Positions 1 through 64,000 are shown, numbered from the stretch's first letter. The stretch: 64,000 nt of DNA from Acholeplasma hippikon (GCF_900660755.1 NZ_LR215050.1:1364001-1428000); one strand, 5' to 3'. Numbers and translations are program-made. Notes: generated by a model not told the origin, from the sequence alone.

Positions 1-1293
1 ATTGTTGAAAACATTGAAAAGAGTGTTATTGATGAAATATATTTAGTATTAGGTTATAAACGCGAAGTCGTACAAGAAATTATTGGAGATCGTGCAAAAT
101 ATGTATACCAAGAAGAACAACTAGGAACAGGACATGCAGCAATGATGGCTGCACCCATCTTAGGTGAATTAGAAGGTAATACATTTATTATGCCAGGGGA
201 TGTTCCATTAATTTGGTATAAATCAATTGACAGAATGTTTAAAGTTCATGAAGAAAACGGTAATGACTTAACAGTTGTTACTGCAATTTATGAAGATCCA
301 CAAGGTTATGGACGTATCTTAAGAAATCCTCAAGGTCAAATTACAGGGATTGTTGAAGATAGAGATGCAAATGAATACCAAAAAGAAATTAAAGAAATTA
401 ACACAGGTATTTATATTGTTAACAATAAAAAATTCTTTAACCTCTTAAAAGATTTAAAGAATGAAAATGCTAAAGGTGAATATTACATCACTGACATGAT
501 TGAAATGATGCGTAAGGACTATAAAGTTGGCGCATATGTTGTTAAAAATAACAGTTTAGTGATGGGTGTTAATGATTTATATGGTATTAGTAAAGCTGAA
601 AAGTATTTAAGAGAATACATCAATAAAGAACATATGTTAAATGGTGTATCAATGATTAACCCTGATACGATTACCATTGGACATAACGTTCAAATTGAAC
701 CAGGGGTAACAATTAACCCTAACACAACAATTACTGGTAATACAGTAATTAAAGCGGGTGCCGTAGTTGGACCAAATAGTGAAGTGCATAACTCAGTAAT
801 TCATGAACGAGCTCAAATTAAACATAGCTTAGTATATGACAGTGAAGTAGGTGCTGAAACAACAGTTGGACCATTTGCACATTTAAGAGATCATGCAAAT
901 ATTGGAGCACATAATAGAATTGGTAACTTCGTTGAAGTGAAGAAATCTTCAACTGGGTATAACACTAAAGCAAGTCACTTAGCATATATTGGAGATTCAG
1001 AAGTTGGCTCAAATGTAAACTTTGGTTGTGGTACCGTAACTGTTAACTATGATGGTGTCAACAAACATAAGACAAAGATTGGAGATAACGCATTTATCGG
1101 ATGTAATACGAATCTGATTGCTCCAATTGAAATCGGAGACAATGTCTTTATTGCAGCAGGTTCTACAGTTACTAAGAGTATTCCTTCAAATAGTTTTGCA
1201 ATTGCTAGAAGTAAACAAGTAACAAAAGAAGATTATGCTAGATACTTAATCAAACCAAAAACTGAAACATTAGCAGATAAAGATAACAAATAA
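1..1293 (+). CDS. glmU: Bifunctional UDP-GlcNAc pyrophosphorylase / glucosamine-1-phosphate acetyltransferase, 5' end outside window
   Basis: The frame is open from base 1, so the start lies outside the window; an internal ATG at 142 is not the start. GlmU acetylates glucosamine-1-phosphate and then uridylylates it to UDP-GlcNAc in the cytoplasm. The visible part of the N-terminal nucleotidyltransferase domain has QLGTGHA and MPGDVPLI, both typical of GlmU. It is followed by a long left-handed beta-helix of isoleucine/valine/asparagine-rich hexapeptides (from about base 660) and the acetyltransferase segment NFVEVKKS, then NYDGVNKHKT. The C-terminus (KPKTETLADKDNK) is short and polar, as usual. 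A hairpin terminator follows the stop. UDP-GlcNAc would be available for the glycan genes downstream even if the organism makes no peptidoglycan. Confidence 0.95.
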   Translation: MVENIEKSVIDEIYLVLGYKREVVQEIIGDRAKYVYQEEQLGTGHAAMMAAPILGELEGNTFIMPGDVPLIWYKSIDRMFKVHEENGNDLTVVTAIYEDPQGYGRILRNPQGQITGIVEDRDANEYQKEIKEINTGIYIVNNKKFFNLLKDLKNENAKGEYYITDMIEMMRKDYKVGAYVVKNNSLVMGVNDLYGISKAEKYLREYINKEHMLNGVSMINPDTITIGHNVQIEPGVTINPNTTITGNTVIKAGAVVGPNSEVHNSVIHERAQIKHSLVYDSEVGAETTVGPFAHLRDHANIGAHNRIGNFVEVKKSSTGYNTKASHLAYIGDSEVGSNVNFGCGTVTVNYDGVNKHKTKIGDNAFIGCNTNLIAPIEIGDNVFIAAGSTVTKSIPSNSFAIARSKQVTKEDYARYLIKPKTETLADKDNK

Positions 1294-1300
1294 AGAAATA

Positions 1301-1337
1301 AGGGACCTAACCATTTAAGCGGTTAAGTCCCTTTTTT
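1301..1337 (+). terminator. Rho-independent terminator after glmU, possibly shared with galM
   Basis: Arms 1301-1312 and 1321-1332 pair over 12 positions with one mismatch around an 8-base loop and run into six T's. It lies between the convergent glmU and galM stops. The opposite strand has only a broken T-rich tail, so termination from the galM side would be weaker. Confidence 0.85.
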
Positions 1338-1338
1338 A

Positions 1339-2235
1339 TTAAAAATCAAATTCGTATTTAATATAGTAGTTATATGGTTCATTCGCTTTAATGATTGGTA
1401 ATATGCTTTGTGGTTTTTGACATTCAATCGCAATCCCTGCATGAAGTGTATTAGCTAAGGCGTTAGTTAAATCATGGCTTGCACCTTTATTTTGAGTGTA
1501 AACTACTAAACTGTCATAATTAGAAAAAACATTCATTTTGATTTCTTTAGTACTTAATGTACATGCATAATTATCATTAAACATAAAGATACCATCAAGT
1601 TTGTTGTTTTCATTAATAACCAATTGTTTTTTGTTTCTATAGTCTCTATAGGTATTTTCCACACTAACCTTTTCAACAAAACGACCAATTTCATTTTGTG
1701 ACAAATAATATTCTGCATTAATGACTAATTCATGTGAACTTAAATTTTCTGTTTGATCTAAATTAAAGTAAGGATGGAAAGTCATATTAAGTAGTGAGTC
1801 TTCATCTGCAAGTGCTTCGTGTTTAACAACTAAACTAGTATCTTCTAAAGAGTAAGTTACTTTCGCACTTAAGTTACCTGTATATTGATCTTCATAACTA
1901 TTTACATTTAATGAAAATGAAATAGAAGTATCACTCATATTATCTAAAGTAAAATACTTAGCTGCAAATTTATTTGTACCACCGTGCATTAGTGATGCTT
2001 CATCTTTAAAGTCTACATATTTCATAGATTCATTGTATTTAAATAATCTACCAGCGGTTCTACCGACTGTTCTACCATAAGAACCTTGCATATCGATAAA
2101 ATCAGTAATGTTTTTAGGTGTTGATAAGACTGCTTTTAGTTCATTATCCTTTTTTAAATAGATTTGGTAAACAGATGCTGCATAATCTGTTAAAATAACT
2201 TTTAATTTGTCATTTTCAATTGTGTAAATATTCAT
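1339..2235 (-). CDS. galM: Aldose 1-epimerase (galactose mutarotase family)
   Basis: This 298-residue cytoplasmic protein should interconvert alpha and beta anomers of hexoses. Family features visible are GRTAGR near the N-terminus, LMHGG, the histidine-containing segment TFHPYFNLD (catalytic His), and IECQKP near the C-terminus (catalytic Glu of the family). The length is slightly below the usual 300-350. An excellent ribosome binding site (AAGGAG, 11 bases before the ATG) fixes the start at 2235. It converges on glmU and diverges from glnA, so it is transcribed alone. Which sugar it prefers cannot be read from the sequence; galactose, glucose and related epimerase subfamilies all share these motifs. 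Confidence 0.87.
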   Translation of the reverse strand: MNIYTIENDKLKVILTDYAASVYQIYLKKDNELKAVLSTPKNITDFIDMQGSYGRTVGRTAGRLFKYNESMKYVDFKDEASLMHGGTNKFAAKYFTLDNMSDTSISFSLNVNSYEDQYTGNLSAKVTYSLEDTSLVVKHEALADEDSLLNMTFHPYFNLDQTENLSSHELVINAEYYLSQNEIGRFVEKVSVENTYRDYRNKKQLVINENNKLDGIFMFNDNYACTLSTKEIKMNVFSNYDSLVVYTQNKGASHDLTNALANTLHAGIAIECQKPQSILPIIKANEPYNYYIKYEFDF

Positions 2236-2274
2236 AAAAATATATCTCCTTATTAAGGTATTCTAGTTTCATTC

Positions 2275-2284
2275 TAACATGTTA
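2275..2284. promoter_or_regulatory. Palindrome TAACATGTTA in the galM/glnA divergent region
   Basis: A perfect 10-base palindrome lies between the divergent galM and glnA starts. Its TAAC...GTTA half-sites match those of the inverted repeat at 2355-2371 over the glnA start region. No regulator for it is visible, so the role is inferred only. Confidence 0.3.
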
Positions 2285-2325
2285 TATGTAAAAATATTTT
2301 TCAGTTTATAAATATTAAATTTTGT

Positions 2326-2354
2326 TTGACATTAATATATAAAAAGAATAAAAT
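2326..2354 (+). promoter_or_regulatory. glnA promoter
   Basis: TTGACA (2326-2331), 17-base spacer, TAAAAT (2349-2354). This near-consensus sigma-A promoter sits 34 bases before the glnA ATG. An inverted repeat begins immediately after the -10. Confidence 0.75.
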
Positions 2355-2371
2355 CTTAACGTTATGTTAAG
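2355..2371. promoter_or_regulatory. Inverted repeat CTTAAC-N5-GTTAAG at the glnA transcription start, candidate operator
   Basis: Six-base perfect arms, 2355-2360 and 2366-2371, cover the expected +1 of the glnA promoter, a classic repressor position. The half-site order (TAAC then GTTA) is opposite to the Bacillus GlnR box (TGTNA-N7-TNACA), so it is not a standard GlnR site. Confidence 0.4.
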
Positions 2372-2387
2372 AAAAGTGGTGGAAAAT

Positions 2388-3725
2388 ATGGCAAAATACA
2401 CAAAAGAAGATATTTTAAGAAGTATCGAAGTCAATGACGTTAGATATATTCGTTTAATGTTTACTGATATGTTAGGTATTATGAAAAATGTAGAAGTACC
2501 AACATCTAAAATTGACAAGGTATTAAACAATGAACAGATGTTTGATGGTTCATCTGTTGAAGGGTTTGTTAGAATCCAGGAAGCAGATATGTTTTTATAT
2601 CCTGATTTAAATACTTGGTTAATTTTACCTTGGGAAAAATTAAAAGAAGGTACAGTTGCTAGATTAATTTGTGATGTACATAGACCGGATGGTACACCAT
2701 TTTTAGGTGATTCAAGACATATTTTAAAGAAACAATTAAAAGAAATGGAAAAATTAGGTTTTAGCAAATTTAACGTTGGTGTAGAACCTGAGTTTTTCTT
2801 ATTTAAATTAAATGAAGATAAACAACCAGTTTTAAACTTTACAGACAATGGTGGTTACTTTGATTTAGCACCAGTAGATTCAAGTGAAGATGTTCGTAGA
2901 GATATCGCCTTGGAACTTCAAAAATTAGGATTTGTTATTGAAGCAAGTCATCATGAAGTGGCCTATAGTCAACATGAAATTAACTTCCAATTTGATAATG
3001 CATTAGAAGCGTGTGATAATATTCAAACATTTAAATTAGTAGTTAAAAACGTTGCTAAACGTCATGGATACCATGCAACATTTATGGCTAAACCTGTTTC
3101 AGGTATTAATGGATCTGGTATGCATGTGAATACTTCCTTAGCAGATAAAGAAGGAAATAATGCATTCTTTGATGAAACAACTAAAAATAAGTTAAGTCAA
3201 ATTGCACATTACTTTATTGGTGGAGTATTAACTTACGCTAGAGAGTTTTGTTTAATTACGAATCCAACAGTTAATTCTTATAAACGCTTAGTTCCAGGTT
3301 ATGAAGCTCCATGCTATGTTTCATGGAGTGAGGCAAATCGTTCAACAATGATCAGAATCCCTGCTAGTCGTGGTAAAGCAACGCGTGTAGAGGTTAGAAG
3401 TGTTGATGCGACAGCTAACCCATATTTAGCTATTTCAGCAATTCTTGGTGCTGGGTTAAATGGTATTAAAAATAATATTGAAGTTAAACCAGTTGAAAAG
3501 AATTTATTTGCATTAAATGAAGAACAAAGAAATGAATTAGGTGTTTATAATCTTCCAACAACATTAAAAGAAGCAATTGATGCATTCAAAAAATCAGAAC
3601 TAATGCCTACAATTATTGGAAATCACTTAAAAGAAAAGTTAATTGATGCTAAAAATAAAGAGTGGGATAGTTATAGAATCTATGTTTCTGATTGGGAAAT
3701 TGAAAATTATATTAAGAAATATTAA
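2388..3725 (+). CDS. glnA: Glutamine synthetase, type I-alpha
   Basis: It makes glutamine from glutamate, ammonia and ATP in the cytoplasm. The 445-residue product begins MAKYTKEDI, matching the start of Firmicute GlnA; an upstream in-frame ATG at 2364 would add eight residues unlike the family and lies inside the promoter operator region. Conserved GSI blocks are [25 protein letters not shown], the ATP-loop block around [14 protein letters not shown], and [13 protein letters not shown]. The length is that of I-alpha enzymes, which are not adenylylated. The promoter has an inverted repeat at +1, suggesting transcriptional control. An AT-only stem-loop separates it from the next gene. Confidence 0.96.
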
Positions 3726-3738
3726 TATATGATAAGAT

Positions 3739-3760
3739 AATAGTATTAAGAAATACTATT
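3739..3760 (+). other. AT-only stem-loop between glnA and the SGNH gene
   Basis: Perfect 9-base arms (3739-3747 and 3752-3760) around a 4-base loop. No T-tract follows; the ribosome binding site GGTGAT of the next gene follows directly. It may tune read-through or translation, but pairing with only one G-C on each arm is weak. Confidence 0.4.
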
Positions 3761-3772
3761 GGTGATAAACAT

Positions 3773-4426
3773 ATGTTAACTATACAAGAACTTCAAGCAC
3801 TTAGAGATATGATTAATAAAACTTCAAGTGCCGTGATAGAAAAATATAAAAAAATAAATAATAAAGATAGTGAAATACTCTTCATTGGAGACTCCATGGT
3901 AGAGTATTTTTCTACTTCTACAGCCTTTGCGGGACAAAAAATTTCTAACAGAGGAGTTGCAGGTGCAACATCTAAACTTATTTTAGATAACTTAGATGAT
4001 ATTACAGGAGAAATAGATCCTAAAAAGATATTTTTATCTGTTGGATCTAATAATTTAGTTTTATTAGAAGAAAATCCAGAAGAAGCTGCATTAGGTGTAA
4101 AAAAATTAATAGATGAACTAATGTATATATACCCATTTGCAACGATTTATTATTTATCAACAACGCCTGTTGTAAGTACATCAAGCAAAGTGTATAAAAA
4201 GTTATATGTAGCTGGACGAAAAAACGAGGATAATCAAAAAATAAATGAAATCATTAAATCATATTGTAATAATGAAAATTTAGTATTTATCAATCAGTAT
4301 GACAGTTTATTAGATAGTGAAGGGTTCTTAAGAGAAGATATTACACCAGATGGAATTCACTTAAATAAAAAAGGTTACGAAATATATGCAAGTAATATAA
4401 TTCCTTACCTAAAAGAAACTTGTTAA
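3773..4426 (+). CDS. SGNH/GDSL-family hydrolase
   Basis: This 217-residue protein has no signal peptide and is probably a cytoplasmic esterase or deacetylase. The SGNH blocks are all present: IGDSMVE (block I, nucleophile Ser), NRGVAGA (block II Gly), VGSNNL (block III Asn) and PDGIHLNKKGY (block V Asp/His). The arrangement resembles PAF-acetylhydrolase-like SGNH proteins often found beside glycosyltransferases. The start is set by GGTGAT seven bases before the ATG. A damaged glycosyltransferase gene follows 17 bases on, so the pair may once have worked on one glycan or glycolipid. The substrate is unknown. Confidence 0.85.
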   Translation: MLTIQELQALRDMINKTSSAVIEKYKKINNKDSEILFIGDSMVEYFSTSTAFAGQKISNRGVAGATSKLILDNLDDITGEIDPKKIFLSVGSNNLVLLEENPEEAALGVKKLIDELMYIYPFATIYYLSTTPVVSTSSKVYKKLYVAGRKNEDNQKINEIIKSYCNNENLVFINQYDSLLDSEGFLREDITPDGIHLNKKGYEIYASNIIPYLKETC

Positions 4427-4443
4427 TCGAATAAGGAGTCTTT

Positions 4444-5155
4444 ATGCAACCTAAATATAGTATTTAATGCCAGTCTATAATGCAAGTAAATATCTTAATG
4501 AAGCAATTGACTCCATTTTAATGCAAAGTTATAAGGACTTTGAGTTAATTGTTATTAATGATGGTTTTAAAGATAATTCTTTAGATATCTTATTATCTTA
4601 TGAAAATAAAGATAAGAGAATAAAGGTCATTAACCAGAAAAATCAAGGTGTTTTAAAAACAAGATTAGAACTTATTATCATTCAAATGGTAAATACACTT
4701 TATTTGTAGATGCAGATGATTACGTAAAAAATAATTGGTTAGATACAATCGATAGTAATATAGAAGATAATGATTTACTTGTTTTTAATTTTGACAGTTT
4801 ATTTAAGCAGACCTTTACAAAAACACTTGATCTAAATGATGAATACTTAACTAAAGATGAATATTTAGCTATGGTTGCACAATCTAGTAATCTAAACACT
4901 TTATGGAATAAGGTTTATAAAACTAATATTTTAAAAAGTGTTATAGAAAATGATATATTTTCAAATATAAAGAAAAGTGGATTTGCAGAAGATTTACTGA
5001 TTAATATTTTGTATGCTAATAAAATTAGTAAAGTAAAAACTATAAGCGAATCACTATATAACTATAGAATATTAAATGAAACACTTAGCAGAAATATTAG
5101 CGTTGAAAGAATTGAAGATGTATTAGATGATGCGACAATAATTTATATATCTTAA
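4444..5155 (+). pseudogene. GT2 glycosyltransferase remnant, two frameshifts and probable 3' truncation
   Basis: ATG 4444 has a good ribosome binding site (AAGGAG) but reads only MQPKYSI before TAA. One missing T near 4464 would continue as a standard GT-A start (...ILMPVYNASKYLNEAI). A second single-base loss between about 4650 and 4678 moves the frame again: the frame open from 4679 reads HSNGKYTLFVDADDYV, including the DxD-type metal motif, and stays open to the stop at 5155. The two breaks leave three frames that together resemble GT2 enzymes of about 300-340 residues; only about 237 remain, so the C-terminus is also short. A terminator follows. Two sequencing errors in A/T runs are the alternative. 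Confidence 0.8.
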
Positions 5156-5160
5156 AATAC

Positions 5161-5190
5161 AAAACCGGGAATAAAATCTCGGTTTTTTTC
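5161..5190 (+). terminator. Rho-independent terminator
   Basis: AAAACCGGGA (5161-5170) pairs with TCTCGGTTTT (5177-5186) with one G-T pair, followed by T's to 5189. It ends the glnA/SGNH/GT2 region. Confidence 0.85.
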
Positions 5191-5203
5191 TACTCAAAAG
5201 GAC

Positions 5204-5218
5204 ATGTAAGCGTTGCCA
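5204..5218. promoter_or_regulatory. cre-like / LacI-family operator-like site
   Basis: ATGTAAGCGTTGCCA matches the Gram-positive cre consensus WTGNAANCGNWNNCW at every fixed position. It lies about 60 bases upstream of the -10 at 5264, where CcpA activators often bind. Similar sites occur at 37949 and 54961. No CcpA gene is in view, so the binder is inferred. Confidence 0.45.
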
Positions 5219-5261
5219 CAACTATTTTACTGCACGAATATTTATTTGCTTATAGCCATAT

Positions 5262-5269
5262 GCTATAAT
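5262..5269 (+). promoter_or_regulatory. Extended -10 promoter of the surface-protein pair
   Basis: TGCTATAAT (TG at 5261-5262, TATAAT 5264-5269) with no convincing -35. The same extended -10 occurs at 31995-32003. It is 47 bases before ATG 5316. Confidence 0.6.
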
Positions 5270-5315
5270 TTAAATTAAGCCAATATATATAAAGGGATAA
5301 GGAGAAATATATAGG

Positions 5316-7386
5316 ATGAAGAGTTATAAGGGAAATAACCCTTTTTTTCCGCGCGATAGTTTTTGTCTGTGCAATTCTGTCGCTTTTTGTGCTTGCTGCA
5401 TGTGATTTTGCCTCTGGTGCGAAGTCTATTGTAGAAGTCAAAGTGGATGAAAGTGGAAACTTAATAACGGTTTATTCAGACGGGTCTGAACAAAACCTAG
5501 GAAAAGTTAAAGGGGAGAATGGGGTAAGTCTCATTGGTGTAGAAATCACTGATGATGGAAAATTAATTGTAACCCTTTCTAATGGTCAATCAACTGATTT
5601 AGGCGTGATCATTGGGGAAAATGGTGAAGCTGTGGACTTTAATGTTTCTGAAACACACATTCAATGGAAATATAAGAATGAAGAAACATATAGAGAGTTA
5701 ATTTCATTAGATTTATTAACAGGTGCTAAAGGAGCTGACGGTAAAGAAATTGAATTACAAGTTACCGAAACGCATATCGAGTGGCGCTATGTTGGTGAGG
5801 AAACTTGGAAACAATTAATCTCATTAAGTCTATTAACAGGTGCCAAAGGAGCAGATGGTAAGGAAGTAGAATTTAACTTATCTGCAACACATATTGAGTG
5901 GCGTTATGTAGGAGAAACTACTTGGAAACAATTAGTTCCATTAACTGCACTTACTGGTGCTAAAGGTGAAGATGGTAAGGAAATTGAACTCCGTGTTACA
6001 CAAACACATATTGAATGGCGCTATGTGGGGAGTGAAGAATGGACACAATTAATTGAACTTGCTTTACTTACAGGGGCAAACGGTACGAATGGTAAAGAAG
6101 TAGAATTTAATCTTTCTGAAACACACATTCAATGGCGTTATGTAGGTGATTTATTATGGAGAGATTTAGTTTCTCTTACATTATTAACAGGTGCTAATGG
6201 TACTGATGGTAAAGAAGTCGAATTAGGTTTATCCCAAACACATATCACTTGGAGATATAAAGGTGAAGAAGAATGGAAGAACCTAGTTGAATTATCATTA
6301 ATTACTGGTGCTAAGGGTACTGATGGTAAAGAAGTAGAACTAAGAACAACAGAAACACATATTCAATGGCGTTATGTTGGATCAGATGCTTGGACTGACC
6401 TTATTGAGTTATCACTATTAACTGGTGCTGAAGGTCATAAAGGTGCTGATGGCAAATCTGCTTATGAACTATATAAAGAAAAATATCCTGATTATACAAA
6501 ATCAGAATCTGAGTGGATTGATGATTTAGTAAATGGCAGATTAGCTACTAAACCTAAATATATGGTTACATTTGATTCAAATGGTGGAAGTGAAGTTCCA
6601 GTTCAATATGTATTTGAATTTGAAAAACTCACTCAACCTCAAACACCAACAAGACCAGGTTACTTATTTGGTGGATGGTACTTAGGAGAAGAAAGATGGG
6701 TATTTAACATCTACTTAGTAAGTGAACCAGTTACATTAACTGCTAAATGGATTGAAAACCCACTTGAAATTGAAGTAAATGACTTAACAGTTACTTATAA
6801 TGGTGAAGTTCAAACTTATGAATTAACAAACCTTCCAGAAGGAGTGATTGCTACATATACGAATAACGCACATAAAAATGCTGGTGTTTATGAAGTAACC
6901 ATTTCATTTGAAGATACTACTGGAACATATTTAGTTCCAGAAGTTGTAACGGTAACATTTACTATAGAAAAAGCATTACTTACTAATTTATCATTTGTAA
7001 GTAAAGATATTCGCTTTGACGGTCAATTGCATACACTAACAATTACAGGTAATTTACCAAGTGATGTTATGGTTCAATATACACCAAACACAAGAACATT
7101 TGCTGGTAGATTAGAAGTGATTGCAGTATTCTTTTATGATAGTAACAATTATTACTCTATTCCCACTATGAAAGCTGAACTTGCAATTTATTATGAAGTA
7201 TCATTTGTTGAATATAATAAGACAACTGCACAAAAATATTATGGAGATATTATTTCTCAAGTTACTGTAACAAGACCAGGTTATACATTTGTCGGCTGGT
7301 CAACCGTACAAAATAATCGCAATAACTTAATTAAGTATCCTTATAAACTACAAGGACACACAACGTTATATGCGATTTATCAGTAA
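5316..7386 (+). CDS. Repeat-rich surface lipoprotein with a frame break in its signal peptide
   Basis: The main frame holds the h-region and lipobox ILSLFVLAAC but contains no ATG, GTG or TTG ahead of the GTG at 5389, which lies after the h-region. The only good start, ATG 5316 with AAGGAG at 5299-5304, is in another frame. Removing one T from the T7 run 5342-5348 gives a proper lipoprotein signal with Cys29; a 2-base change in the GAAGAG stretch would also restore it. After the Cys come seven 39-residue repeats (GA-x-GxDGKE...THIxWRYxG), a GADGKSAYELY-type linker, two Listeria/Bacteroides (InlB B-type) repeats ending GYLFGGWY and GYTFVGWS, and MBG-like beta domains between them. It is probably a surface adhesin or scaffold. 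It is 18 bases from the giant secreted enzyme and likely co-transcribed. Confidence 0.75.
5602..6420 (+). repeat. Seven tandem 117-base in-frame repeats
   Basis: Units begin at 5602, 5719, 5836, 5953, 6070, 6187 and 6304; the first is the most divergent and a partial eighth starts at 6421. Each encodes 39 residues with a collagen-like GAKGADGKE start and a THIEWRYVG core followed by W-x-x-L(I/V)-x-L. No insertion or deletion separates units, so copy number could change by recombination without breaking the frame. Confidence 0.9.
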
Positions 7387-7404
7387 TGGAGGTAGAAAAA
7401 GAAT

Positions 7405-10400
7405 ATGAAAATTAAAAATATACTACCTAAATCATTTATTTTAGTATTAGCAGCATTCATGCTAATTTTTACACTTACTACAAATAAAGCTTATGGGTCA
7501 ACATATATGCCACCAGATGGTAGATTCTTGATTGCTTATAATGAATCAAGATTAGCTCCAGGTATTAATGAAGCAGAAGTTATAACAAATGGTGCTGATG
7601 GTAAATCTCAAGTAACAGGTTATGCACTTGAGGTTGATATTAATTTACCAACAGCAGGTATTATTGCAACCTATAAAGACCATAATGCTAGTGTTTGGGG
7701 TATGCAAACTGTTAGACAACAAGCAGCAGCTGCTGAAAGAAAAACAGGTTTAAACATTGTTGCAGGGGTCAATGCTGACTTCTATAACATGTCAACAGGC
7801 CAACCAATTGGTGCTTTAGTAATGAATGGTGTCCAATACAATGGTGCATCATATGAACCATTCTTTGCGATTTTAAAAGATGGGTCAGCATATATTGGTG
7901 AAAACCATGAATATGCTGCAATGAAAGACGACATTAAAGAAGCGGTTGGTGGAAGTATTGTCATGGTTAAAAATGGCGTTTTAAATGTGCCAAGTGATTT
8001 ATACTATGATCAATTAAACCCAAGAACTGCTATTGGTATTAAAGCTGATGGTAAAGTTATTCTTTATACAGCTGATGGTAGAAATTACCCACAATCAGTA
8101 GGTTTAAGTTTAGGTGATTTAGCTCAAATGATGAAATCATTAGGAGCTGTTACAGCTTTAAACTTAGATGGTGGTGGATCAACAACTTATGTATCAAAAC
8201 GTGAAGGTACTGGTGAATTAACATTAAGAAACGTTCCATCTGATGGTGTAGAAAGAACAGTTTCATCATCATTACTAGTATATTCAACTGCAATGTATGA
8301 TGGTAAGTTTAATCACGCATCAATTTCACCAACTTACGGATTATATACACCATACACTGAATTAGATTTTAATGCGTTAGGTGTTGACTCAGCAGGTGGA
8401 CCTGCAAATCTTCCAACAGATTTAGAGTGGAGAGTTGATGATCCAACATTTGGTACAATTAATGAATTTGGACATTTTGTGTCTTCAGGTAAAGAAGGAA
8501 CATTTACAGTTTCTCTTTATAGAAATGGTGTAAATGTAGGTTCTGCAACTAATGAAATTAGAATACCTGATGAAGTAAGATTTAAAAATCCTGAAATGAG
8601 TTTAGGATTTGAAAAGGTAAGTGATTTAGGTTTACAAGCATTCCATCAAGGTAGACCTATTACAATTAATGATAATGACTTTGATTTTGAATATGATCAA
8701 GCAATGGGAACATTTAATGGTAGATGGTTCACATCAAGTGATTCAGCGTCATTAACTGGTACAATTGTTGCGCATTATAAATATGCACCAGTATCTGGGG
8801 AGTTAATCTTAACGGTTGGTCAATTACCAGTTGTTATTTATGACTTTGAAGATCCGGAAACAGTGATGAGTACTTGGAATGTTTCTACAGCTTTAAGAAA
8901 TGAAAAAGGTTCAATTGAAGTTGTAGATTACAGTAGTGGAGAGCCAGTTAGATTTGGTGATAAATCACTTAAGTTAAACTTTGACTTTACTGAAGGTCTT
9001 TTAGGTACAACTTTAGGAGTTTATGCAGGGGTTGCAACTTCTGTTGATATTCCAGGTATGCCAACACACATTGGTATGTGGGTATATGCTACACCTGAAG
9101 CACAAGGCTTCTGGTTACGTATGAGAGTTTATGACGTTACCGGTCAAATTCAACAAGTAGACTTCTCAAAAGAAGGTCTAGGTATTGACTGGTTAGGTTG
9201 GAAGTATGTTGAAGGTTCTTTAGAAAACTATAGTGGTCCATTTAGAACATTAGACTCACAAATGATTCGTTTAATGATGTTACGTTCTGGTCAACCAAAC
9301 TCAATGGGTCAAATGGTTGCAGGTACAATTTACATTGATGATATCCGTGTGGTATATGGTGCTAATACGGATGACTTAGTGCAACCTATTGTTGAATCAG
9401 TTCGTTTAAATGGTGAAGAAGTAGATGGTCAAACATTTACTACTAACACATTTACTTTAGAATCATATTTCACTGATGATATGACAGATAAATATGCTAC
9501 TGGTATGGACTATGATAAGATTAACGTTTTAATCGATGGTGTTAACTACCGTGGCAATGAACATTTCTATGCATTAGATGCTGGTGGAAACAGAGTATTC
9601 TTAAATGATATTGTTTTACCAGATGGTGAACACGAAATTAAATTAATTATTCGTGATAACTTTGGTAACGAAACGGAAGTAACAAGATACTTTAATGTTG
9701 ATACGAAAACAGCAAATAAAGTAAGATTAGTTCCAAGAACAGAAAAACCAATTTTAGGTCAACAGTTCATCGTTGATGTAACTGCTGATATGGTTGATAG
9801 TGTTGATGGTTTAAATTTAGTATTAAACTCAAATACACAACCAGCAGATGTTATCTTTAATGAAAACTTTGAAGGTACATATACTTATAATTCAATTCTT
9901 AAAACAATTACAATTCAAGGTGAACGTATAAACGATACAAGTGAATCACTAAATAAAGTGATTGCATCAGTTATTTATAACGTTCCAGCAAATGCAAACC
10001 AAAATACACAAATGGGTTATAGTGTTAAATCAGGTGAAATCACTTATCGTGATCAAGATCCTAACCCAAATTATTTATCAACATTCTCTATAAGACCGTA
10101 TCTATCAAATGTGGTGGCGGGCTTAAACTTAAGTACTGGTATTGTTATCCATCAAGTGGAAGGACATTATTTAGTAACTGATAGAGAAGGTAATCCGGTT
10201 GATCAAGCGGAAGTATTCTTAGTAACTCCAAGTGGAGATATTAGTTTAGGTTTAACTGATACAGATGGTTTACTATCTGATGAAGTGATTCCATCAACTA
10301 TTGGTCAAACACAAATTTATGCAGTTAAAGGAAATGAAATTTCATTTAAAGTAAATGTTCATACTGTTTTACCATTTGGTGAATCAGCAAGTCCATTTAA

Positions 10401-13400
10401 TATTAAAGTGAATGCTGCAGTTGATGGTTCAACAGCTAAAAATATTAGCTGGTTAACTAATCCAACATTAGGTACAGGTAACTCAATACTTCAAATGGCA
10501 CTTAAATCTGATTATAATTCAAGAGGTGTAGCAGTATTTAAGAATTATGAAGGTAAGAATGTTATTGAACAATTTACTGGTGCAGCAGATGTTAACCAAC
10601 GCTATGCCGTTAGAATTAACTATGCTGAAGCCTTAGATTTACAAGCAGGTAAAACTTATGTTTACCGTGTTGGTGATGGCCAAAATTGGTCAGATACAAG
10701 AGAAATTTCAACATCAATTAACAATTCAGAAACAAACTTCTTCATTTTAGGAGACGTTCAAACACATAACTACCAAGAATTAGCTAACTCATTAGCATCA
10801 ATTAATCATTCTAAACGTTATGACTTTGGTATTTCAACAGGGGATTTAGTTGATGAATTAAGTAAGTGGGATCCATTCTATCAAACTTCAAGAGTACTTG
10901 CAGAATCATGGATTGGTAATGTAGACATGATTAGTGCTTTAGGTAACCATGAATACATGGGTGATGGTGATGGAAGAATTAGTGGTGCTTACTATAATTT
11001 ACCTGGTCATGAAAATGGTCCAGTTACGCACTATTCAGTAAGATATGGTAGTGTTTATATTGCAGTTATTAACTTTACACAAGATAGAGCAGGTTTAATC
11101 AATTCATTAGAATGGATTGTTGAAGATGCTAATAATTCAGATGCTGCATGGAAAATCCTTGTTGCTCACCAACCAACATATTACACAAATATTATTGGTG
11201 GTAATGGACTATTCTATGAAGTTGTTCCACAATATGCAACTTTAGCTGGTATTGATTTTGTCTTCTCTGGACATGATCACTCATATGCAAGAACAAAACC
11301 AATGATTAATAATGTAGTTAATCAAGATGGTACTGTTTATGTAATTTCAGGTTCAATTGGTGAAAAATCATATTCAGCTTGGAATACACCTGAATTTAAT
11401 TTCGAAATTGTATTAGATAATTATGATGCAGTTTACATGACTGTAACAGCAACTGATACTACATTTACATATAACTTATATGAAACAACAGGTGTTTTAG
11501 TTGATTCATATACAAAGACTAAAAATGTAGATAAGACTGGTGAAAGGTTCTATATTGAAGGCGATAGATTAATCTCTTCAGTAACTGGATATTCTATTCC
11601 TTTAGCAAGCTATACTGGATTTGCCTATGTTGAAGCAACTGGTGCTAAGAAGTACTTCATTGCTGGTAATGCAGTAAAGGGTTGGTTTAGTGTTTCAAAT
11701 AAAACATATTATGCGTATAACGATGGTACTATTGCAACTGAAAATATTACAATTGAAAATGCTGATATGTATTTTGATGAAGATGGTGTATTCAAAGGTG
11801 GTGTAACAGGGTTTATAGAGTATCAAGGAAAAATTAGGTATTATGTAAATGGGGAGTACTTAACTTCTTGGCAAACTATTGAAGGGTATGTTTATTATTT
11901 TTCAACAGCTGATGGAACAATGCGATTTGGAGAAACAATCATTCACGGAGAAACAGAATTATTTGATAGCCTAGGGAGATTACAAAAGGGAAGATGGGTA
12001 TATAGCAATTCTGGTATTCAGTACTACTTTGGATTACAAGTGAAAGGTTGGTATCAATTAAATGATGATTGGTATTATTTTTCTACAGCAAATGGAGTGA
12101 TGAGAACTGGACAAACAAAAATCAGTTCAAAAGATTATGTATTTGATTCGACAGGTAAATTAGTTATTGGAGCCTTCGTGAATGAACTTAGTGGTACTCG
12201 ATACTATTGGGGGCCAAATTATGTAACTGGTTGGCAAAAAATAGATGGTTTACTTTATTATTTTGATACATTGGGTTATATGGTAAAAGGGAATCAAACA
12301 ATTAATGGTATTAGTTTAGAATTTAATAGTGATGGGGTATTTGTTGAAAAAATAGATTATCCTAATGGTTTCATTGAAAGTTATTTGGGTATAAGATATT
12401 ACATAAATAATATTTATCAAACTGGATGGATTGATTATCAAGGACACAAATATTTTGCTGATAATCAAGGGTATTTAGTGATAAATAGATCTTTAAATAT
12501 TGAAGGTATTGTATATGCATTTGATAAAGAAGGAAAACTTATTAATTCAAACAACATAACTCGACTCTATACTGTATATTTTGTTGATTACAATGGTAAT
12601 CCGTTATCAATCCAGCAAATCTACCCAGGTGAAAGCGCATTTGCTCCTATTCCTCAAACAAGACTCGGATATACTTTTACTGGTTGGGATAAATCATTTG
12701 ATGAAGTTATGTCTAATATGTATGTTTATGCAACATACGAAAAGACTTTAGTAAATGTAAACTTTGATATTGAAAATGTTACCATAGAAGGTCAAGAAAG
12801 TTTCCTATGGAATGAAAAAACTGCATATGATTTCATCGTACCTCTTGGGTATGAACTATTCTATTATGATGTGATTGGAGCTAATTATAAATTTAATGGT
12901 AATCGTATAGAAATCATTAATCCTTCTGAAGAAATTACAATTTATCTTTGGGCTAAACCTATATCTAATTTGCCAATACTAATGATTGATACCAATAATA
13001 TTCCTATTTTGGATAAAGAAAATTATATTTCAGGAAGCGTACATTTAACAAATGCTGATGAATATGAAGATGTTTATGCCTCAATGGGTATTCGTGGACG
13101 AGGTAATTCAACTTGGAGTATGCCTAAAAAACCATATAGAATTAAATTTGACAAGAGGGTATCACTATTAGGAATGAAGTCAGCAAAAAATTATGTATTA
13201 TTGGCGGATTATGCAGATAAATCATTATTAAGGAATTATTTAGCACATGAAATGGCTTCATATTTAAATACAAGTTATAAATTGCAGTATGAACATGTGG
13301 TTGTATATTTAAATGGAGAGTATCAAGGAATATATTTATTAACAGAACAAGTTCAAATTGACGAAAATCGTTTATGGATAGATGATAAAGATCAAGCATT

Positions 13401-14130
13401 TGATGCAGGGTTTTTAATTGAACTAGATTCTAGAGACAGGGCTATGGAAGAGGGAGAAGAAAATTTTGAATATATAATTGTTACTGGTAAATACTATGTA
13501 ATTAAGTCACCAGATATGAGAGACTTTTCAGATTTAGTTAGAGAAGCAAAAATTAATTATATTAAATCTTATATTAGAGATATGGAACAATCATTTATAG
13601 ATGGAACATATGAAAACTATATTGACATAGATTCTGCAATTGATTTTTGGATTATTCAAGAACTTTTCAAGAATAATGATGCAGCTTTCTCGAGTTTTTA
13701 TTTTCATAAAGAGAAAAATGGAAAAATAAAGCTTGGACCATTATGGGATTTTGATATAGCTTTAGGTAATGTAAATTATAATGGAAATGACAACCCAGAG
13801 GGACTATGGGTAGAAACACAAAATGTGTGGCTTAAATCATTATTGTTATATAATATAGAATTTAGAGTGAAATACTATTCAAGATTTTTAGAAATTATTG
13901 AATTCTATGTTCCAATGCTATTAAATAACATGAATAATGAAGCTAATAGAATTAGAGAAGACGCAATTCGAAACTTTACTAAATGGAATATATTGGATAA
14001 ATATGTATGGCCAAATCCTGACCCAGTTGTCTCAGCAAATACATATTCAAAACAAGTTAGATATATTACAGATTTTATAATTATCCGCACAGAATGGTTA
14101 AGAGAAACTTTAAAAAATAAACTTAATTAA
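7405..14130 (+). CDS. Giant secreted fusion: NAGPA-type phosphodiester glycosidase, metallophosphoesterase, wall-binding repeats, CotH-type kinase
   Basis: The 2241 residues start after GGAGG (7389-7393). Residues 1-31 are a signal peptide. About 50-295 is a NAGPA/phosphodiester glycosidase domain with signature LNLDGGGSTT (252-261). About 300-480 looks Ig-like, 480-650 is a carbohydrate-binding-like jelly roll, and 770-890 is cohesin-like. About 990-1370 is a purple-acid-phosphatase-like unit: a fibronectin-like start, then GDV (D1117), GDLVD (D1147), GNHE (1180-1183), VAHQ (H1255) and GHDHSY (1289-1294). Residues 1415-1720 are choline/glucan-type cell-wall-binding repeats (YYF, GWxxxxGxxYY), 1722-1780 an InlB-like repeat, and 1855-2235 a CotH kinase domain with KKPYRIKFDK, LLGMKSAKNYVLLADYADKS and GPLWDFD (2111-2117). 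The N-terminal domains suggest cleavage of phosphodiester and phosphomonoester groups on surface glycans, the C-terminal one protein or glycan phosphorylation. Substrates are unknown. No membrane anchor is visible. The last third is more AT-rich. Confidence 0.88.
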   Translation: MKIKNILPKSFILVLAAFMLIFTLTTNKAYGSTYMPPDGRFLIAYNESRLAPGINEAEVITNGADGKSQVTGYALEVDINLPTAGIIATYKDHNASVWGMQTVRQQAAAAERKTGLNIVAGVNADFYNMSTGQPIGALVMNGVQYNGASYEPFFAILKDGSAYIGENHEYAAMKDDIKEAVGGSIVMVKNGVLNVPSDLYYDQLNPRTAIGIKADGKVILYTADGRNYPQSVGLSLGDLAQMMKSLGAVTALNLDGGGSTTYVSKREGTGELTLRNVPSDGVERTVSSSLLVYSTAMYDGKFNHASISPTYGLYTPYTELDFNALGVDSAGGPANLPTDLEWRVDDPTFGTINEFGHFVSSGKEGTFTVSLYRNGVNVGSATNEIRIPDEVRFKNPEMSLGFEKVSDLGLQAFHQGRPITINDNDFDFEYDQAMGTFNGRWFTSSDSASLTGTIVAHYKYAPVSGELILTVGQLPVVIYDFEDPETVMSTWNVSTALRNEKGSIEVVDYSSGEPVRFGDKSLKLNFDFTEGLLGTTLGVYAGVATSVDIPGMPTHIGMWVYATPEAQGFWLRMRVYDVTGQIQQVDFSKEGLGIDWLGWKYVEGSLENYSGPFRTLDSQMIRLMMLRSGQPNSMGQMVAGTIYIDDIRVVYGANTDDLVQPIVESVRLNGEEVDGQTFTTNTFTLESYFTDDMTDKYATGMDYDKINVLIDGVNYRGNEHFYALDAGGNRVFLNDIVLPDGEHEIKLIIRDNFGNETEVTRYFNVDTKTANKVRLVPRTEKPILGQQFIVDVTADMVDSVDGLNLVLNSNTQPADVIFNENFEGTYTYNSILKTITIQGERINDTSESLNKVIASVIYNVPANANQNTQMGYSVKSGEITYRDQDPNPNYLSTFSIRPYLSNVVAGLNLSTGIVIHQVEGHYLVTDREGNPVDQAEVFLVTPSGDISLGLTDTDGLLSDEVIPSTIGQTQIYAVKGNEISFKVNVHTVLPFGESASPFNIKVNAAVDGSTAKNISWLTNPTLGTGNSILQMALKSDYNSRGVAVFKNYEGKNVIEQFTGAADVNQRYAVRINYAEALDLQAGKTYVYRVGDGQNWSDTREISTSINNSETNFFILGDVQTHNYQELANSLASINHSKRYDFGISTGDLVDELSKWDPFYQTSRVLAESWIGNVDMISALGNHEYMGDGDGRISGAYYNLPGHENGPVTHYSVRYGSVYIAVINFTQDRAGLINSLEWIVEDANNSDAAWKILVAHQPTYYTNIIGGNGLFYEVVPQYATLAGIDFVFSGHDHSYARTKPMINNVVNQDGTVYVISGSIGEKSYSAWNTPEFNFEIVLDNYDAVYMTVTATDTTFTYNLYETTGVLVDSYTKTKNVDKTGERFYIEGDRLISSVTGYSIPLASYTGFAYVEATGAKKYFIAGNAVKGWFSVSNKTYYAYNDGTIATENITIENADMYFDEDGVFKGGVTGFIEYQGKIRYYVNGEYLTSWQTIEGYVYYFSTADGTMRFGETIIHGETELFDSLGRLQKGRWVYSNSGIQYYFGLQVKGWYQLNDDWYYFSTANGVMRTGQTKISSKDYVFDSTGKLVIGAFVNELSGTRYYWGPNYVTGWQKIDGLLYYFDTLGYMVKGNQTINGISLEFNSDGVFVEKIDYPNGFIESYLGIRYYINNIYQTGWIDYQGHKYFADNQGYLVINRSLNIEGIVYAFDKEGKLINSNNITRLYTVYFVDYNGNPLSIQQIYPGESAFAPIPQTRLGYTFTGWDKSFDEVMSNMYVYATYEKTLVNVNFDIENVTIEGQESFLWNEKTAYDFIVPLGYELFYYDVIGANYKFNGNRIEIINPSEEITIYLWAKPISNLPILMIDTNNIPILDKENYISGSVHLTNADEYEDVYASMGIRGRGNSTWSMPKKPYRIKFDKRVSLLGMKSAKNYVLLADYADKSLLRNYLAHEMASYLNTSYKLQYEHVVVYLNGEYQGIYLLTEQVQIDENRLWIDDKDQAFDAGFLIELDSRDRAMEEGEENFEYIIVTGKYYVIKSPDMRDFSDLVREAKINYIKSYIRDMEQSFIDGTYENYIDIDSAIDFWIIQELFKNNDAAFSSFYFHKEKNGKIKLGPLWDFDIALGNVNYNGNDNPEGLWVETQNVWLKSLLLYNIEFRVKYYSRFLEIIEFYVPMLLNNMNNEANRIREDAIRNFTKWNILDKYVWPNPDPVVSANTYSKQVRYITDFIIIRTEWLRETLKNKLN

Positions 14131-14207
14131 TTACTATAAAGTACTTAATATTTATTAATTCTATAGTTTTCTCTAAATTAATAACTGTTATATTACAGAC
14201 TATTTTT

Positions 14208-14250
14208 AAAAATGATTGTTCCTTAATGGAATGATCATTTTTATTTTGTT
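14208..14250 (+). terminator. Terminator-like hairpin after the giant gene
   Basis: Arms 14208-14222 and 14228-14242 pair at 13 of 15 positions around a 5-base loop, followed by a T-rich stretch (TTATTTTGTTTG). Confidence 0.65.
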
Positions 14251-14576
14251 TGTTTCTAAGTATATTCGATTATTTTTAGTTTTATTAAGATAAAATTATA
14301 AAAGATTTATTTTAGCAATTTTTTTATTTTCAGACAACTTTTATTATTATATGGGTAACTTTTTTGTCTTCTCTTTTAATTTGATTGAACACGTTAATCT
14401 ATTGTTTGAGTGTTGTTTCATTCATTTTCTTAGCAAGTTTATAAATTTTCTCCTATACTTTATATATAAACAATATTAAACAAAATACAGAAGGATGTGT
14501 ATTAGTTCAAATGTAATTGAAGTTTTTTACTTAATACATAAATAAATAAACGAAAATAACTTATTTTTTTTGTCAA

Positions 14577-14606
14577 TTACAATAATTTGATTGCGAATTT
14601 TATAAT
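14577..14606 (+). promoter_or_regulatory. Likely promoter of the polysaccharide cluster
   Basis: TTACAA (14577-14582), 18-base spacer, perfect TATAAT (14601-14606), 55 bases before ATG 14661. Other TAATAA boxes nearby make the exact start uncertain. Confidence 0.5.
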
Positions 14607-14660
14607 AATATGTAATAATAATCTTGTATTGTTCGCTAACTAAACAAACAAAGGGGAAAT

Positions 14661-15281
14661 ATGAGTAGATTAGATTTTTTTAAAACAACACCAATTCATA
14701 AAGAATATATTATATTAGACTATCTAAGTAAAAATGCCAAAGTAACCCAACGTGACATTTCAAGTGTCGCGTCTATTTCATTGGCAATGGTTAATCAATA
14801 CCTAGATACTTATGAAAAAGAAGGATATTTATCTAAGGTTTACTTAAATAATAAAAATATGGAATACCATATTACAGAAAAAGGAATACAGCGAAAAAAA
14901 TATTTAAACATTAAATATTTAGAATCTGCTAGAGATGTATATCAAGATGCAAAAGCAAATATTAAAGTATTCTTAAATGACATTATGAGTAAGGGATTTA
15001 GAAAAATACTTTTATATGGCGCAGGAGATGTAGCAGATATTATTTTATTAGTGATTAATAGCGAACCAGAAATTAATTTAGAAGTTTGCGGGATTATTGA
15101 TGATAATCCAGCAAAACATGGATCTAAAATATTTAGCACTAAAATTATTGGCATTAATGATTTAAAAGTTCATGAACATGATGCAGTTTTAATTGCTAGT
15201 TATGCATATTATGAAAAGATGTATGACAACTTAATTAAAAATAATTATGATAAAAACAAAATTTTAAAATACTTTGGATGA
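14661..15281 (+). CDS. Winged-helix regulator fused to a Rossmann-like domain
   Basis: The 206-residue cytoplasmic protein has a MarR-type winged helix in residues 1-75 (NAKVTQRDISSVASISLAM is the recognition-helix region). Its second half (from about 105) has a nucleotide-binding-type start, ILLYGAGDVAD, then VCGIIDDNP and AVLIASYAYY. That half resembles the N-terminal Rossmann unit of PglD/CapD-like proteins that read or modify nucleotide sugars. It is the first gene of the polysaccharide operon, 9 bases before ugd, with AAAGGGGAAAT as ribosome binding site. Inference: it senses a nucleotide or nucleotide-sugar and controls the cluster. A DNA target was not identified. Confidence 0.7.
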   Translation: MSRLDFFKTTPIHKEYIILDYLSKNAKVTQRDISSVASISLAMVNQYLDTYEKEGYLSKVYLNNKNMEYHITEKGIQRKKYLNIKYLESARDVYQDAKANIKVFLNDIMSKGFRKILLYGAGDVADIILLVINSEPEINLEVCGIIDDNPAKHGSKIFSTKIIGINDLKVHEHDAVLIASYAYYEKMYDNLIKNNYDKNKILKYFG

Positions 15282-15290
15282 GGTGAATTA

Positions 15291-16457
15291 ATGAAAATTA
15301 CAATTGTTGGAACTGGATATGTTGGGCTTTCAAATGCAGTATTATTAAGTCAATTTAATGAGGTAACTGCTTTTGATATTAATGAGTCAAAAATTAATTT
15401 GATTAATCAAAAAATATCTCCTATTGTCGATAAAGAATTAGAAGAATATATAACGCATAAAGAACTAAAATTAAAGGCATCTATATACGAAGATGTCGCA
15501 TTTGATAATCCAAAATTTATTATAATTGCAACACCAACTAATTATGATTCTCAACTTAACTATTTTGATACGTCAAGTGTAGATCAAACAATCGAAAAAA
15601 TAAACAAAAGAGAGCTTAAATCAACTGTAATTATTAAATCTACAGTACCTGTTGGGTATACCGAAGAAATAAGCAAGAAATATCCCAATTTAGAAATTAT
15701 TTTTTCTCCTGAATTTTTAAGAGAGGGTAAAGCATTGTATGATAATCTTTATCCATCAAGAATAATTATTGGAAGTAATTCTGAAAATGCAAAAGCGTTT
15801 GCTAATTTGCTGCTTCAAGGATCGCTAAAAGAAAATACACCAGTATTATTTACGGGTTCAACAGAAGCTGAAGCAATTAAATTATTCTCTAATACATATT
15901 TAGCGTTAAGAGTCGCTTTCTTTAATGAATTAGATACTTATGCTGAGATAAGAGGATTAAATACAAAGGAAATTATAGAAGGGGTTGGATTAGATCCTAG
16001 AATTGGTAGTCATTATAATAATCCATCATTTGGATATGGAGGCTATTGCTTACCAAAAGATACTAAACAATTACTTGCTAATTATCAAGATATACCACAA
16101 AATATTATGACTGCAATTGTAGATGCAAATAGAACAAGAAAAGACCATATTGCAGAGATGATTCTAAGCCGCAAACCCAATAAAGTTGGTATTTACAGAT
16201 TGGTTATGAAAAATGATTCTGATAATTTTAGATCCTCATCTATCCAAGGAATTATGAAGAGAATTAAAGCTAAAGGAATTGAAGTTATTGTGTTTGAACC
16301 GGTTTTAACTGAAGACACTTTTTATAATTCTAAAGTAGAAAGAGATTTTGAAAAGTTTATTGCAGAAGCAGATGTAATTGTATCTAATAGATTTTATAAA
16401 GAATTGGAAAAAGTTAAAGATAAGGTTTATACACGAGACATATTTAATAGAGACTAG
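15291..16457 (+). CDS. ugd: UDP-glucose 6-dehydrogenase
   Basis: It oxidises UDP-glucose to UDP-glucuronate with two NAD. The 388 residues match the enterobacterial-type Ugd in length and layout: NAD motif GTGYVGL (7-13), [23 protein letters not shown], the central helix with [17 protein letters not shown], and [14 protein letters not shown] carrying the catalytic Cys253. It ends VYTRDIF like the enterobacterial enzyme, so this subfamily is clear. GAGGTGA overlapping the previous stop serves as ribosome binding site. The next gene is a UDP-glucuronate 4-epimerase, so the pathway goes on to UDP-galacturonate. Confidence 0.95.
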
Positions 16458-16465
16458 GTGAGAGA

Positions 16466-17479
16466 ATGAATAAAAGTATTTTAATTACGGGAGCAGCAGG
16501 ATTTATAGGATACCATCTTGCCAAAAAATTATTAGAAAAAGGGCTAAATATAATTGGTGTTGATAACTTAAATGATTATTATGATGTGAACTTAAAAAAA
16601 ACGAGATTAAGTGAATTACTTCAGTTTGAAAACTTTAGTTTTAAAAAGTTTGATATCTCAGATTTAGCGTCGATGGAATCACTTTTCATTCAAAATAGTA
16701 TTGATATTGTGATTAATCTTGCAGCTCAAGCAGGAGTTAGATATTCAATTGAAAACCCAAGTGTTTACATTCAAAGTAATATCATTGGGTTTTATAATAT
16801 TTTAGAATTATGTAGAAAGTATCCTGTTAGACACTTGTTATATGCATCAAGTAGTTCAGTTTATGGCGCAAACAAGAAAATTCCATTTGAGGAAACTGAT
16901 TTTGTTGATAATCCTGTGTCTTTGTATGCTGCTACTAAAAAAAGCAATGAATTAATGGCTCATACATATAGTCATCTTTATAAAATTCCTAGTACAGGAT
17001 TAAGATTCTTTACTGTATATGGACCACTTGGAAGACCAGATATGGCTTATTTTAGTTTTACAAATAAATTTTTCAATAATGAACCAATTCAAATTTTTAA
17101 TAATGGTAATTTTGATAATGATTTATATAGAGACTTTACATATGTCGATGACATAGTGGAAGGAATCGAAAGATTGATTGATATTCCCCCAGTAGATCAT
17201 AATCCTATGTATAGAGTACTTAATATAGGTAACAATAATCCTGAGAAATTAATGGTATTTATTAATGCGTTAGAAAATGCATTATCCCATTCTCTAGGTA
17301 AAGAAGTTGAACTAATAAAAGAATTTTGTCCATTAAAACCAGGCGATGTACATAAAACGTATGCCTCAACCGAAAAGTTAGAAAAATTAATAGGATTTAA
17401 ACCTAAAACACCTATTCAAGAAGGATTAGTTAAATTTACAGATTGGTATGTAAAGTACTATAGAAAGGTTAATTTATGA
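16466..17479 (+). CDS. UDP-glucuronate 4-epimerase (extended SDR)
   Basis: The 337-residue extended short-chain dehydrogenase has GAAGFIG (NAD motif), VDNLNDYYDVNLKK, LAAQAGVRYS, ASSSSVYG and YAATKKSNE (catalytic Tyr-x3-Lys), then RFFTVYGPLGRPDMA. The LNDYYDVNLKK and AAQAGVRYSIENP segments are typical of the CapI/WbnF UDP-glucuronate 4-epimerase group. It follows ugd after 8 bases, so UDP-galacturonate is the expected product. UDP-glucose 4-epimerase is the alternative, but the ugd context and motifs argue against it. Its stop overlaps the next start (ATGA). Confidence 0.88.
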   Translation: MNKSILITGAAGFIGYHLAKKLLEKGLNIIGVDNLNDYYDVNLKKTRLSELLQFENFSFKKFDISDLASMESLFIQNSIDIVINLAAQAGVRYSIENPSVYIQSNIIGFYNILELCRKYPVRHLLYASSSSVYGANKKIPFEETDFVDNPVSLYAATKKSNELMAHTYSHLYKIPSTGLRFFTVYGPLGRPDMAYFSFTNKFFNNEPIQIFNNGNFDNDLYRDFTYVDDIVEGIERLIDIPPVDHNPMYRVLNIGNNNPEKLMVFINALENALSHSLGKEVELIKEFCPLKPGDVHKTYASTEKLEKLIGFKPKTPIQEGLVKFTDWYVKYYRKVNL

Positions 17480-18090
17480 TTTATAAAATTTTCAAAATAA
17501 TAATGGACTTTTTATTATCTTTAATTGGAATTATTATTTTATCACCAATATTTTTAGTTTGTATTATATGGATAAAATTAGATTCTAAAGGACCGGTATT
17601 ATTCAAGCAAAAGCGAGTTGGGAAAGACAAAAAACTTTTCTATATTTGGAAATTTAGGACAATGAGAATTGATACACCTTCTGATACACCCACACATCTT
17701 TTATCTAATCCAGATCAATGGATCACTAAATCTGGAAAATTTTTAAGAAAAACAAGTTTAGATGAATTACCACAAATATTTAATATTTTACAGGGTAAAA
17801 TGTCGATAATTGGTCCTAGACCAGCCTTATGGAATCAATATGATCTTATTGATGAGAGAGATAAATATGGAGCAAACGATATTCTGCCTGGATTAACTGG
17901 ATATGCACAAATAAAAGGCCGTGATGAACTGATTATTGCAGATAAAGCAAAATTAGATGGATACTACAAGCAGAATATGAATTTGTGGTTAGATATCAAG
18001 ATTTTTTTTGGAACGATTATTAGTGTATTGAAATCAGATGGGGTTGTAGAAGGGAAACAAAATAGAGATGAAAAGGATATTGAAAAGTGA
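17476..18090 (+). CDS. Initiating sugar-phosphate transferase (PglC/WcaJ-type monotopic phosphoglycosyltransferase)
   Basis: It would load the first sugar-1-phosphate onto undecaprenyl phosphate at the inner face of the membrane. The 204-residue protein is the small, single-domain type: one N-terminal membrane segment (about 8-30), then KRVGKDKKLF, YIWKFRTMR, TSLDELPQ (catalytic Asp-Glu pair), MSIIGPRPA and GLTGYAQIKGRDEL. These are the diagnostic motifs of the bacterial sugar transferase family. It overlaps both neighbours by ATGA junctions, so translation is coupled. The first sugar cannot be read from sequence; the neighbouring SDR suggests a modified hexose. Confidence 0.93.
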   Translation: MIYKIFKIIMDFLLSLIGIIILSPIFLVCIIWIKLDSKGPVLFKQKRVGKDKKLFYIWKFRTMRIDTPSDTPTHLLSNPDQWITKSGKFLRKTSLDELPQIFNILQGKMSIIGPRPALWNQYDLIDERDKYGANDILPGLTGYAQIKGRDELIIADKAKLDGYYKQNMNLWLDIKIFFGTIISVLKSDGVVEGKQNRDEKDIEK

Positions 18091-18953
18091 AAAGGATATT
18101 AATAACAGGCGTCAATAGTTTTATTGGTACAAGTATAGAGAATGAATTAATTAAATATCCTATGAATTATACTGTGGATTCAATTGACATGAAAAATAAT
18201 GATTGGAAAAAATATGATTTTAGTTTGTATGACTATGTATTTCATGTTGCTGGTATTGCTCATGTATCAAATGACAAAAAATTAGATGATTTATATTACA
18301 AAGTGAATAGAGATTTAGCTATTGAGACTGCATTATATGCGAAAAATTCAGGTGTCAAAAACTTTATTTTTATGAGCAGTATGATTATTTATGGTGAAGA
18401 TAACAAGTATTTTAATAAAAAACCAATTGATAGAAATAGTTATAATCCTACAAGTGCCTATGGAAAAAGTAAACTTGCAGCGGATTTAGAAATTCAAAAG
18501 CTTCAATCAGACTCATTTAATGTATCTATAATTAGAACTCCAGTTGTATATGGAAAAGGGTCAAAAGGAAATTTTACCAAACTACAAAAAATGGCAAAGT
18601 ATTTTTTATTTGTACCGACAATAAAAAATCAAAAAAGCATGATATATATTGATAATTTAGTTAAAGCTATAAAAAAAATAATTGATAATGGCTTATCTGG
18701 TGTTTTTTATCCACAAAATTCGTATTATGTAAGTACGGTTGATATTATTGTTGAAACTAGAAAAATAATGAAGAAAAAGACGTTTAGGCTTCGCATTTTA
18801 AATATAGTTATTTGGTTCCTATCTTTATTTAGTAAGAAAATCACTAAAATTTTCGGAAACAAATATTATCAAGTTTTCGATGATGATAATTTAATCTTTG
18901 ACGGCTATAGTTTTGAAGAAACAGTTGCCTTAACCTATGAGGGAGAAAAATGA
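18087..18953 (+). CDS. NAD-dependent epimerase/dehydratase (atypical SDR) of the polysaccharide cluster
   Basis: The 288-residue protein has ILITGVNSFIGT (NAD motif), HVAGIAHVS, FMSSMIIYGE and YGKSKLAAD (Tyr-x3-Lys), then RTPVVYGKGSKGNF. The pattern matches capsule-cluster SDRs annotated as UDP-hexose 4-epimerases or 4-ketoreductases. Residues about 230-250 form a hydrophobic segment (ILNIVIWFLSLFS), unusual for a soluble SDR and hinting at membrane contact. It follows the initiating transferase with an overlap. A Gnu-like lipid-linked sugar epimerase would fit, but this is inference. Substrate is uncertain. Confidence 0.75.
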   Translation: MKRILITGVNSFIGTSIENELIKYPMNYTVDSIDMKNNDWKKYDFSLYDYVFHVAGIAHVSNDKKLDDLYYKVNRDLAIETALYAKNSGVKNFIFMSSMIIYGEDNKYFNKKPIDRNSYNPTSAYGKSKLAADLEIQKLQSDSFNVSIIRTPVVYGKGSKGNFTKLQKMAKYFLFVPTIKNQKSMIYIDNLVKAIKKIIDNGLSGVFYPQNSYYVSTVDIIVETRKIMKKKTFRLRILNIVIWFLSLFSKKITKIFGNKYYQVFDDDNLIFDGYSFEETVALTYEGEK

Positions 18954-20032
18954 AGAAAGTCGCATTTTTTGTAAATCATGAATTAGTAATTTATAATTTT
19001 AGAAAAGAAATAGTAAAAAAATTTCTCGATGAAAACTATGATGTATATATTATTTCGCCAAAAGGGAAAAAAATAGACTTACTAATAGAACTTGGAGCAA
19101 AGCATATAGATATAGATATAGATAGACACGGCATTAATCCTTTAAAAGATATATATATAATTAAAAAAATAAAAAAAATACTAAGAAATTTACAGCCAGA
19201 TTATCTTTTTACCTTTACCATTAAACCTAATATTTATGGTTCATATGCTGCAAAAAAATTAAAAATTCCACATTCGGCAAACATTACTGGATTAGGCACT
19301 GCTGTAGAAAAGCCGGGCTTACTTCAAAAAATCACGTTAATAATGTATAAAGTATCTTTTTCTAACATAAACACCGTGTTTTTTCAAAACGAAGATAATT
19401 TGAATTTTTTTCGAAAGTACAAAATTGCTTTAAATAAGCACATTTTACTTCCTGGTTCTGGCGTAAATCTTGAAGAATTTTCTCTTGAAGAATATCCTAA
19501 TAATGATGTTATTAAATTTGCTTTTATTTCTAGAATAATGAAAGAAAAAGGAATAGATCAATTTTTAGATGTTGCGTCTAGAATGAAAAATGAGAAGAAA
19601 GCAGAATTTCATGTATATGGTTTTTGTGAAGATTCATATGAAAATAAGCTTAAAATACTTACTGAAGAAGGGATTATCAATTATCACGGTATGACAGATA
19701 ATGTGAAAGAGGTATTAAAAAAAATAGATTGTTTAATTCATCCAACTTATTATCCAGAAGGAATATCAAATATTTTATTGGAATCCTTGGCAATAGGAAG
19801 ACCAATTATTACAACAAATAGGCCTGGATGTAAAGAAGTTGTTGATGATGGAATAAATGGATATATGATTGAGCCAGAAAGTTCTAATATGCTTTTTGAT
19901 AGTGTTCAAAAATTTCTTTCTCTTGATAAAAAAGAAAGAAGCTTAATGGGGATAAATGGTCGTAAAAAAGTTGAGGCGTATTTTGATAGAAAAATAGTGG
20001 TTGAAAAGTACTTAGAGGAGGTGAAAAAATAA
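18950..20032 (+). CDS. Glycosyltransferase family 4 (PglA-like)
   Basis: The 360-residue GT-B enzyme starts KKVAFFVNHELVIYNFRKE and has a C-terminal GT4 signature: SRIMKEKGIDQFL (donor-domain start), HPTYYPEGISNILLESLAIG (EX7E motif with the two Glu) and RPIITTNRPGCKEVV. The HPTYYPEGISN wording is typical of the PglA / capsular GT4 group that adds the second sugar to a lipid-linked sugar. It is cytoplasmic or peripheral, with no transmembrane helix. It overlaps the SDR by an ATGA junction. Donor and acceptor are unknown; a role soon after the initiating transferase fits its position. Confidence 0.87.
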   Translation: MKKVAFFVNHELVIYNFRKEIVKKFLDENYDVYIISPKGKKIDLLIELGAKHIDIDIDRHGINPLKDIYIIKKIKKILRNLQPDYLFTFTIKPNIYGSYAAKKLKIPHSANITGLGTAVEKPGLLQKITLIMYKVSFSNINTVFFQNEDNLNFFRKYKIALNKHILLPGSGVNLEEFSLEEYPNNDVIKFAFISRIMKEKGIDQFLDVASRMKNEKKAEFHVYGFCEDSYENKLKILTEEGIINYHGMTDNVKEVLKKIDCLIHPTYYPEGISNILLESLAIGRPIITTNRPGCKEVVDDGINGYMIEPESSNMLFDSVQKFLSLDKKERSLMGINGRKKVEAYFDRKIVVEKYLEEVKK

Positions 20033-20036
20033 CTTT

Positions 20037-21107
20037 ATGAAAATACTTTTTATTATTAATGCATTGACAATTGGTGGCGCTGAAAGATTAGTTACCAATC
20101 TTGCGTTACATATGAAGAATGAGAAACATGATGTTGAATTATTACTTTTATCAAATCGAAATTCTTCTGAATTAATCAATAAAATAGAAGAAAACAATAT
20201 AAAAGTTTCGATTTCTAAATATACTAAAGTTCGCGATATTAGAAATTATTTATTTATCAAAAAACAAATAAAAAATAATCAATATGATGTAATTCATGTT
20301 CATCTTTTTCCAGCTTTATATTATGTATCCTTATTGAAAAGAAGAATATTAAAAAATGCTAAATTAATTTATACTGAACATAGCACTGACAACAAAAGAA
20401 GAAGTAAAAAAATATTAAGAAAAATTGAAATTAATATATATAAAAAATATGATGGGGTTATTGCAATTAGTAAAGCAGTAAAAAAGACCCTAAATGATTG
20501 GTTAGATCATAAAGTAAATATTGAAATAATCGAGAATGGAATACCAACAAGTGATTTTAGTGTAAAAAAAGAATTTAGAAAAAATAATAAAATAAGAGTT
20601 GGTATGGTTTCTAGATTTGCTAAGTCAAAAGATCATTTAACACTTGTAAGAGCAATGAAATATTTGCCAAATTATTATGAACTTTATTTTGCTGGTGAAG
20701 GTGAAACCTTTGAAAATGTAAAAAAAGAGGTTTTTCGCTTGGGATTACAGAAAAAAATACAATTTAAAGGCAATGTTGTGAATGTGAATGGTTTCTTAAA
20801 TGAGTGTGATATTTATGTTCAATCATCAAATTGGGAAGGGTTTGGATTATCTGTTGTAGAAGCTATGGCAGTCGGTTTACCTATAATTGCAAGTAATGTT
20901 CCTGGACTCTCTGAAACAGTATTAGATAGCGGATTACTATTTGAAAAATCAAATGTATTTAATTTGGTAGATAATATAAGAATTGCCGAATGTAATTTAG
21001 AATTCTATTCAAATAAAGCTTATGAAAGATCAAAGTTTTATGATATCTCAAGAGTAGGTAATGAACATTTAAAGTACTATAAAAATATTAAGGATAAAAA
21101 AATATAA
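20037..21107 (+). CDS. Glycosyltransferase family 4
   Basis: The 356-residue GT-B enzyme opens with KILFIINALTIGGAERLVTN, the classic GGAE loop of GT4, and has VIHVHLFPA, VGMVSRFAKSKDH, and SNWEGFGLSVVEAMAVGLP, the EX7E region. It would transfer a sugar from an activated donor to the growing lipid-linked oligosaccharide. The ribosome binding site GGAGGTGA (20017-20024) lies inside the end of the preceding gene. The codon content is rich in AAA/ATA with little G+C, like the rest of the cluster. Specificity cannot be deduced. Confidence 0.87.
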   Translation: MKILFIINALTIGGAERLVTNLALHMKNEKHDVELLLLSNRNSSELINKIEENNIKVSISKYTKVRDIRNYLFIKKQIKNNQYDVIHVHLFPALYYVSLLKRRILKNAKLIYTEHSTDNKRRSKKILRKIEINIYKKYDGVIAISKAVKKTLNDWLDHKVNIEIIENGIPTSDFSVKKEFRKNNKIRVGMVSRFAKSKDHLTLVRAMKYLPNYYELYFAGEGETFENVKKEVFRLGLQKKIQFKGNVVNVNGFLNECDIYVQSSNWEGFGLSVVEAMAVGLPIIASNVPGLSETVLDSGLLFEKSNVFNLVDNIRIAECNLEFYSNKAYERSKFYDISRVGNEHLKYYKNIKDKKI

Positions 21108-21178
21108 AATTGAAGAATTAAACTTAATAATTTACTTTTTGAGTTTAATTATATTAATCAATTGGAATAAGGAAGATA

Positions 21179-22051
21179 ATGAAAAAACCTCTTTTAATTA
21201 GTTATATAATTGTAAACTACAACACTTATACATATACTAGTGAATGTGTGAACTCCATCATAAACAATAAATCAAATGAATATAATTACGAAATAATTAT
21301 TGTAGATAATGGTAGTACAGATAACTCCTACGAACTTTTAAGACAAGAATTCAGATTAAATTGTTCAGTGCAATTTATCAAATCAAATCAAAATATAGGA
21401 TTTGGAAGAGCAAACAATCTTGCGGTTGAAAATTCAAATGGTGAAATCCTTATATTTACAAATAGTGATACTAATTTGTTAAATACAGATGTTAGACTTG
21501 TAGTTGAGAAATTTAGAAGAATCAAAAATGTTGGGCAATTGGGCGTAAAGATATTAAATACTGATCTTTCTATACAAACAATTGGTTTTAAGAAGCCTTC
21601 ACTAATAAATGATTTCAAATTGAATTTTTTATTTTGGAATTTCAATTTTGTTAAGAAAATACGTTTTAAGAGTAGGAAGAATAAGGGATTGATAAAAGTT
21701 GACTGGGTAAGTGGTGCATTCTTTATAATGTATAAGCATGTTTTTATCAAAATAGGCGGATTTGATCCCAATATCTTTATGTATTCAGAAGATTTGGATT
21801 TATCTACTAGATTGATAAAACAAGGTTATAATAATTATGTGTTTGATGAAGTGACGGTGGTCCATCATCATGGAAAATCATCAACATTTTCTTTGAAGAA
21901 AAAAATAAAAGAGAAAAAAAACTATCTATACGTATTAAAGAAAAATAGAATTTCTTTTTTTCCAAACATGATTTTCTTAATGCACATAATTCATATCTAC
22001 ATACTTTATATTGTAAAGAAAATGGTCAATCTATTTAGAGGAGATAAATAA
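21179..22051 (+). CDS. Glycosyltransferase family 2, rhamnosyltransferase-like
   Basis: The 290-residue GT-A enzyme has SYIIVNYNTYTYT, IIIVDNGSTDNS, IGFGRANNLAVENS, NSDT (DxD-like) and WVSGAFFIMYKHVFIKIGGFD, then MYSEDLDLSTRL and HHHGKS. This set is typical of the WbbL-like rhamnosyltransferase group, which fits the dTDP-rhamnose genes downstream. The C-terminus (about 260-285) is hydrophobic and may sit in the membrane. A 71-base gap with a weak A/T hairpin (arms 21117-21124 and 21142-21149) separates it from the previous gene. Assignment as rhamnosyltransferase is inference from family and context. Confidence 0.85.
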   Translation: MKKPLLISYIIVNYNTYTYTSECVNSIINNKSNEYNYEIIIVDNGSTDNSYELLRQEFRLNCSVQFIKSNQNIGFGRANNLAVENSNGEILIFTNSDTNLLNTDVRLVVEKFRRIKNVGQLGVKILNTDLSIQTIGFKKPSLINDFKLNFLFWNFNFVKKIRFKSRKNKGLIKVDWVSGAFFIMYKHVFIKIGGFDPNIFMYSEDLDLSTRLIKQGYNNYVFDEVTVVHHHGKSSTFSLKKKIKEKKNYLYVLKKNRISFFPNMIFLMHIIHIYILYIVKKMVNLFRGDK

Positions 22052-22052
22052 A

Positions 22053-23468
22053 ATGATTAAAATAAAAAACGTTATATACTTGTTGGTAAATCTATTGATT
22101 TCATTACTTGTGTTTTTTGCTACAAAATCATTTAATTATTCATTGATTTATTTTCTTATTTCATCATACCTCTTATGGATATACGTAAAGTCTAACGATA
22201 TTCTTACTTTCTTAATAAATATACTTATACTATTTTTACCTGCGTATCCTACTCTACGTATACTTTTAATTATGTATAATCAATCGCTTCTATCATCAAT
22301 AATTAATCTAGTTAGAGATATATTAATTGTTATGATTTTTGTATATGCAGTCTATTCATTATTATATTCTAAGAAAAGGAGTAAAGTATTTAATAGTAAG
22401 CAATTCACCTCTATTATTCTTTTTTTTCTAATTTTTGGTTATGCATTTATTTTGTCGGTTTTTAGTAATTATGGTTCATTGGGTTTTAATGGCATACATA
22501 TAACTGTAGTGCCATTTCTTCTATATATTGCATTAGCAATATATCCTAAAAAAATAAATTTAAAGTCTATTTTGTTAAATTTCCTTTTAGTTGGTGGATT
22601 TGTAATGCTAATTGGATTCTATTTCTATTTTTCAAAACCGCTAATTTATGGTCATCTCTTAGTTTATTATAGGGCATTAACAGATGATCCTGTGTATGCA
22701 GCTCAATATTCAAGAATGGTAAGTATTATTTTGTCTCCGAATATTTTTGCAACATTTGCAGGAGTTTTTGTTATTGTATTAATTTATTTATTAAGCATTA
22801 CTAAAAGAAAAGTAGTAGTAATTTTTTCATTAATTTTTGCAATATTAGGAATTGTTGCATTGATTCTTTCAATGTCAAGGGGGGCATGGGTTGCTGCCAC
22901 CATAAGCATTATTTATATAATAATAAGGCAATTCAAATTTAAGTCTATAAAAACCTTACTAATTCCTATAATTATTATTGCAGGAATTCTATTGATAAAT
23001 GATACAAATTATTTTCAATTAATTGAAAAAAGATTTGATTCTTTACTAGATTTATCAAACTCTTCATCATATGGTAGAATTCAAATTTGGATTGACGCAT
23101 TGAGTAGAGGGAATAGAATCATTTATGGGTATGGGTTAGGAGTTGGTGGGATTAATCTAATTCATTTTCCCGAATTATCGCAATTATTGGGAATTGAGGT
23201 TTTAGATGGATACTATATTAAAGTATTAGTTGAGGTGGGCATAATTGGCTTTATAATTTGGGCATTACATATGATGTTAATATGGCCAAGAGTTTATAAA
23301 GATTATGATAAGAATTTAATAGTTTTATCTCAGACAGTTTTGATATTTTATCTAATTCAATCAATTGGAAGCAACGTATTAGATTTTATTGTGGTTGCTC
23401 CACTGCTTTGGATAATCCTAGGGATTACAGCTAGAAAAGAAAAAGCGTTTGATGTATTAATAATATAA
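22053..23468 (+). CDS. Wzy-like polysaccharide polymerase (O-antigen ligase/polymerase family)
   Basis: The 471-residue integral membrane protein has about 11-12 hydrophobic segments and one larger polar loop between about 200 and 230. The segment [11 protein letters not shown] matches the conserved Wzy_C/O-antigen ligase signature. It would join lipid-linked repeat units outside the membrane. It starts one base after the previous stop and lies between the glycosyltransferases and rmlA, with a flippase gene (26793) in the same operon. This gives a Wzx/Wzy pathway instead of a synthase pathway. A ligase role is possible but there is no lipid A or wall here to receive the chain. Confidence 0.82.
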
Positions 23469-23503
23469 AATCTAAAAATTTCAATCTAAAGGAGATTATG
23501 TGT

Positions 23504-24388
23504 ATGAAAGGAATTATTTTAGCTGGAGGAAGTGGGACAAGGCTATATCCATTAACTCAAGTAACTTCAAAACAATTATTACCGGTGTACGATAAGCCAA
23601 TGATTTATTATCCACTATCAATATTAATGCTATCTGGAATTAAAGAGATTTTAATAATTTCAACACCAAATGATCTACCAAATTTTGAGAGATTACTAGG
23701 AGATGGATCGAAATTAGGTATCAATCTAAAATATAAGATACAACCTTCACCGGATGGGCTTGCGCAAGCATTCATATTAGGAGAGGGGTTCATTGGGGAG
23801 GATTCTGTGTGTATGATTTTAGGCGATAATATATTTTATGGAAATGGATTAAAGAGTGGTCTTAGAAAAGCAGTTGAAAATGCTGAAAATGGTCGTGCGA
23901 CAATTTTTGGATATCATGTAAATGACCCTGAGCGTTTTGGAGTAGTTGAGTTTGATAGTAATGGAAAAGCAATTTCTATTGAAGAAAAACCACAATATCC
24001 CAAATCAAATTATGCAGTAACTGGCCTATATTTCTATGATAATAGAGTCATAGAATATGCAAAAAAAGTTAAACCTTCAAAGCGTGGAGAGTTAGAAATT
24101 ACTGATTTAAATAGAATATTTTTAGAGAACGAAACACTAGATGTTATTACATTTGGTAGAGGATTAACGTGGTTAGATACAGGAAGACATGAGTCATTAG
24201 CAGAGGCTACTGCCTTTGTTAAGATGATTGAAGAACACCAAGGGCTAAAAATTTCATGTCCAGAGGAGATAGCATTTAAAAATGGCTGGATATCAAGAGA
24301 ACAGTTATATGAACAAGCTAAATTAATGGAGAAAAATCAATACGGACAACATTTGATGAAAATATTAGAAGGAAAGATCTTATACTGA
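23504..24388 (+). CDS. rmlA: Glucose-1-phosphate thymidylyltransferase
   Basis: It makes dTDP-glucose from glucose-1-phosphate and dTTP. The family motif [11 protein letters not shown] lies at the N-terminus, followed by [51 protein letters not shown] and [11 protein letters not shown] chose ATG 23504 because GGAG (23491-23494) is nine bases before it; the ATG at 23498 leaves only three bases. The length of 294 residues is normal. The stop shares an A with the rmlC start (TGATG). It is first of the rmlACBD set. Confidence 0.96.
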
Positions 24389-24954
24389 TGAAAAAAATAG
24401 AGACAGAAATTAATGACTTATATGTTATTGAACCACAAGTCTTTGGGGATTATCGTGGTTGGTTCATTGAAAGTTATAATAAAGAAAAATTTATGGAAAT
24501 AGGATTTAATTATAATTTTATTCAGGATAATCATTCATTAAGTGCAAAAAAAGGGACACTACGTGGATTGCATTTTCAATTAAGCCCAAAAGGTCAAACA
24601 AAATTAGTTAGATGCACTAAGGGTAAAATTTTAGATGTTGCTGTAGATTTAAGAAAAGGCTCACCTACTTATTTAAAATCTTATTCCATTGAATTATCTG
24701 ATGAAAATAAAAAACAATTATTAATACCAGTTGGGTTTGCTCACGGATTCATAACATTAACCGATAATGCTGAAGTTCAATATAAAGTTGATAATTTATA
24801 TTCAAAAGAGCACGATAGAAGTATTAAATTTGATGATCCTAACTTTGGAATCAATTGGGGGGGTCTGAATCCGATTTTATCTGAAAAAGATAAAAATGCC
24901 CCGTATTTAAAAGATTCAGATGTGAATTTTATATACAAGGAGAATGGAAAATGA
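24388..24954 (+). CDS. rmlC: dTDP-4-dehydrorhamnose 3,5-epimerase
   Basis: The 188-residue cupin has FGDYRGWFIESYN, FIQDNHSLSAKKGTLRGLHFQ (with the catalytic His and metal-free RmlC core), LVRCTKGKILDVAVDLRKGSPTY and IPVGFAHGF. It epimerises C3 and C5 of the 4-keto sugar made by RmlB. It overlaps rmlA by one base and rmlB by four, indicating translational coupling. Length and motifs are standard. Confidence 0.96.
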   Translation: MKKIETEINDLYVIEPQVFGDYRGWFIESYNKEKFMEIGFNYNFIQDNHSLSAKKGTLRGLHFQLSPKGQTKLVRCTKGKILDVAVDLRKGSPTYLKSYSIELSDENKKQLLIPVGFAHGFITLTDNAEVQYKVDNLYSKEHDRSIKFDDPNFGINWGGLNPILSEKDKNAPYLKDSDVNFIYKENGK

Positions 24955-25970
24955 AAGTATTAGTAACTGGTGGTGCAGGATTTATAGGTAGCAATTTCCT
25001 TTATTATATGCGAAAAAAGAGACCAAGTTATGAATTAGTATGTTTAGATGTATTGACATATGCTGGAAATTTAAGTACCTTAGAGCCATTATTAAAAAAC
25101 AACGAGATTAAATTTGTTAAAGGAGATATAACGGATAGAAATTTTATTTTTGAACTTTTCGAAAATGAAAGCTTTGATTATGTGGTTAATTTTGCAGCAG
25201 AATCACATGTTGACAGATCAATTGTGGATCCAGGCATCTTTTTAAGAACAAATATCTTGGGAACTCAAAATCTAATGGATGCATGCAGAAAATATGGAAT
25301 TATTAGATATCATCAAGTATCTACAGATGAAGTTTATGGAGATCTTCCATTAGATAGACCTGATTTATTATTTACAGAAGAAACACCAATTCATACTTCA
25401 AGTCCCTATTCGGCATCAAAAGCAGCAGCCGATCTTTTAGTTCAAGCTTACAACAGAACATATAAATTGCCTGTTACGATTTCAAGATGTTCAAATAATT
25501 ATGGTCCATATCATTTCCCAGAAAAATTAATCCCATTAATGATTTCTAGAGCACTTGCAGATCAACCACTTCCAGTATATGGTAAAGGTGAAAATGTAAG
25601 AGATTGGTTATATGTTGAAGATCATTGTGCTGCAATTGATATTATCCTTCATCAAGGAAAAGATGGTGAAGTATATAATATAGGTGGAAATAATGAGAAA
25701 ACAAATATTGAAATTGTTAAGATTATTTTAAAAGAATTAAATAAACCGGAAAGTTTAATTACCTATGTAAAGGATAGAGCAGGACACGACATGCGTTATG
25801 CTATTGATCCATCAAAAACTATCAAAGAGTTTGCATGGCAACCAGTAACACCATTTAATGAAGGTATTAAAAAAACAATTAAATGGTATCTAGAAAATGA
25901 ATCTTGGTGGAAAAATATACTATCAGGTGATTATCAAGATTACTATAAAAAAATGTATGAGGATAGATAA
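24951..25970 (+). CDS. rmlB: dTDP-glucose 4,6-dehydratase
   Basis: The 339-residue extended SDR has GGAGFIGSNF (NAD motif), NFAAESHVDRSI, STDEVYGD (the catalytic Thr-Asp-Glu), YSASKAAAD (Tyr-x3-Lys) and RCSNNYGPYHFPEKLIP. It removes water from dTDP-glucose to give the 4-keto-6-deoxy sugar. Start and stop overlap neighbours (ATGA and TAATG). Confidence 0.96.
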   Translation: MKVLVTGGAGFIGSNFLYYMRKKRPSYELVCLDVLTYAGNLSTLEPLLKNNEIKFVKGDITDRNFIFELFENESFDYVVNFAAESHVDRSIVDPGIFLRTNILGTQNLMDACRKYGIIRYHQVSTDEVYGDLPLDRPDLLFTEETPIHTSSPYSASKAAADLLVQAYNRTYKLPVTISRCSNNYGPYHFPEKLIPLMISRALADQPLPVYGKGENVRDWLYVEDHCAAIDIILHQGKDGEVYNIGGNNEKTNIEIVKIILKELNKPESLITYVKDRAGHDMRYAIDPSKTIKEFAWQPVTPFNEGIKKTIKWYLENESWWKNILSGDYQDYYKKMYEDR

Positions 25971-26800
25971 TGAAAGTTCTTGTAACAGGAGTTAATGGAC
26001 AACTTGGATTTGATGTTATTAGGGTATTGAATGAGTTCAATATTGAAAATAGAGGAATAGATATTCAAGAACTTGATATTACAAATGAAGATGCCGTTGA
26101 GAGCTATATCACTGAGTATAAACCAACGCATATCATTCATTGTGCAGCGTATACAGCAGTTGATAGAGCTGAAGACGATAAGGAAACATGCTATAAAGTA
26201 AATGTTTTAGGTACTAGATTTTTAGCACAAAGTGCAAAAAAAGTTGATGCTGAATTTGTATATATTTCAACTGATTATGTTTTTGATGGTAATGGAATTG
26301 AACCATTTAATGTGGATTCAAAACCTAACCCAATTAATTATTATGGTGAAACAAAGCATTTAGGAGAACTAGAGGTTTTAAACAATATAAATAAATATTA
26401 TATTATAAGAATTTCTTGGGTGTTCGGAATAAATGGTAATAACTTTGTTAAAACAATGCTGAAATTAGCAGAAACTAGAAATGAATTAAATGTAGTTTCT
26501 GATCAAATTGGTTCACCAACATATACATTCGATTTAGCTTTTTATATAAAAGATATACTTTCAACAAAAAAATATGGTATTTATCATGCGACTAATGAGG
26601 GCTTTTGCTCATGGTATGAATTTGCAGTAGAAATATTTAAAACAGCAAATGTTAACATGAAAGTAAACCCAATATTAACTGAACAATATCCTACTAGAGC
26701 AAGACGCCCAAAGAACTCTAGGATGGAAAAAAATAATATTAAAATGCGAACATGGCAAGAAGCTTTATATCATTATATTAAGGAATTAAAAAATGATTAA
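25970..26800 (+). CDS. rmlD: dTDP-4-dehydrorhamnose reductase
   Basis: The 276-residue SDR starts VLVTGVNGQLGFDV and has IHCAAYTAVDRAEDD, STDYVFDG, YYGETKHLGE (Tyr-x3-Lys) and RISWVFG. It gives the last step to dTDP-L-rhamnose. With rmlACB immediately upstream, the rhamnose pathway is complete. Its end overlaps the flippase start by eight bases. Confidence 0.95.
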   Translation: MKVLVTGVNGQLGFDVIRVLNEFNIENRGIDIQELDITNEDAVESYITEYKPTHIIHCAAYTAVDRAEDDKETCYKVNVLGTRFLAQSAKKVDAEFVYISTDYVFDGNGIEPFNVDSKPNPINYYGETKHLGELEVLNNINKYYIIRISWVFGINGNNFVKTMLKLAETRNELNVVSDQIGSPTYTFDLAFYIKDILSTKKYGIYHATNEGFCSWYEFAVEIFKTANVNMKVNPILTEQYPTRARRPKNSRMEKNNIKMRTWQEALYHYIKELKND

Positions 26801-28220
26801 CAAATCTACTGCTAAGAGTTTTGTTCTTGTTGTGATAAGTAATTTAGTAAAATTAGTCTCTAGTTTTGCGTCAATTTTTATCTTACCACTGATTTTTACA
26901 AAACAAGACTATGGCTTTTACAAACTATTTATTTTGTATGTAAGTTATATTGGCTTGTTTCATTTCGGATTTATTGATGGAATATATTTGAAATTTGGAG
27001 GAAAAGATTTAGAAGAGCTACCTAAAGGAAATTTTAGGGTATATTCTAAATTTATGTTTGTCTTTCAATTAATCGTTTCAATGATTGGAATATGTCTTTC
27101 ATTTTTTATGAACGGAGATAGGCAACAAATATTTATGCTTGTATCTTTAAATTTATTTGCACAAAATCTCACTTCTTATTTTCAATTTATATCTCAAATA
27201 ACAAGTAGATTCAAAGAGTTTGCAATTAGAAATGTAATATATACAGTATTGAACTTAGGGGTAATTTTGTCATTTTATATTTTTGGGGTATCAGAATACA
27301 TAATATTCTTAGCAATTACTGTCTTAGTCAATTATATTTTATTGTGCTGGTACTTGTATACATATAGAGATCTAGTGTTTGGGGAAAGAAGTGACCTTAA
27401 TAATAAAAGTGATTTAATTGGTTTGTTCAAATTAGGAATACCACTCTTAATCTCAAATTTAGTAGTTACATTTATGAATACATTGCCTAGACAATTTGTT
27501 GAACTAATGTATCCAGTAGAGCAATTTGAAAATGAATTCTCAAATTTTTCATTTGCATTTACTCTAATGGGGTTTACTTCTGTATTTCTTACAGCAATTG
27601 GATTAGTTATTTACCCTATCTTAAAAAAATCCACAAAAGAAACATTAAGGGAAAATTATAAAAAACTTCAAAGGTTTCTCTCAGTTTTTTTATTTATTGC
27701 TTTTGCTGCTTATTTTCCTCTAGATTATATTGTTCAAAGATTTATCCCACATTATATTGAATCAATTCGAATATTCCTCATAATGGTTCCCTCTATTGTA
27801 TTTACTTCATTAGTAACAGTCATTAATCATAATTATTTTAAAACACTTAACTATAATAAGCAATTTTTGATTGTAGGATTAATAGGCATAATAGAACTCG
27901 TTGGAATTATTAGTTTTTCTTATTTCAATCTAAGTAGAAGTTTATTATCAATATCATGGTCAACACTAGTTGGAATAGTGATTTGGTACCTAATGTCTGA
28001 AATATATCTATCGAAAAGATTAAATGTGAACAATTTTAAAAATATCGCATATCTTTTCATTTCTAGTTTAATTTTTTATGCTATTGCACTAAATTTTAAC
28101 TGGATTTCAGGTTTATTTCTTTATATTACTGTAATTGTTAGTTTTTCTATCTTGTACTTTTTAAAAGATTTCAAACAATTGATAAGTGTTGTTTGTAAAA
28201 GATTAAAAAAAAATGAGTAA
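26793..28220 (+). CDS. Wzx-like polysaccharide flippase (MOP/oligosaccharide export family)
   Basis: The 475-residue protein has about 12-14 hydrophobic helices and the N-terminal layout of MOP exporters (SFASIFILPLIFTKQDYGFYKLFILYVS, written here in part: ILPLIFTKQDYGFYKLF). It would flip the lipid-linked repeat unit to the outer face for the Wzy-like polymerase at 22053. It is the last gene of the cluster; a TATAAT box (28224-28229) and the uvrB ribosome binding site follow without an obvious terminator. Confidence 0.85.
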   Translation: MINKSTAKSFVLVVISNLVKLVSSFASIFILPLIFTKQDYGFYKLFILYVSYIGLFHFGFIDGIYLKFGGKDLEELPKGNFRVYSKFMFVFQLIVSMIGICLSFFMNGDRQQIFMLVSLNLFAQNLTSYFQFISQITSRFKEFAIRNVIYTVLNLGVILSFYIFGVSEYIIFLAITVLVNYILLCWYLYTYRDLVFGERSDLNNKSDLIGLFKLGIPLLISNLVVTFMNTLPRQFVELMYPVEQFENEFSNFSFAFTLMGFTSVFLTAIGLVIYPILKKSTKETLRENYKKLQRFLSVFLFIAFAAYFPLDYIVQRFIPHYIESIRIFLIMVPSIVFTSLVTVINHNYFKTLNYNKQFLIVGLIGIIELVGIISFSYFNLSRSLLSISWSTLVGIVIWYLMSEIYLSKRLNVNNFKNIAYLFISSLIFYAIALNFNWISGLFLYITVIVSFSILYFLKDFKQLISVVCKRLKKNE

Positions 28221-28223
28221 TAG

Positions 28224-28229
28224 TATAAT
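28224..28229 (+). promoter_or_regulatory. Possible -10 box of uvrB
   Basis: TATAAT 35 bases before the uvrB ATG, with no good -35 at 16-18 bases. The only box between the polysaccharide cluster and uvrB. Confidence 0.35.
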
Positions 28230-28263
28230 TTATTAATAAAGAGTATTAAAAGAGGAGGTTTAT

Positions 28264-30219
28264 ATGTTTACCCTTATTGCACCATATGAACCAAAGGGTG
28301 ATCAAATCACCGCAATCGAAAAATTGAGTGAAAATTTTAATAAAGGTATTAAAGAACAAATCTTACTTGGTGCTACTGGTACTGGTAAAACTTTTACCAT
28401 GGCACATATGATTCAAAAATTAGGTAAAAAAACTTTAGTATTAGCACACAACAAGACTTTAGCTGGACAACTTTATGGCGAGTTAAAGTCTTTTTTCCCT
28501 GAAAATAGAGTAGAGTATTTTATTTCATATTATGATTACTTCCAACCAGAAGCATATGTAGTATCTTCAGATACATATATTGAAAAAGATGCATCTATTA
28601 ACGATGAAATCGATGAGATGAGACATAGTGCAGTAGCATCATTACTCACAAGAGATGATGTCATCGTGGTTGCATCTGTTTCATGTATATATGGTATTGG
28701 GGATCCGGATGATTATAAAAACGCAACCATCTTTTTAAGAGTTGGTGAAGATTATGGTAGAAACAAACTCTTAAATAAATTAGTTGAACTTCAATATGCT
28801 AGAAATGATATTGATTTTCAACGTGGAACATTTAGAGTTCGTGGTGAATCAATTGAAGTGATTCTAGCTAATGAACGTAGTAATGGACTACGTATTACTT
28901 TCTTTGGTGATGAAATTGATGAGTTAACTATTTTTGATCCATTAACTGGTGTTGCTAAAGAAAGAACTGGATTTGCTACGATATTCCCAGCGACACTCTT
29001 TATGTCAAGTAAAGAGAAGTTAAAGGAAAGTATTAGAAGAATTAAAAATGAACTACAAGAACAAATTCATTATTTCCAATCAAAAGGACAATTATTAGAA
29101 GCACAACGCATTGAAATGCGTACGAAGTATGATATTGAAATGTTAGAAGAAGTTGGATTTACTCCAGGAATTGAAAACTATTCAAGACATATCGCATTAC
29201 GTGAAGCCGGTGAAACACCAGCTACACTGGTTGATTTCTTTGGTAATGATTATTTATTAATAGTTGATGAATCACACGTTACAATTCCACAAATCAGAGG
29301 TATGTACTTTGGTGATAGATCAAGAAAAGAAAACTTAGTAAACTACGGATTTAGATTACCAAGTGCTTTAGATAATCGCCCATTAAAGTTTGATGAATTT
29401 GAAGCAAGAAGAGATAAAACAATTTATCTATCAGCTACGCCTGGTCCATATGAATTAGAACGTGGCTTACCAATTGTTGAACAAATTATTAGACCAACCT
29501 ATCTATTAGACCCTGAAATTATTGTTAAACCAACAATGGGTCAAATAGATGATTTATATTTTGAAATTAAAAAACGAATTGAAAATAATGAAAGAACTTT
29601 AGTTACAACATTAACCATTCGTATGAGTGAAGATTTAACGGCTCACTTTAAAGAATTAGGATTAAAAGTAGCTTATCTTCATAGTGAGGTTAAATCACTA
29701 GAAAGAACGGCTATTTTAAGAGACTTACGTTTAGGTAAATATGATGTCTTAGTCGGTATCAACCTTTTAAGAGAAGGTCTAGACTTACCTGAGGTAAGTT
29801 TAGTAGCCATTCTAGATGCTGATAAACAAGGCTTCTTACGTTCAGAACGGTCATTAATCCAAACCATTGGTCGTGCAGCACGTAATATTAACGGTAAAGT
29901 TATTATGTATGCTGACACAGTTTCAGAATCAATGCAATTGGCAATTGATGAAACAAACCGCCGTCGTAAGATTCAAGAAGAGTTTAATAAAAAGAATAAT
30001 GTTAAACCTTACCAAGTGGTTAAAGATATTAGAGATAATATCTCAATTAAAGGTGAGATTATTGAAGATAAAGGTAAGAAAGAAAAATTATCAGCTAAAC
30101 AATTAGAAAAAGAAATTAAACGATTAGAAGTCTTAATGAAACAAGCAGCCAAAGATTTAGACTTTGAAAAAGCAATGGAAATTAGAGACTTAATCTTTGA
30201 TTTAAAATCAGGTAATTAA
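28264..30219 (+). CDS. uvrB: Excinuclease ABC subunit B
   Basis: DNA-damage helicase-like subunit of nucleotide excision repair. The 651 residues include Walker A GATGTGKT (36-43), the beta-hairpin region [11 protein letters not shown], the helicase motif [51 protein letters not shown] and a C-terminal UVR motif ([24 protein letters not shown] region). AGAGGAGGTT precedes the ATG by a normal spacing. Its G+C and codon use look like normal housekeeping sequence, unlike the AT-richer cluster upstream. It is linked to pepF by an 11-base gap. Confidence 0.98.
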
Positions 30220-30230
30220 AAGGAGAGAAC

Positions 30231-31985
30231 ATGCAAGAAATTAACTGGAATTTAGATGATTTATATAAAGGTTTTGACGATAAATACAACGAAGATGTAG
30301 AAGCGTTAGATAGCCTAATTAAAGCATCTATCAAACATCTTCAAAGTTATGATGGAGATGATTTAAAGTATATTGAAAAATATATTGAAAATGAAGAAAA
30401 ACTACAAATCTTAGTAGGTAACTTATATTCATATGCTTCATTATCTGCATCTACTGATGTAACAAATAATGTTGCATTAGGATATATTTCTAAATTAAGT
30501 AATATTTTAAGACAAACAACGGCTGAAAGTGTTAAGTTTAGTCGTTACTTAGCTACAGTAGACTTAGATAAGTTAGCAGAAAAATCAAGTAAGATTAAAA
30601 CTTATTTAACAATCTTCAAACGCCAACAAAAGAGTGCTAAACACTTATTATCAGAACAAGAAGAAATTCTATATGGTAAGTTAAGTGAATTAAGCTCAAG
30701 ATCTTGGAGTCAAATTCAAAGTTTAGCAACTGCTAATTTAATGGTTGAAATTGATGGTAAAGAAGTAACTTTCTCTCATGCTAGAAACTTAGCATATGAT
30801 GCTAACCAAGAGGTACGTAAAGCTGCTTATGAAGCAGAATTAAAAGCATATGAAAAAGTAGATGACTTTGTTGCTTTAGCATTAACAAATATTAAACGCG
30901 AAGTTAATACAATGAATGAACTTCGTGGATATAAATCAGCTTTAGAAAAAACATTAGAACAATCTAATATGACTGAAGCAACTTTAAATGCAATGATTGA
31001 AGCAATTAAAGAATATCGTCCATATTTTGCAGAATACTTAAAAGCTAAAGCAAAATATTTAGGACATGAGAATGGATTACCTTGGTATGATTTATTTGCC
31101 CCAGTTGGGTCTTTAAATAAAACATATAGTTATGAAGAAGCTAAAGATTTAGTAGCTAACGCTTTTGATAGTTATTCAAATAAATTAGGTGATTTTGCTC
31201 GTCGTGCATTTCTTAACAATTGGATTGATGTTTATCCTAAGAAGGGTAAACGTGGTGGAGCGTTTTGTTCTAACCAACCTCAAATTGGCCAATCAAGAAT
31301 CTTACTAAATTTCACTGGTTCATTAGATAATGTATCAACATTAGCGCATGAACTAGGACATGGTTATCATGGTGATGTGATTCAGGCAAATGAACCACTA
31401 CATTGGGATTACCCAATGCCACTAGCAGAAACTGCATCAATTTTCTGTGAAGCCATTATGAATAATTATTTACTAAGTCAAATTACTGATCCAAAAGAAA
31501 GATTATCTATTTTAGAAATGAGTCTACAAGGCGATACACAAGTGATTATTGATATTCTTTCTCGCTTCTTATTTGAAAGTAAAGTATTTAGCGAAGCAGA
31601 CCGTCCAATTGCTAAAGAAGAAATGAAAGCATGGATGTTAGAAGCACAAAAAGAAGCTTATACAACAGGATTAGACCATAATCAATTACATCCATACATG
31701 TGGTTAGTTAAAGGACACTATTATAGTGCTGGGTTAGGTTATTATAACTTCCCATATGCATTCGGATTACTCTTTGGTAAAGGCTTATATGCACAATACC
31801 TAAAAGATAAGGAATCATTCTTAAAAAATTATGATGCATTACTTGCTTTAACATGTAAAGAAGATGCAGAAGTTGTTGCCATGTCAATGGGAATTGATAT
31901 TACCAAAAAAGAGTTCTGGATGGATTCTTTAGCTATGATTAAAAAGGACATCGATGAGGTCATAGCATTATTAAATTTAGAATAA
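30231..31985 (+). CDS. pepF: Oligoendopeptidase F (M3 family)
   Basis: A 584-residue cytoplasmic zinc peptidase that would trim peptides of roughly 7-17 residues. The zinc motif is H373-E374-L-G-H377 (TLAHELGHGYH), with the downstream Glu in ETASIFCEA. The length fits the PepF/pz-peptidase group. It has AGGAGAG before the ATG and follows uvrB closely. There is no signal peptide. Confidence 0.95.
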   Translation: MQEINWNLDDLYKGFDDKYNEDVEALDSLIKASIKHLQSYDGDDLKYIEKYIENEEKLQILVGNLYSYASLSASTDVTNNVALGYISKLSNILRQTTAESVKFSRYLATVDLDKLAEKSSKIKTYLTIFKRQQKSAKHLLSEQEEILYGKLSELSSRSWSQIQSLATANLMVEIDGKEVTFSHARNLAYDANQEVRKAAYEAELKAYEKVDDFVALALTNIKREVNTMNELRGYKSALEKTLEQSNMTEATLNAMIEAIKEYRPYFAEYLKAKAKYLGHENGLPWYDLFAPVGSLNKTYSYEEAKDLVANAFDSYSNKLGDFARRAFLNNWIDVYPKKGKRGGAFCSNQPQIGQSRILLNFTGSLDNVSTLAHELGHGYHGDVIQANEPLHWDYPMPLAETASIFCEAIMNNYLLSQITDPKERLSILEMSLQGDTQVIIDILSRFLFESKVFSEADRPIAKEEMKAWMLEAQKEAYTTGLDHNQLHPYMWLVKGHYYSAGLGYYNFPYAFGLLFGKGLYAQYLKDKESFLKNYDALLALTCKEDAEVVAMSMGIDITKKEFWMDSLAMIKKDIDEVIALLNLE

Positions 31986-31994
31986 AATAGGGTA

Positions 31995-32003
31995 TGCTAT
32001 AAT
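31995..32003 (+). promoter_or_regulatory. Extended -10 promoter for the polysaccharide control operon
   Basis: TG-C-TATAAT (TATAAT 31998-32003), 30 bases before ATG 32034; no clear -35. Same extended -10 as at 5261-5269. Confidence 0.6.
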
Positions 32004-32033
32004 AGATTATAGAAAATACTTAAGGAGAAAAGT

Positions 32034-32768
32034 ATGAATAATGAAAATTTAGAAAGTCAAGACCAAGGGATTAGTCTTGCAGATATTTTCAGGTTACTTA
32101 GAATTAACTGGATTTTAATTGTGTCATTTACTTTTGTAGCAATGTTAGCTGCAGGTTTCTATAGTTTCACAATGGTTCCAAATAAATATAAATCATCATC
32201 TGAAATGATGGTATTTATGTACTCAACTGGTTCTAATGTTGATCCTGATAATCCGATCTATGACTTAAATGCTTCAAGATTATTTATTGATACAGCAATT
32301 GGGATTATTAAATCAGATTATGTTATTAATGAAGTAAGAATTGATGCAGAAGAAAACAATGTTGAAATCCCAGGCTACTTAAGAAATAGCGATATTGTAA
32401 GAAATATATCAGTCACATCTTCAAGTACAAGTTTTATCATCAAAGTAAGTTTCATTAGTGAAGATGAGACATTTGCACAAGACATGGCTAATTTAATTAC
32501 AAGCGTCACTGTAAAACTTCTACAAGAAGATTTTAATGGTAACTTTATTAAGTTAACAGATGCTTCTACACCAGAAGATGATTCACCCAATAAGATTTTA
32601 TACACAATCGTTGGTGCAATGGCTGGGGCAATCTTAGCAGTAGGTATTGTATTCTTAAAACAATTAATTAGAAATACTTATATGTCAAAAGATGAACTTG
32701 AAAAAGGTACTGGTATCCAAGTTCTTGGTGTGATTCCTGAGTTCCAAGTGAAGGAGAGAAGAAAATGA
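32034..32768 (+). CDS. Polysaccharide copolymerase / BY-kinase modulator (Wzz, CpsC/YveK family)
   Basis: The 244-residue protein has two membrane helices (about 28-48 and 193-213) flanking an extracellular domain, the layout of CpsC/CapA adaptors. SLADIFRLLRINW before helix 1 and DASTPEDDSPNKILY before helix 2 (proline-rich motif) are typical. It controls chain length and activates the kinase encoded next. The order adaptor, kinase, phosphatase is that of Gram-positive capsule operons. It overlaps the kinase start by four bases. Confidence 0.9.
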   Translation: MNNENLESQDQGISLADIFRLLRINWILIVSFTFVAMLAAGFYSFTMVPNKYKSSSEMMVFMYSTGSNVDPDNPIYDLNASRLFIDTAIGIIKSDYVINEVRIDAEENNVEIPGYLRNSDIVRNISVTSSSTSFIIKVSFISEDETFAQDMANLITSVTVKLLQEDFNGNFIKLTDASTPEDDSPNKILYTIVGAMAGAILAVGIVFLKQLIRNTYMSKDELEKGTGIQVLGVIPEFQVKERRK

Positions 32769-33514
32769 GACGTAAAAAACTTTTTCAAAAAGAACGCGTA
32801 CAACAATATGATTATTTAGTTGTTCATGAACAACCAATGTCATATCATGCGGAAGCCTTCCAAAAAGCATTAGTTAACTTAGAATACGTTAACGTTGATG
32901 GTAACTTAAAGGTATTACAATTTACTTCAAGCTTAGCTGGCGCAGGTAAAACAACAACTATTTCAAATATTGCTTATTTAATGGCTAAAAAAGGTAAAAA
33001 AGTAGTTGTCCTTGATTTAGACTTAAGAAAACCAAAAATTAACCGTATTTTCAAAGCAGCGAATGAAAATGGTATTACAGATTATTTAGCTGGTAAAGTT
33101 AAATATGAAAAATTAGTTAGATATGATGAAAAATTCAAAATTCATTATATTGTAAGTGGTGAAAAAACAACTGCAGTTGTTAACGTCTTAGAAGCACAAA
33201 AATTAAAAGACTTAATAGCAAGATTACGTGCAGAGTTTGATTATGTTATTCTAGATTCACCACCAGTTTTAGCGGTATCAGACTCATTATATATTGCTCG
33301 TTTAGCAGATGGTGTGATTTTCGTAGTTGCACAAAATGAGGCGAAACGTGCAGTAATTAATGAAGCAATTGCAACTCTTAAACAAAATAATGTGAACATT
33401 ATTGGTTCAATGTTTACACTAGTAGATGTTAAAGAAAGTGAATTATATGCATATACATATGGTTATGGATATGGATATACTTCTTCAGAACAAATTGAAG
33501 ATACTAAAGAATGA
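32765..33514 (+). CDS. BY-family tyrosine kinase (CpsD/YwqD type)
   Basis: The 249-residue cytoplasmic kinase has Walker A GAGKTTT (59-65), Walker A' VVVLDLDLRKP (80-90) and Walker B VILDSPPV (161-168). The C-terminus carries six tyrosines at alternating positions 228, 230, 232, 234, 236 and 238 (YAYTYGYGYGY), the autophosphorylation cluster. With the adaptor upstream it would control polysaccharide assembly by cycles of phosphorylation. It is separate from the adaptor, as in Firmicutes, and not fused as in Proteobacteria. It overlaps both neighbours by ATGA junctions. Confidence 0.95.
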   Translation: MRRKKLFQKERVQQYDYLVVHEQPMSYHAEAFQKALVNLEYVNVDGNLKVLQFTSSLAGAGKTTTISNIAYLMAKKGKKVVVLDLDLRKPKINRIFKAANENGITDYLAGKVKYEKLVRYDEKFKIHYIVSGEKTTAVVNVLEAQKLKDLIARLRAEFDYVILDSPPVLAVSDSLYIARLADGVIFVVAQNEAKRAVINEAIATLKQNNVNIIGSMFTLVDVKESELYAYTYGYGYGYTSSEQIEDTKE

Positions 33515-34164
33515 TTGATATTCATACACATATCATGCCAAACGTCGATGATGGGGCAAAAAGTTATGAAGAAGCTTTAGAGATGTTAAAGATGGAGTTG
33601 GCAGGAGGCGTAAAGCGCGTTGTGCTGACTCCTCATGTTCAAAATAGGGTACAAAAAGTATCTAGTCATGAACTTGAAAGACTTTTTAATGATTTTAAAG
33701 CTTATGTATCAAAACATCTACCTGAAATGAAACTTTATCTAGGTGCCGAAGTTAAATACGATGAATTTAAAGACACTGATTATGATAGGTACACTATAAA
33801 GGGAACCAACTATTTATTAATTGAGTTTTCTCAAACAAAAGAAGAAAACATTGTTGATGTATTATACAATTTAATCTCAAAGGGCTATCAACCAATTTTA
33901 GCTCATGTTGAAAGATATACATATTTATCAGTTGATCAAGTCAAACGTATTAAATCAGATGGCTCTTGGATTCAAGTGAATTCAGGCGCAGTCTTAGGCA
34001 AAGATGGATTTAAATATAAGCATCTAGCAATGAAATACATTAAGCTAGGGCTAATTGATTTTATTGCATCTGATGCTCATGATATAATAAAAAGAACTCC
34101 AAGTTTACAACAAGCAATAAAGAAAGTATCGAAAAAATTTAAAATGAGAGAGATAGAGATATGA
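33511..34164 (+). CDS. PHP-family tyrosine phosphatase (CpsB/YwqE type)
   Basis: The 217-residue metal-dependent phosphatase begins MIDIHTHIMPNVDDGA, with the PHP metal-binding H-x-H and the CpsB-type DDGA; further ligands are in LTPHVQN, LAHVERYTYL and IASDAHD. It would dephosphorylate the tyrosine cluster of the kinase encoded upstream. Completes a CpsB/C/D control set. The preceding gene overlaps by four bases and so does the next. Confidence 0.93.
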   Translation: MIDIHTHIMPNVDDGAKSYEEALEMLKMELAGGVKRVVLTPHVQNRVQKVSSHELERLFNDFKAYVSKHLPEMKLYLGAEVKYDEFKDTDYDRYTIKGTNYLLIEFSQTKEENIVDVLYNLISKGYQPILAHVERYTYLSVDQVKRIKSDGSWIQVNSGAVLGKDGFKYKHLAMKYIKLGLIDFIASDAHDIIKRTPSLQQAIKKVSKKFKMREIEI

Positions 34165-35030
34165 GTAAATACGTGATTGTAACAGATTCAACAACAGATT
34201 TACCTGCAAGTTTTGCAGAAGAATTAGGTTTAATGGTATTACCATTACGCTTTAATCTAAATGGTAAAGAGTATACAAACTATTTAGATAACAGGGAATT
34301 AGATCCAAAGGTATTCTATGATGCAGTACGTGGTGGTGCACAACCAACCACATCACAAATCAATCCTGAGGATTATATTTCAGTTTTAACGCCAGTACTT
34401 AAAGAAGGTAAAGATATTTTAATCTTAGCATTCTCAAGTGGATTAAGTGGTACATTCAATTCAGCTAGAATTGCAGTTGATGAGTTAGCTAGTGAATTTA
34501 AAGAGAGAAAAATTCTATTAGTTGATACAAAGTCTGCATCTTTAGGTGAAGGATTATTGGTTACTTTAGCTGCTAGAGAAGCTAAAGCTGGAAAATCTAT
34601 TGAAGAAGTTAAAGCTTATGCCGAAAGCTTAGTGCCTCGTTTAGCCCACTGGTTTACAGTAGATGATATTGGTCACTTAGTGCGCGGTGGAAGACTTTCT
34701 AAAGTAGCAGGGTTTGTTGCTAAGCTCGCTAGTATTAAACCAGTCTTACATTGTAACACTGAAGGTAAATTAGCTGCTCGTCATAAAGCAATTGGACGTA
34801 AACGCGCAATTAAAGCTTTAGTTGAAGAGATGGTTAAAACAGCTAAACCAGGTAAACAAATCGTTTATATTGGACATTCTGATGATTTAGAAGGTGCTGA
34901 AGCATTAGCAGCTGAAGTTAAACTTCACTTTGAAATTGAAGAATTAGTTATTAATATGATTGGACCAGTGATTGGATCACATGCTGGCCAAGGCACATTA
35001 GCTTTATTCTTTGTTGCTGAAAATAGATAA
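34161..35030 (+). CDS. DegV-family fatty-acid-binding protein
   Basis: The 289 residues follow the DegV pattern: VIVTDSTTDLPAS, QPTTSQINPEDY, FSSGLSGTFNSAR, DTKSASLGEGLLV, VDDIGHLVRGGRLSK and GPVIGSHAGQGTLA. DegV proteins bind fatty acids and, in Firmicutes, present them to the FakA kinase. Here it overlaps the phosphatase gene by four bases, so it is co-transcribed with the polysaccharide control genes; no FakA is visible. A lipid supply role for surface glycan carriers is only a guess. A strong terminator follows. Confidence 0.92.
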   Translation: MSKYVIVTDSTTDLPASFAEELGLMVLPLRFNLNGKEYTNYLDNRELDPKVFYDAVRGGAQPTTSQINPEDYISVLTPVLKEGKDILILAFSSGLSGTFNSARIAVDELASEFKERKILLVDTKSASLGEGLLVTLAAREAKAGKSIEEVKAYAESLVPRLAHWFTVDDIGHLVRGGRLSKVAGFVAKLASIKPVLHCNTEGKLAARHKAIGRKRAIKALVEEMVKTAKPGKQIVYIGHSDDLEGAEALAAEVKLHFEIEELVINMIGPVIGSHAGQGTLALFFVAENR

Positions 35031-35087
35031 TATTTAAATTAAACTTGGGTTACATAAAAAACGAAGTCAAAAATATAAAAAAATTAG

Positions 35088-35119
35088 AACTCCCTTAGGG
35101 GAGTTTTTCTTTTTTTAGA
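35088..35119 (+). terminator. Rho-independent terminator
   Basis: AACTCCC (35088-35094), loop TTAG, GGGAGTT (35099-35105), followed by a T-rich run to 35117. Ends the 32.0-35.0 kb operon. Confidence 0.9.
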
Positions 35120-35142
35120 GTATAATATAAGTAACAATAAAA

Positions 35143-35188
35143 CTTATATGGAGATATAAGGCATATTGACTTACGATGTAATGTAAGT
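35143..35188 (+). promoter_or_regulatory. Two tandem stem-loops in the leader of the next glycosyltransferase gene
   Basis: CTTATAT (35143-35149), loop GGAG, ATATAAG (35154-35160); then ACTTAC (35169-35174) and GTAAGT (35183-35188). A TATAAT at 35121-35126 could start a transcript carrying both in a 120-base leader. The first loop exposes GGAG. They may be regulatory RNA structure or protein sites; function unknown. Confidence 0.35.
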
Positions 35189-35259
35189 TCTTATTCAATT
35201 TTAATTATTTTTAGAAGTATATATATAAGTGAATTAAAAAGGGTTAAGGGGGATTTAAC

Positions 35260-36360
35260 ATGATCAAATTACTTTATATATTACCAGAATTATATTTAAC
35301 TAATGGGATTACAAGTTATGTAATGAACCATTATGAAAGATTAGACCATACCAAATTTAGTGTGGACTTTTTAATTGCTAAAGGTGCAGATAAAAAGTAT
35401 CTTGATATCATTGAAGGCAATCAAGATAAAATTATCCAAACACCTAAAATTAATGATGCCCATTACAAACAGTTTAGAAAACATGCGAAAGAAGTATTTA
35501 GCACGACAAAATATGATATTGTTCATTCACATGACTTCAATTGGGGTATGCCTTATTTAAGAGAAGCTAAGAAACAGGGTGTTAAGGTAAGAATATTCCA
35601 TGCACACTCAATGAAGGGTTCTGAAAAGTTCTTTAAACGTGTACGCAATGATATCTTTATCCCTAGAACAGTTCGTGCAGCAAATGAACTATTTGCGTGT
35701 AGTTCAATTGCAGGACACAAGTTCTTTAAGAAAAAACCATTCTATTTAGCACATAACGCAATCAATAAAGCTTTATTCTTATATAGTGAAAAATTAAGAA
35801 AAGAGATTAAGGAAGAATTAGCTATTGATTCTTCCAAGAAAGTGATTGGATACTTTGGTAGATTTAATGAAAGAAAAAATACTTTATTCTTATTAAGTAT
35901 TATGAAGGAAATCATTAAAACAAGAACTGATATTCATTTACTCTTAATTGGACATGGTGCTTTACAAGAAGAGATATTTAGGATTGTTGCTGAAGATAAT
36001 TTAGAAGACTATGTTTCGGTATTAGATCCTAGGGATGATATTTATCGCTATTATTCTGTACTTGATTTATTTATCTTACCTTCATTATATGAAGGACTAC
36101 CTGTTGTTGGGGTAGAAGCATTATTTAATGGTGTTCCACAACTTTATTCAAACAATATTACAAAAGAGATTAATTTACTTAACACAATTACATATTTAAA
36201 TATTCATGATGATATCAATGTTTGGGTTACTGAAGTATTAAAATTAGTTGATAAGAAGGTAAATAGAAAAGAAGTTGATTTATCTAAATTAGTAAATTAT
36301 GATATTGAAAAACAAGCAAAAGTTTTAGAAAATAAATACATTGAGTTAGTAAATAAATAA
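35260..36360 (+). CDS. Glycosyltransferase family 4 (EpsF-like)
   Basis: The 366-residue GT-B enzyme opens KLLYILPELYLTNGITSYVMNH and has HSHDFNWG, HAHSMKG, IGYFGRFNERKNTLFL, and LPSLYEGLPVVGVEALFNG (EX7E region), followed by GVPQLYSNN. This is the EpsF/capsular GT4 group. It is a single gene between two terminators, with AAGGGGG before the ATG. It probably acts on the same polysaccharide as the 14.6-28.2 kb cluster. Donor unknown. Confidence 0.87.
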   Translation: MIKLLYILPELYLTNGITSYVMNHYERLDHTKFSVDFLIAKGADKKYLDIIEGNQDKIIQTPKINDAHYKQFRKHAKEVFSTTKYDIVHSHDFNWGMPYLREAKKQGVKVRIFHAHSMKGSEKFFKRVRNDIFIPRTVRAANELFACSSIAGHKFFKKKPFYLAHNAINKALFLYSEKLRKEIKEELAIDSSKKVIGYFGRFNERKNTLFLLSIMKEIIKTRTDIHLLLIGHGALQEEIFRIVAEDNLEDYVSVLDPRDDIYRYYSVLDLFILPSLYEGLPVVGVEALFNGVPQLYSNNITKEINLLNTITYLNIHDDINVWVTEVLKLVDKKVNRKEVDLSKLVNYDIEKQAKVLENKYIELVNK

Positions 36361-36368
36361 CAAATTTC

Positions 36369-36397
36369 AAGAGAATGTCATGGCACATTCTCTTTTT
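36369..36397 (+). terminator. Rho-independent terminator
   Basis: AAGAGAATGT (36369-36378) pairs perfectly with ACATTCTCTT (36385-36394) around CATGGC, followed by T's. Confidence 0.9.
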
Positions 36398-36425
36398 ATA
36401 TGGGAAAAAATAGATATCTAAATAC

Positions 36426-36440
36426 AAAAAACGTTTTCAG
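36426..36440. promoter_or_regulatory. Weak cre/LacI-like palindrome AAAACGTTTT
   Basis: AAAAAACGTTTTCAG has CG at its centre and the CGTTTTCA half also seen at 54967, but lacks the cre TG. It lies about 40 bases upstream of a TATAAT (36474-36479) that may serve nox. Confidence 0.25.
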
Positions 36441-36473
36441 AAGCAAAGGTTTTTTCTTATTCTTTTATAAGCA

Positions 36474-36479
36474 TATAAT
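36474..36479 (+). promoter_or_regulatory. Possible -10 box of nox
   Basis: Perfect TATAAT 54 bases before the nox ATG; the -35 region is only TTTTTC. A palindrome CCCATAT-AA-ATATGGG (36498-36513) follows in the leader. Confidence 0.4.
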
Positions 36480-36497
36480 AAGTGCGTTAAAGACGAG

Positions 36498-36513
36498 CCC
36501 ATATAAATATGGG
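36498..36513 (+). other. GC-capped palindrome in the nox leader
   Basis: CCCATAT (36498-36504), AA, ATATGGG (36507-36513): a perfect palindrome 20 bases before the ATG and just upstream of TAAGGAG. It could be an operator or a small RNA hairpin near the ribosome binding site. Confidence 0.4.
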
Positions 36514-36532
36514 AAATAAATAAGGAGTTCAT

Positions 36533-37870
36533 ATGAAAGTTGTGGTTATTGGATGTACACACGCAGGTACAGCCGCAGTCAAAAATATTTTAAAACAAAA
36601 CAAAGACGTAGAAGTTGTTGTTTTTGAAAGAAATAACAACGTATCATTCTTATCATGCGGGATTGCCCTTTATGTTGGTGGTGTTGTAAAAGATGTGAAT
36701 GGATTATTCTACTCAAACCCAGAAGAACTAGCAAGTTTAGGTGCTAAAGTTAATATGGAACATGATGTATTATCAATTGATTATGATAATAAAAAAGTAA
36801 CAGTAAAAAACTTAAACACAGAAGAAACATTTACTGAAAGCTTTGATAAATTAGTATTAGCAACTGGTTCTTGGCCAATTGTTCCTAATATTGAAGGCAT
36901 TCGTTCAAAAAATGTATTATTATCAAAGAACTTTAATCAAGCAAACGAAATTATCGCTAAATCTAAAGATGCGAAGAAAATTGTTGTTGTTGGGGCTGGT
37001 TACATTGGTGTTGAACTAGCAGAAGCATTTGAAATGAATGGTAAAGAAGTTGTCTTAGTAGACGGCGAAACAAGAATTATGCCTAAGTATTTAGATCCAG
37101 AATTTACTGAATTAGCTGAAAATCAATTTACAAAACATGGTATTAAATTAGCTTTAGGACAAAAGGTTAAGGGGTTTAAAACAAATGGTGATATTGCTAC
37201 TCATATTATTACTGACAAAGAAGCATTCGAAGCAGATTTAATTATTATGTGTATTGGCTTTAGACCAAACGCTTCATTATATCAAGGTCAATTAGATACA
37301 ACACCTAATGGTGCAATTATCGTCAATGAATATATGCAAACATCTAACAAAGATGTTTATGCTTGTGGCGACTGTGTGAATGTATACTACAACCCAACTG
37401 ATGAATACAGATATATTCCACTTGCTACAAATGCAGTAAGAATGGGTGCTTTAGTTGGTTTAAATATCTTAGAAAATAAGATTAAATATCAAGGCACACA
37501 AGGTACTTCAGGTATTAAGATTTATGATTTATCAATCGCATCAACTGGTTTAACTGAAGGGGTAGCTAAAGCTGCTGGCATTAACTATGGTGTGGTAACA
37601 GTTAAAGATCATAACCGTCCTGAATTCATGCCTACATTTGATGATGTTATGCTAAAGTTAACATTTGATAAAGATACAAGAAGAGTTTTAGGTGGTCAAA
37701 TATTATCAACATATGATTTAACAGATAAGATGAATATTTTATCAATTGTTATCCAAAATAAAATGACTGTAGAAGAACTAGCATTCTCTGATTTCTTTTT
37801 CCAACCATACTTTAATAAACCTTGGAACTTATTAAATATTGCTGCATTAGAAGCAATTCATATTAAATAA
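36533..37870 (+). CDS. nox: NADH oxidase (FAD-dependent, water-forming Nox type)
   Basis: The 445-residue flavoprotein starts VVVIGCTHAGTAAV and has the redox cysteine in SFLSCGIALYVGG, the middle NAD-binding IVVVGAGYIGVELAEAF and FAD-binding VYACGDCV. It would reduce oxygen to water with NADH, regenerating NAD for glycolysis in a fermenting cell. The closely related CoA-disulfide reductases share these motifs, but the N-terminal wording is that of streptococcal/enterococcal Nox. Single gene with its own promoter region and a strong terminator. Confidence 0.92.
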   Translation: MKVVVIGCTHAGTAAVKNILKQNKDVEVVVFERNNNVSFLSCGIALYVGGVVKDVNGLFYSNPEELASLGAKVNMEHDVLSIDYDNKKVTVKNLNTEETFTESFDKLVLATGSWPIVPNIEGIRSKNVLLSKNFNQANEIIAKSKDAKKIVVVGAGYIGVELAEAFEMNGKEVVLVDGETRIMPKYLDPEFTELAENQFTKHGIKLALGQKVKGFKTNGDIATHIITDKEAFEADLIIMCIGFRPNASLYQGQLDTTPNGAIIVNEYMQTSNKDVYACGDCVNVYYNPTDEYRYIPLATNAVRMGALVGLNILENKIKYQGTQGTSGIKIYDLSIASTGLTEGVAKAAGINYGVVTVKDHNRPEFMPTFDDVMLKLTFDKDTRRVLGGQILSTYDLTDKMNILSIVIQNKMTVEELAFSDFFFQPYFNKPWNLLNIAALEAIHIK

Positions 37871-37882
37871 CAAAAATTAAGT

Positions 37883-37919
37883 TGATACCTTTTAAAAGGT
37901 ATCATTTTTTTTATTTTTT
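37883..37919 (+). terminator. Rho-independent terminator after nox
   Basis: TGATACCTTTT (37883-37893) and AAAAGGTATCA (37894-37904) form a perfect palindrome followed by a long T-rich run. Confidence 0.9.
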
Positions 37920-37925
37920 AGCGCT
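37920..37925. promoter_or_regulatory. Upstream AGCGCT half of a possible paired operator
   Basis: AGCGCT recurs at 37954-37959, 34 bases downstream. G+C-only palindromic cores are rare in this AT-rich DNA, so a paired LacI-type operator is possible. Confidence 0.3.
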
Positions 37926-37948
37926 TGATGTCCGAATACTCATATTGA

Positions 37949-37977
37949 TTGACAGCGCTTTCATTTAGATATATAAT
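37949..37977 (+). promoter_or_regulatory. Consensus promoter of the mannan operon with overlapping cre/LacI-like operator
   Basis: TTGACA (37949-37954), 17-base spacer, TATAAT (37972-37977): a perfect sigma-A promoter. The operator-like sequence TTGACAGCGCTTTCA (37949-37963) matches the cre pattern with one mismatch and covers the -35. A strong promoter blocked at -35 suits tight repression; the LacI regulator encoded at 43418 or a CcpA elsewhere are candidates. Confidence 0.75.
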
Positions 37978-38043
37978 ACAGTTACTTAATCGTTAACTTA
38001 AACGAGGGAAAGTTAATGATGAAATCCTATAGGGGGAAGAAAA

Positions 38044-41000
38044 ATGAAGAAGTTTTTAGCAGTGCTTTTATTGTTTGTGGGTGCGCTTGTTCTCATTGCT
38101 TGTGATAAACCTGACGATGGTGATAAAACACCTACGGTTGTCGCAACGGGTATCATGTTAAGTGATACAGAAGGTCAAGGTAGTGCATCAGATCCGTTTG
38201 TATTTACCCTTAAAGAAGGGGAAACTATTTCATCAACAATTACGGTAGCACCAACGAATGTCACACGAAACTTGATGTTCACACTTGTTAAAAAAGTAGG
38301 GGATACTTTCCAACCACTAGCTAGTGGAGATATTGCTGGAATCGAATTAACAAGTGAAAATGGCAATCAAAAATTAAGTTTTAAAGCACTTAAAGCAGGA
38401 ACACATTACTTAACTATCGGACAAGATAGTGTTTTAGTTTATGTAATGATTACTGTAACAAGTGATAATGTGGAACCAGAACCTGATCCGGATGTTGATT
38501 TTACTAAGACACTTAAAGTATTGGCAATTGGTAATAGTTTTAGCCAAGATGGTATGAGTTACTTATATCAAATTGCTAAATCATATGGTGTTGAAGAAGT
38601 TATTTTGGGTAACTTAGTTATTGGTGGAGCAGAATTAAGTCAACACGCAAATAATGCAGCAAGTAATTCAAATGCTTATTTATACCAAAAAAATACAAGT
38701 GGTTCTTGGGTCGATCAAAGTGGTAAATCTTTATTATATGGTTTAGAGGATGAAGATTGGGATATTATCACTGTGCAACAAGCAAGTGGTAAGAGTGGTC
38801 GTCCAGAATATTATGATCCACATCTAGATAATTTATTAACATATATTGAAACACATAAGACAAATGAAAAGGCTAGAATTTATTGGCACTTAACATGGGC
38901 TTATCAACAAAACTCAACACATGCTGAATTCCCATTCTATGAGTCTAAACAATCTGTGATGTATGATGCAATTATAAATACCTATAATCAAAAGGTTAAA
39001 GTACATACAGAAATTAAAGGTATTATCCCTTCAGGTACAGCTGTACAAAACGTACGTACAAGCTTTATTGGAGATAATATGACACATGATGGTTATCACT
39101 TAAATAGTAGTGTTGGACGTTATACAGCATCATTAACTTGGTTTAAAGCAATTACTAAATTATCAATTGATAATATTACTTACCGTCCATCGGGTGTATC
39201 TGATGAACAAGCTTTAGCAATCAAGGAAGGTGTAAATAACGCAATTGTTAAACCATTAGAAATTACATTATCTACATATACTGAAGATGGTGGGGAATTA
39301 AACTTAAGTTTACATACGTTATTAACATTAAATTGGCAATTAGGTTATTATGTATCAACAGATTCATATAATATTTATACCAATGCTTCAAATACGAAGT
39401 ACTTTACGACACATGATTACATCTTAAGTAAAGAAAACTTACCGGTAGGTAGTGTTTTAATGATTGAAGATGGATATCATTATCGTGTTAACTACTTTAA
39501 AGCAATCGAAGGACCAACAACAGGAAATGTTCGATCAGATAACTTAACAGCACCAGTTGTTGTAATTGATGAAGCATGGTGGGGGGATTTTAATTATGTA
39601 GCATTTAACGTGGCACATAGAGGTAGCTCAACTGATATTACAAATACTTTCCAAACTGTCGCTTCAAAGATGAAAATTTATGCAGCGCCAAATGCCACAT
39701 TACCTCCTCGTCCGCATATTGATATGCCATTAACATTTGTTTCAGGTTATTGGAATGATAATGCAACGCAAATAACTAATAATGGTGGTTCATTTGATAA
39801 AGGATTTGCAGCATCTAACGTATTAAGTAAAGCTTCACTAGAAATGTATGAAAAAGTAACAATCGCAACTGGTTACAAAGTAAGAGTTGTATTCTTTGAA
39901 TATGATGGATATGGCGGTTATAAAGTACTCTATCGCACAGCTAACGTTCAAGGTACAATCATGTTGGATGAATTATTCTGGGAAGACTATTTATACATGG
40001 GATTCAATATTTCATCAGAACCTTCAACAGATATTTCAGGTATGTTAGCAGAATTACCATCTAAAATTGTCTTTGGTGAAAAAGAATTAATTGATCATGA
40101 GGATAAACCATTAGGATTTGAATTAGGTTTCTATGAATTAGAAGCAACATCTAAAACACTAGAAGACACATATGCAACAACAAATATTGTGACACGTCAA
40201 TACTTATCAAGTATGTTAACAATGACAGTTCTTGAAGGTTATGAAGTTAAAGCAGTCTTCTTTACTTATGATGGTGCTGGAACTTATAAAGCAGTACATA
40301 AGTCAGAAGCATTAACAGGAGAAGTGTTATTAAATAATAATTTCTGGGGTGCACAAGCCTTTGTAGCATTTGAAATTACAAAAGTTGAGCCAGCTGATTT
40401 AACAGCTGAACTAGAAACATTAATAAGTAAAGTAGTATTTAGTGACCAACCATTAGTAGAACATGAAGATAAACCTTTAACATTTATTTCTGGTTACTGG
40501 GCAGATAATGCAACAAAAGTAACAAATGCGGGTGGTTCATTTGATTTAGGTTTTGCAGCTTCTAATGTATTTAGTAGATCATATATTGAAGCATATAGCC
40601 AAATCATTATTGAATCAGGTTATCAAGTGAGAGCAATCTTCTTAACTTATGATGGATTTGGTGGTTATAAAGTTGTTTTAAGATCTAGTAATATTCAAGG
40701 TACAATTACACTTGATAATGCATTCTTAGGCAATTATGAATATTTCGCATTTAATATTGCATCTGTTCCATCATCTGATTTATCAGGTCAATTAGAAACA
40801 TTGCCATCAAAATTAACATTTGTAGAGAAAGTTAATGAAGAAGGTATTAACTACAACTTCGTATCTGGTTATTGGGCAGATGCGGCAACAAATATTACAA
40901 ATACAGGAACATCATTTGATTTAGGATTTGCTGCAACAACAAACCCGATGCATAAAGATAAATTTGCGGACATTACATCATTTGTTGTAGCGCAAGGATT

Positions 41001-41958
41001 CCAAGTTAGAGTAGTTTATTTCACACCTCAAAATGGTGGTTGGAAAGTGCTATATAGAACAGCAAACTTTACAGGTGAAATCTTTATGGATGATACTTTC
41101 TGGGGTACATATGAATATGTAGGATTTAATATTTCTTCAGTACCATCATCTAATCTTTCATCAGTATTAGATACATTAGCATCTAAAATCACATTCATGG
41201 AAGGTGAAATTATTCCTCACGTTGATGAAGCACTGACATATGTATCAGGTTATTGGAATGATGGCGGAACAGCAGTTACGAATAATGGTGGTTCATTTGA
41301 TTTAGGATTTGCTGCATCAAATGTCTTAAGTAAAGCTTATTTAATGAACTACACACATATTTATATTCCATCAACACATCAAGCGCGTATTGTTTTCTTA
41401 TCTTATGATAACCGTGGTACATACACAGTTTTATTAAGAACTGATAATACGAACGGATTGATTAAAATTGATGAATCATTCTTCAAAAATTATCAATATG
41501 TAGCACTCACTGTTTCATCTTTACCATCAACAGATTTATCAACTAAATTAGAAGATTTAGCATTAATTATTGAATTACAAGTTAATGAACAAACACCAGA
41601 AGCGATTGACTTTAGTTTAGGTTATTGGAGTGCTGGTAACTCAAGATTAGATACAACTTCTTCAAATCATGTAAGTTTTATTGGATCAAATGTTTTAACA
41701 AAAGACTTTGTAGGTGTAGAAACAACACTAACAATTGAAGAAGGCTACCAAGTAAGAATTATATTCTTTACAGTAGATCATAATATTGCGAAAGTTGCCT
41801 TACGTACAGATAACTATACAGGAACAGTTTTATTAACTGAAGAATTATGGGGAAGTTATAATTATATCGGATTTAACATCTCTAAAGTTGGTACACCAAA
41901 TATTAGTACAGAAATTGAGTTAACTGCAACTAAAATTACACTTACTAAAGCATCATAA
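38044..41958 (+). CDS. Large surface lipoprotein: DUF4886/SGNH-like domain plus seven ~130-residue repeats
   Basis: The 1304-residue protein has a lipoprotein signal ending LVLIAC (Cys20). Residues 30-140 look Ig-like. About 156-375 is a DUF4886-type SGNH-like domain (VLAIGNSFSQDGMSYL near the start, MTHDGYHLN near the end), so an esterase/deacetylase activity on carbohydrate is plausible. From about 430 to the end are seven copies of a repeat I do not recognise: GYW-N..T...GSFD-GFAASNV, then Y.VR..F..YDG.G.Y.VL.RT.N..G.I..D..FW, then Y..FNIS..P..DLS. Copies 2-7 begin near residues 563, 693, 815, 938, 1063 and 1188. They may bind mannan or form a stalk. It is the first gene of the mannan locus. 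Confidence 0.85.
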   Translation: MKKFLAVLLLFVGALVLIACDKPDDGDKTPTVVATGIMLSDTEGQGSASDPFVFTLKEGETISSTITVAPTNVTRNLMFTLVKKVGDTFQPLASGDIAGIELTSENGNQKLSFKALKAGTHYLTIGQDSVLVYVMITVTSDNVEPEPDPDVDFTKTLKVLAIGNSFSQDGMSYLYQIAKSYGVEEVILGNLVIGGAELSQHANNAASNSNAYLYQKNTSGSWVDQSGKSLLYGLEDEDWDIITVQQASGKSGRPEYYDPHLDNLLTYIETHKTNEKARIYWHLTWAYQQNSTHAEFPFYESKQSVMYDAIINTYNQKVKVHTEIKGIIPSGTAVQNVRTSFIGDNMTHDGYHLNSSVGRYTASLTWFKAITKLSIDNITYRPSGVSDEQALAIKEGVNNAIVKPLEITLSTYTEDGGELNLSLHTLLTLNWQLGYYVSTDSYNIYTNASNTKYFTTHDYILSKENLPVGSVLMIEDGYHYRVNYFKAIEGPTTGNVRSDNLTAPVVVIDEAWWGDFNYVAFNVAHRGSSTDITNTFQTVASKMKIYAAPNATLPPRPHIDMPLTFVSGYWNDNATQITNNGGSFDKGFAASNVLSKASLEMYEKVTIATGYKVRVVFFEYDGYGGYKVLYRTANVQGTIMLDELFWEDYLYMGFNISSEPSTDISGMLAELPSKIVFGEKELIDHEDKPLGFELGFYELEATSKTLEDTYATTNIVTRQYLSSMLTMTVLEGYEVKAVFFTYDGAGTYKAVHKSEALTGEVLLNNNFWGAQAFVAFEITKVEPADLTAELETLISKVVFSDQPLVEHEDKPLTFISGYWADNATKVTNAGGSFDLGFAASNVFSRSYIEAYSQIIIESGYQVRAIFLTYDGFGGYKVVLRSSNIQGTITLDNAFLGNYEYFAFNIASVPSSDLSGQLETLPSKLTFVEKVNEEGINYNFVSGYWADAATNITNTGTSFDLGFAATTNPMHKDKFADITSFVVAQGFQVRVVYFTPQNGGWKVLYRTANFTGEIFMDDTFWGTYEYVGFNISSVPSSNLSSVLDTLASKITFMEGEIIPHVDEALTYVSGYWNDGGTAVTNNGGSFDLGFAASNVLSKAYLMNYTHIYIPSTHQARIVFLSYDNRGTYTVLLRTDNTNGLIKIDESFFKNYQYVALTVSSLPSTDLSTKLEDLALIIELQVNEQTPEAIDFSLGYWSAGNSRLDTTSSNHVSFIGSNVLTKDFVGVETTLTIEEGYQVRIIFFTVDHNIAKVALRTDNYTGTVLLTEELWGSYNYIGFNISKVGTPNISTEIELTATKITLTKAS
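39730..41955 (+). repeat. Six clear copies of a ~375-base coding repeat (seventh, divergent, precedes)
   Basis: Protein-level repeats of about 120-130 residues, each with SNVL/SNVF-K/R near the start and FNIS..P near the end. The first copy (about residues 430-562) is diverged. DNA identity between copies is visibly low except for short stretches, so the duplication is old. Confidence 0.8.
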
Positions 41959-41973
41959 TGAAAAATTAAACAG

Positions 41974-42002
41974 TTTATGGAGAGCGTTTTGCTCTCCATA
42001 AA
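41974..42002 (+). other. Strong intergenic stem-loop between the repeat lipoprotein and the binding protein
   Basis: TTTATGGAGAGC (41974-41985), loop GTTTT, GCTCTCCATAAA (41991-42002): a perfect 12-base stem. No T-run follows, so it is probably an mRNA processing or stabilising element, common before binding-protein genes, or a partial attenuator. Confidence 0.65.
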
Positions 42003-42022
42003 TTAACTCATAGGGGGTCTCG

Positions 42023-43399
42023 ATGAAAAAATTGTTTGTCATGTTATGTTTCATATTTGCACTATTTGTCTTAGTTGCTTGTGGTGAAGAACCTAAGATA
42101 ATTACGTTTTTAACAAATAGAACGGATTTAAGAAATACCATTTTAAAAGAAGCAGCACAAGCTTTTGAATCTAAATATGAAGATAAAGGGTATAAGATCA
42201 GAATAGAAACAATTACAGATTATGAAAACGTCGTTTCAACAAGAATAAGTGGAAAAAATTACGGCGATGTACTTTTAATTCCACAAACCGTTGAAAACAA
42301 AGATTTAGATAAATACTTTGTTTCATTGGGGAAAACGGATGAAATGACAACAAATGGTTGGAAAGGAATTAATACAAAAGCTTTTCAAGGTCATGTTTAT
42401 GGACTACCTGTTGGATTACAAGCATCAGGTATGTTAATTAACTTAGATGTATTTGAAAAAGCAAATGTAGATCCTGCAACCTTAACAACACCAGAAGCAT
42501 TCTTAAATGCAATGGTAACAATTAATAACTATGGAAAACAAAATATACCTGACTTTAAAGCAGCATTTTATACACATACAGCAACAGGTTGGGGTTTAAC
42601 ACAATGGGCTGCAGGTATTACAACTGCAGCTGGAAATAAAGATTATATGAATTTAGTATTACCATGGGATAAAAAAGCATTTTATAATTCAACAACAAAT
42701 GAAGCAGGAACGATTGGTAAAATGTATGAATTACTCTTTAACTTAATTACAAGCAATGTGGTTGAGTCAAGTCCAACAACTGATGCTTGGGAAGAAAGTA
42801 AGGTGTGGTTTGCACAAGGTAAGATTGGCGCAATGGCTGTAGGTAGCTGGGCAATTGTTCAGTTTGAAGAAGCAGCTGAAAGTTACCAAGCGGGTAAAAG
42901 TAAAGATGTAGGCTACATGCCTTATCCATTTACAGGTAGTGATGGAAAATTATATGTATCTATTTCAGCAGATTACACCATTGGTGTAGCTAAAAATAGT
43001 AAGAATAAATCCCTTGCAGAGTTATTTGCTAAGTTCTTCGTAGAAGAATTTAATTTTGCTGAAAAAACTGGCAATATTCCACCTAAAGCAGATGCAACTT
43101 ATCCAGAGAAAATTCAAGCATTCCAGGATAGTGGTGCAATCTTAGTGGAAGAAACACCAGCACCACTTCAATATGAAGGGGCATTAAGCTTAGCAGAAAA
43201 AAATGCAGCTAGCAGTATCACAGATGAAAAAAGAATTGCCATTTGGGATTCAGTTTGGATTCTAGATTTTGCAACTACTGCATTTGATGTAAGAGATAAT
43301 AAACAAAATAAAACAGCTAAAGAATTATTAGAAGCAATACAACAAAAATGGAATAATGGCGTAGCTGAAGTCGAAAAGGCATACGGACAAAAACCATAA
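42023..43399 (+). CDS. ABC sugar-transporter substrate-binding lipoprotein (family 1)
   Basis: The 458-residue protein has a lipobox ending LVLVAC (Cys20) and the fold signs of family 1 extracellular solute-binding proteins: YGDVLLIPQ, HVYGLPVGLQASGMLINLDVFEKA, WFAQGKIGAMAVGSWAIVQF and SADYTIGVAKNS. It would capture oligosaccharides released by the mannanase and pass them to the permeases at 44437 and 45327. AGGGGGT precedes the ATG. The regulator gene lies between it and its permeases, an unusual order. Confidence 0.92.
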   Translation: MKKLFVMLCFIFALFVLVACGEEPKIITFLTNRTDLRNTILKEAAQAFESKYEDKGYKIRIETITDYENVVSTRISGKNYGDVLLIPQTVENKDLDKYFVSLGKTDEMTTNGWKGINTKAFQGHVYGLPVGLQASGMLINLDVFEKANVDPATLTTPEAFLNAMVTINNYGKQNIPDFKAAFYTHTATGWGLTQWAAGITTAAGNKDYMNLVLPWDKKAFYNSTTNEAGTIGKMYELLFNLITSNVVESSPTTDAWEESKVWFAQGKIGAMAVGSWAIVQFEEAAESYQAGKSKDVGYMPYPFTGSDGKLYVSISADYTIGVAKNSKNKSLAELFAKFFVEEFNFAEKTGNIPPKADATYPEKIQAFQDSGAILVEETPAPLQYEGALSLAEKNAASSITDEKRIAIWDSVWILDFATTAFDVRDNKQNKTAKELLEAIQQKWNNGVAEVEKAYGQKP

Positions 43400-43417
43400 G
43401 AAGAAGAGGAAGATTAT

Positions 43418-44416
43418 ATGAATTCAACTGTGAAAATGAGCGATATCGCAAAAGCATTAAACGTAAGCACTGTAACGGTGTCAAAGGCACTTTCAGATAA
43501 AGAAGGTGTTGGAGAAGAACTTAGACAAAAGATTAAAGATAAGGCCCAAGAAATGGGATATAAGATTTCATCTGTGTCTAAAGCAATGCGTACAGGCAGA
43601 CAAAACAACATTGGTATTTTAATCGCGCAAAGATTCTTAGAAGAAGACTCATATTATTGGAGTTTATATCAAAATCTTTTAGTTGAATTAAGTAAGAAAG
43701 GATACTTTGGTATTCTAGAAATTGTTGATGCAAAACATGAAAAAGAAATGATTACACCACGTGTGATTTTAGAAAATAAAGTGGATGCGATTATTGTTGT
43801 AGGTCAATTAAAAAGAAGCTATCTAAAACATATCTTTACAGAATCAGGAGAAAAGATTATGTTCTTGGATTTCTATGATTTAGAAATCCCAGTAAGTAGT
43901 GTGATTGCTGATAACTACAATGGTGGATATGCATTAACAAGATACTTAATTAAACAAGGACATCAAGATATAGTTTACTTAGGAGATATACAAGCAACCA
44001 CATCTATTATGGACCGTGGTATGGGATACTTTAAAGCAATGTTAGATTATAGACTTAACTTAAGAACAGAATGGTATATTAATGACCGTAATGAAGAAGG
44101 ATTCTTAATTGAACCTGAATTACCTAAAGTGATGCCAACTGCCTTTGTATGTAATTCTGACTTAGCAGCTAGAAAACTTCATAAAGTTTTACTAGAAAAA
44201 GGCTATAGAGTACCAGAAGATGTCTCTTTAGTTGGATTTGATAACTTCCCAAATGATCATTATCAAATAGGTATTACCACAATGGAAGTAGGTAGAGATA
44301 AGTTAGCGAAATCTGCCATCAAAGTGATTGATAATATTTTAAATGGATCAAACACATTAGAAAAAATAAACCTAGTCGTTAAATTAGTGGAGAAACAGTC
44401 AGTAAAAGCTAGATAA
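43418..44416 (+). CDS. LacI-family transcriptional regulator
   Basis: The 332-residue protein has an N-terminal LacI helix-turn-helix (MSDIAKALNVSTVTVSKALSDKEGVG) followed by a hinge and a periplasmic-binding-protein-like sensor domain (NIGILIAQRF ... SLVGFDNFPND). It sits inside the mannan operon, so it is probably a local repressor relieved by mannobiose or mannosyl-glucose. A fitting operator, GACAGCGCTTTC, covers the -35 of the operon promoter at 37949. The ligand is inferred from context. Confidence 0.93.
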   Translation: MNSTVKMSDIAKALNVSTVTVSKALSDKEGVGEELRQKIKDKAQEMGYKISSVSKAMRTGRQNNIGILIAQRFLEEDSYYWSLYQNLLVELSKKGYFGILEIVDAKHEKEMITPRVILENKVDAIIVVGQLKRSYLKHIFTESGEKIMFLDFYDLEIPVSSVIADNYNGGYALTRYLIKQGHQDIVYLGDIQATTSIMDRGMGYFKAMLDYRLNLRTEWYINDRNEEGFLIEPELPKVMPTAFVCNSDLAARKLHKVLLEKGYRVPEDVSLVGFDNFPNDHYQIGITTMEVGRDKLAKSAIKVIDNILNGSNTLEKINLVVKLVEKQSVKAR

Positions 44417-44436
44417 AAATTAAAAGGGGATAAGGG

Positions 44437-45318
44437 ATGAATTATAAAAAACAAAAAAGAGTAATCATCATACTATTTTTAAGTGTACCGTTACTGTTAC
44501 TCTTAACCTTTACTTATCTTCCAACAGCACTGGTGGCATACTTTTCAACATTAAGCTGGTCTGGTACGGATGATGCAGTATTTATTGGTTTAGAAAATTA
44601 TCAAGCAATTATCTTAAGTCAAGATATATTTAAACCACTTTTAAATAGTTTGTATTATTTTGGTGGAGCCATTATACAGATGATTATCGCACTGTTTCTA
44701 GCTACGATTTTATCTTTTAAATTAAAATTCAAAAATTTGTTTAAAGGGATGTTGTTTTTTCCTTACTTAATTAACGGGATTGCCGTAGGTTTAATTTTTA
44801 CATTTTTCTTTAAAGAAAATGGTGTATTAAATGAAATTTTAAGTTGGTTTGGAAAAAATGAGACAACGGATTGGCTAAGAGTAAATATCTTAAACAATAC
44901 GTTACTTGCAGGGGTTTCTGTTTGGAAGTATATGGGGTTTAACTTAGTGATGTTTATTGGAGCGATTCAATCAATATCTAGTGAGATTTATGAAGCAGCA
45001 GAAATTGATGGAGCCAATAGATTTCAAATCTTTAAACATATCATCTATCCATCAATAAAAAATATTATTTTATTAAATTTAATTCTATCCATTAAAGGGG
45101 CAATTAGTGTCTACGAACTACCTTATATTATGACAGGTGGACAATGGGATACTTCAACCTTTGTTATTAAGACAATACAATTAGGTATTAATGGTAGATT
45201 CCTACAAATTGGTTTAGCATCAGCTATGTCATTTGTGTTATTTGGAATCATTATCATTGTGACATTAGTACAGCAGTTCTTATTTAGAGAAAAAGAAAAC
45301 GATATGAAGTTAAGTTAG
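44437..45318 (+). CDS. ABC sugar transporter permease (MalF/UgpA type)
   Basis: The 293-residue protein has six predicted membrane helices and the EAA loop EAAEIDGANRFQIFKHIIYP that contacts the ATPase. IMTGGQWDTSTFVIKT follows, typical of carbohydrate-type permeases. It pairs with the next gene. AAAGGGGAT is the ribosome binding site. No ATPase gene is in the locus. Confidence 0.93.
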   Translation: MNYKKQKRVIIILFLSVPLLLLLTFTYLPTALVAYFSTLSWSGTDDAVFIGLENYQAIILSQDIFKPLLNSLYYFGGAIIQMIIALFLATILSFKLKFKNLFKGMLFFPYLINGIAVGLIFTFFFKENGVLNEILSWFGKNETTDWLRVNILNNTLLAGVSVWKYMGFNLVMFIGAIQSISSEIYEAAEIDGANRFQIFKHIIYPSIKNIILLNLILSIKGAISVYELPYIMTGGQWDTSTFVIKTIQLGINGRFLQIGLASAMSFVLFGIIIIVTLVQQFLFREKENDMKLS

Positions 45319-45326
45319 GTGAAGAT

Positions 45327-46169
45327 ATGAAAAGAAAACTAAAAACAAAATATTTAATTTCAAGTTTCTTTAAATACACTGTGATGATTATTGCAGTCTT
45401 AATTGTTATTGTTCCTTTGATTCCAATTATTTTAGGATCATTTAAAAATGGATTTGAATTTCAATCTTCTGGTGTATTTGAGTTACCTAGAGACTTTACA
45501 CTACAAAATTATGTTACCGCATTTACCGATGGGAATATGTTGTTGGGATTCTTTAATACCGTGCTTATTTTAGTGATATCACTAATTGTATCTATCCTAA
45601 CTGGGGCAATGGTAGCTTATGTTCTCCACCGATTTAGATTTAAAGGACATAGTAAGGTTAAAGCACTGTTTTTAATTGCAGCACTTTTACCGTCAATTAC
45701 AAATAATATCGCAACATTTCAAATCGTATCACGCTTAGGTATATTTAATACAAGATTTGTAGGGATTTTATTATTTAGTGGAACAGATATTATATCAGTC
45801 TATATCATGCTTCAATTTTTAGATAATATATCAACATCACTTGATGAATCAGCAATGATGGATGGGGCAAGTTATTTTACGATTTTCTTTAAAATCATAC
45901 TCCCACTTTTAATGCCAGCAGCAATTACTGTAGGCATTATTAAAGGGGTTGCAATATACAATGACTTTATTACACCTTATCTATTTATGCCATCAAGTGA
46001 ATTAGCAATGATTTCAACCGCATTATTTAATTTCAAGGGGCCATTTGCAGCGCAATGGGAAGTTATTAGTGCAGGCATTGTCATTACCGCATTGCCAATC
46101 TTAATTGTATTCTTGATTTCTCAAAAGTGGATATACAATGGATTGGTTTTAGGATCAGTAAAAGAATAA
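45327..46169 (+). CDS. ABC sugar transporter permease (MalG/UgpE type)
   Basis: The 280-residue, six-helix protein has the EAA-type loop DESAMMDGASYFTIFFKIILP. It forms the heterodimeric channel with the gene before it, eight bases upstream. The C-terminal LISQKWIYNGLVLGSVKE is typical of this subfamily. Confidence 0.93.
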   Translation: MKRKLKTKYLISSFFKYTVMIIAVLIVIVPLIPIILGSFKNGFEFQSSGVFELPRDFTLQNYVTAFTDGNMLLGFFNTVLILVISLIVSILTGAMVAYVLHRFRFKGHSKVKALFLIAALLPSITNNIATFQIVSRLGIFNTRFVGILLFSGTDIISVYIMLQFLDNISTSLDESAMMDGASYFTIFFKIILPLLMPAAITVGIIKGVAIYNDFITPYLFMPSSELAMISTALFNFKGPFAAQWEVISAGIVITALPILIVFLISQKWIYNGLVLGSVKE

Positions 46170-46188
46170 CTTAAAGGGGATAATTAGC

Positions 46189-47154
46189 ATGAATATAAAA
46201 AACTTTCCATGGGAAGATAGAAAAGAAAATGATACATCGCCAGTATGGCGATATAGTAAAAATCCAATCATTGGTAGATATCCAGTTAAAAATATTGCAA
46301 GAATTTTTAACAGTGCAGTATTACCATATCATGATGGATTTGTAGGTATTTTTAGAGCTGAGCAACATGATGGGGTACCATTCTTACATGTGGGATATTC
46401 TAAAGATGCGATTCATTGGGATTTTGAAGAGTCAAAAATTAAAGTATATGATGATAATAATCAATTAGTTGAATACAGATATATGTATGACCCTAGATTA
46501 GTAGAAATAGAAGGGACATATTATGCAATTTTCTGTACAGATAATCATGGGGCAACCTTAGGGTTAGTTTCTACAAAAGATTTTAAAACATTTAAGAAAA
46601 TACCTGATCCATTCTTACCGTTTAATCGAAATGGCGTTTTATTCCCTAGAAAGATTAATGGTAAATATATTATGATGTCTCGTCCATCAGATTCTGGACA
46701 TACACCATTTGGAGATATTTTCTTAAGTGAATCAAAAGATTTAATGTATTGGGGAAACCATAGATGGTTAATGGGGAAAAATCATCTTTGGTGGCAAAAC
46801 ATTAAAATTGGTGGTGGCAGTATACCAATTGAAACAAAAGAGGGATGGTTAATTTTCTATCATGGTGTTACAGGTACTGCAAACGGATTTGTTTACAGTA
46901 TGGGGGCTGCTATTTTAGATTTAGAAGATCCAAGCATTGTTAAATATAGATGTAATAACTATTTACTTACACCAAGTGAACCATATGAAGAAATGGGATT
47001 TGTTCCTAATGTCATTTTCCCATGTTCAGCATTGTTTGATGAAAAAACAGGAAGAATCGCAATCTATTATGGTGCAGCAGACAGTTATATCGGACTAGCC
47101 TTCACAAAGCTAGATATCGTCACTGACTATATCAAGACCCATGCAGAAAAATGA
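46189..47154 (+). CDS. GH130 phosphorylase (beta-1,4-mannooligosaccharide type)
   Basis: The 321-residue five-bladed propeller enzyme is cytoplasmic and has GH130 markers: RIFNSAVLPYHDGFVGIFRAEQ, YDPRLVEIEG with the catalytic Asp101, GVLFPRKINGKYIMMSRPSD and KIGGGSIPIETKEGWLIFYHG. The MYDPRL and GGSIPIET wording fits the GH130_2-like group acting on mannooligosaccharides or mannosyl-N-acetylglucosamine. It would release mannose-1-phosphate from imported chains. It overlaps the epimerase gene by 14 bases. Confidence 0.87.
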   Translation: MNIKNFPWEDRKENDTSPVWRYSKNPIIGRYPVKNIARIFNSAVLPYHDGFVGIFRAEQHDGVPFLHVGYSKDAIHWDFEESKIKVYDDNNQLVEYRYMYDPRLVEIEGTYYAIFCTDNHGATLGLVSTKDFKTFKKIPDPFLPFNRNGVLFPRKINGKYIMMSRPSDSGHTPFGDIFLSESKDLMYWGNHRWLMGKNHLWWQNIKIGGGSIPIETKEGWLIFYHGVTGTANGFVYSMGAAILDLEDPSIVKYRCNNYLLTPSEPYEEMGFVPNVIFPCSALFDEKTGRIAIYYGAADSYIGLAFTKLDIVTDYIKTHAEK

Positions 47155-48268
47155 AATATTTAAAATCTTAATAGAAGAAATATATCCTTTTTGGAATCAT
47201 CTATACGATGAACGTGGAGGCTTTTTTGGAGATGTCAAAAATGATGGAACCATTCAGATTAATGCTTCTAAAGGTGCATTACTTCAACTAAGGATATTAT
47301 GGTTTTACAGTAGGTTATACCAAGTCTATCCGAAAGATGAAGTAAAAACATATGCCAAACACGCATATGATTTTGTGAGTAAGTATTTAATAACAAATAA
47401 AGGAACGATTTGGGAAGTTGGATCAGACTTTAAAGTAACTGATGATACAATTCATATATATTACCAAGCATTTACGGTTTACGCGTTAACAACTTATTAT
47501 GAATCATTTAAAGATAAAGAGGCATTAAAAAAAGCTTTAAATACTTTTAAGATTATGGAATCGATGCGTGATGAAAATGGCTATAAAGAGCAATTAAACG
47601 ATGAGAATCGTTTAGCAGACTTAGGTTTTAAAGCTGATAGAACAATGAATTCTATACTACATATTATTGAAGCTTATACGCAACTTTATAAGGTGAGTAA
47701 AGATAAGAAAGTATATGAGGCTTTAATTTTTAATTTAAGATTAGTTGTAGAAAAAATCTTTAATAAAGATGAAGGAAGACTTGAGGTGTTCTTTGATGAA
47801 AAGTTAACATCTTTAGTGGATTATCATTCTTACGGACATGATATTGAAGCCAGTTGGTTACTTGATTTAACACAAGCATTTATTAAAGATAAAAAGTTAA
47901 AAGATGATTTAAAACTTGTGACTAAACAACTTGCCAAAGTTACGTTAAATGAAGGGTTTGATGGAAACTTTTTAATAACTGAAAAAGTATTAGGACATCA
48001 AAGTGAGACCTATGTTTGGTGGCCACAAGCTGAAGCAGTTATTGGATTTGATAGAGCATATGAGGAAACTTATCAAGATTGCTTTAAAGTTGCAAGAGAT
48101 AAAATTTTAGAAAATATATTCGTGTATTTTAAAGATAAAAAAATAAAAGAATGGTATTGGGAATTAACAAAAGATTTTAAACCAGTTTTAAGTAGACCAC
48201 TGGTTTCTAATTGGAAATGTCCTTATCATAATGGCAGAATGTTAATTGAACTACTAAAGGAGATTTAA
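47141..48268 (+). CDS. Cellobiose 2-epimerase-type enzyme (AGE superfamily)
   Basis: The 375-residue (alpha/alpha)6-barrel protein has PFWNHLYDERGGFFGD, KGALLQLRILWFYSRLYQ, HSYGHDIEASWLL and HQSETYVWWPQAEA, matching cellobiose 2-epimerases better than N-acylglucosamine 2-epimerases. In known mannan pathways this enzyme converts beta-1,4-mannobiose to mannosyl-glucose, the substrate of the next gene's product. It starts inside the preceding gene without a clear ribosome binding site, so it is probably translated by coupling. Confidence 0.88.
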   Translation: MQKNEIFKILIEEIYPFWNHLYDERGGFFGDVKNDGTIQINASKGALLQLRILWFYSRLYQVYPKDEVKTYAKHAYDFVSKYLITNKGTIWEVGSDFKVTDDTIHIYYQAFTVYALTTYYESFKDKEALKKALNTFKIMESMRDENGYKEQLNDENRLADLGFKADRTMNSILHIIEAYTQLYKVSKDKKVYEALIFNLRLVVEKIFNKDEGRLEVFFDEKLTSLVDYHSYGHDIEASWLLDLTQAFIKDKKLKDDLKLVTKQLAKVTLNEGFDGNFLITEKVLGHQSETYVWWPQAEAVIGFDRAYEETYQDCFKVARDKILENIFVYFKDKKIKEWYWELTKDFKPVLSRPLVSNWKCPYHNGRMLIELLKEI

Positions 48269-48269
48269 C

Positions 48270-49418
48270 ATGGGGATGTTAAGTAGATTAGAAGTTAAGA
48301 GAAAAAAATTAGTTAGACGTAAAAACAAAGTGGATAAAACTTTTTATAACGGGGTTGTTTCACGTTATAAATACCCAGTACTTACCCATGAACACATACC
48401 TATTTCATGGAGGTTTGATTTAGATCCTAAAACGAATCCCTATGAGATTGAGCGCTTAGGGATAAATGCTGTATTTAATAGTGGAGCAATCTACTTTAAA
48501 GGTGAATTTTATTTAGTACCACGTATTGAAGGGACGGACAGAAAATCATTCTTTGCCTTAGCAAAATCTAAAAGTGGAATTGATAAGTTTGAAATGATTG
48601 AACCGATTATCTTTGATCGAATTGGAGATGAAACCAATCTTTATGACATGAGATTAACAGAACATGAAGATGGATATATTTACGGTATTTTTTGTAGTGA
48701 ATCAATTAATCCGGAAAAACGTGAATTAATGGATGCGGTCGCTAAAGCAGGTATTGTTCGCACGAAGGATTTAAAGACTTGGGAAAGACTTCCAAATTTA
48801 GAAACCAAAAGTCCACAACAAAGAAATGTCATTTTACACCCGGAGTTTGTGAATGGAAAGTATTTATTATATACACGTCCACAAGATGGATTTATTGATG
48901 TAGGTGGTGCAGGTGGTATATCGGCTGGATTTTTAGATTCAATGGAAAAACCAGTAATTGATGAAGAAATTTTAATTGATAGAAGAATTTATCACACGAT
49001 TTATGAAACAAAAAATGGTGGTGGATGTGTACCAATTAAAACAAGATTTGGGTTTATCCATATTGCCCATGGGGTCAGAAATACAGCGGCAGGTCTTCGT
49101 TATGTTTTATACGCATTTATGACAGATTTGAATGACCCATTAAAAGTTACTTATAAACCAAGTGGATACTTCATGGCACCACAAAATGAAGAACGTGTTG
49201 GGGATGTATCGAATGTCTTATTCGCTAATGGAGCGATTTTAAAGGATGATTTAATTTATTTATACTATGCATCATCTGATACGAGATTACATGTTGCAAC
49301 AATTCCAATTGAACGAATGCTTGATTATTTAATAAATAATCCAAAAGAAGCATTTAATACGTATGATTCAACAAAACAAAGAATTGAATTAATAAAAAGA
49401 AATAAAAAGGGGGAGTAA
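48270..49418 (+). CDS. 4-O-beta-D-mannosyl-D-glucose phosphorylase (GH130_1 type)
   Basis: The 382-residue enzyme closely follows the Bacteroides mannosyl-glucose phosphorylase: RYKYPVLTHEHIPISWRFDLD, NPYEIERLGINA, RIEGTDRKSFFALA, YDMRLTEHEDGYIYGIFC with catalytic Asp126, QQRNVILHPEFV, RPQDGFID, HGVRNTAAGLRYVLY and YYASSDTR. It splits mannosyl-glucose with phosphate to mannose-1-phosphate and glucose. AAAGGAG precedes ATG 48270, one base after the epimerase stop. Together with the epimerase it is a signature of mannan use. Confidence 0.92.
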   Translation: MGMLSRLEVKRKKLVRRKNKVDKTFYNGVVSRYKYPVLTHEHIPISWRFDLDPKTNPYEIERLGINAVFNSGAIYFKGEFYLVPRIEGTDRKSFFALAKSKSGIDKFEMIEPIIFDRIGDETNLYDMRLTEHEDGYIYGIFCSESINPEKRELMDAVAKAGIVRTKDLKTWERLPNLETKSPQQRNVILHPEFVNGKYLLYTRPQDGFIDVGGAGGISAGFLDSMEKPVIDEEILIDRRIYHTIYETKNGGGCVPIKTRFGFIHIAHGVRNTAAGLRYVLYAFMTDLNDPLKVTYKPSGYFMAPQNEERVGDVSNVLFANGAILKDDLIYLYYASSDTRLHVATIPIERMLDYLINNPKEAFNTYDSTKQRIELIKRNKKGE

Positions 49419-49422
49419 ATAA

Positions 49423-50736
49423 ATGAAGAAACTTAGTCTAATCATTTTATTATTGGTGTTAGGTTTAGCACTTGTTGCATGTACTGCGCCTACACAAACA
49501 GAAGAACCACCTAAAGATGAAACTGCACCTGTGATTAATGGGGTGAAAACAATTTATCATGAAATTGGTGCGGATGTACCAAATTTCTTACAAGGTGTTT
49601 CAGCATTTGATGAAACAGATGGTAATGTAACCGATAGCTTAGTTGTTGATGCAAGAAACGTCAACTTAGGTAAAGAAGGGTTATATACCATTACGTACTT
49701 TGCTTATGATAAATCAGGAAACCGTGGTAGTAAAGAAGCATCTGTAAATGTATCTGCACCAGATGTTGTTGACTTAACGCAACCAAACTATCCAGCAAAA
49801 GAAGGATTAATTAAAGCAGATATGGGTAGTTATACATCAATTGGTGATGATGAAGCAGAGTTAATTACACTACCTCCATTAATTACAATTGAATATAATG
49901 AAGCAGCATCAACTGATTTAACTTGGCAAACTTATCATGTTTTACAGTTAGCGACAAATAATTATTTAAGAAAGACACACCTAGGATTTAATGTTGTTGG
50001 TGGCGGGGTTTCAATCTATATTAAATTAATGACTTCTGATGGTAAGTTATTAATGGAAAGAGAAGTTGCCTCAACAATGATTTGGAGAGAAGTTGTGATT
50101 GAAATTCCTGAAACACAACGTCATTTATTAAATAAACCACTAGAATTATTTATTTATGCGCCAAGACCAACAGCAACACCACAATCAGGATCAGTATCTG
50201 TTTCTGGTATTTGGTTTGAAGGTGATAAAGAACCAAGTATTAAATTAGAATATGATGAAGTTGATTTTGAAACGGTTTATACTTTAGATATTTCAGATTT
50301 ATCAAACCAATTTGATAGTTTTGATGATGAAGGTAAAGCGGGTAATGGATTAATGACGATTAGTTATCAAGCAGAAACTGGAGTAACTATTCAAAATAAT
50401 GGTTTTAATGATTGGGCAAACGTTGCCTTTAGAGTACCTGATAAAGATTCAGAAGGTGATCCGTTAGTCTTAAATGAAGTAGAATTTGTGGTTATTAAAT
50501 TATCGATTACAAGTGGTGCAATTGTTAAAGCGAAAGCTGATTGGAATTCACCAGACTTATTTGAATTTGATGGAACAAAAGATGGAACTATGCAATATTG
50601 GATGTTACCTGTAGGACCGAATGGCTATCCTGCTTGGGCAGCTGTATCAATCGCAGCAAGTTATTTACAACAAGGAACAAGTAGTGCAACAATCGTCATT
50701 GAAAAGATTATACTTGTTAAAAGTATAGGGCAATGA
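49423..50736 (+). CDS. Lipoprotein with Ig-like (DUF5011-type) and carbohydrate-binding-like domains
   Basis: The 437-residue protein has a lipobox ending LALVAC (Cys20). Residues 30-110 form an Ig-like DUF5011-type domain (DETDGNVTDSLV, GLYTITYFAYDKSGN). Two beta-rich domains follow (about 130-270 and 285-437), each with the jelly-roll style seen in carbohydrate-binding modules, but no exact family is evident. It overlaps the mannanase start by four bases, so it is probably a surface mannan-binding partner. No catalytic motif is visible. Confidence 0.78.
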   Translation: MKKLSLIILLLVLGLALVACTAPTQTEEPPKDETAPVINGVKTIYHEIGADVPNFLQGVSAFDETDGNVTDSLVVDARNVNLGKEGLYTITYFAYDKSGNRGSKEASVNVSAPDVVDLTQPNYPAKEGLIKADMGSYTSIGDDEAELITLPPLITIEYNEAASTDLTWQTYHVLQLATNNYLRKTHLGFNVVGGGVSIYIKLMTSDGKLLMEREVASTMIWREVVIEIPETQRHLLNKPLELFIYAPRPTATPQSGSVSVSGIWFEGDKEPSIKLEYDEVDFETVYTLDISDLSNQFDSFDDEGKAGNGLMTISYQAETGVTIQNNGFNDWANVAFRVPDKDSEGDPLVLNEVEFVVIKLSITSGAIVKAKADWNSPDLFEFDGTKDGTMQYWMLPVGPNGYPAWAAVSIAASYLQQGTSSATIVIEKIILVKSIGQ

Positions 50737-53066
50737 TTGAAAAAGTATTTAGAAAAATAAGTATTGTTATCCTTTTAACCGTATTAACCTTATTATCAAC
50801 AAACATCACCTATGGTGCAATTACTAAAAACACACCATTTGTTGAAGCGAAAAATGGAAAGTTTTATATAAGGGACGATGAATTTAGATTTGTAGGAACA
50901 AATAATTATTATTTACATTATAAAGATAAATTAATGATTGATGCAGTCTTAGATGATGCAAAAGAAGCTGGATTTAATGTGATTCGCATGTGGGGATTCT
51001 TAGATGGAGACTCAAACTCAATTACTGAAAATAAAGCTTATATGCAACCAGAACAAGGTGTTTTTTCAAAGCCATCTTGGGCTGAACATGATTTTGTGAG
51101 TGGCTGGGACCAAATGGATTATGCTATATCAGAAGCTGCAAAAAGAGATATTCGATTAATTATCGTTTTTACAAACTATTGGGATGATTTTGGTGGTATT
51201 AGTGAATATGTTAATTGGTATAATGAAAAATATGGTTATACAAGATTCCATCCAAATTATTTGCATAAAAAAGACTTCTATACAAATGAAGAAGTTAAAT
51301 CTTACTATAAAAATTATGTAAGTTACTTACTAAATAGAACAAATCAGTTTAATGGTAGAAAATATATTGAAGATCCAACCATCTTCTCATGGGAACTAAT
51401 GAATGAACCAAGAAACCCTAAACTAGAAGGTGGAAAAATAGAAGATGTAACCAATTGGGCTGATGAAATGAGTAGATTTGTTAAATCAATCGATCCGAAT
51501 CATATGGTTGCCTTAGGCGATGAAGGTTCATTTGATAAAAGAGCAGATTGGGATTATATGAAACAAGCTCAACACATTTATGATGGTAGTGAAGGTGTTG
51601 ACTTTGAAAAGGTATTAGCACTTGAAAAAATAGATTTTGGAACCTTTCACTTATATCCTGAAAGTTGGGGAATTAATCACTCTCATATGGAGTGGGGTAG
51701 AAAGTTTATTATAGACCACATTAATGTTGGGAAAACTTTAAATAAACCAGTTGTTTTAGAAGAATTTGGGATTAGTGCGAATCTAGGTAGAAATAGAGAA
51801 CTCATTTATACTGACTGGCTAACTGCTGTTTATGAAAATGGTGGTGCTGGGGTAATGTTTTGGATGTATGCTAGCCTAGATACTTCAGATAATGCTGTTG
51901 ATGGAGGATACTATCCAGATTATGATGGGTTTAGATTAGCTGAAATACCAGGTAAGTATAAAGAACTAGATGTCTTAAAAGATTTTGCTAAACGTTTTAG
52001 TGGTGTTGAAGTTCCGTTTGTTGAAAAGATACATGTAATTAGTCCTTATACAACAACTGGATATATTCAAATCGAAAGTGATTTATATGAAAATCAAATG
52101 TATCCAATTCATGTGATTGTAGATACAAAACGAGATGTTAAAAAAGTTGAAATGTATTTAGATGGTGAACTTTATACAACACTTAAATTCAATAAAGATA
52201 CAAATCGTTATGAAACAAACTTTAATATGCGTCATATTTATAGAGGTTCTAACGTTTTCTTAGAATTTAAAGCATATGTTGGTTCAAATGTGATTCTATC
52301 AGAGGCAATTGAAATCAATCGTTTATTAAAATTTGATTACTTTGTGAACGAAAACTATGACTTTAATACACAGTATGGCGGAAATGATGTTCAACTTGTT
52401 TATTATGGTGCATATAATGCAGATTTTTTAAGTTCAACATGGTCAAATAAAAATGGTGGGATGATTAAAGTTTCAGCTAATCATAACCGAGATCACTTCT
52501 GGAGTGAAGTAAAACTCGAAGTGATGAACTTAAATAAACAACTCTTAGTTTCTAGCTATGGTGTTAGTTATGATGTTTATTATGAAAAGAGTAAACTAGT
52601 TGAAGGAATATTAAAACCTACCGATGAAGCATATGATACAGCACCAGGCTTTCGCCATTATGCAGCACTTGACCCAGGTTGGATGAAGATTGGTTTAAAT
52701 GAACATAATATTAAATATTTTAATGTAGAAGAAGTAACGATTGATGGTGTAGTTTATCTTAAACAACATATCATGATTCGTTATAATGCCAATAGTAATC
52801 ATACAAAGTTGGTTTTAGGTTTAGTAACAAACCACTTACTTTATGATGGTGATATCTACATTGATAATCTATCGTTTTATGGTAGAAAACTTTCTGGTGA
52901 TGCGTTAGCTCCGGACGATTATATTGATTGGTATTTAGAGAGAGAAGAACAAAATCGAAAAGATAGACAAAAGAAACTTATCACAACAATCTCAATTGTT
53001 GGTGGAAGTATAGTTGTCTTAGTCGTTCCTGCAGTTATATTCATCATTAAAAAGAAGAAACAATAA
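50733..53066 (+). CDS. Membrane-anchored endo-beta-1,4-mannanase (GH5, GH5_7-like)
   Basis: The 777-residue protein has a signal peptide (1-29), a GH5 barrel (about 35-420) and a C-terminal membrane helix (about 749-772) followed by KKKKQ, so the enzyme faces outside. Catalytic residues are E225 in WELMNEPRN (acid/base) and E344 in VLEEFG (nucleophile). The mannanase-type start YIRDDEFRFVGTNNYYLHY fits GH5_7. Residues about 430-730 contain one or two beta-sandwich modules that may bind mannan. It would cut mannan at the cell surface for import. A strong terminator follows. Confidence 0.9.
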   Translation: MIEKVFRKISIVILLTVLTLLSTNITYGAITKNTPFVEAKNGKFYIRDDEFRFVGTNNYYLHYKDKLMIDAVLDDAKEAGFNVIRMWGFLDGDSNSITENKAYMQPEQGVFSKPSWAEHDFVSGWDQMDYAISEAAKRDIRLIIVFTNYWDDFGGISEYVNWYNEKYGYTRFHPNYLHKKDFYTNEEVKSYYKNYVSYLLNRTNQFNGRKYIEDPTIFSWELMNEPRNPKLEGGKIEDVTNWADEMSRFVKSIDPNHMVALGDEGSFDKRADWDYMKQAQHIYDGSEGVDFEKVLALEKIDFGTFHLYPESWGINHSHMEWGRKFIIDHINVGKTLNKPVVLEEFGISANLGRNRELIYTDWLTAVYENGGAGVMFWMYASLDTSDNAVDGGYYPDYDGFRLAEIPGKYKELDVLKDFAKRFSGVEVPFVEKIHVISPYTTTGYIQIESDLYENQMYPIHVIVDTKRDVKKVEMYLDGELYTTLKFNKDTNRYETNFNMRHIYRGSNVFLEFKAYVGSNVILSEAIEINRLLKFDYFVNENYDFNTQYGGNDVQLVYYGAYNADFLSSTWSNKNGGMIKVSANHNRDHFWSEVKLEVMNLNKQLLVSSYGVSYDVYYEKSKLVEGILKPTDEAYDTAPGFRHYAALDPGWMKIGLNEHNIKYFNVEEVTIDGVVYLKQHIMIRYNANSNHTKLVLGLVTNHLLYDGDIYIDNLSFYGRKLSGDALAPDDYIDWYLEREEQNRKDRQKKLITTISIVGGSIVVLVVPAVIFIIKKKKQ

Positions 53067-53067
53067 G

Positions 53068-53098
53068 AAAGAGCGTGTATCATACACGCTCTTTTTTT
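53068..53098 (+). terminator. Terminator of the mannan operon
   Basis: AAAGAGCGTGTAT (53068-53080) and ATACACGCTCTTT (53082-53094), perfect 13-base arms with a one-base centre in the DNA, followed by T's. The real RNA loop will be larger as the inner pairs open. Confidence 0.95.
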
Positions 53099-53100
53099 AT

Positions 53101-53135
53101 AAAAAAGAGACAACTTCATATATGAGTTGTCTCTT
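53101..53135 (-). terminator. Terminator of the minus-strand kinase gene
   Basis: Perfect 11-base arms (53105-53115 and 53125-53135) around nine bases, followed on the minus strand by a T-run from 53106 to 53101. It is separate from the plus-strand terminator at 53068. Confidence 0.9.
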
Positions 53136-53149
53136 CATTGTTAAATCGG

Positions 53150-54058
53150 TTATAATTTAATTGCGTATAGTGCAGCTGCTAGTGCTGGGTCAACTGCAGG
53201 TTTTAAGATTTCAATGTGTTCATTGATACGTTTAATTTTTTTATGTAGTAAGTTTTTAAACTTGCCATCTACATTACCCAAAGAACCTACAATAACAATT
53301 TTTGGATGATGTAATTTTAAACGATGGAAGACTGCTTCAATTGCAAGTGCTAATTCAGATGTGGCACGTTCTACAATGATACTTGCAAATTCATGATCTA
53401 AGTTTGCATACTTTGTCACAAATGGTGCTAGTGATGCAACTTTGGTACGATTGTTGTGAAGTTCATCCATAATGGGGATAATATCGCTTGCTTCACTTAA
53501 ATTAAGTTCAAAAGCGATGTCTTTAGCAAATGAATCCACTTGGTATCTGCCATCAAAACATCTAATCATGTAGCGAATAGCTTCCATACCTAAATGGTAT
53601 CCAGAACCTAATTCACCTTCTTTATAACCCCAGCCACCTGCTTTATGACGATTGTTTTGTTTATCAAGACCGAATGCAACCATTCCGGTTCCACAAATTA
53701 AGCACATACCTTCATCAAAAAGAAGACCTGAGTATAACGCATTATACATATCATTTTCAACTTTAATTTTTGTTTCAGATGTGACACAAGGCAGTTGTTT
53801 TAAGATATCTTTGACTTTTTCTTTATCGTCTTTAAAGACAATCCCACCTAAACCAGCAAAAACGCCAGCAAGTTCAATGTCGTTTTTATCTAAAAATGGT
53901 TTTAAGGATTCATATATGTTTTGATAAGTTAGATAAAGTGGCACCGTATCAATTGATGATGGTCCACCGATACTTTCATAAATGATCTTTTCGTTTTCAT
54001 TGATGATGATGACTTTTGTTTTTGTTCCGCCACCATCAATTCCTAAAAAATATTTCAT
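53150..54058 (-). CDS. BadF/BadG/BcrA/BcrD-family kinase (N-acetylglucosamine-kinase-like)
   Basis: The 302-residue ASKHA-fold ATPase has FLGIDGGGTKTK (phosphate 1 loop), GAGLGG-like AGLGGIVF, IKVENDMYNALYSG (Asp base) and CLICGTGMVAFG, then AGGWGYKEGELGSGYHLG, which are NagK/BadF features. It probably phosphorylates an amino sugar or other imported sugar in the cytoplasm. I chose ATG 54058 because GGTGAT lies four bases upstream; a GTG at 54067 is less well spaced. It is divergent from the GntR regulator and shares its operator region. Confidence 0.87.
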   Translation of the reverse strand: MKYFLGIDGGGTKTKVIIINENEKIIYESIGGPSSIDTVPLYLTYQNIYESLKPFLDKNDIELAGVFAGLGGIVFKDDKEKVKDILKQLPCVTSETKIKVENDMYNALYSGLLFDEGMCLICGTGMVAFGLDKQNNRHKAGGWGYKEGELGSGYHLGMEAIRYMIRCFDGRYQVDSFAKDIAFELNLSEASDIIPIMDELHNNRTKVASLAPFVTKYANLDHEFASIIVERATSELALAIEAVFHRLKLHHPKIVIVGSLGNVDGKFKNLLHKKIKRINEHIEILKPAVDPALAAALYAIKL

Positions 54059-54103
54059 TATAATCACCCAACTCCATTATACCATTTTTATGAATTGTTC
54101 CAT

Positions 54104-54121
54104 ATGTATTGTAAATGTATT
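54104..54121 (+). promoter_or_regulatory. Direct repeat ATGTATT-N4-ATGTATT upstream of the GntR gene, candidate operator
   Basis: Copies at 54104-54110 and 54115-54121, 11 bases apart, overlap the -35 and spacer of the regulator promoter and lie about 50 bases from the divergent kinase start. The same arrangement occurs at 54910-54927. An 11-base period puts both copies on one face of the helix. Confidence 0.55.
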
Positions 54122-54136
54122 TAATTGTGATAGAAT
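54109..54136 (+). promoter_or_regulatory. Promoter of the GntR regulator gene
   Basis: TTGTAA (54109-54114), 16-base spacer, TAGAAT (54131-54136), 16 bases before ATG 54153. It overlaps the ATGTATT repeats, which suggests autoregulation. Confidence 0.5.
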
Positions 54137-54152
54137 TTAAGTGAGGTAACGT

Positions 54153-54878
54153 ATGAAAAAGATAAGTATTGGTCCTTTATATCTTCAAGTGAGAAGTCAC
54201 ATGAAGAGTCGAATTGAATCAGGTGAATGGCCAGAAGGCAGTGTTATTCCTGGGGAAAATGAACTTGCTGAATTTTATAAGGTAAGTCGTGTGACCATGC
54301 GTACAGCCATTAAAGCGTTAGTTGATGATGGTACATTAGTAAGAAAAGCTGGATTTGGTACAACGGTTGCTATGAATAGAAGTTCAATGTCAAACTTCAC
54401 CTTGGTGAGATCATTTACCAATGAGATGAATGAAATGGGTTTACCTAGTAAAACCATGCAAGTTGAACTTCGTATGATTGAAGCAGATGTTATTTTAGCA
54501 AGTATTTTTGGTATTCAACCAGGAGATAAACTCTATAATCTGAGACGTGTAAGAGGTACAGTTGTTCCAATACAATATTGTGATACTTACCTTTTACCAG
54601 TTGTTGAGATTCCAAATGATAAAGAAATACTTACAGGATCGCTTTATGCATTCTTAACCAAACAAAATGTATTCTTTTCTCACTTCGAAGAAGTGGTGAC
54701 TGCTGTAAGAGCACCAAAACCAATTCGTCAAGCGCTTCTCATTTATGATGAATATACACCACAGTTAAAACGTAAAAGATTTAGTTATGATGACCGCAAC
54801 AAATTAATTGAGTATACGGAAACCTTTTATCATACTGAACATTATGAATATCGCACAGAAATTTTTTACCGCAAATAA
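54153..54878 (+). CDS. GntR-family regulator, HutC/UTRA type
   Basis: The 241-residue protein has a GntR winged helix (about 5-72; PLYLQVRSHMKSRIESGEW, GENELAEFYKVSRVTMRTAIKAL) and a UTRA ligand domain (about 95-235; NLRRVRGTVVPIQYCDTYL). UTRA domains sense sugars or sugar phosphates. It is divergent from a sugar kinase and upstream of the propeller/ABC operon, whose promoter carries the same ATGTATT repeat. It is probably the local repressor of both. GAGGTAACGT precedes the ATG. The ligand is unknown. Confidence 0.93.
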   Translation: MKKISIGPLYLQVRSHMKSRIESGEWPEGSVIPGENELAEFYKVSRVTMRTAIKALVDDGTLVRKAGFGTTVAMNRSSMSNFTLVRSFTNEMNEMGLPSKTMQVELRMIEADVILASIFGIQPGDKLYNLRRVRGTVVPIQYCDTYLLPVVEIPNDKEILTGSLYAFLTKQNVFFSHFEEVVTAVRAPKPIRQALLIYDEYTPQLKRKRFSYDDRNKLIEYTETFYHTEHYEYRTEIFYRK

Positions 54879-54896
54879 AAACTTGCGGTTTTTTTA
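54868..54896 (+). terminator. Terminator overlapping the end of the GntR gene
   Basis: ACCGCAA (54868-54874) pairs with TTGCGGT (54883-54889), followed by T's to 54895. The stop codon lies in the loop. Confidence 0.85.
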
Positions 54897-54909
54897 TTAA
54901 ATTTTTTAA

Positions 54910-54954
54910 ATGTATTAAAAATGTATTGAACAATGTTTTAATATATGATATTAT
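54910..54954 (+). promoter_or_regulatory. Promoter of the propeller/ABC operon with ATGTATT-N4-ATGTATT operator
   Basis: ATGTATT copies at 54910-54916 and 54921-54927 touch the -35 TTGAAC (54926-54931); after a 17-base spacer comes TATTAT (54949-54954). The repeat has the same spacing as the one before the GntR gene, so common control by that regulator is inferred. Confidence 0.6.
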
Positions 54955-54960
54955 TTAATT

Positions 54961-54975
54961 AGAAATCGTTTTCAT
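54961..54975. promoter_or_regulatory. cre-like site at the operon transcription start
   Basis: AGAAATCGTTTTCA follows the cre pattern with one mismatch (A for the T of TG) and lies just after the -10, where catabolite repressors block transcription. Confidence 0.4.
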
Positions 54976-54990
54976 ACGAGGGGGATATCG

Positions 54991-57024
54991 ATGAAAAAAA
55001 TACTTTTCATACTCCTATGCATAAGTGTTTTATTAATTGCTTGTGTAAAAAAGGAAATCGTACTACCGGGAAATGATACATCAAAGTTTACAGAAACCGA
55101 AGATGATAAGTTAATCGTAGAAAGTGTTTTAGCCCCTAACTCCACAATTGATGGTTCGTTAGCAGCTTTTGCACGTTACGAGAAACAACCTAACGAATTT
55201 CCACTTACTTTTAAAGAATCTATTACAAGATTCCATCACCTCGTTTTTGAATTTGATGCAGTTTATCCAGTAAAAGAAATGGTTATCCACAATGAAGATT
55301 TAGTTTATATACATATTGAATATAGTTTTGACAAACAAGGATTTACAAGAATAAAGACAACAGACTTAAATAAAGGAGAAAATAGAATTTCTCTTGATGG
55401 AATAAATGCTTATGCCATACGTTTGGTCTTTCCTGATGATAAAAAATACACCATAAACGATGTTTACTTCACACTTGCCTTAGGCATGATTACTAAACAA
55501 AGAGAAGATTGGTTCAATGCTTTTTATCAACGAAAAGGATGGACAGGAGCGGATGGCATTTTTTCTTTTAACTTAGATGGTACACATCACCTTAATAATG
55601 ATAGTGAAAAACTATTTATTTTCTCAGATACATTTGTTGGTGAATTATATGAAGAAGCTGAATACAGAAAGACGATGGTGATGATTAATAACTCAGTGGG
55701 TTATTTAGATCCTAAAAAACCACTAGGAGAAAACTTGACGTTTTTCTATAAAGAATCTTTATTAGGTGCACCTAAAACTGTTTTTACACCGGAGGCTTAT
55801 CAAGGAAGACAATTAAGAAATCTGCTTGATTATGATGGGTTAAATCCAGGGGCGAGTAAGGATGGTTTATTAGTTAAAGATAGTTTTGGTAAACAATATT
55901 TAACTGAAGGTAATGAAGCAGAGTTTACAATTGACCTTCAAGCAGTAAAAACATTAAGTAGCATCAATATTTGGAACTATAACGATGAAGTAAGTTTTGG
56001 GGCAACGGAAGTAAGTATTTATTTATCTAATGACAACTTAACTTATACATTATTTGAAACAACAACATTAGCGCTTGCATCAGGTTCAAATGAAGAACAA
56101 CTTACAAAATCTATTGAACTTTCAGAAGAAGCTAGATTTGTTAAGTTTTTGATTAAAAATAACGAATCAAAGATTGGATTAGGAAAAATATATATTGAAG
56201 ATCATAACTTAGCACCACTCTTTGGCACTATCTTTGGAAAAGAAGCAGTAACTGAATTAAATGGAGTTGAAAACTCATCAAGACTTTGGCTACAAGATGG
56301 ATTAGTTTTAAACAATAAATTTTATGTATATCCAATTTTAGTTAAAGATGTACCTGGTGCATTTAAAGTTCATTCAGTAAATTTAATTGAAGTACCAATA
56401 GTTAATAACAGATTAGTTTATGAAGAAACAAAATATTTAAATACACCACTACAAGTAAGAACTGATGATGGTGGAGAAATTTTCTATGGTGCAGGCATCA
56501 TGGAACATGTAGATAAAGATGGATATATTTATATTTATGGTTATAAAGACTTAAACGGTAGATTCTTAACGGTTGCTCGCTATAAGCCAGAAGATATTAA
56601 AGATTTTAATAAGTATGAATTCTTTGATGGTGTTTCTTTCCAACGTGATATTAGAAAATCAGCGCCATTAATGAAAGGAGTTTCCGCAGAATTATCCGTA
56701 ACTTACCTTGAAGAAGGTGAAAACAAGGGTAAGTACATGTTAGTTTCGATAGAAAATACCACATCAGGTAGAGTGGTTATAAGTTATAGTGATACACCAT
56801 ATGGACCATTTAGTCCATTTGAAATGATTTATCAAACAACTGAACATACATATTTAGATGCCTTTACCTATAATGCAAAGATGCATCCAAGTATTTCTAA
56901 ACCCGGACGCTATATCATTACATATAACGTCAATTCAACAAATATGAATAGTTTAAGAAATTCACTCATTTATTATCCGAGATTTATAGAATTAATTGAG
57001 GTTAAGAGAAAGGAAGCGAAATGA
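54991..57024 (+). CDS. Surface lipoprotein with beta-propeller glycosidase-like domain and discoidin-like insert
   Basis: The 677-residue protein has a lipobox ending VLLIAC (Cys18). Residues 40-165 form a jelly-roll-like domain. From about 170 a propeller-like domain begins (GADGIFSFNLDG, LFIFSDTFVGEL, MINNSVGYLD), interrupted at about 290-405 by an F5/8-type (discoidin) module (TLSSINIWNY, ARFVKFLIKNNES), and resumes with LWLQDG, DGYIYIYGYKD, KGKYMLVS and YNAKMHPS...ITYNVNS. The pattern resembles DUF4185/DUF5005 proteins, some of which are glycoside hydrolases; I cannot be sure of the exact family. It overlaps its paralogue by an ATGA junction. Probably it binds or cuts a surface glycan. 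Confidence 0.75.
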   Translation: MKKILFILLCISVLLIACVKKEIVLPGNDTSKFTETEDDKLIVESVLAPNSTIDGSLAAFARYEKQPNEFPLTFKESITRFHHLVFEFDAVYPVKEMVIHNEDLVYIHIEYSFDKQGFTRIKTTDLNKGENRISLDGINAYAIRLVFPDDKKYTINDVYFTLALGMITKQREDWFNAFYQRKGWTGADGIFSFNLDGTHHLNNDSEKLFIFSDTFVGELYEEAEYRKTMVMINNSVGYLDPKKPLGENLTFFYKESLLGAPKTVFTPEAYQGRQLRNLLDYDGLNPGASKDGLLVKDSFGKQYLTEGNEAEFTIDLQAVKTLSSINIWNYNDEVSFGATEVSIYLSNDNLTYTLFETTTLALASGSNEEQLTKSIELSEEARFVKFLIKNNESKIGLGKIYIEDHNLAPLFGTIFGKEAVTELNGVENSSRLWLQDGLVLNNKFYVYPILVKDVPGAFKVHSVNLIEVPIVNNRLVYEETKYLNTPLQVRTDDGGEIFYGAGIMEHVDKDGYIYIYGYKDLNGRFLTVARYKPEDIKDFNKYEFFDGVSFQRDIRKSAPLMKGVSAELSVTYLEEGENKGKYMLVSIENTTSGRVVISYSDTPYGPFSPFEMIYQTTEHTYLDAFTYNAKMHPSISKPGRYIITYNVNSTNMNSLRNSLIYYPRFIELIEVKRKEAK

Positions 57025-58793
57025 AACAAGGGGATTTAATTAAAAAGTTAGCACTTAAACAGGGGAATCATACGATTGATTTAGATAGAATTTATCCAAT
57101 TGGTGAAATTAAAGGTGTAACTAGCTATACGCTTTATATAGAAAATAAGAAAAAAACCGATTCAAATTATGCCAATAAAGTCGTTGTAGAACTAGATAAG
57201 GAAACGGAAGTTGAAATTTATTTAGGCTTAGGATATGTTGCCTTAGAAGAACCGACATGGACAAATCAGTTCTTAAGAAGTAATGGATGGAGTGGTGGAG
57301 ACGGTATTTTCTCATTTAATTTAGATACAGGAGAAGATTGTTTCGACCAGGAAAAAGAATCAAATACATTATTTATCTTTGGTGATACGTTTGTTGGGCG
57401 TAGTGATGAAAAATCACATAAACGCTTAGAACCACATTTAATGATTAATAATTCAATTGCTTACTATAAAGATAAAAAACTTAATTTTAAAGTCAATGAA
57501 TTATCGAATGGAAGTATTACTGGATTTTATCATTTAGATCCTAAGTTTGATAAAGTTGGGACAACTGCAGAAGAGTTAATTCGTGATCGATCACAAAAAA
57601 AATTTGGATACTTATCGGGGTATCATCCCAAAGATTTAAAATTAACATTTGATTTCCATAAAGAAAGAACATTTACACATTTAGAAGTAGAAAACTATTT
57701 TAATCCAGATGCTAGCTTTTTATATAAACGAGGCTTTAAAGAAGTAGAAATTTATGGGTCGAATGATTTAAAGACAGAAACACTCATTCAAAGTACAACA
57801 TTTAAACCAAATGAATCTGGTAAAGAAATTCAAAAATTAGAGTTAAAAGGTCAATATAGATACTTAATCTTAAAAGGTATTTCTAACTATAATGATAAAC
57901 AATTTGAAGAAGGTATTTTCGGGTTAAAAAAATTAAGATTTTATAACCATAAACAAGAATATAAAGATATTTATGCAAGTGCATCATCAACATTATTAGA
58001 AGAGGACGAACATTCTTGGATCTGGCTTCAAGATGGTGCAGTTGTTGGGGATACTTTATTCTTCTATCCATTTATTGTCAATAGTGATTTAAATCAGCCT
58101 GAAGGGTTACAGTTTAGAATTGTTGATATTACCCTTTTCCAAACAAAGATTAAAAATGGTAAGTTAGATTTTTCTACAACCAAACAGAAAAAAGCACCAT
58201 TATTAAAAAAACAAGGCTTAACTGAATACATGTTTGGTGCAGGTGTATTTGCTAATACAGCTCAGGCTAATTCATTAAACCCAGATGGCTATATCTATTT
58301 ATATGGATGTAAGACTACATGGGGATTAAGAGAATTAATTGTATCAAGAGTTAAAGCTGAAAACTATGAGTTCTTTGATGATTATGAATTTTATAGTAAT
58401 GGTAAATGGGTAACAGAAATTAGTGAGGCAACAGGTTTATTAGAACATGTTTCAACTGAGTTATCTGTTACTGAAATTAGAGAGGGGCATCTAAAAGGTA
58501 AATACTTATGTGTCTTCACTTATGATGTGAATACACCTGAAGTAGCCTTTAGCGTAGGTGATAGTTTAGTAGGGCCATTTAGTAAACCTCAAACAATTTA
58601 TATTACACCGGAACAATCTATATATAAATCAACAACATACACATATAACGCTAAAGCACATCCACATCTTTCAAAATCGAAAAAAGTTTTAGTAACTTAT
58701 AACACAAATACTTACTCGTTTGACCATAATATGAGTGATTATCGAGTGTATCGACCAAGATTCTTAACACTCAATGACACGGAAAGAGAGTGA
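57021..58793 (+). CDS. Cytoplasmic paralogue of the propeller protein
   Basis: The 590-residue protein lacks any signal peptide or lipobox but shares every propeller motif with the upstream gene: GGDGIFSFNLDTG, LFIFGDTFVGRS, MINNSIAYYKD, WIWLQDGAVVGD, DGYIYLYGCKT, ELSVTEIREGHLKGKYL and YNAKAHPHLS. It also keeps a discoidin-like insert (about 195-310). The short N-terminal domain (1-75) replaces the longer one of the lipoprotein. A secreted/cytoplasmic enzyme pair on either side of an importer would degrade a polymer outside and its fragments inside. Activity is not known. Confidence 0.75.
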   Translation: MKQGDLIKKLALKQGNHTIDLDRIYPIGEIKGVTSYTLYIENKKKTDSNYANKVVVELDKETEVEIYLGLGYVALEEPTWTNQFLRSNGWSGGDGIFSFNLDTGEDCFDQEKESNTLFIFGDTFVGRSDEKSHKRLEPHLMINNSIAYYKDKKLNFKVNELSNGSITGFYHLDPKFDKVGTTAEELIRDRSQKKFGYLSGYHPKDLKLTFDFHKERTFTHLEVENYFNPDASFLYKRGFKEVEIYGSNDLKTETLIQSTTFKPNESGKEIQKLELKGQYRYLILKGISNYNDKQFEEGIFGLKKLRFYNHKQEYKDIYASASSTLLEEDEHSWIWLQDGAVVGDTLFFYPFIVNSDLNQPEGLQFRIVDITLFQTKIKNGKLDFSTTKQKKAPLLKKQGLTEYMFGAGVFANTAQANSLNPDGYIYLYGCKTTWGLRELIVSRVKAENYEFFDDYEFYSNGKWVTEISEATGLLEHVSTELSVTEIREGHLKGKYLCVFTYDVNTPEVAFSVGDSLVGPFSKPQTIYITPEQSIYKSTTYTYNAKAHPHLSKSKKVLVTYNTNTYSFDHNMSDYRVYRPRFLTLNDTERE

Positions 58794-58797
58794 AAAT

Positions 58798-59676
58798 GTG
58801 ACCGATAAAGAAAAAGAAATTATTAAACCTTTTTGGACAAGAAAACGTAAAAGAATGGTTAGTAACACAATATTACATATCATTCTTTCACTAACCGCAA
58901 TCATCTTTGTGTTCCCTTTTATTTGGATGTTATTTACAGCATTAAAAACGCCAGCTGAGTTATTAGCTGGAACGGATTCTTTTTTTCCAACGAATCCACA
59001 ATGGAACAACTTCAAAGATGCAATCGAAAAAATTCCATTTTTCTTATATTTAAAAAATAGCTTAGTGATTGTCGCACTCGTCATGACTGGGACACTTTTC
59101 TCAGCAACCCTAACCGCTTATGCCTTTGCCAAATTAAATTGGAAGGGTAGAGATAAATGGTTCTTAGTGATGTTAGGAACCATGATGATACCAATGCAAG
59201 TCATTCTTATTCCATCATTTATTATGTATGTGCAAATTGGCTGGTTAGGAACCATTTTACCGATGGTAGTTCCTGCGTTCTTCGGTGGCGGAGCCGCATT
59301 CTACATATTCATGCTCCGACAATTCTTTAAGAATATCCCCAAAGACTTGTCGGAGTCTGCGATTATCGATGGTGCCAGCCACTTCAAGATTTTCTGGCAC
59401 ATTATGTTACCTTTATCAAAACCAGCATTGATTACAGTCGCCTTATTCGTATTTATGGCAACTTGGAATGATTATTTTGGACCATTAATTTTCTTAACAG
59501 ATCCAGATCAATGGACCTTAGCTTTAGGCCTACGATCATTTCAAACCCAATATGGTGGGCGTTATGACTTAATGATGGCAGCAAGTATTCTCATTATGAT
59601 GCCAACATTAATTATTTTCTTTGCAGCACAGAAACAATTTATAGAAGGTATTTCATTTACAGGAATAAAAGGATAA
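58798..59676 (+). CDS. ABC sugar transporter permease (MalG/UgpE type)
   Basis: A six-helix permease with the EAA-type loop SESAIIDGASHFKIFWHIMLP and C-terminal AAQKQFIEGISFTGIKG. I prefer GTG 58798 (292 residues), 4 bases after the preceding stop with GGAAAGAG upstream; ATG 58774 would add eight residues but lacks a ribosome binding site. It comes before its binding protein and partner permease, the reverse of the usual order. Confidence 0.92.
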   Translation: MTDKEKEIIKPFWTRKRKRMVSNTILHIILSLTAIIFVFPFIWMLFTALKTPAELLAGTDSFFPTNPQWNNFKDAIEKIPFFLYLKNSLVIVALVMTGTLFSATLTAYAFAKLNWKGRDKWFLVMLGTMMIPMQVILIPSFIMYVQIGWLGTILPMVVPAFFGGGAAFYIFMLRQFFKNIPKDLSESAIIDGASHFKIFWHIMLPLSKPALITVALFVFMATWNDYFGPLIFLTDPDQWTLALGLRSFQTQYGGRYDLMMAASILIMMPTLIIFFAAQKQFIEGISFTGIKG

Positions 59677-59687
59677 AAGGAGGGTCT

Positions 59688-60995
59688 ATGAAAAAGTTAT
59701 TTATATTTATTACGCTCATTCCAATGATCTTTATGTTAGCTAGTTGTAAAGATAAAGATATGGAAGGCAAAGTTGTCATTGATTTTTGGCACATGAGCCC
59801 TGTAGGGTCACCATCTTTTTCACCAATGAAACAAATAATTAATGAATTTAATGATTCACAAGATAAATATTTTGTGAAAGGGACTGGTTTTTCTTTTTGG
59901 GATTACTGGGATAAAATTAGTCTTTCTATTTCAGGTAGAACAGCACCAGACTTAGGGTTATCAACAATTGATGATGTTTATGGTCGTGCAAAGGGTAAAG
60001 TTTTATATAACATCTCTGAGTTAATCGAAAACGATGAATCAGAAAACAACATTGATTTAGATGAATTTAGAGAAAGTCAATTAGAGTTTGCTAGATATGA
60101 AGGTAGTTTATACGCATTACCATTCACTGCAACTGCAAGAGCGCTTTATTATAACTTAGATATCTTAGCTGAAAAAGGATATGACGAAGATGATATTCCT
60201 ACCACTTGGAGTGAATTAAAAGCATTTGCTAAAGAGTTTGATAAAGTTCAAAATGGTGAAATCGTTCGTTTAGGATTTGACCCTACTTATGGTAATGCGA
60301 CTTATCATGGATGGTTATGGCAAACAGGTGAAGACTTCTTTGATGAAGAATTAAATCCAACTTTAAACACAGCAACACATGTGATGGTCTTAAATTGGAT
60401 TAAAAACTTTAACAGTGAGTTTACCAGAGCGCAACTTCAAACATTTGGTGAATCCAATAATATTTTAGGTATTGATCCATTTGCTGCACAAAGAGTTGCG
60501 ATGATTGTGCATGATGATGGTTTAGACCAAAAGATTAAAGATGCTGGCGGTACATTTAGATATTCAGTTGCTCCAATTCCTGTTCCAGATGAAAACGGAA
60601 TACATGTGAACTGGGGAAGTGGATTCTCAATTGAAATGTATGACAACGGTAAGAATGATACTGCAAGAAAAGAAGCAGCATTTGAATTTTTAAAATTCTT
60701 AATGAGTAAAGAAACGCAAATTAAATTAGCAAAAGCGAACGGTTGGTTAATGAGCCATAAATCAGCAATGGTTGAATACACTGCTGATAAACCAATCTTA
60801 AAGAAACTATTAGCAGAAGTTGATTATGCAATGGATAAAGTTTATGTACCATATGCACCAAGCTGGCATGGTAATGATTGGCAACCTTTCTATACACAAG
60901 CATTAGAAGGAACGAAAACTGTTGAACAAGCACTTGCAGATGCAAGAGCACATTATCTACAAAAGAAACAAAACTGGGAAACAACTAACAAATAA
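59688..60995 (+). CDS. ABC sugar-transporter substrate-binding lipoprotein (family 1)
   Basis: The 435-residue protein has a lipobox ending FMLASC (Cys20). Family 1 binding-protein marks include VVIDFWHMSPVGSP, APDLGLSTIDDVY, ARYEGSLYALPFTATARALYYN, AQRVAMIVHDDG and WGSGFSIEM. It would deliver oligosaccharides made by the surface propeller protein to the flanking permeases. AAGGAGGG is a strong ribosome binding site. Confidence 0.92.
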   Translation: MKKLFIFITLIPMIFMLASCKDKDMEGKVVIDFWHMSPVGSPSFSPMKQIINEFNDSQDKYFVKGTGFSFWDYWDKISLSISGRTAPDLGLSTIDDVYGRAKGKVLYNISELIENDESENNIDLDEFRESQLEFARYEGSLYALPFTATARALYYNLDILAEKGYDEDDIPTTWSELKAFAKEFDKVQNGEIVRLGFDPTYGNATYHGWLWQTGEDFFDEELNPTLNTATHVMVLNWIKNFNSEFTRAQLQTFGESNNILGIDPFAAQRVAMIVHDDGLDQKIKDAGGTFRYSVAPIPVPDENGIHVNWGSGFSIEMYDNGKNDTARKEAAFEFLKFLMSKETQIKLAKANGWLMSHKSAMVEYTADKPILKKLLAEVDYAMDKVYVPYAPSWHGNDWQPFYTQALEGTKTVEQALADARAHYLQKKQNWETTNK

Positions 60996-61013
60996 TTAAA
61001 AGAAGGTGGCTTT

Positions 61014-61931
61014 ATGCAAAAAGCAGGTTCTTTGAGTAAACTGAAGAAACAAGAAAATCTCATGGGATACTTATTTGCCTTCCCATGGATGTTCGGACTT
61101 ATCGTATTTGGAGCATTCCCAATTTTAGCATCCTTATACATCAGTTTTACTTCTTATGACATGATTGCATCTCCACGATTTATTGGTATAGAAAACTACA
61201 GAATTTTACTATTTAACGATAATATCTTTTGGCAAAGTTTAGGTAATACGATTTATCACGTTGCAATCGCAATTCCATTAGGCATGATTGTTGGGGTTGG
61301 ATTAGCGCTATTACTTAACAATAAACTTAAAGGTATTAGTGTTTATCGTACGTTATTTTATTTACCAAATGTTGTGAGTATTGTAGCAATGTCACTCTTA
61401 TGGCTTTGGTTATTTAATCCAAATTTTGGAATAATTAATGAAGTCTTAAAACCGGTTTATAAATTATTTGGGATGAATCCATTAAGATGGTATGCCGACC
61501 CTGATTTATCTAAGCTAACCTTAATTATTATGGGGTTATGGAGTGCGGGGGGGTCAATGGTTGTCTATCTAGCACAGATGCAAGATATACCAACAGCACT
61601 TTATGAATCGGCAGAAATTGATGGAGCAAACTGGTTTCAAAAAATTAGATATATTACTTTACCATTAATGACACCTTCAATGTTCTTTAACTTCATTATG
61701 GGGATCATTGGTGGGTTCCAAGTTTTCACACTAGCATACATTATGACTGGTGGTGGCCCGAGTCGTTCGACTTATTACTTCGCATACTATTTATATGACT
61801 TAATGATGGCTGACCAAAACATGGGTATGGCATCTGCCATGGCATGGATTTTACTAGTTATCGTATTAGTGTTCACTGCAATAGCCTTGAAACTAAATAA
61901 ATACGTTGTTTATTTAGGGGAAGAAAATTAA
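61014..61931 (+). CDS. ABC sugar transporter permease (MalF/UgpA type)
   Basis: The 305-residue, six-helix protein has FAFPWMFGLIVFGAFPILASLY-type N-terminal wording and the EAA loop YESAEIDGANWFQKIRYITLP, then YIMTGGGPSRSTYYF. It forms the channel with the permease at 58798. No ATPase gene is present in the locus. Confidence 0.93.
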   Translation: MQKAGSLSKLKKQENLMGYLFAFPWMFGLIVFGAFPILASLYISFTSYDMIASPRFIGIENYRILLFNDNIFWQSLGNTIYHVAIAIPLGMIVGVGLALLLNNKLKGISVYRTLFYLPNVVSIVAMSLLWLWLFNPNFGIINEVLKPVYKLFGMNPLRWYADPDLSKLTLIIMGLWSAGGSMVVYLAQMQDIPTALYESAEIDGANWFQKIRYITLPLMTPSMFFNFIMGIIGGFQVFTLAYIMTGGGPSRSTYYFAYYLYDLMMADQNMGMASAMAWILLVIVLVFTAIALKLNKYVVYLGEEN

Positions 61932-61947
61932 AAAAAGGGGAAGAAAA

Positions 61948-62799
61948 ATGAAGAAGATTTTATTAGTTATCATCACGCTAGTTTCAGTATTTATGCTGAC
62001 AGCGTGTTGGCCAGCTGAAGTAGGCGTTGAAACGACATTTAACGCTGATGGCTCTGGCACAAGAGTATTTGTGATTGACATCATGGACGATACGTTATCG
62101 CAAACACCAATTATTAACCCTGATGACCCAGAACAAGACGAAGATAAAGGTCCAGTTGTAAATGACAAACACATCAAAGGTGGATTATCAAAAATCCAAG
62201 ATTGGTTAGAAGCTAATGCACCAGATTTTATGACAGTGCATCCAATGACAACAGATGGTGTACATCGCTACTTCAAGATGTCATTTGATTTTACAAGTTT
62301 TGAAGATTTCTTAGCTAAGTATAAACAATTAGTTAATTTATCACCTTCAATTTCTTGGGATGATTTTGATGAAACTGAATTACCTACATTTAAGGTTGAA
62401 GGTAGTGGTTCTATGAAAGACATTACATTCACTGAATCTAAAGTCTTAGTTGAGGCTTCATTAGACTGGGCTGTAGAAGGGATTTATAAAGATTTATATG
62501 ATGCACAAGACTTAGCTGGTTATGTCACTAAAGTTGATATTTGGGTTTTAGCAAACGTTAAAATTCAAGTTGGTGATGGCAAGTTTGAAGAATTAAGACA
62601 TTATGATCCAAATGGTGTTGAAGCTGATGGTAAGACAGGTAAGGTTATCTTTGTTGAATCAGAAAGTTTTACAGCAAAAGGAAAAGGCGAAATTAAATCA
62701 GGTATGAGTACACTTGCTGTGGTTGGTATTACTGCAGGTAGTATCTTAGTTGTTGGTGGCGTTTTAGCCTTCTTCATGTTAAAGAAAAGAAGCGTATAA
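61948..62799 (+). CDS. Unknown lipoprotein with C-terminal membrane helix
   Basis: The 283-residue protein has a lipobox ending VFMLTAC (Cys20) and a C-terminal helix (about 255-278) followed by KKRSV, so it may be held at both ends with the middle outside. The start VGVETTFNADGSGTRVFVIDI resembles DUF3153/LppM-like proteins, but the match is weak. No catalytic motif is seen. It is 16 bases from the permease and 9 bases from the DUF624 gene, so it belongs to the operon. A role in sensing or holding the glycan is only a guess. Confidence 0.7.
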   Translation: MKKILLVIITLVSVFMLTACWPAEVGVETTFNADGSGTRVFVIDIMDDTLSQTPIINPDDPEQDEDKGPVVNDKHIKGGLSKIQDWLEANAPDFMTVHPMTTDGVHRYFKMSFDFTSFEDFLAKYKQLVNLSPSISWDDFDETELPTFKVEGSGSMKDITFTESKVLVEASLDWAVEGIYKDLYDAQDLAGYVTKVDIWVLANVKIQVGDGKFEELRHYDPNGVEADGKTGKVIFVESESFTAKGKGEIKSGMSTLAVVGITAGSILVVGGVLAFFMLKKRSV

Positions 62800-62808
62800 G
62801 GAGTAATT

Positions 62809-63447
62809 ATGGAAAACACCTTAAAAGACTTTTATCGTCAAGTAACTGATGTGATTTATGTACATTTCTTGTGGATATTAACAAGTTTTTTAGGTGTGCT
62901 TATTACCTTTGGTGCTGCAACAACAGCACTATATAAAGTGATTTTCCAAGTATTTAAAAAAGATGAGCCTACACAAGTGACAAAGTTATTCTTTGAAACA
63001 TTTGTAAAAGAATTTAAAGAGTCTACCATTGTGTGGCTCATCTTAATACTGATTGTTACACCACTTATTTTTATGACTTTTTATGCGATTAATCAAACAA
63101 ATTTATTTTTATTAGTTGCATCAATGGTTTGTCTATATCATGTGGTGATGTTATTTACCTATGTATTTCCGATTATTGCAATTTTTAAATCGAATTCAAT
63201 TTTTGAAACCTTAAAAAATACGATACTTATTCAAAACAGACATTTACTAACTAACCTTAAATTAATTGGTAGTTTAGCAATTATTATCTTAGGCATACTA
63301 TATTTACCAAATGTCTTTATTTTAGTCTTAATACCGCTTTATGGTTTTTTAGTTGCATTCCACTTAAAAAATGCATTAAACCCATATGTTGAAAAATTAA
63401 AAACATCTGAATATAAAGGAGACGATTATGAGTTATTTAAACTTTAA
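62809..63447 (+). CDS. YesL/DUF624-family membrane protein
   Basis: The 212-residue protein has about five hydrophobic helices and the DUF624 pattern (ITFGAATTALYKVIF near helix 1, FPIIAIFKSN, NRHLLTNLKLIG). YesL-type genes are frequent in Firmicute polysaccharide-use loci with ABC importers, with unknown function. Its end overlaps the next start by 20 bases. Confidence 0.85.
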   Translation: MENTLKDFYRQVTDVIYVHFLWILTSFLGVLITFGAATTALYKVIFQVFKKDEPTQVTKLFFETFVKEFKESTIVWLILILIVTPLIFMTFYAINQTNLFLLVASMVCLYHVVMLFTYVFPIIAIFKSNSIFETLKNTILIQNRHLLTNLKLIGSLAIIILGILYLPNVFILVLIPLYGFLVAFHLKNALNPYVEKLKTSEYKGDDYELFKL

Positions 63448-64000
63448 ATCTTTATACGATAAAGATCCAAAAATTCACATCACAGATAGTGAAGCATTGT
63501 TTGATAAAAAAGGTTTAGTAGAAGAATTAAAGAACCTAAAAGAAAAAGTTTTAGTCTTTGAAACTTATCCAGGTGTTGATGAAGAAGTATTAAAGAAAGA
63601 TATTTTATTAAAACTTAAACCAACACATTTAATTCATATAGAAGACTATACGAAATCAAGTAAAGAGATAAATGAAATATTAAAATACAACATTACAGAT
63701 GATAGAGTATTTGGCGTTTATTCACATCATACGGTTGATGTTTTTTATGATGAAGAGAAAATAAAATCGCTTAGAGAAGCGATTCATAAGAATGATGGCG
63801 TAACTGTTGTTTATGGATTTGGCGCATCTTTAATCAAAGGATTTTTAATTCATGTTGGATTGACACGTTGGGAAATTCAATTACGTTTCCGTCGTGGATT
63901 AGGTAACTTTAAAGCCAATAATGAAAATGATGATATTTTAAGAAAATATAAACGTGCATTCTTTATTGAATGGCGAATTGCAGACAGAATTAAAGAAACA
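63428..64000 (+). CDS. 5' part of a gene resembling long class I mannose-6-phosphate isomerases; runs off the window
   Basis: The frame opens at ATG 63428 with AAGGAG just before it (63416-63421) and has no stop to base 64000 (191 codons). The start reads MSYLNFKSLYDKDPKIHI. The segment VVYGFGASLIKGF, then TRWEIQLRFRRGLGNF and RAFFIEWRIADRIK, resembles the N-terminal region of the long ManA-type proteins found in sugar-use operons of Bacteroides and Firmicutes. The catalytic isomerase part would lie beyond the window, so the call rests on memory of the family and context (mannose-type sugars). Confidence 0.5.
   Translation, partial: MSYLNFKSLYDKDPKIHITDSEALFDKKGLVEELKNLKEKVLVFETYPGVDEEVLKKDILLKLKPTHLIHIEDYTKSSKEINEILKYNITDDRVFGVYSHHTVDVFYDEEKIKSLREAIHKNDGVTVVYGFGASLIKGFLIHVGLTRWEIQLRFRRGLGNFKANNENDDILRKYKRAFFIEWRIADRIKET

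Follow-up and report, generated by a model that had tools for sequence, protein, structure and literature searches.

A predicted exported protein of Acholeplasma hippikon joins NAGPA, metallophosphoesterase and CotH-type kinase domains in a recurrent architecture

We analysed a 64,000-nucleotide stretch of Acholeplasma hippikon DNA (NZ_LR215050.1:1364001-1428000; hereafter the window, with positions counted from its first letter) and found an open reading frame (ORF) for a 2241-residue protein that combines a NAGPA phosphodiester glycosidase, a calcineurin-like metallophosphoesterase (MPE) and a CotH-type kinase behind a signal-peptide-like N-terminus, so that the chain is predicted to be exported. 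The protein is real and well formed, its architecture is recurrent and apparently undescribed, and phylogenetic trees of its domains point to at least two independent joinings of NAGPA and CotH. NAGPA-MPE alone is a known, widespread and published architecture (the ShfP/YvnB radiation); what is new here is its repeated joining to CotH. The features of the locus are the following:

5389..7386, + strand: upstream repeat-protein gene with Flg_new repeats and a lipobox, ending 18 bases 5' of the ORF
7405..14130, + strand: whole ORF, exported multidomain protein, 2241 aa, ATG to TAA, no internal stops
7405..7500, + strand: signal-peptide-like N-terminal segment, MKIKNILPKSFILVLAAFMLIFTLTTNKAYGS, recognised by eye from the sequence
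7525..8283, + strand: NAGPA phosphodiester glycosidase domain, residues 41-293 (Pfam stretch 117-293)
8305..10407, + strand: beta-rich linker, residues 301-1001, with Ig-like, CBM-like (about 481-655), Ig-like and cohesin/Big-like segments
10408..10713, + strand: Pur_ac_phosph_N (FN3-like) domain, Pfam 1002-1103, E 2e-8, AF2 model
10738..11286, + strand: calcineurin-like MPE domain, Metallophos 1112-1294, E 2e-11, with all five metal motifs
11638..12549, + strand: choline/glucan-binding-type repeats, residues about 1412-1715 (about 1400-1715 by another delimitation), Choline_bind_3 and TIGR04035
12568..12774, + strand: single weak Flg_new/InlB-B-like repeat, residues 1722-1764, E 0.007, below cut-off
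13090..14100, + strand: CotH kinase domain, residues 1896-2232, Pfam 8e-42
14207..14243, + strand: terminator-like hairpin 3' of the ORF, between it and the polysaccharide locus
14661..28220, + strand: downstream winged-helix protein and surface-polysaccharide locus

The ORF is closely preceded by a GGAGG ribosome-binding site. Five Pfam matches lie in the protein, each above its curated cut-off, and NAGPA, Metallophos and CotH are all among them, which bears out the claim, made in an earlier sequence-only reading, that three phosphate-acting domains sit in a single exported chain. The motif positions quoted in that reading were all correct when the translation was rechecked (LNLDGGGSTT 252-261, D1117, D1147, GNHE 1180-1183, H1255 and GHDH 1289-1292, and in CotH KKPYRIKF from 1908 and GPLWDFD 2111-2117), and the NAGPA, MPE and CotH domains each retain their key conserved residues. 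An assembly join of two genes is unlikely, because GC3 stays even at 14-18% along the ORF and the identical domain order is found in independent genomes; the unbroken 6.7-kb frame also argues against it.

The NAGPA domain matched PF09992 over residues 117-293 with an E value of 4e-39 and 135 bits, against a cut-off of 25. By sequence it also matched two solved structures, the bacterial DUF2233 protein 3ohg (1e-24) and NAGPA 6pku (6e-14), with which it has in common the domain itself and the conserved NLDGGGS motif; those are stand-alone enzymes, whereas the window's domain is part of a 2241-aa chain. Residues N123, D125, D224, D255-GGGS, E283 and R284 are 96-100% conserved in 70 relatives. The substrate of animal NAGPA, the uncovering enzyme, is GlcNAc-1-P-mannose.

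Regarding the phosphoesterase, an AF2 model of residues 985-1378 (pLDDT 89) had purple acid phytase 6gja as its best PDB match (5.5e-23) and also matched plant purple acid phosphatases, and an alignment showed that the metal-motif residues are conserved among relatives. In a strict purple acid phosphatase, motif II (GDxxY) supplies a Tyr as metal ligand. Here the motif reads GDLVD, with Asp1150 at the Tyr-ligand position and Asp conserved in relatives, so the proposal of a purple-acid-phosphatase-like domain holds for the phosphoesterase and its metal motifs, while a strict purple acid phosphatase is not supported. Calcineurin-like is the safer name because Asp1150 replaces the Tyr ligand. An exported multidomain chain with a Pur_ac_phosph_N-type FN3 and a calcineurin-like domain bearing five metal motifs has the set of features of ShfP-like proteins.

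The linker between NAGPA and the FN3 domain gave weak Big_13 and Big_1 matches and is collinear with relatives L013 and L019; the domain names given to its unmatched parts are putative. The choline/glucan-binding repeats proposed between the enzymes were recovered, Choline_bind_3 matching above cut-off (2e-17) and the TIGR04035 glucan_65_rpt model in four stretches (6e-20) that fall below that model's whole-protein cut-off. The InlB-like repeats proposed with them came down to the one weak copy listed above, and the Flg_new-CotH lipoprotein of L054/L018 can be aligned over that region. Searching the host genome, we found no PBP transpeptidase and no LicD, and the genome is small (1.47 Mb, about 30% GC), with small-genome relatives in the family; for these reasons the host is likely a wall-less member of the Acholeplasmatales. 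Binding of the repeats to a wall of the host's own is accordingly not supported, and a "wall-binding" role is doubtful; since the host appears wall-less, the repeats probably bind another surface or a foreign glycan.

The CotH domain gave a full-length match to PF08757 (144.2 bits, cut-off 23.8). The AF2 model of residues 1861-2241 (pLDDT 91) superposed on B. cereus CotH 5jd9 with Z 29.4 and an rmsd of 3.2 over 319 residues, scoring well above PI4K, HipA and Fam20, and the predicted structures thus support both the phosphoesterase and the CotH folds. Residues K1908, E2006, D2092, D2115 and D2117 are 95-100% conserved across 40 CotHs, D2092 being, as we take it from the 5jd9 alignment, the equivalent of B. 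subtilis D228. The domain has the kinase-like fold and the catalytic positions in common with the spore-coat kinases of B. subtilis and B. cereus (5jd9/5jda), but it is 17-18% identical to them in structural alignment and is a non-spore domain within a 2241-aa exported chain. Spore CotH phosphorylates CotB and CotG. The nearest CotH sequences, up to 51-52% identical, are single-gene exported proteins of the same order (L003-L012), which are stand-alone frames of about 485-545 aa without NAGPA, MPE or repeats. Across 160 same-order genomes, CotH frames are nearly always about 450-750 aa long and the window's is the sole one above 1215 aa; in relatives, CotH is a separate gene with a lipoprotein-like exported product.

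It had been suggested that no protein with this domain order was known, and a search for other single chains with NAGPA and CotH contradicted this. A Clostridiales MAG led to three genomes that encode Pfam-confirmed NAGPA-FN3/MPE-CotH chains (L217, 2783 aa; L218, 2537 aa; L220, 2683 aa), and a fourth NAGPA-MPE-CotH chain, from the window's class, was identified with in-house profiles (L109, 2742 aa). NAGPA is joined to CotH without MPE in L174 (Pfam) and L202 (in-house profile). The four complete chains have the enzyme-domain order of the window in a single exported chain; they differ in having another CotH subfamily and an fn3 linker and, in L217, L218 and L220, SLH or dockerin tails after CotH. 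Three of the four have a substitution at one histidine of MPE motif V, and L202 CotH has lost key residues, so in this other fused lineage not every activity would always be retained. Both NAGPA and MPE were absent from the CotH frames above 1200 aa in L219, L222-L226 and L229. In a literature search covering mostly open-access papers, we found no publication naming both CotH and NAGPA or describing the combination.

The NAGPA-MPE half is widespread in Bacillota: identities reach 42% among 77 named loci, which come from lactobacilli, Bacillaceae, Sedimentibacter, Terrisporobacter and Clostridia MAGs and whose C-terminal ends carry nothing further, dockerin, LPXTG, SLH or fn3 tails, or choline-type repeats. 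In the CotH tree, the window's CotH falls inside the CotHs of its own order (100/99), and a single separate clade (100/98) holds the remaining six fused CotHs, a topology that needs at least two changes to the fused state. A single clade of fused CotHs was rejected by an AU test in which the group was named after the first tree had been seen, and a single origin of all NAGPA-CotH fusions is thus rejected for the CotH domain. In the MPE tree, the window's domain groups with Clostridial sequences (100/98) and apart from L013 and L019, the cores of the same order, and descent of its core from these same-order NAGPA-MPE genes is not supported. Because the window's CotH groups with its own order, its NAGPA-MPE half with Clostridia and the other fused CotHs with each other, the trees show at least two independent joinings. 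The simplest history would be that a Clostridia-derived NAGPA-MPE-repeat protein was joined to a native CotH. The separate joining in gut Clostridia suggests that the three enzymes act together on an external phosphorylated target.

Gene adjacency supports a functional coupling between NAGPA-MPE and CotH. Among 23 Clostridial loci chosen for the NAGPA-MPE core alone, five had CotH within the flanks (L116, L118, L167, L170 and L174, a count that takes in the L174 fusion itself), whereas 45 CotH matches spread over about 63 Mb would lead one to expect 0.29 (Poisson P about 1e-5). The loci come from related Clostridial MAGs and are partly non-independent, which makes the P values too small; the excess is still large. 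CotH was on the same strand in all five and was the immediately adjoining frame in four of them.

The closest described system is the ShfP (YvnB) radiation, whose members are likewise exported, with Ig-like regions and a Pur_ac_phosph_N-type FN3 before the calcineurin-like domain; NAGPA fusions are reported within the radiation, as are modules for surface binding, C-terminal or elsewhere (Updegrove et al. 2024, PMC11488536). The phosphoesterase residues of ShfP/YvnB are needed for glycerol release outside the cell (PMC11488536). By its domain set, the N-terminal half of the window protein belongs to the NAGPA-bearing part of this radiation; the trees cover its relatives only. Unlike the window protein, B. 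subtilis ShfP has a lamin-tail domain and no NAGPA, and the combination of C-terminal binding repeats plus a kinase, present in the window protein, is absent from the radiation; CotH is not mentioned in the ShfP paper (PMC11488536).

What follows is inference as regards enzyme activity, the substrate, whether the domains share one substrate, and attachment to the surface. We tentatively favour an enzyme at the cell surface that removes caps and phosphate from a phosphoglycan outside the cell while CotH phosphorylates a partner there. Two pre-existing modules, a NAGPA-MPE-repeat core and a CotH kinase, would have been joined in one exported surface enzyme. NAGPA would probably hydrolyse a sugar-1-phosphodiester substituent on the extracellular phosphoglycan, MPE would next remove or cleave the exposed phosphate, CotH would probably phosphorylate a protein or glycan retained at that site, and the repeats and Ig/CBM-like regions would keep the enzymes on the glycan. 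The reading that assumes least has NAGPA uncap a phosphoglycan on which MPE then acts; the extracellular ATP that CotH would use is unaccounted for, and this is a point against remodelling at the surface. The self-contained external phosphate remodelling proposed by the sequence-only reading gains from the recurrent fusion and the gene adjacency, and action on one molecule is a conjecture within it. Rather improbable is its stricter form, a single-chain writer-eraser in which CotH would put phosphate on a glycan or protein at the surface while NAGPA and MPE, in that same chain, would uncap and remove it; if true, it would mean a regulated extracellular phosphate mark that evolved at least twice.

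Among the alternatives, the chain could scavenge phosphate or sugar from other organisms' glycans, nucleic acids or teichoic-acid-like polymers, with CotH simply carried along or serving for binding. External phosphoesters are indeed degraded by ShfP, PhoD and related enzymes (PMC11488536), dockerin, SLH or fn3 tails are found on related cores, and in a genome that appears wall-less the repeats could plausibly bind a foreign glycan; we nevertheless consider scavenging unlikely, given that CotH keeps all its catalytic positions in the window protein and most of them in the other fused chains, as a module used just for binding would not be expected to, and that CotH is preferentially joined or adjacent to NAGPA-MPE. 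It is less probable still that the chain is a shared scaffold on which CotH phosphorylates exported proteins, MPE dephosphorylates them and NAGPA works separately on glycans. Such a role would agree with spore CotH being a protein kinase (PMC7821199), with B. cereus CotH as the nearest fold and with the exported repeat protein encoded directly upstream, but it leaves the joining of NAGPA to CotH without MPE (L174, L202) unexplained. That the chain is an assembly join of neighbours, or a neutral fusion without functional meaning, is very improbable: the rarity of so long a CotH frame in the order and the frame break in the adjacent gene speak for it, against an uninterrupted 6.7-kb frame with even GC3, intact catalytic residues and the recurrence of this architecture in further genomes.

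CotH-like kinases are common in non-sporulating bacteria, and NAGPA and ShfP-like phosphoesterases are widespread; to our knowledge, the targets of all three are mostly unknown. The repeated joining and adjacency connect CotH, NAGPA and ShfP-like genes and predict a common extracellular phosphate chemistry, and the fused proteins offer a route to the CotH substrate outside spores.

Finally, the upstream repeat-protein gene is probably co-transcribed with the ORF. Separately, a frame break was seen in this gene. The downstream locus contains genes for a sugar dehydrogenase, epimerases, a sugar transferase, GTs and Wzy, together with rhamnose genes, and its start is syntenic with L054, of the same family, where a CotH gene precedes the same winged-helix and sugar genes. 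Simple orthology with the L054 CotH was rejected, as the CotH tree puts L018 in a different subclade despite the common gene order. In scanning CotH neighbours, no link to a polyphosphate (VTC) operon was seen. The CotH genes of L057-L059 and L072 lie a few genes from Wzz/CpsD/CpsB-type genes, so that the link between CotH and surface polysaccharide is purely positional. In two species of the window's genus, the CotH gene lies beside tpiA.

Upstream of the main gene lies a gene for a repeat lipoprotein with tandem repeats of a 117-base unit (window 5619-6381), which translate into the repeated protein units TGAKGADGKE...HIEWRYVGEE. At the start of this gene (window 5316-5389), the signal peptide and the lipobox are in a different frame from the ATG that is preceded by a good ribosome-binding site, and the frame break is located at a T7 tract or before it. 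This break may stem from phase variation or from decay of the gene, or it may be a sequencing error.

Regarding other genes in the window, a family-2 glycosyltransferase-like reading frame at 4444-5155 is broken by a premature stop and, apparently, by a change of frame; recognised by eye, it is an apparent pseudogene. We also identified, by domain match:

38044-41958, DUF4886-domain protein of 1304 aa

Among the loci of other genomes, L202 encodes a NAGPA-CotH chain (483-4547) in which most catalytic positions of CotH are lost; this domain is likely a pseudokinase. Finally, a single genome, G758 (loci L219, L223, L224, L226 and L229), presents several CotH proteins of 1300-2500 aa, together with one CotH frame of more than 6000 aa, all of them lacking both NAGPA and the calcineurin-like phosphoesterase domain.

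Follow-up and report, generated by a model that had tools for sequence, protein, structure and literature searches.

The DUF4185 domain corresponds to CAZy family GH183, and all characterised members, which include EndoMA1, DgGH4185a/b, AraH2 (Rv3707c) and a protein of phage GMA6, are retaining endo-D-arabinofuranases (PMC10115798, PMC10509167). EndoMA1 relies on Asp33 as the nucleophile and Asp51 as the acid/base, with Glu243 being essential as well (PMC10509167), and the DUF4185 domain of the GMA6 protein (P0003) is reported to be active (PMC10115798). Known GH183 loci combine these endo-acting enzymes with GH172 and GH116 exo-enzymes and with D-arabinose metabolism. In the D-arabinan locus of Mi. 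arabinogalactanolyticum, outer endo-enzymes are followed functionally by an ABC importer that includes an SBP_bac_8 protein, then by inner finishing enzymes, which belong to GH172 and GH116.

Acholeplasma hippikon encodes a pair of DUF4185 proteins in the window analysed here, a stretch of DNA of 64,000 nucleotides in which the two genes lie side by side on the plus strand. The first (54991-57024) encodes a 677 aa outer protein and the second (57021-58793) a 590 aa inner protein. The outer protein begins with MKKILFILLCISVLLIAC, and this signal peptide together with the lipobox LIAC, which ends at Cys18, a residue invariant in 20 aligned outer proteins, identifies it as a bacterial lipoprotein; neither a signal sequence nor a lipobox is found in the inner protein. 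Behind the lipobox, the outer protein continues with an N-terminal domain similar to the CBM32 of NagJ (2j7m, E 2e-6) and with a propeller that carries a discoidin insert. The two proteins share 32% identity over 584 columns (BLASTP, E 2e-65). The first-pass annotation, which had described secreted and cytoplasmic copies of one protein, was right about their homology, their shared chain of motifs with the discoidin insert, and the lipobox in the first only; simple copies they are not, as the outer protein has the extra N-terminal CBM32-like domain. The genes overlap by 4 nt in an ATGA start/stop motif (57021-57024, plus strand), which had been taken as translational coupling. The overlap is present in the window but is not conserved in relatives, most Acholeplasmataceae-like loci having a gap of -1 to +22 between the genes and the Izemoplasma-like ones a gap of 128-209 nt. 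Because the gaps vary from -4 to 209 nt, the coupling is a local detail, and it is the adjacency and order of the pair that are conserved.

The discoidin (F5/8C) insert sits at the same site in both proteins, within the propeller and between an FSDT/FGDT motif and a WLQDG motif. The outer insert (residues 284-407; 55840-56211, plus strand) matches Pfam F5_F8_type_C with 43 bits, whereas the inner one (residues 183-311; 57567-57953, plus strand) falls below Pfam recognition and is identified through profile-profile alignment of the two insert regions (hhalign probability 99, E 6.6e-18) and a match to the F5/8C domain 3f2z (E 0.01). The stretch between the two motifs spans about 220 residues in the window group versus 64-76 in most outside relatives, counted where both motifs are locatable. 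Cohnella thermotolerans, which lies outside the window group, has an insert at the same place in the propeller. A single gain of the insert is likely, and no more than likely because the relative placement of the two clades, outer and inner, has 65% support.

Both proteins exceed the Pfam cut-off for DUF4185 (PF13810, 39.5 bits), the outer with 53.0 and the inner with 49.9 bits, in matches that cover the C-terminal half only (profile 161-297), which upholds the resemblance first proposed. DUF5005 (PF16396), named in the same breath, is matched by neither protein (Pfam, E 1), and relatives reach 23.9 and 25.1 bits against a cut-off of 29.6. AlphaFold models built from 20 (outer) and 21 (inner) relatives, with pLDDT values of 90.6 and 92.1, find their closest solved fold in 4hbs, the putative hydrolase BACOVA_04882 (Z 33.9 outer, 32.7 inner), which is uncharacterised and, with a chain of 406 residues, shorter than both window proteins. 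The match to EndoMA1 (Z 28.6 outer, 27.8 inner, over about 300 residues) assigns both to the GH183 type of propeller, and AraH2, GH159, GH43 and related furanosidase-type propellers come next near Z 19. At the profile level the clade is likewise nearer to BACOVA_04882 (E 3e-21) than to EndoMA1 (E 2e-12). GH43, GH130, GH117 and the levansucrases were considered as nearest kin and have the fold in common (Z 17-20), but are not the closest. The two proteins are probably retaining glycoside hydrolases from a part of the DUF4185/GH183 superfamily that lies far from the characterised endo-D-arabinanases. The label 'GH183 endo-D-arabinanase' is unsuited to them because their sequences represent a remote DUF4185 branch.

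Like the characterised endo-D-arabinanases, the pair combines a five-bladed propeller with the order Asp, Asp, Glu. In GMA6 a TDLG motif is followed 18 residues on by FGDTW, then by GELTLR; in the window pair GADG/GGDG is followed 25-28 residues on by F(S/G)DTF, then by AELSV/TELSV. The presumed nucleophile is Asp188 in the outer protein (GWTGADG; 55552-55554) and Asp94 in the inner protein (57300-57302), and the presumed acid/base is Asp213 (FSDT; 55627-55629) and Asp122 (57384-57386), respectively. These equivalents of EndoMA1 Asp33 and Asp51 were placed by motif order and spacing with GMA6 as a guide, not by superposition, and sequence profiles gave no alignment of the two residues with the window proteins. 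Glu243 is matched to outer Glu567 (56689-56691) by a residue-by-residue HMMER alignment to 8hhv, and to Glu480 in the inner protein (58458-58460), whose three residues align with those of the outer one; all six codons lie on the plus strand. None of the three acids varies in an alignment of proteins from many phyla (conserved in 69 of 69), nor do Trp433, Asp436 and Arg530, and Lys630 and His632 are nearly invariant (outer numbering). The alignment equates EndoMA1 Tyr293 with Tyr627 and His298 with His632, but places the near-invariant Lys630 of a YNAKxHP motif at Tyr296, and the substrate side of the pocket would therefore differ from that of EndoMA1.

With the GH183 Asp, Asp and Glu conserved without exception in 69 relatives, both proteins are probably working glycosidases, and hydrolytic activity of the pair can be predicted with considerable confidence. 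The paired acidic residues anticipated for the propeller are present, with the Glu as a third, and there is no clear match to a non-enzymatic family. A non-catalytic role in glycan binding, with the inner copy as a leftover, would suit the two binding-type domains of the outer protein, but is scarcely credible for an acidic trio that is strictly conserved in both clades and an inner clade that is kept in about 20 genomes. It is also very unlikely that the pair, by analogy with the GalNAc deacetylase of F. plautii, are carbohydrate esterases or deacetylases built on this propeller: the fold does match 6n1b (Z 19.1), yet far less well than 4hbs and EndoMA1 (Z 28-34), none of the GH183 carboxylates varies, and the operon already has a separate esterase.

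The surrounding block consists of GntR, the outer and inner enzymes, an ABC importer, a lipoprotein, DUF624, a phosphomannose-isomerase (PMI)-like protein, a GDSL esterase and ManA. The GntR/UTRA regulator (54153-54878, plus strand; Pfam) has a divergent BadF/BcrAD-type sugar kinase beside it (53150-54067, minus strand; PF01869, 102 bits). The GntR gene is followed by a terminator-like hairpin (54868-54889, plus strand) from a consensus scan in which the region's count was no higher than in shuffles. Between this hairpin and the outer gene lie two plus-strand sites that are consensus matches only: a promoter-like TTGAAC-N17-TATTAT with a TG extension (54926-54954) and a cre-like catabolite-repression site, AGAAATCGTTTTCA (54961-54974), found by a pattern search with 3 matches in the window versus 0.56 expected. 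Downstream of the pair, on the plus strand, are a MalG-type ABC sugar permease (58774-59676; NCBIfam), a solute-binding SBP_bac_8 lipoprotein (59688-60995; Pfam, 94.8 bits), a MalF/UgpA-type permease (61014-61931; NCBIfam), a conserved lipoprotein kept in 18 loci that has no Pfam match over cut-off (61948-62799), a DUF624/MusI (YesL-type) membrane protein (62809-63447; Pfam, 55.7 bits) and the start of the 570-aa PMI-like protein (63428-64000). The operon extends beyond the window end with the rest of the PMI-like protein (in full L080:429-2141), the GDSL esterase (L080:2138-2845) and a true ManA (L080:2842-3834).

Both enzyme genes are thus upstream of the importer genes and not on its two sides, so that the pair proposed to flank the importer does so in its layout of outer enzyme, importer and inner enzyme and not physically. 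The NagK-like kinase, YesL and ManA-like protein that had been listed are all there; the kinase is of the BadF/BcrAD family, though not a GlcNAc-kinase equivalog (NagK model 90 bits, far below the cut-off of 370). The PMI-like protein has no Pfam match in its window copy and is assigned by the marginal match of a relative, by zinc-ligand motifs and by the GenBank name of a relative. It carries an extra N-terminal domain, is about 30% identical to ManA over the C-terminal part only, and retains the motifs QVHP, DExYY and GTxH in 16 of the 16 full-length proteins checked. Such proteins could act on an aldose phosphate other than that of mannose.

Class-wide, a match is found in 20 of 395 genomes, and an outer gene adjoins a following inner gene in about 20 loci, the window included; among the named carriers are Peloplasma aerotolerans, Tenericutes bacterium MO-XQ, Mycoplasmatota zrk7 and Izimaplasma ZiA1. 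In the tree the outer proteins fall into one monophyletic clade and the inner proteins into another (SH-aLRT 100 and 99), and on this basis they are the products of an ancient duplication, maintained intact in about 20 wall-less genomes. The block conserved among these relatives runs from GntR (or AraC and GH38) through outer, inner, permease, solute-binding protein, permease, lipoprotein and DUF624 to the 570-aa PMI-like protein and the GDSL esterase, with ManA and a BadF-type kinase nearby.

The SusC/SusD loci of Bacteroidota resemble the window in having two DUF4185 paralogues, a kinase, a PMI-like protein and an esterase, and repeatedly contain ROK, PMI-like, MFS, often GH92, DUF4185, acetylesterase and DUF4185 genes. 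They differ in that several carry a lipobox on both paralogues, which therefore both appear to be exported, whereas the inner copy of the window is signal-less, in that uptake is by SusCD/MFS in place of an ABC importer, and in that some add GH92. The plasmid locus of Hymenobacter DG25B encodes, beside SusC/SusD, a ROK protein, a mannose-6-phosphate isomerase, an MFS protein and two DUF4185 proteins with a sialate O-acetylesterase between them. Nothing else there is annotated as a glycosidase candidate, which suggests that the two DUF4185 proteins do the cutting themselves.

The characterised relatives would imply that the window pair, too, are endo-D-arabinanases and that the operon serves the use of D-arabinan from mycobacterial or corynebacterial walls or from some LPS or pili. 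The conserved catalytic trio and the similar layout of the Mi. arabinogalactanolyticum locus agree with this, and the first-pass annotation had hinted at it. However, GH172, GH116 and a fucose/D-arabinose isomerase are all missing from the window genome, which thereby lacks the combination of GH172 and/or GH116 with a D-arabinose isomerase that marks a D-arabinan utilisation locus, and such partners are rare among the 23 genomes with these DUF4185 proteins (GH172 in 3, clear FucI-length isomerases in 2). Where that other locus has GH172 and GH116 inside the cell, the window has a second DUF4185 protein. The cytoplasmic location of this paralogue, the discoidin insert, very remote sequences and an Asp-Asp spacing of 25-28 in place of 18 further set the pair apart from the endo-D-arabinanases; with the clade closer to BACOVA_04882 than to EndoMA1 and the operon genes indicating a hexose, D-arabinan is an improbable substrate.

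The hexose that the gene neighbourhood suggests is mannose. A full-length PMI-like protein is encoded by 20 of the 23 genomes that have these DUF4185 proteins and by 0 of 14 that lack them (Fisher p 1e-7, genome kinship ignored), and GH38 by 10 of 23 versus 0 of 14 (Fisher p 0.006, kinship again ignored). The only type I PMI of the window genome is located in the operon of the pair, and none is found in six genomes of the same genus without the pair. A beta-mannan locus adjoins in the window genome and is missing from the sister genomes; since two other relatives have pair and PMI and no GH130, the PMI follows the pair. The window genome has neither GH38 nor GH92 alpha-mannosidases, though ManA is in the operon, and GH92 is a partner only outside Mollicutes, as it occurs in none of 37 Mollicutes genomes. 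Among 44 loci outside Mollicutes, 16 have GH38, GH92 or a PMI-like protein within about 10 kb. Neighbours of the GH38 or GH92 type are seen in Cohnella, Robinsoniella, Clostridiales, Litoribacter and Cesiribacter; relatives in other phyla also neighbour ROK kinases and O-acetylesterases. The Paenibacillus branch has other neighbours, GH42 among them, and the branch as a whole is therefore not tied to one sugar. No literature was found on DUF4185 together with a mannosidase. On balance this neighbourhood tips slightly in favour of a mannose-containing substrate. GH183-type glycosidases acting on a glycan without mannose, with the kinase and PMI-like protein serving another aldose, are a less probable but appreciable alternative, to which the extra N-terminal domain and partial ManA identity of the PMI-like protein, the fucose/rhamnose-type (deoxyhexose-type) oxidative pathway adjoining the Litoribacter locus and the GH106-like gene of Robinsoniella lend some weight, against the true ManA within the operon and the alpha-mannosidases of many relatives.

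It is proposed that the GH183-type outer and inner enzymes work in relay and feed a mannose route, perhaps from an acylated glycan. The outer enzyme, tethered to the membrane as a lipoprotein and equipped with two domains of glycan-binding type, would cut the glycan at the cell surface, and the pieces would be taken up via the ABC importer. Its inner paralogue, which has the same active-site carboxylates, would cut them further in the cytoplasm, the esterase would remove acyl groups, and the freed sugar, most likely mannose, would be phosphorylated by the BadF-type kinase and converted by ManA to fructose-6-phosphate. The relay itself is fairly likely, and the scheme as a whole stands at about even chances. 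More tentatively, the clade may constitute a new GH183 subfamily or an adjoining new family that acts on mannose-containing, probably O-acylated glycans. In wall-less bacteria the depolymerisation would then fall to the outer enzyme together with its cytoplasmic paralogue, in Bacteroidota to two paralogues that are both exported.

The annotation of DUF4185 stems from work on mycobacterial D-arabinan. If it is true that a broad branch acts on mannose glycans, it would be an error to label that branch automatically as endo-D-arabinanases, and there would be a function for a hitherto unassigned type of locus found in environmental Mollicutes, Bacteroidota and Bacillota. The mannose idea is testable, as the operon is also present in Peloplasma aerotolerans (L083), a relative in culture that grows on D-mannose (PMC11122141).

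Some genomes encode a third DUF4185 paralogue which is shorter than the outer and inner proteins and lacks both the N-terminal domain and the insert. It is found at L065:11243-12463, L062:3112-4095, L072:4681-5751 and L073:8874-9938, and adjoins the outer/inner pair in three of these four loci from related genomes. The operon of the window runs on into L080, the DNA of the same genome that extends past the window end, with a phosphomannose-isomerase-like protein of 570 aa (L080:429-2141, window 63428 onward), whose N-terminal domain spans about 230 aa and which gave no match in a Pfam search. Small secreted proteins are encoded repeatedly in a cluster downstream of the operon, together with signal-peptidase-like genes and an AAA-type protein (L080:8713-18549); judged by eye, the small proteins resemble TasA/camelysin-type surface proteins.

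Distinct from the DUF4185 operon is a beta-mannan locus (window 43418-53066) which encodes a LacI regulator, two permeases, two GH130 phosphorylases, a GlcNAc/mannobiose-type 2-epimerase, an Ig-like lipoprotein and a GH5-type enzyme with CBM27. In profile searches of six genomes of the same genus, GH130 was missing or below the cut-off. A pattern search located a near-palindromic cre-like site, TGACAGCGCTTTCA (window 37950-37963), about 80 bases upstream of the gene for a 1304 aa DUF4886 protein (window 38044-41958).

In Litoribacter, SDR, MR_MLE and SGL genes come after the DUF4185 locus, together with a 2,4-didehydro-3-deoxy-L-rhamnonate hydrolase-like gene (L142:12122-16616), and form with it a deoxyhexose-type oxidative pathway. 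URO-D family (PF01208) proteins recurrently adjoin DUF4185 in Clostridiales and Robinsoniella (L116, L117, L122 and L127), and in three of these four loci GH38 is a further neighbour of the URO-D family protein, whose role is possibly methyl transfer from methylated sugars.
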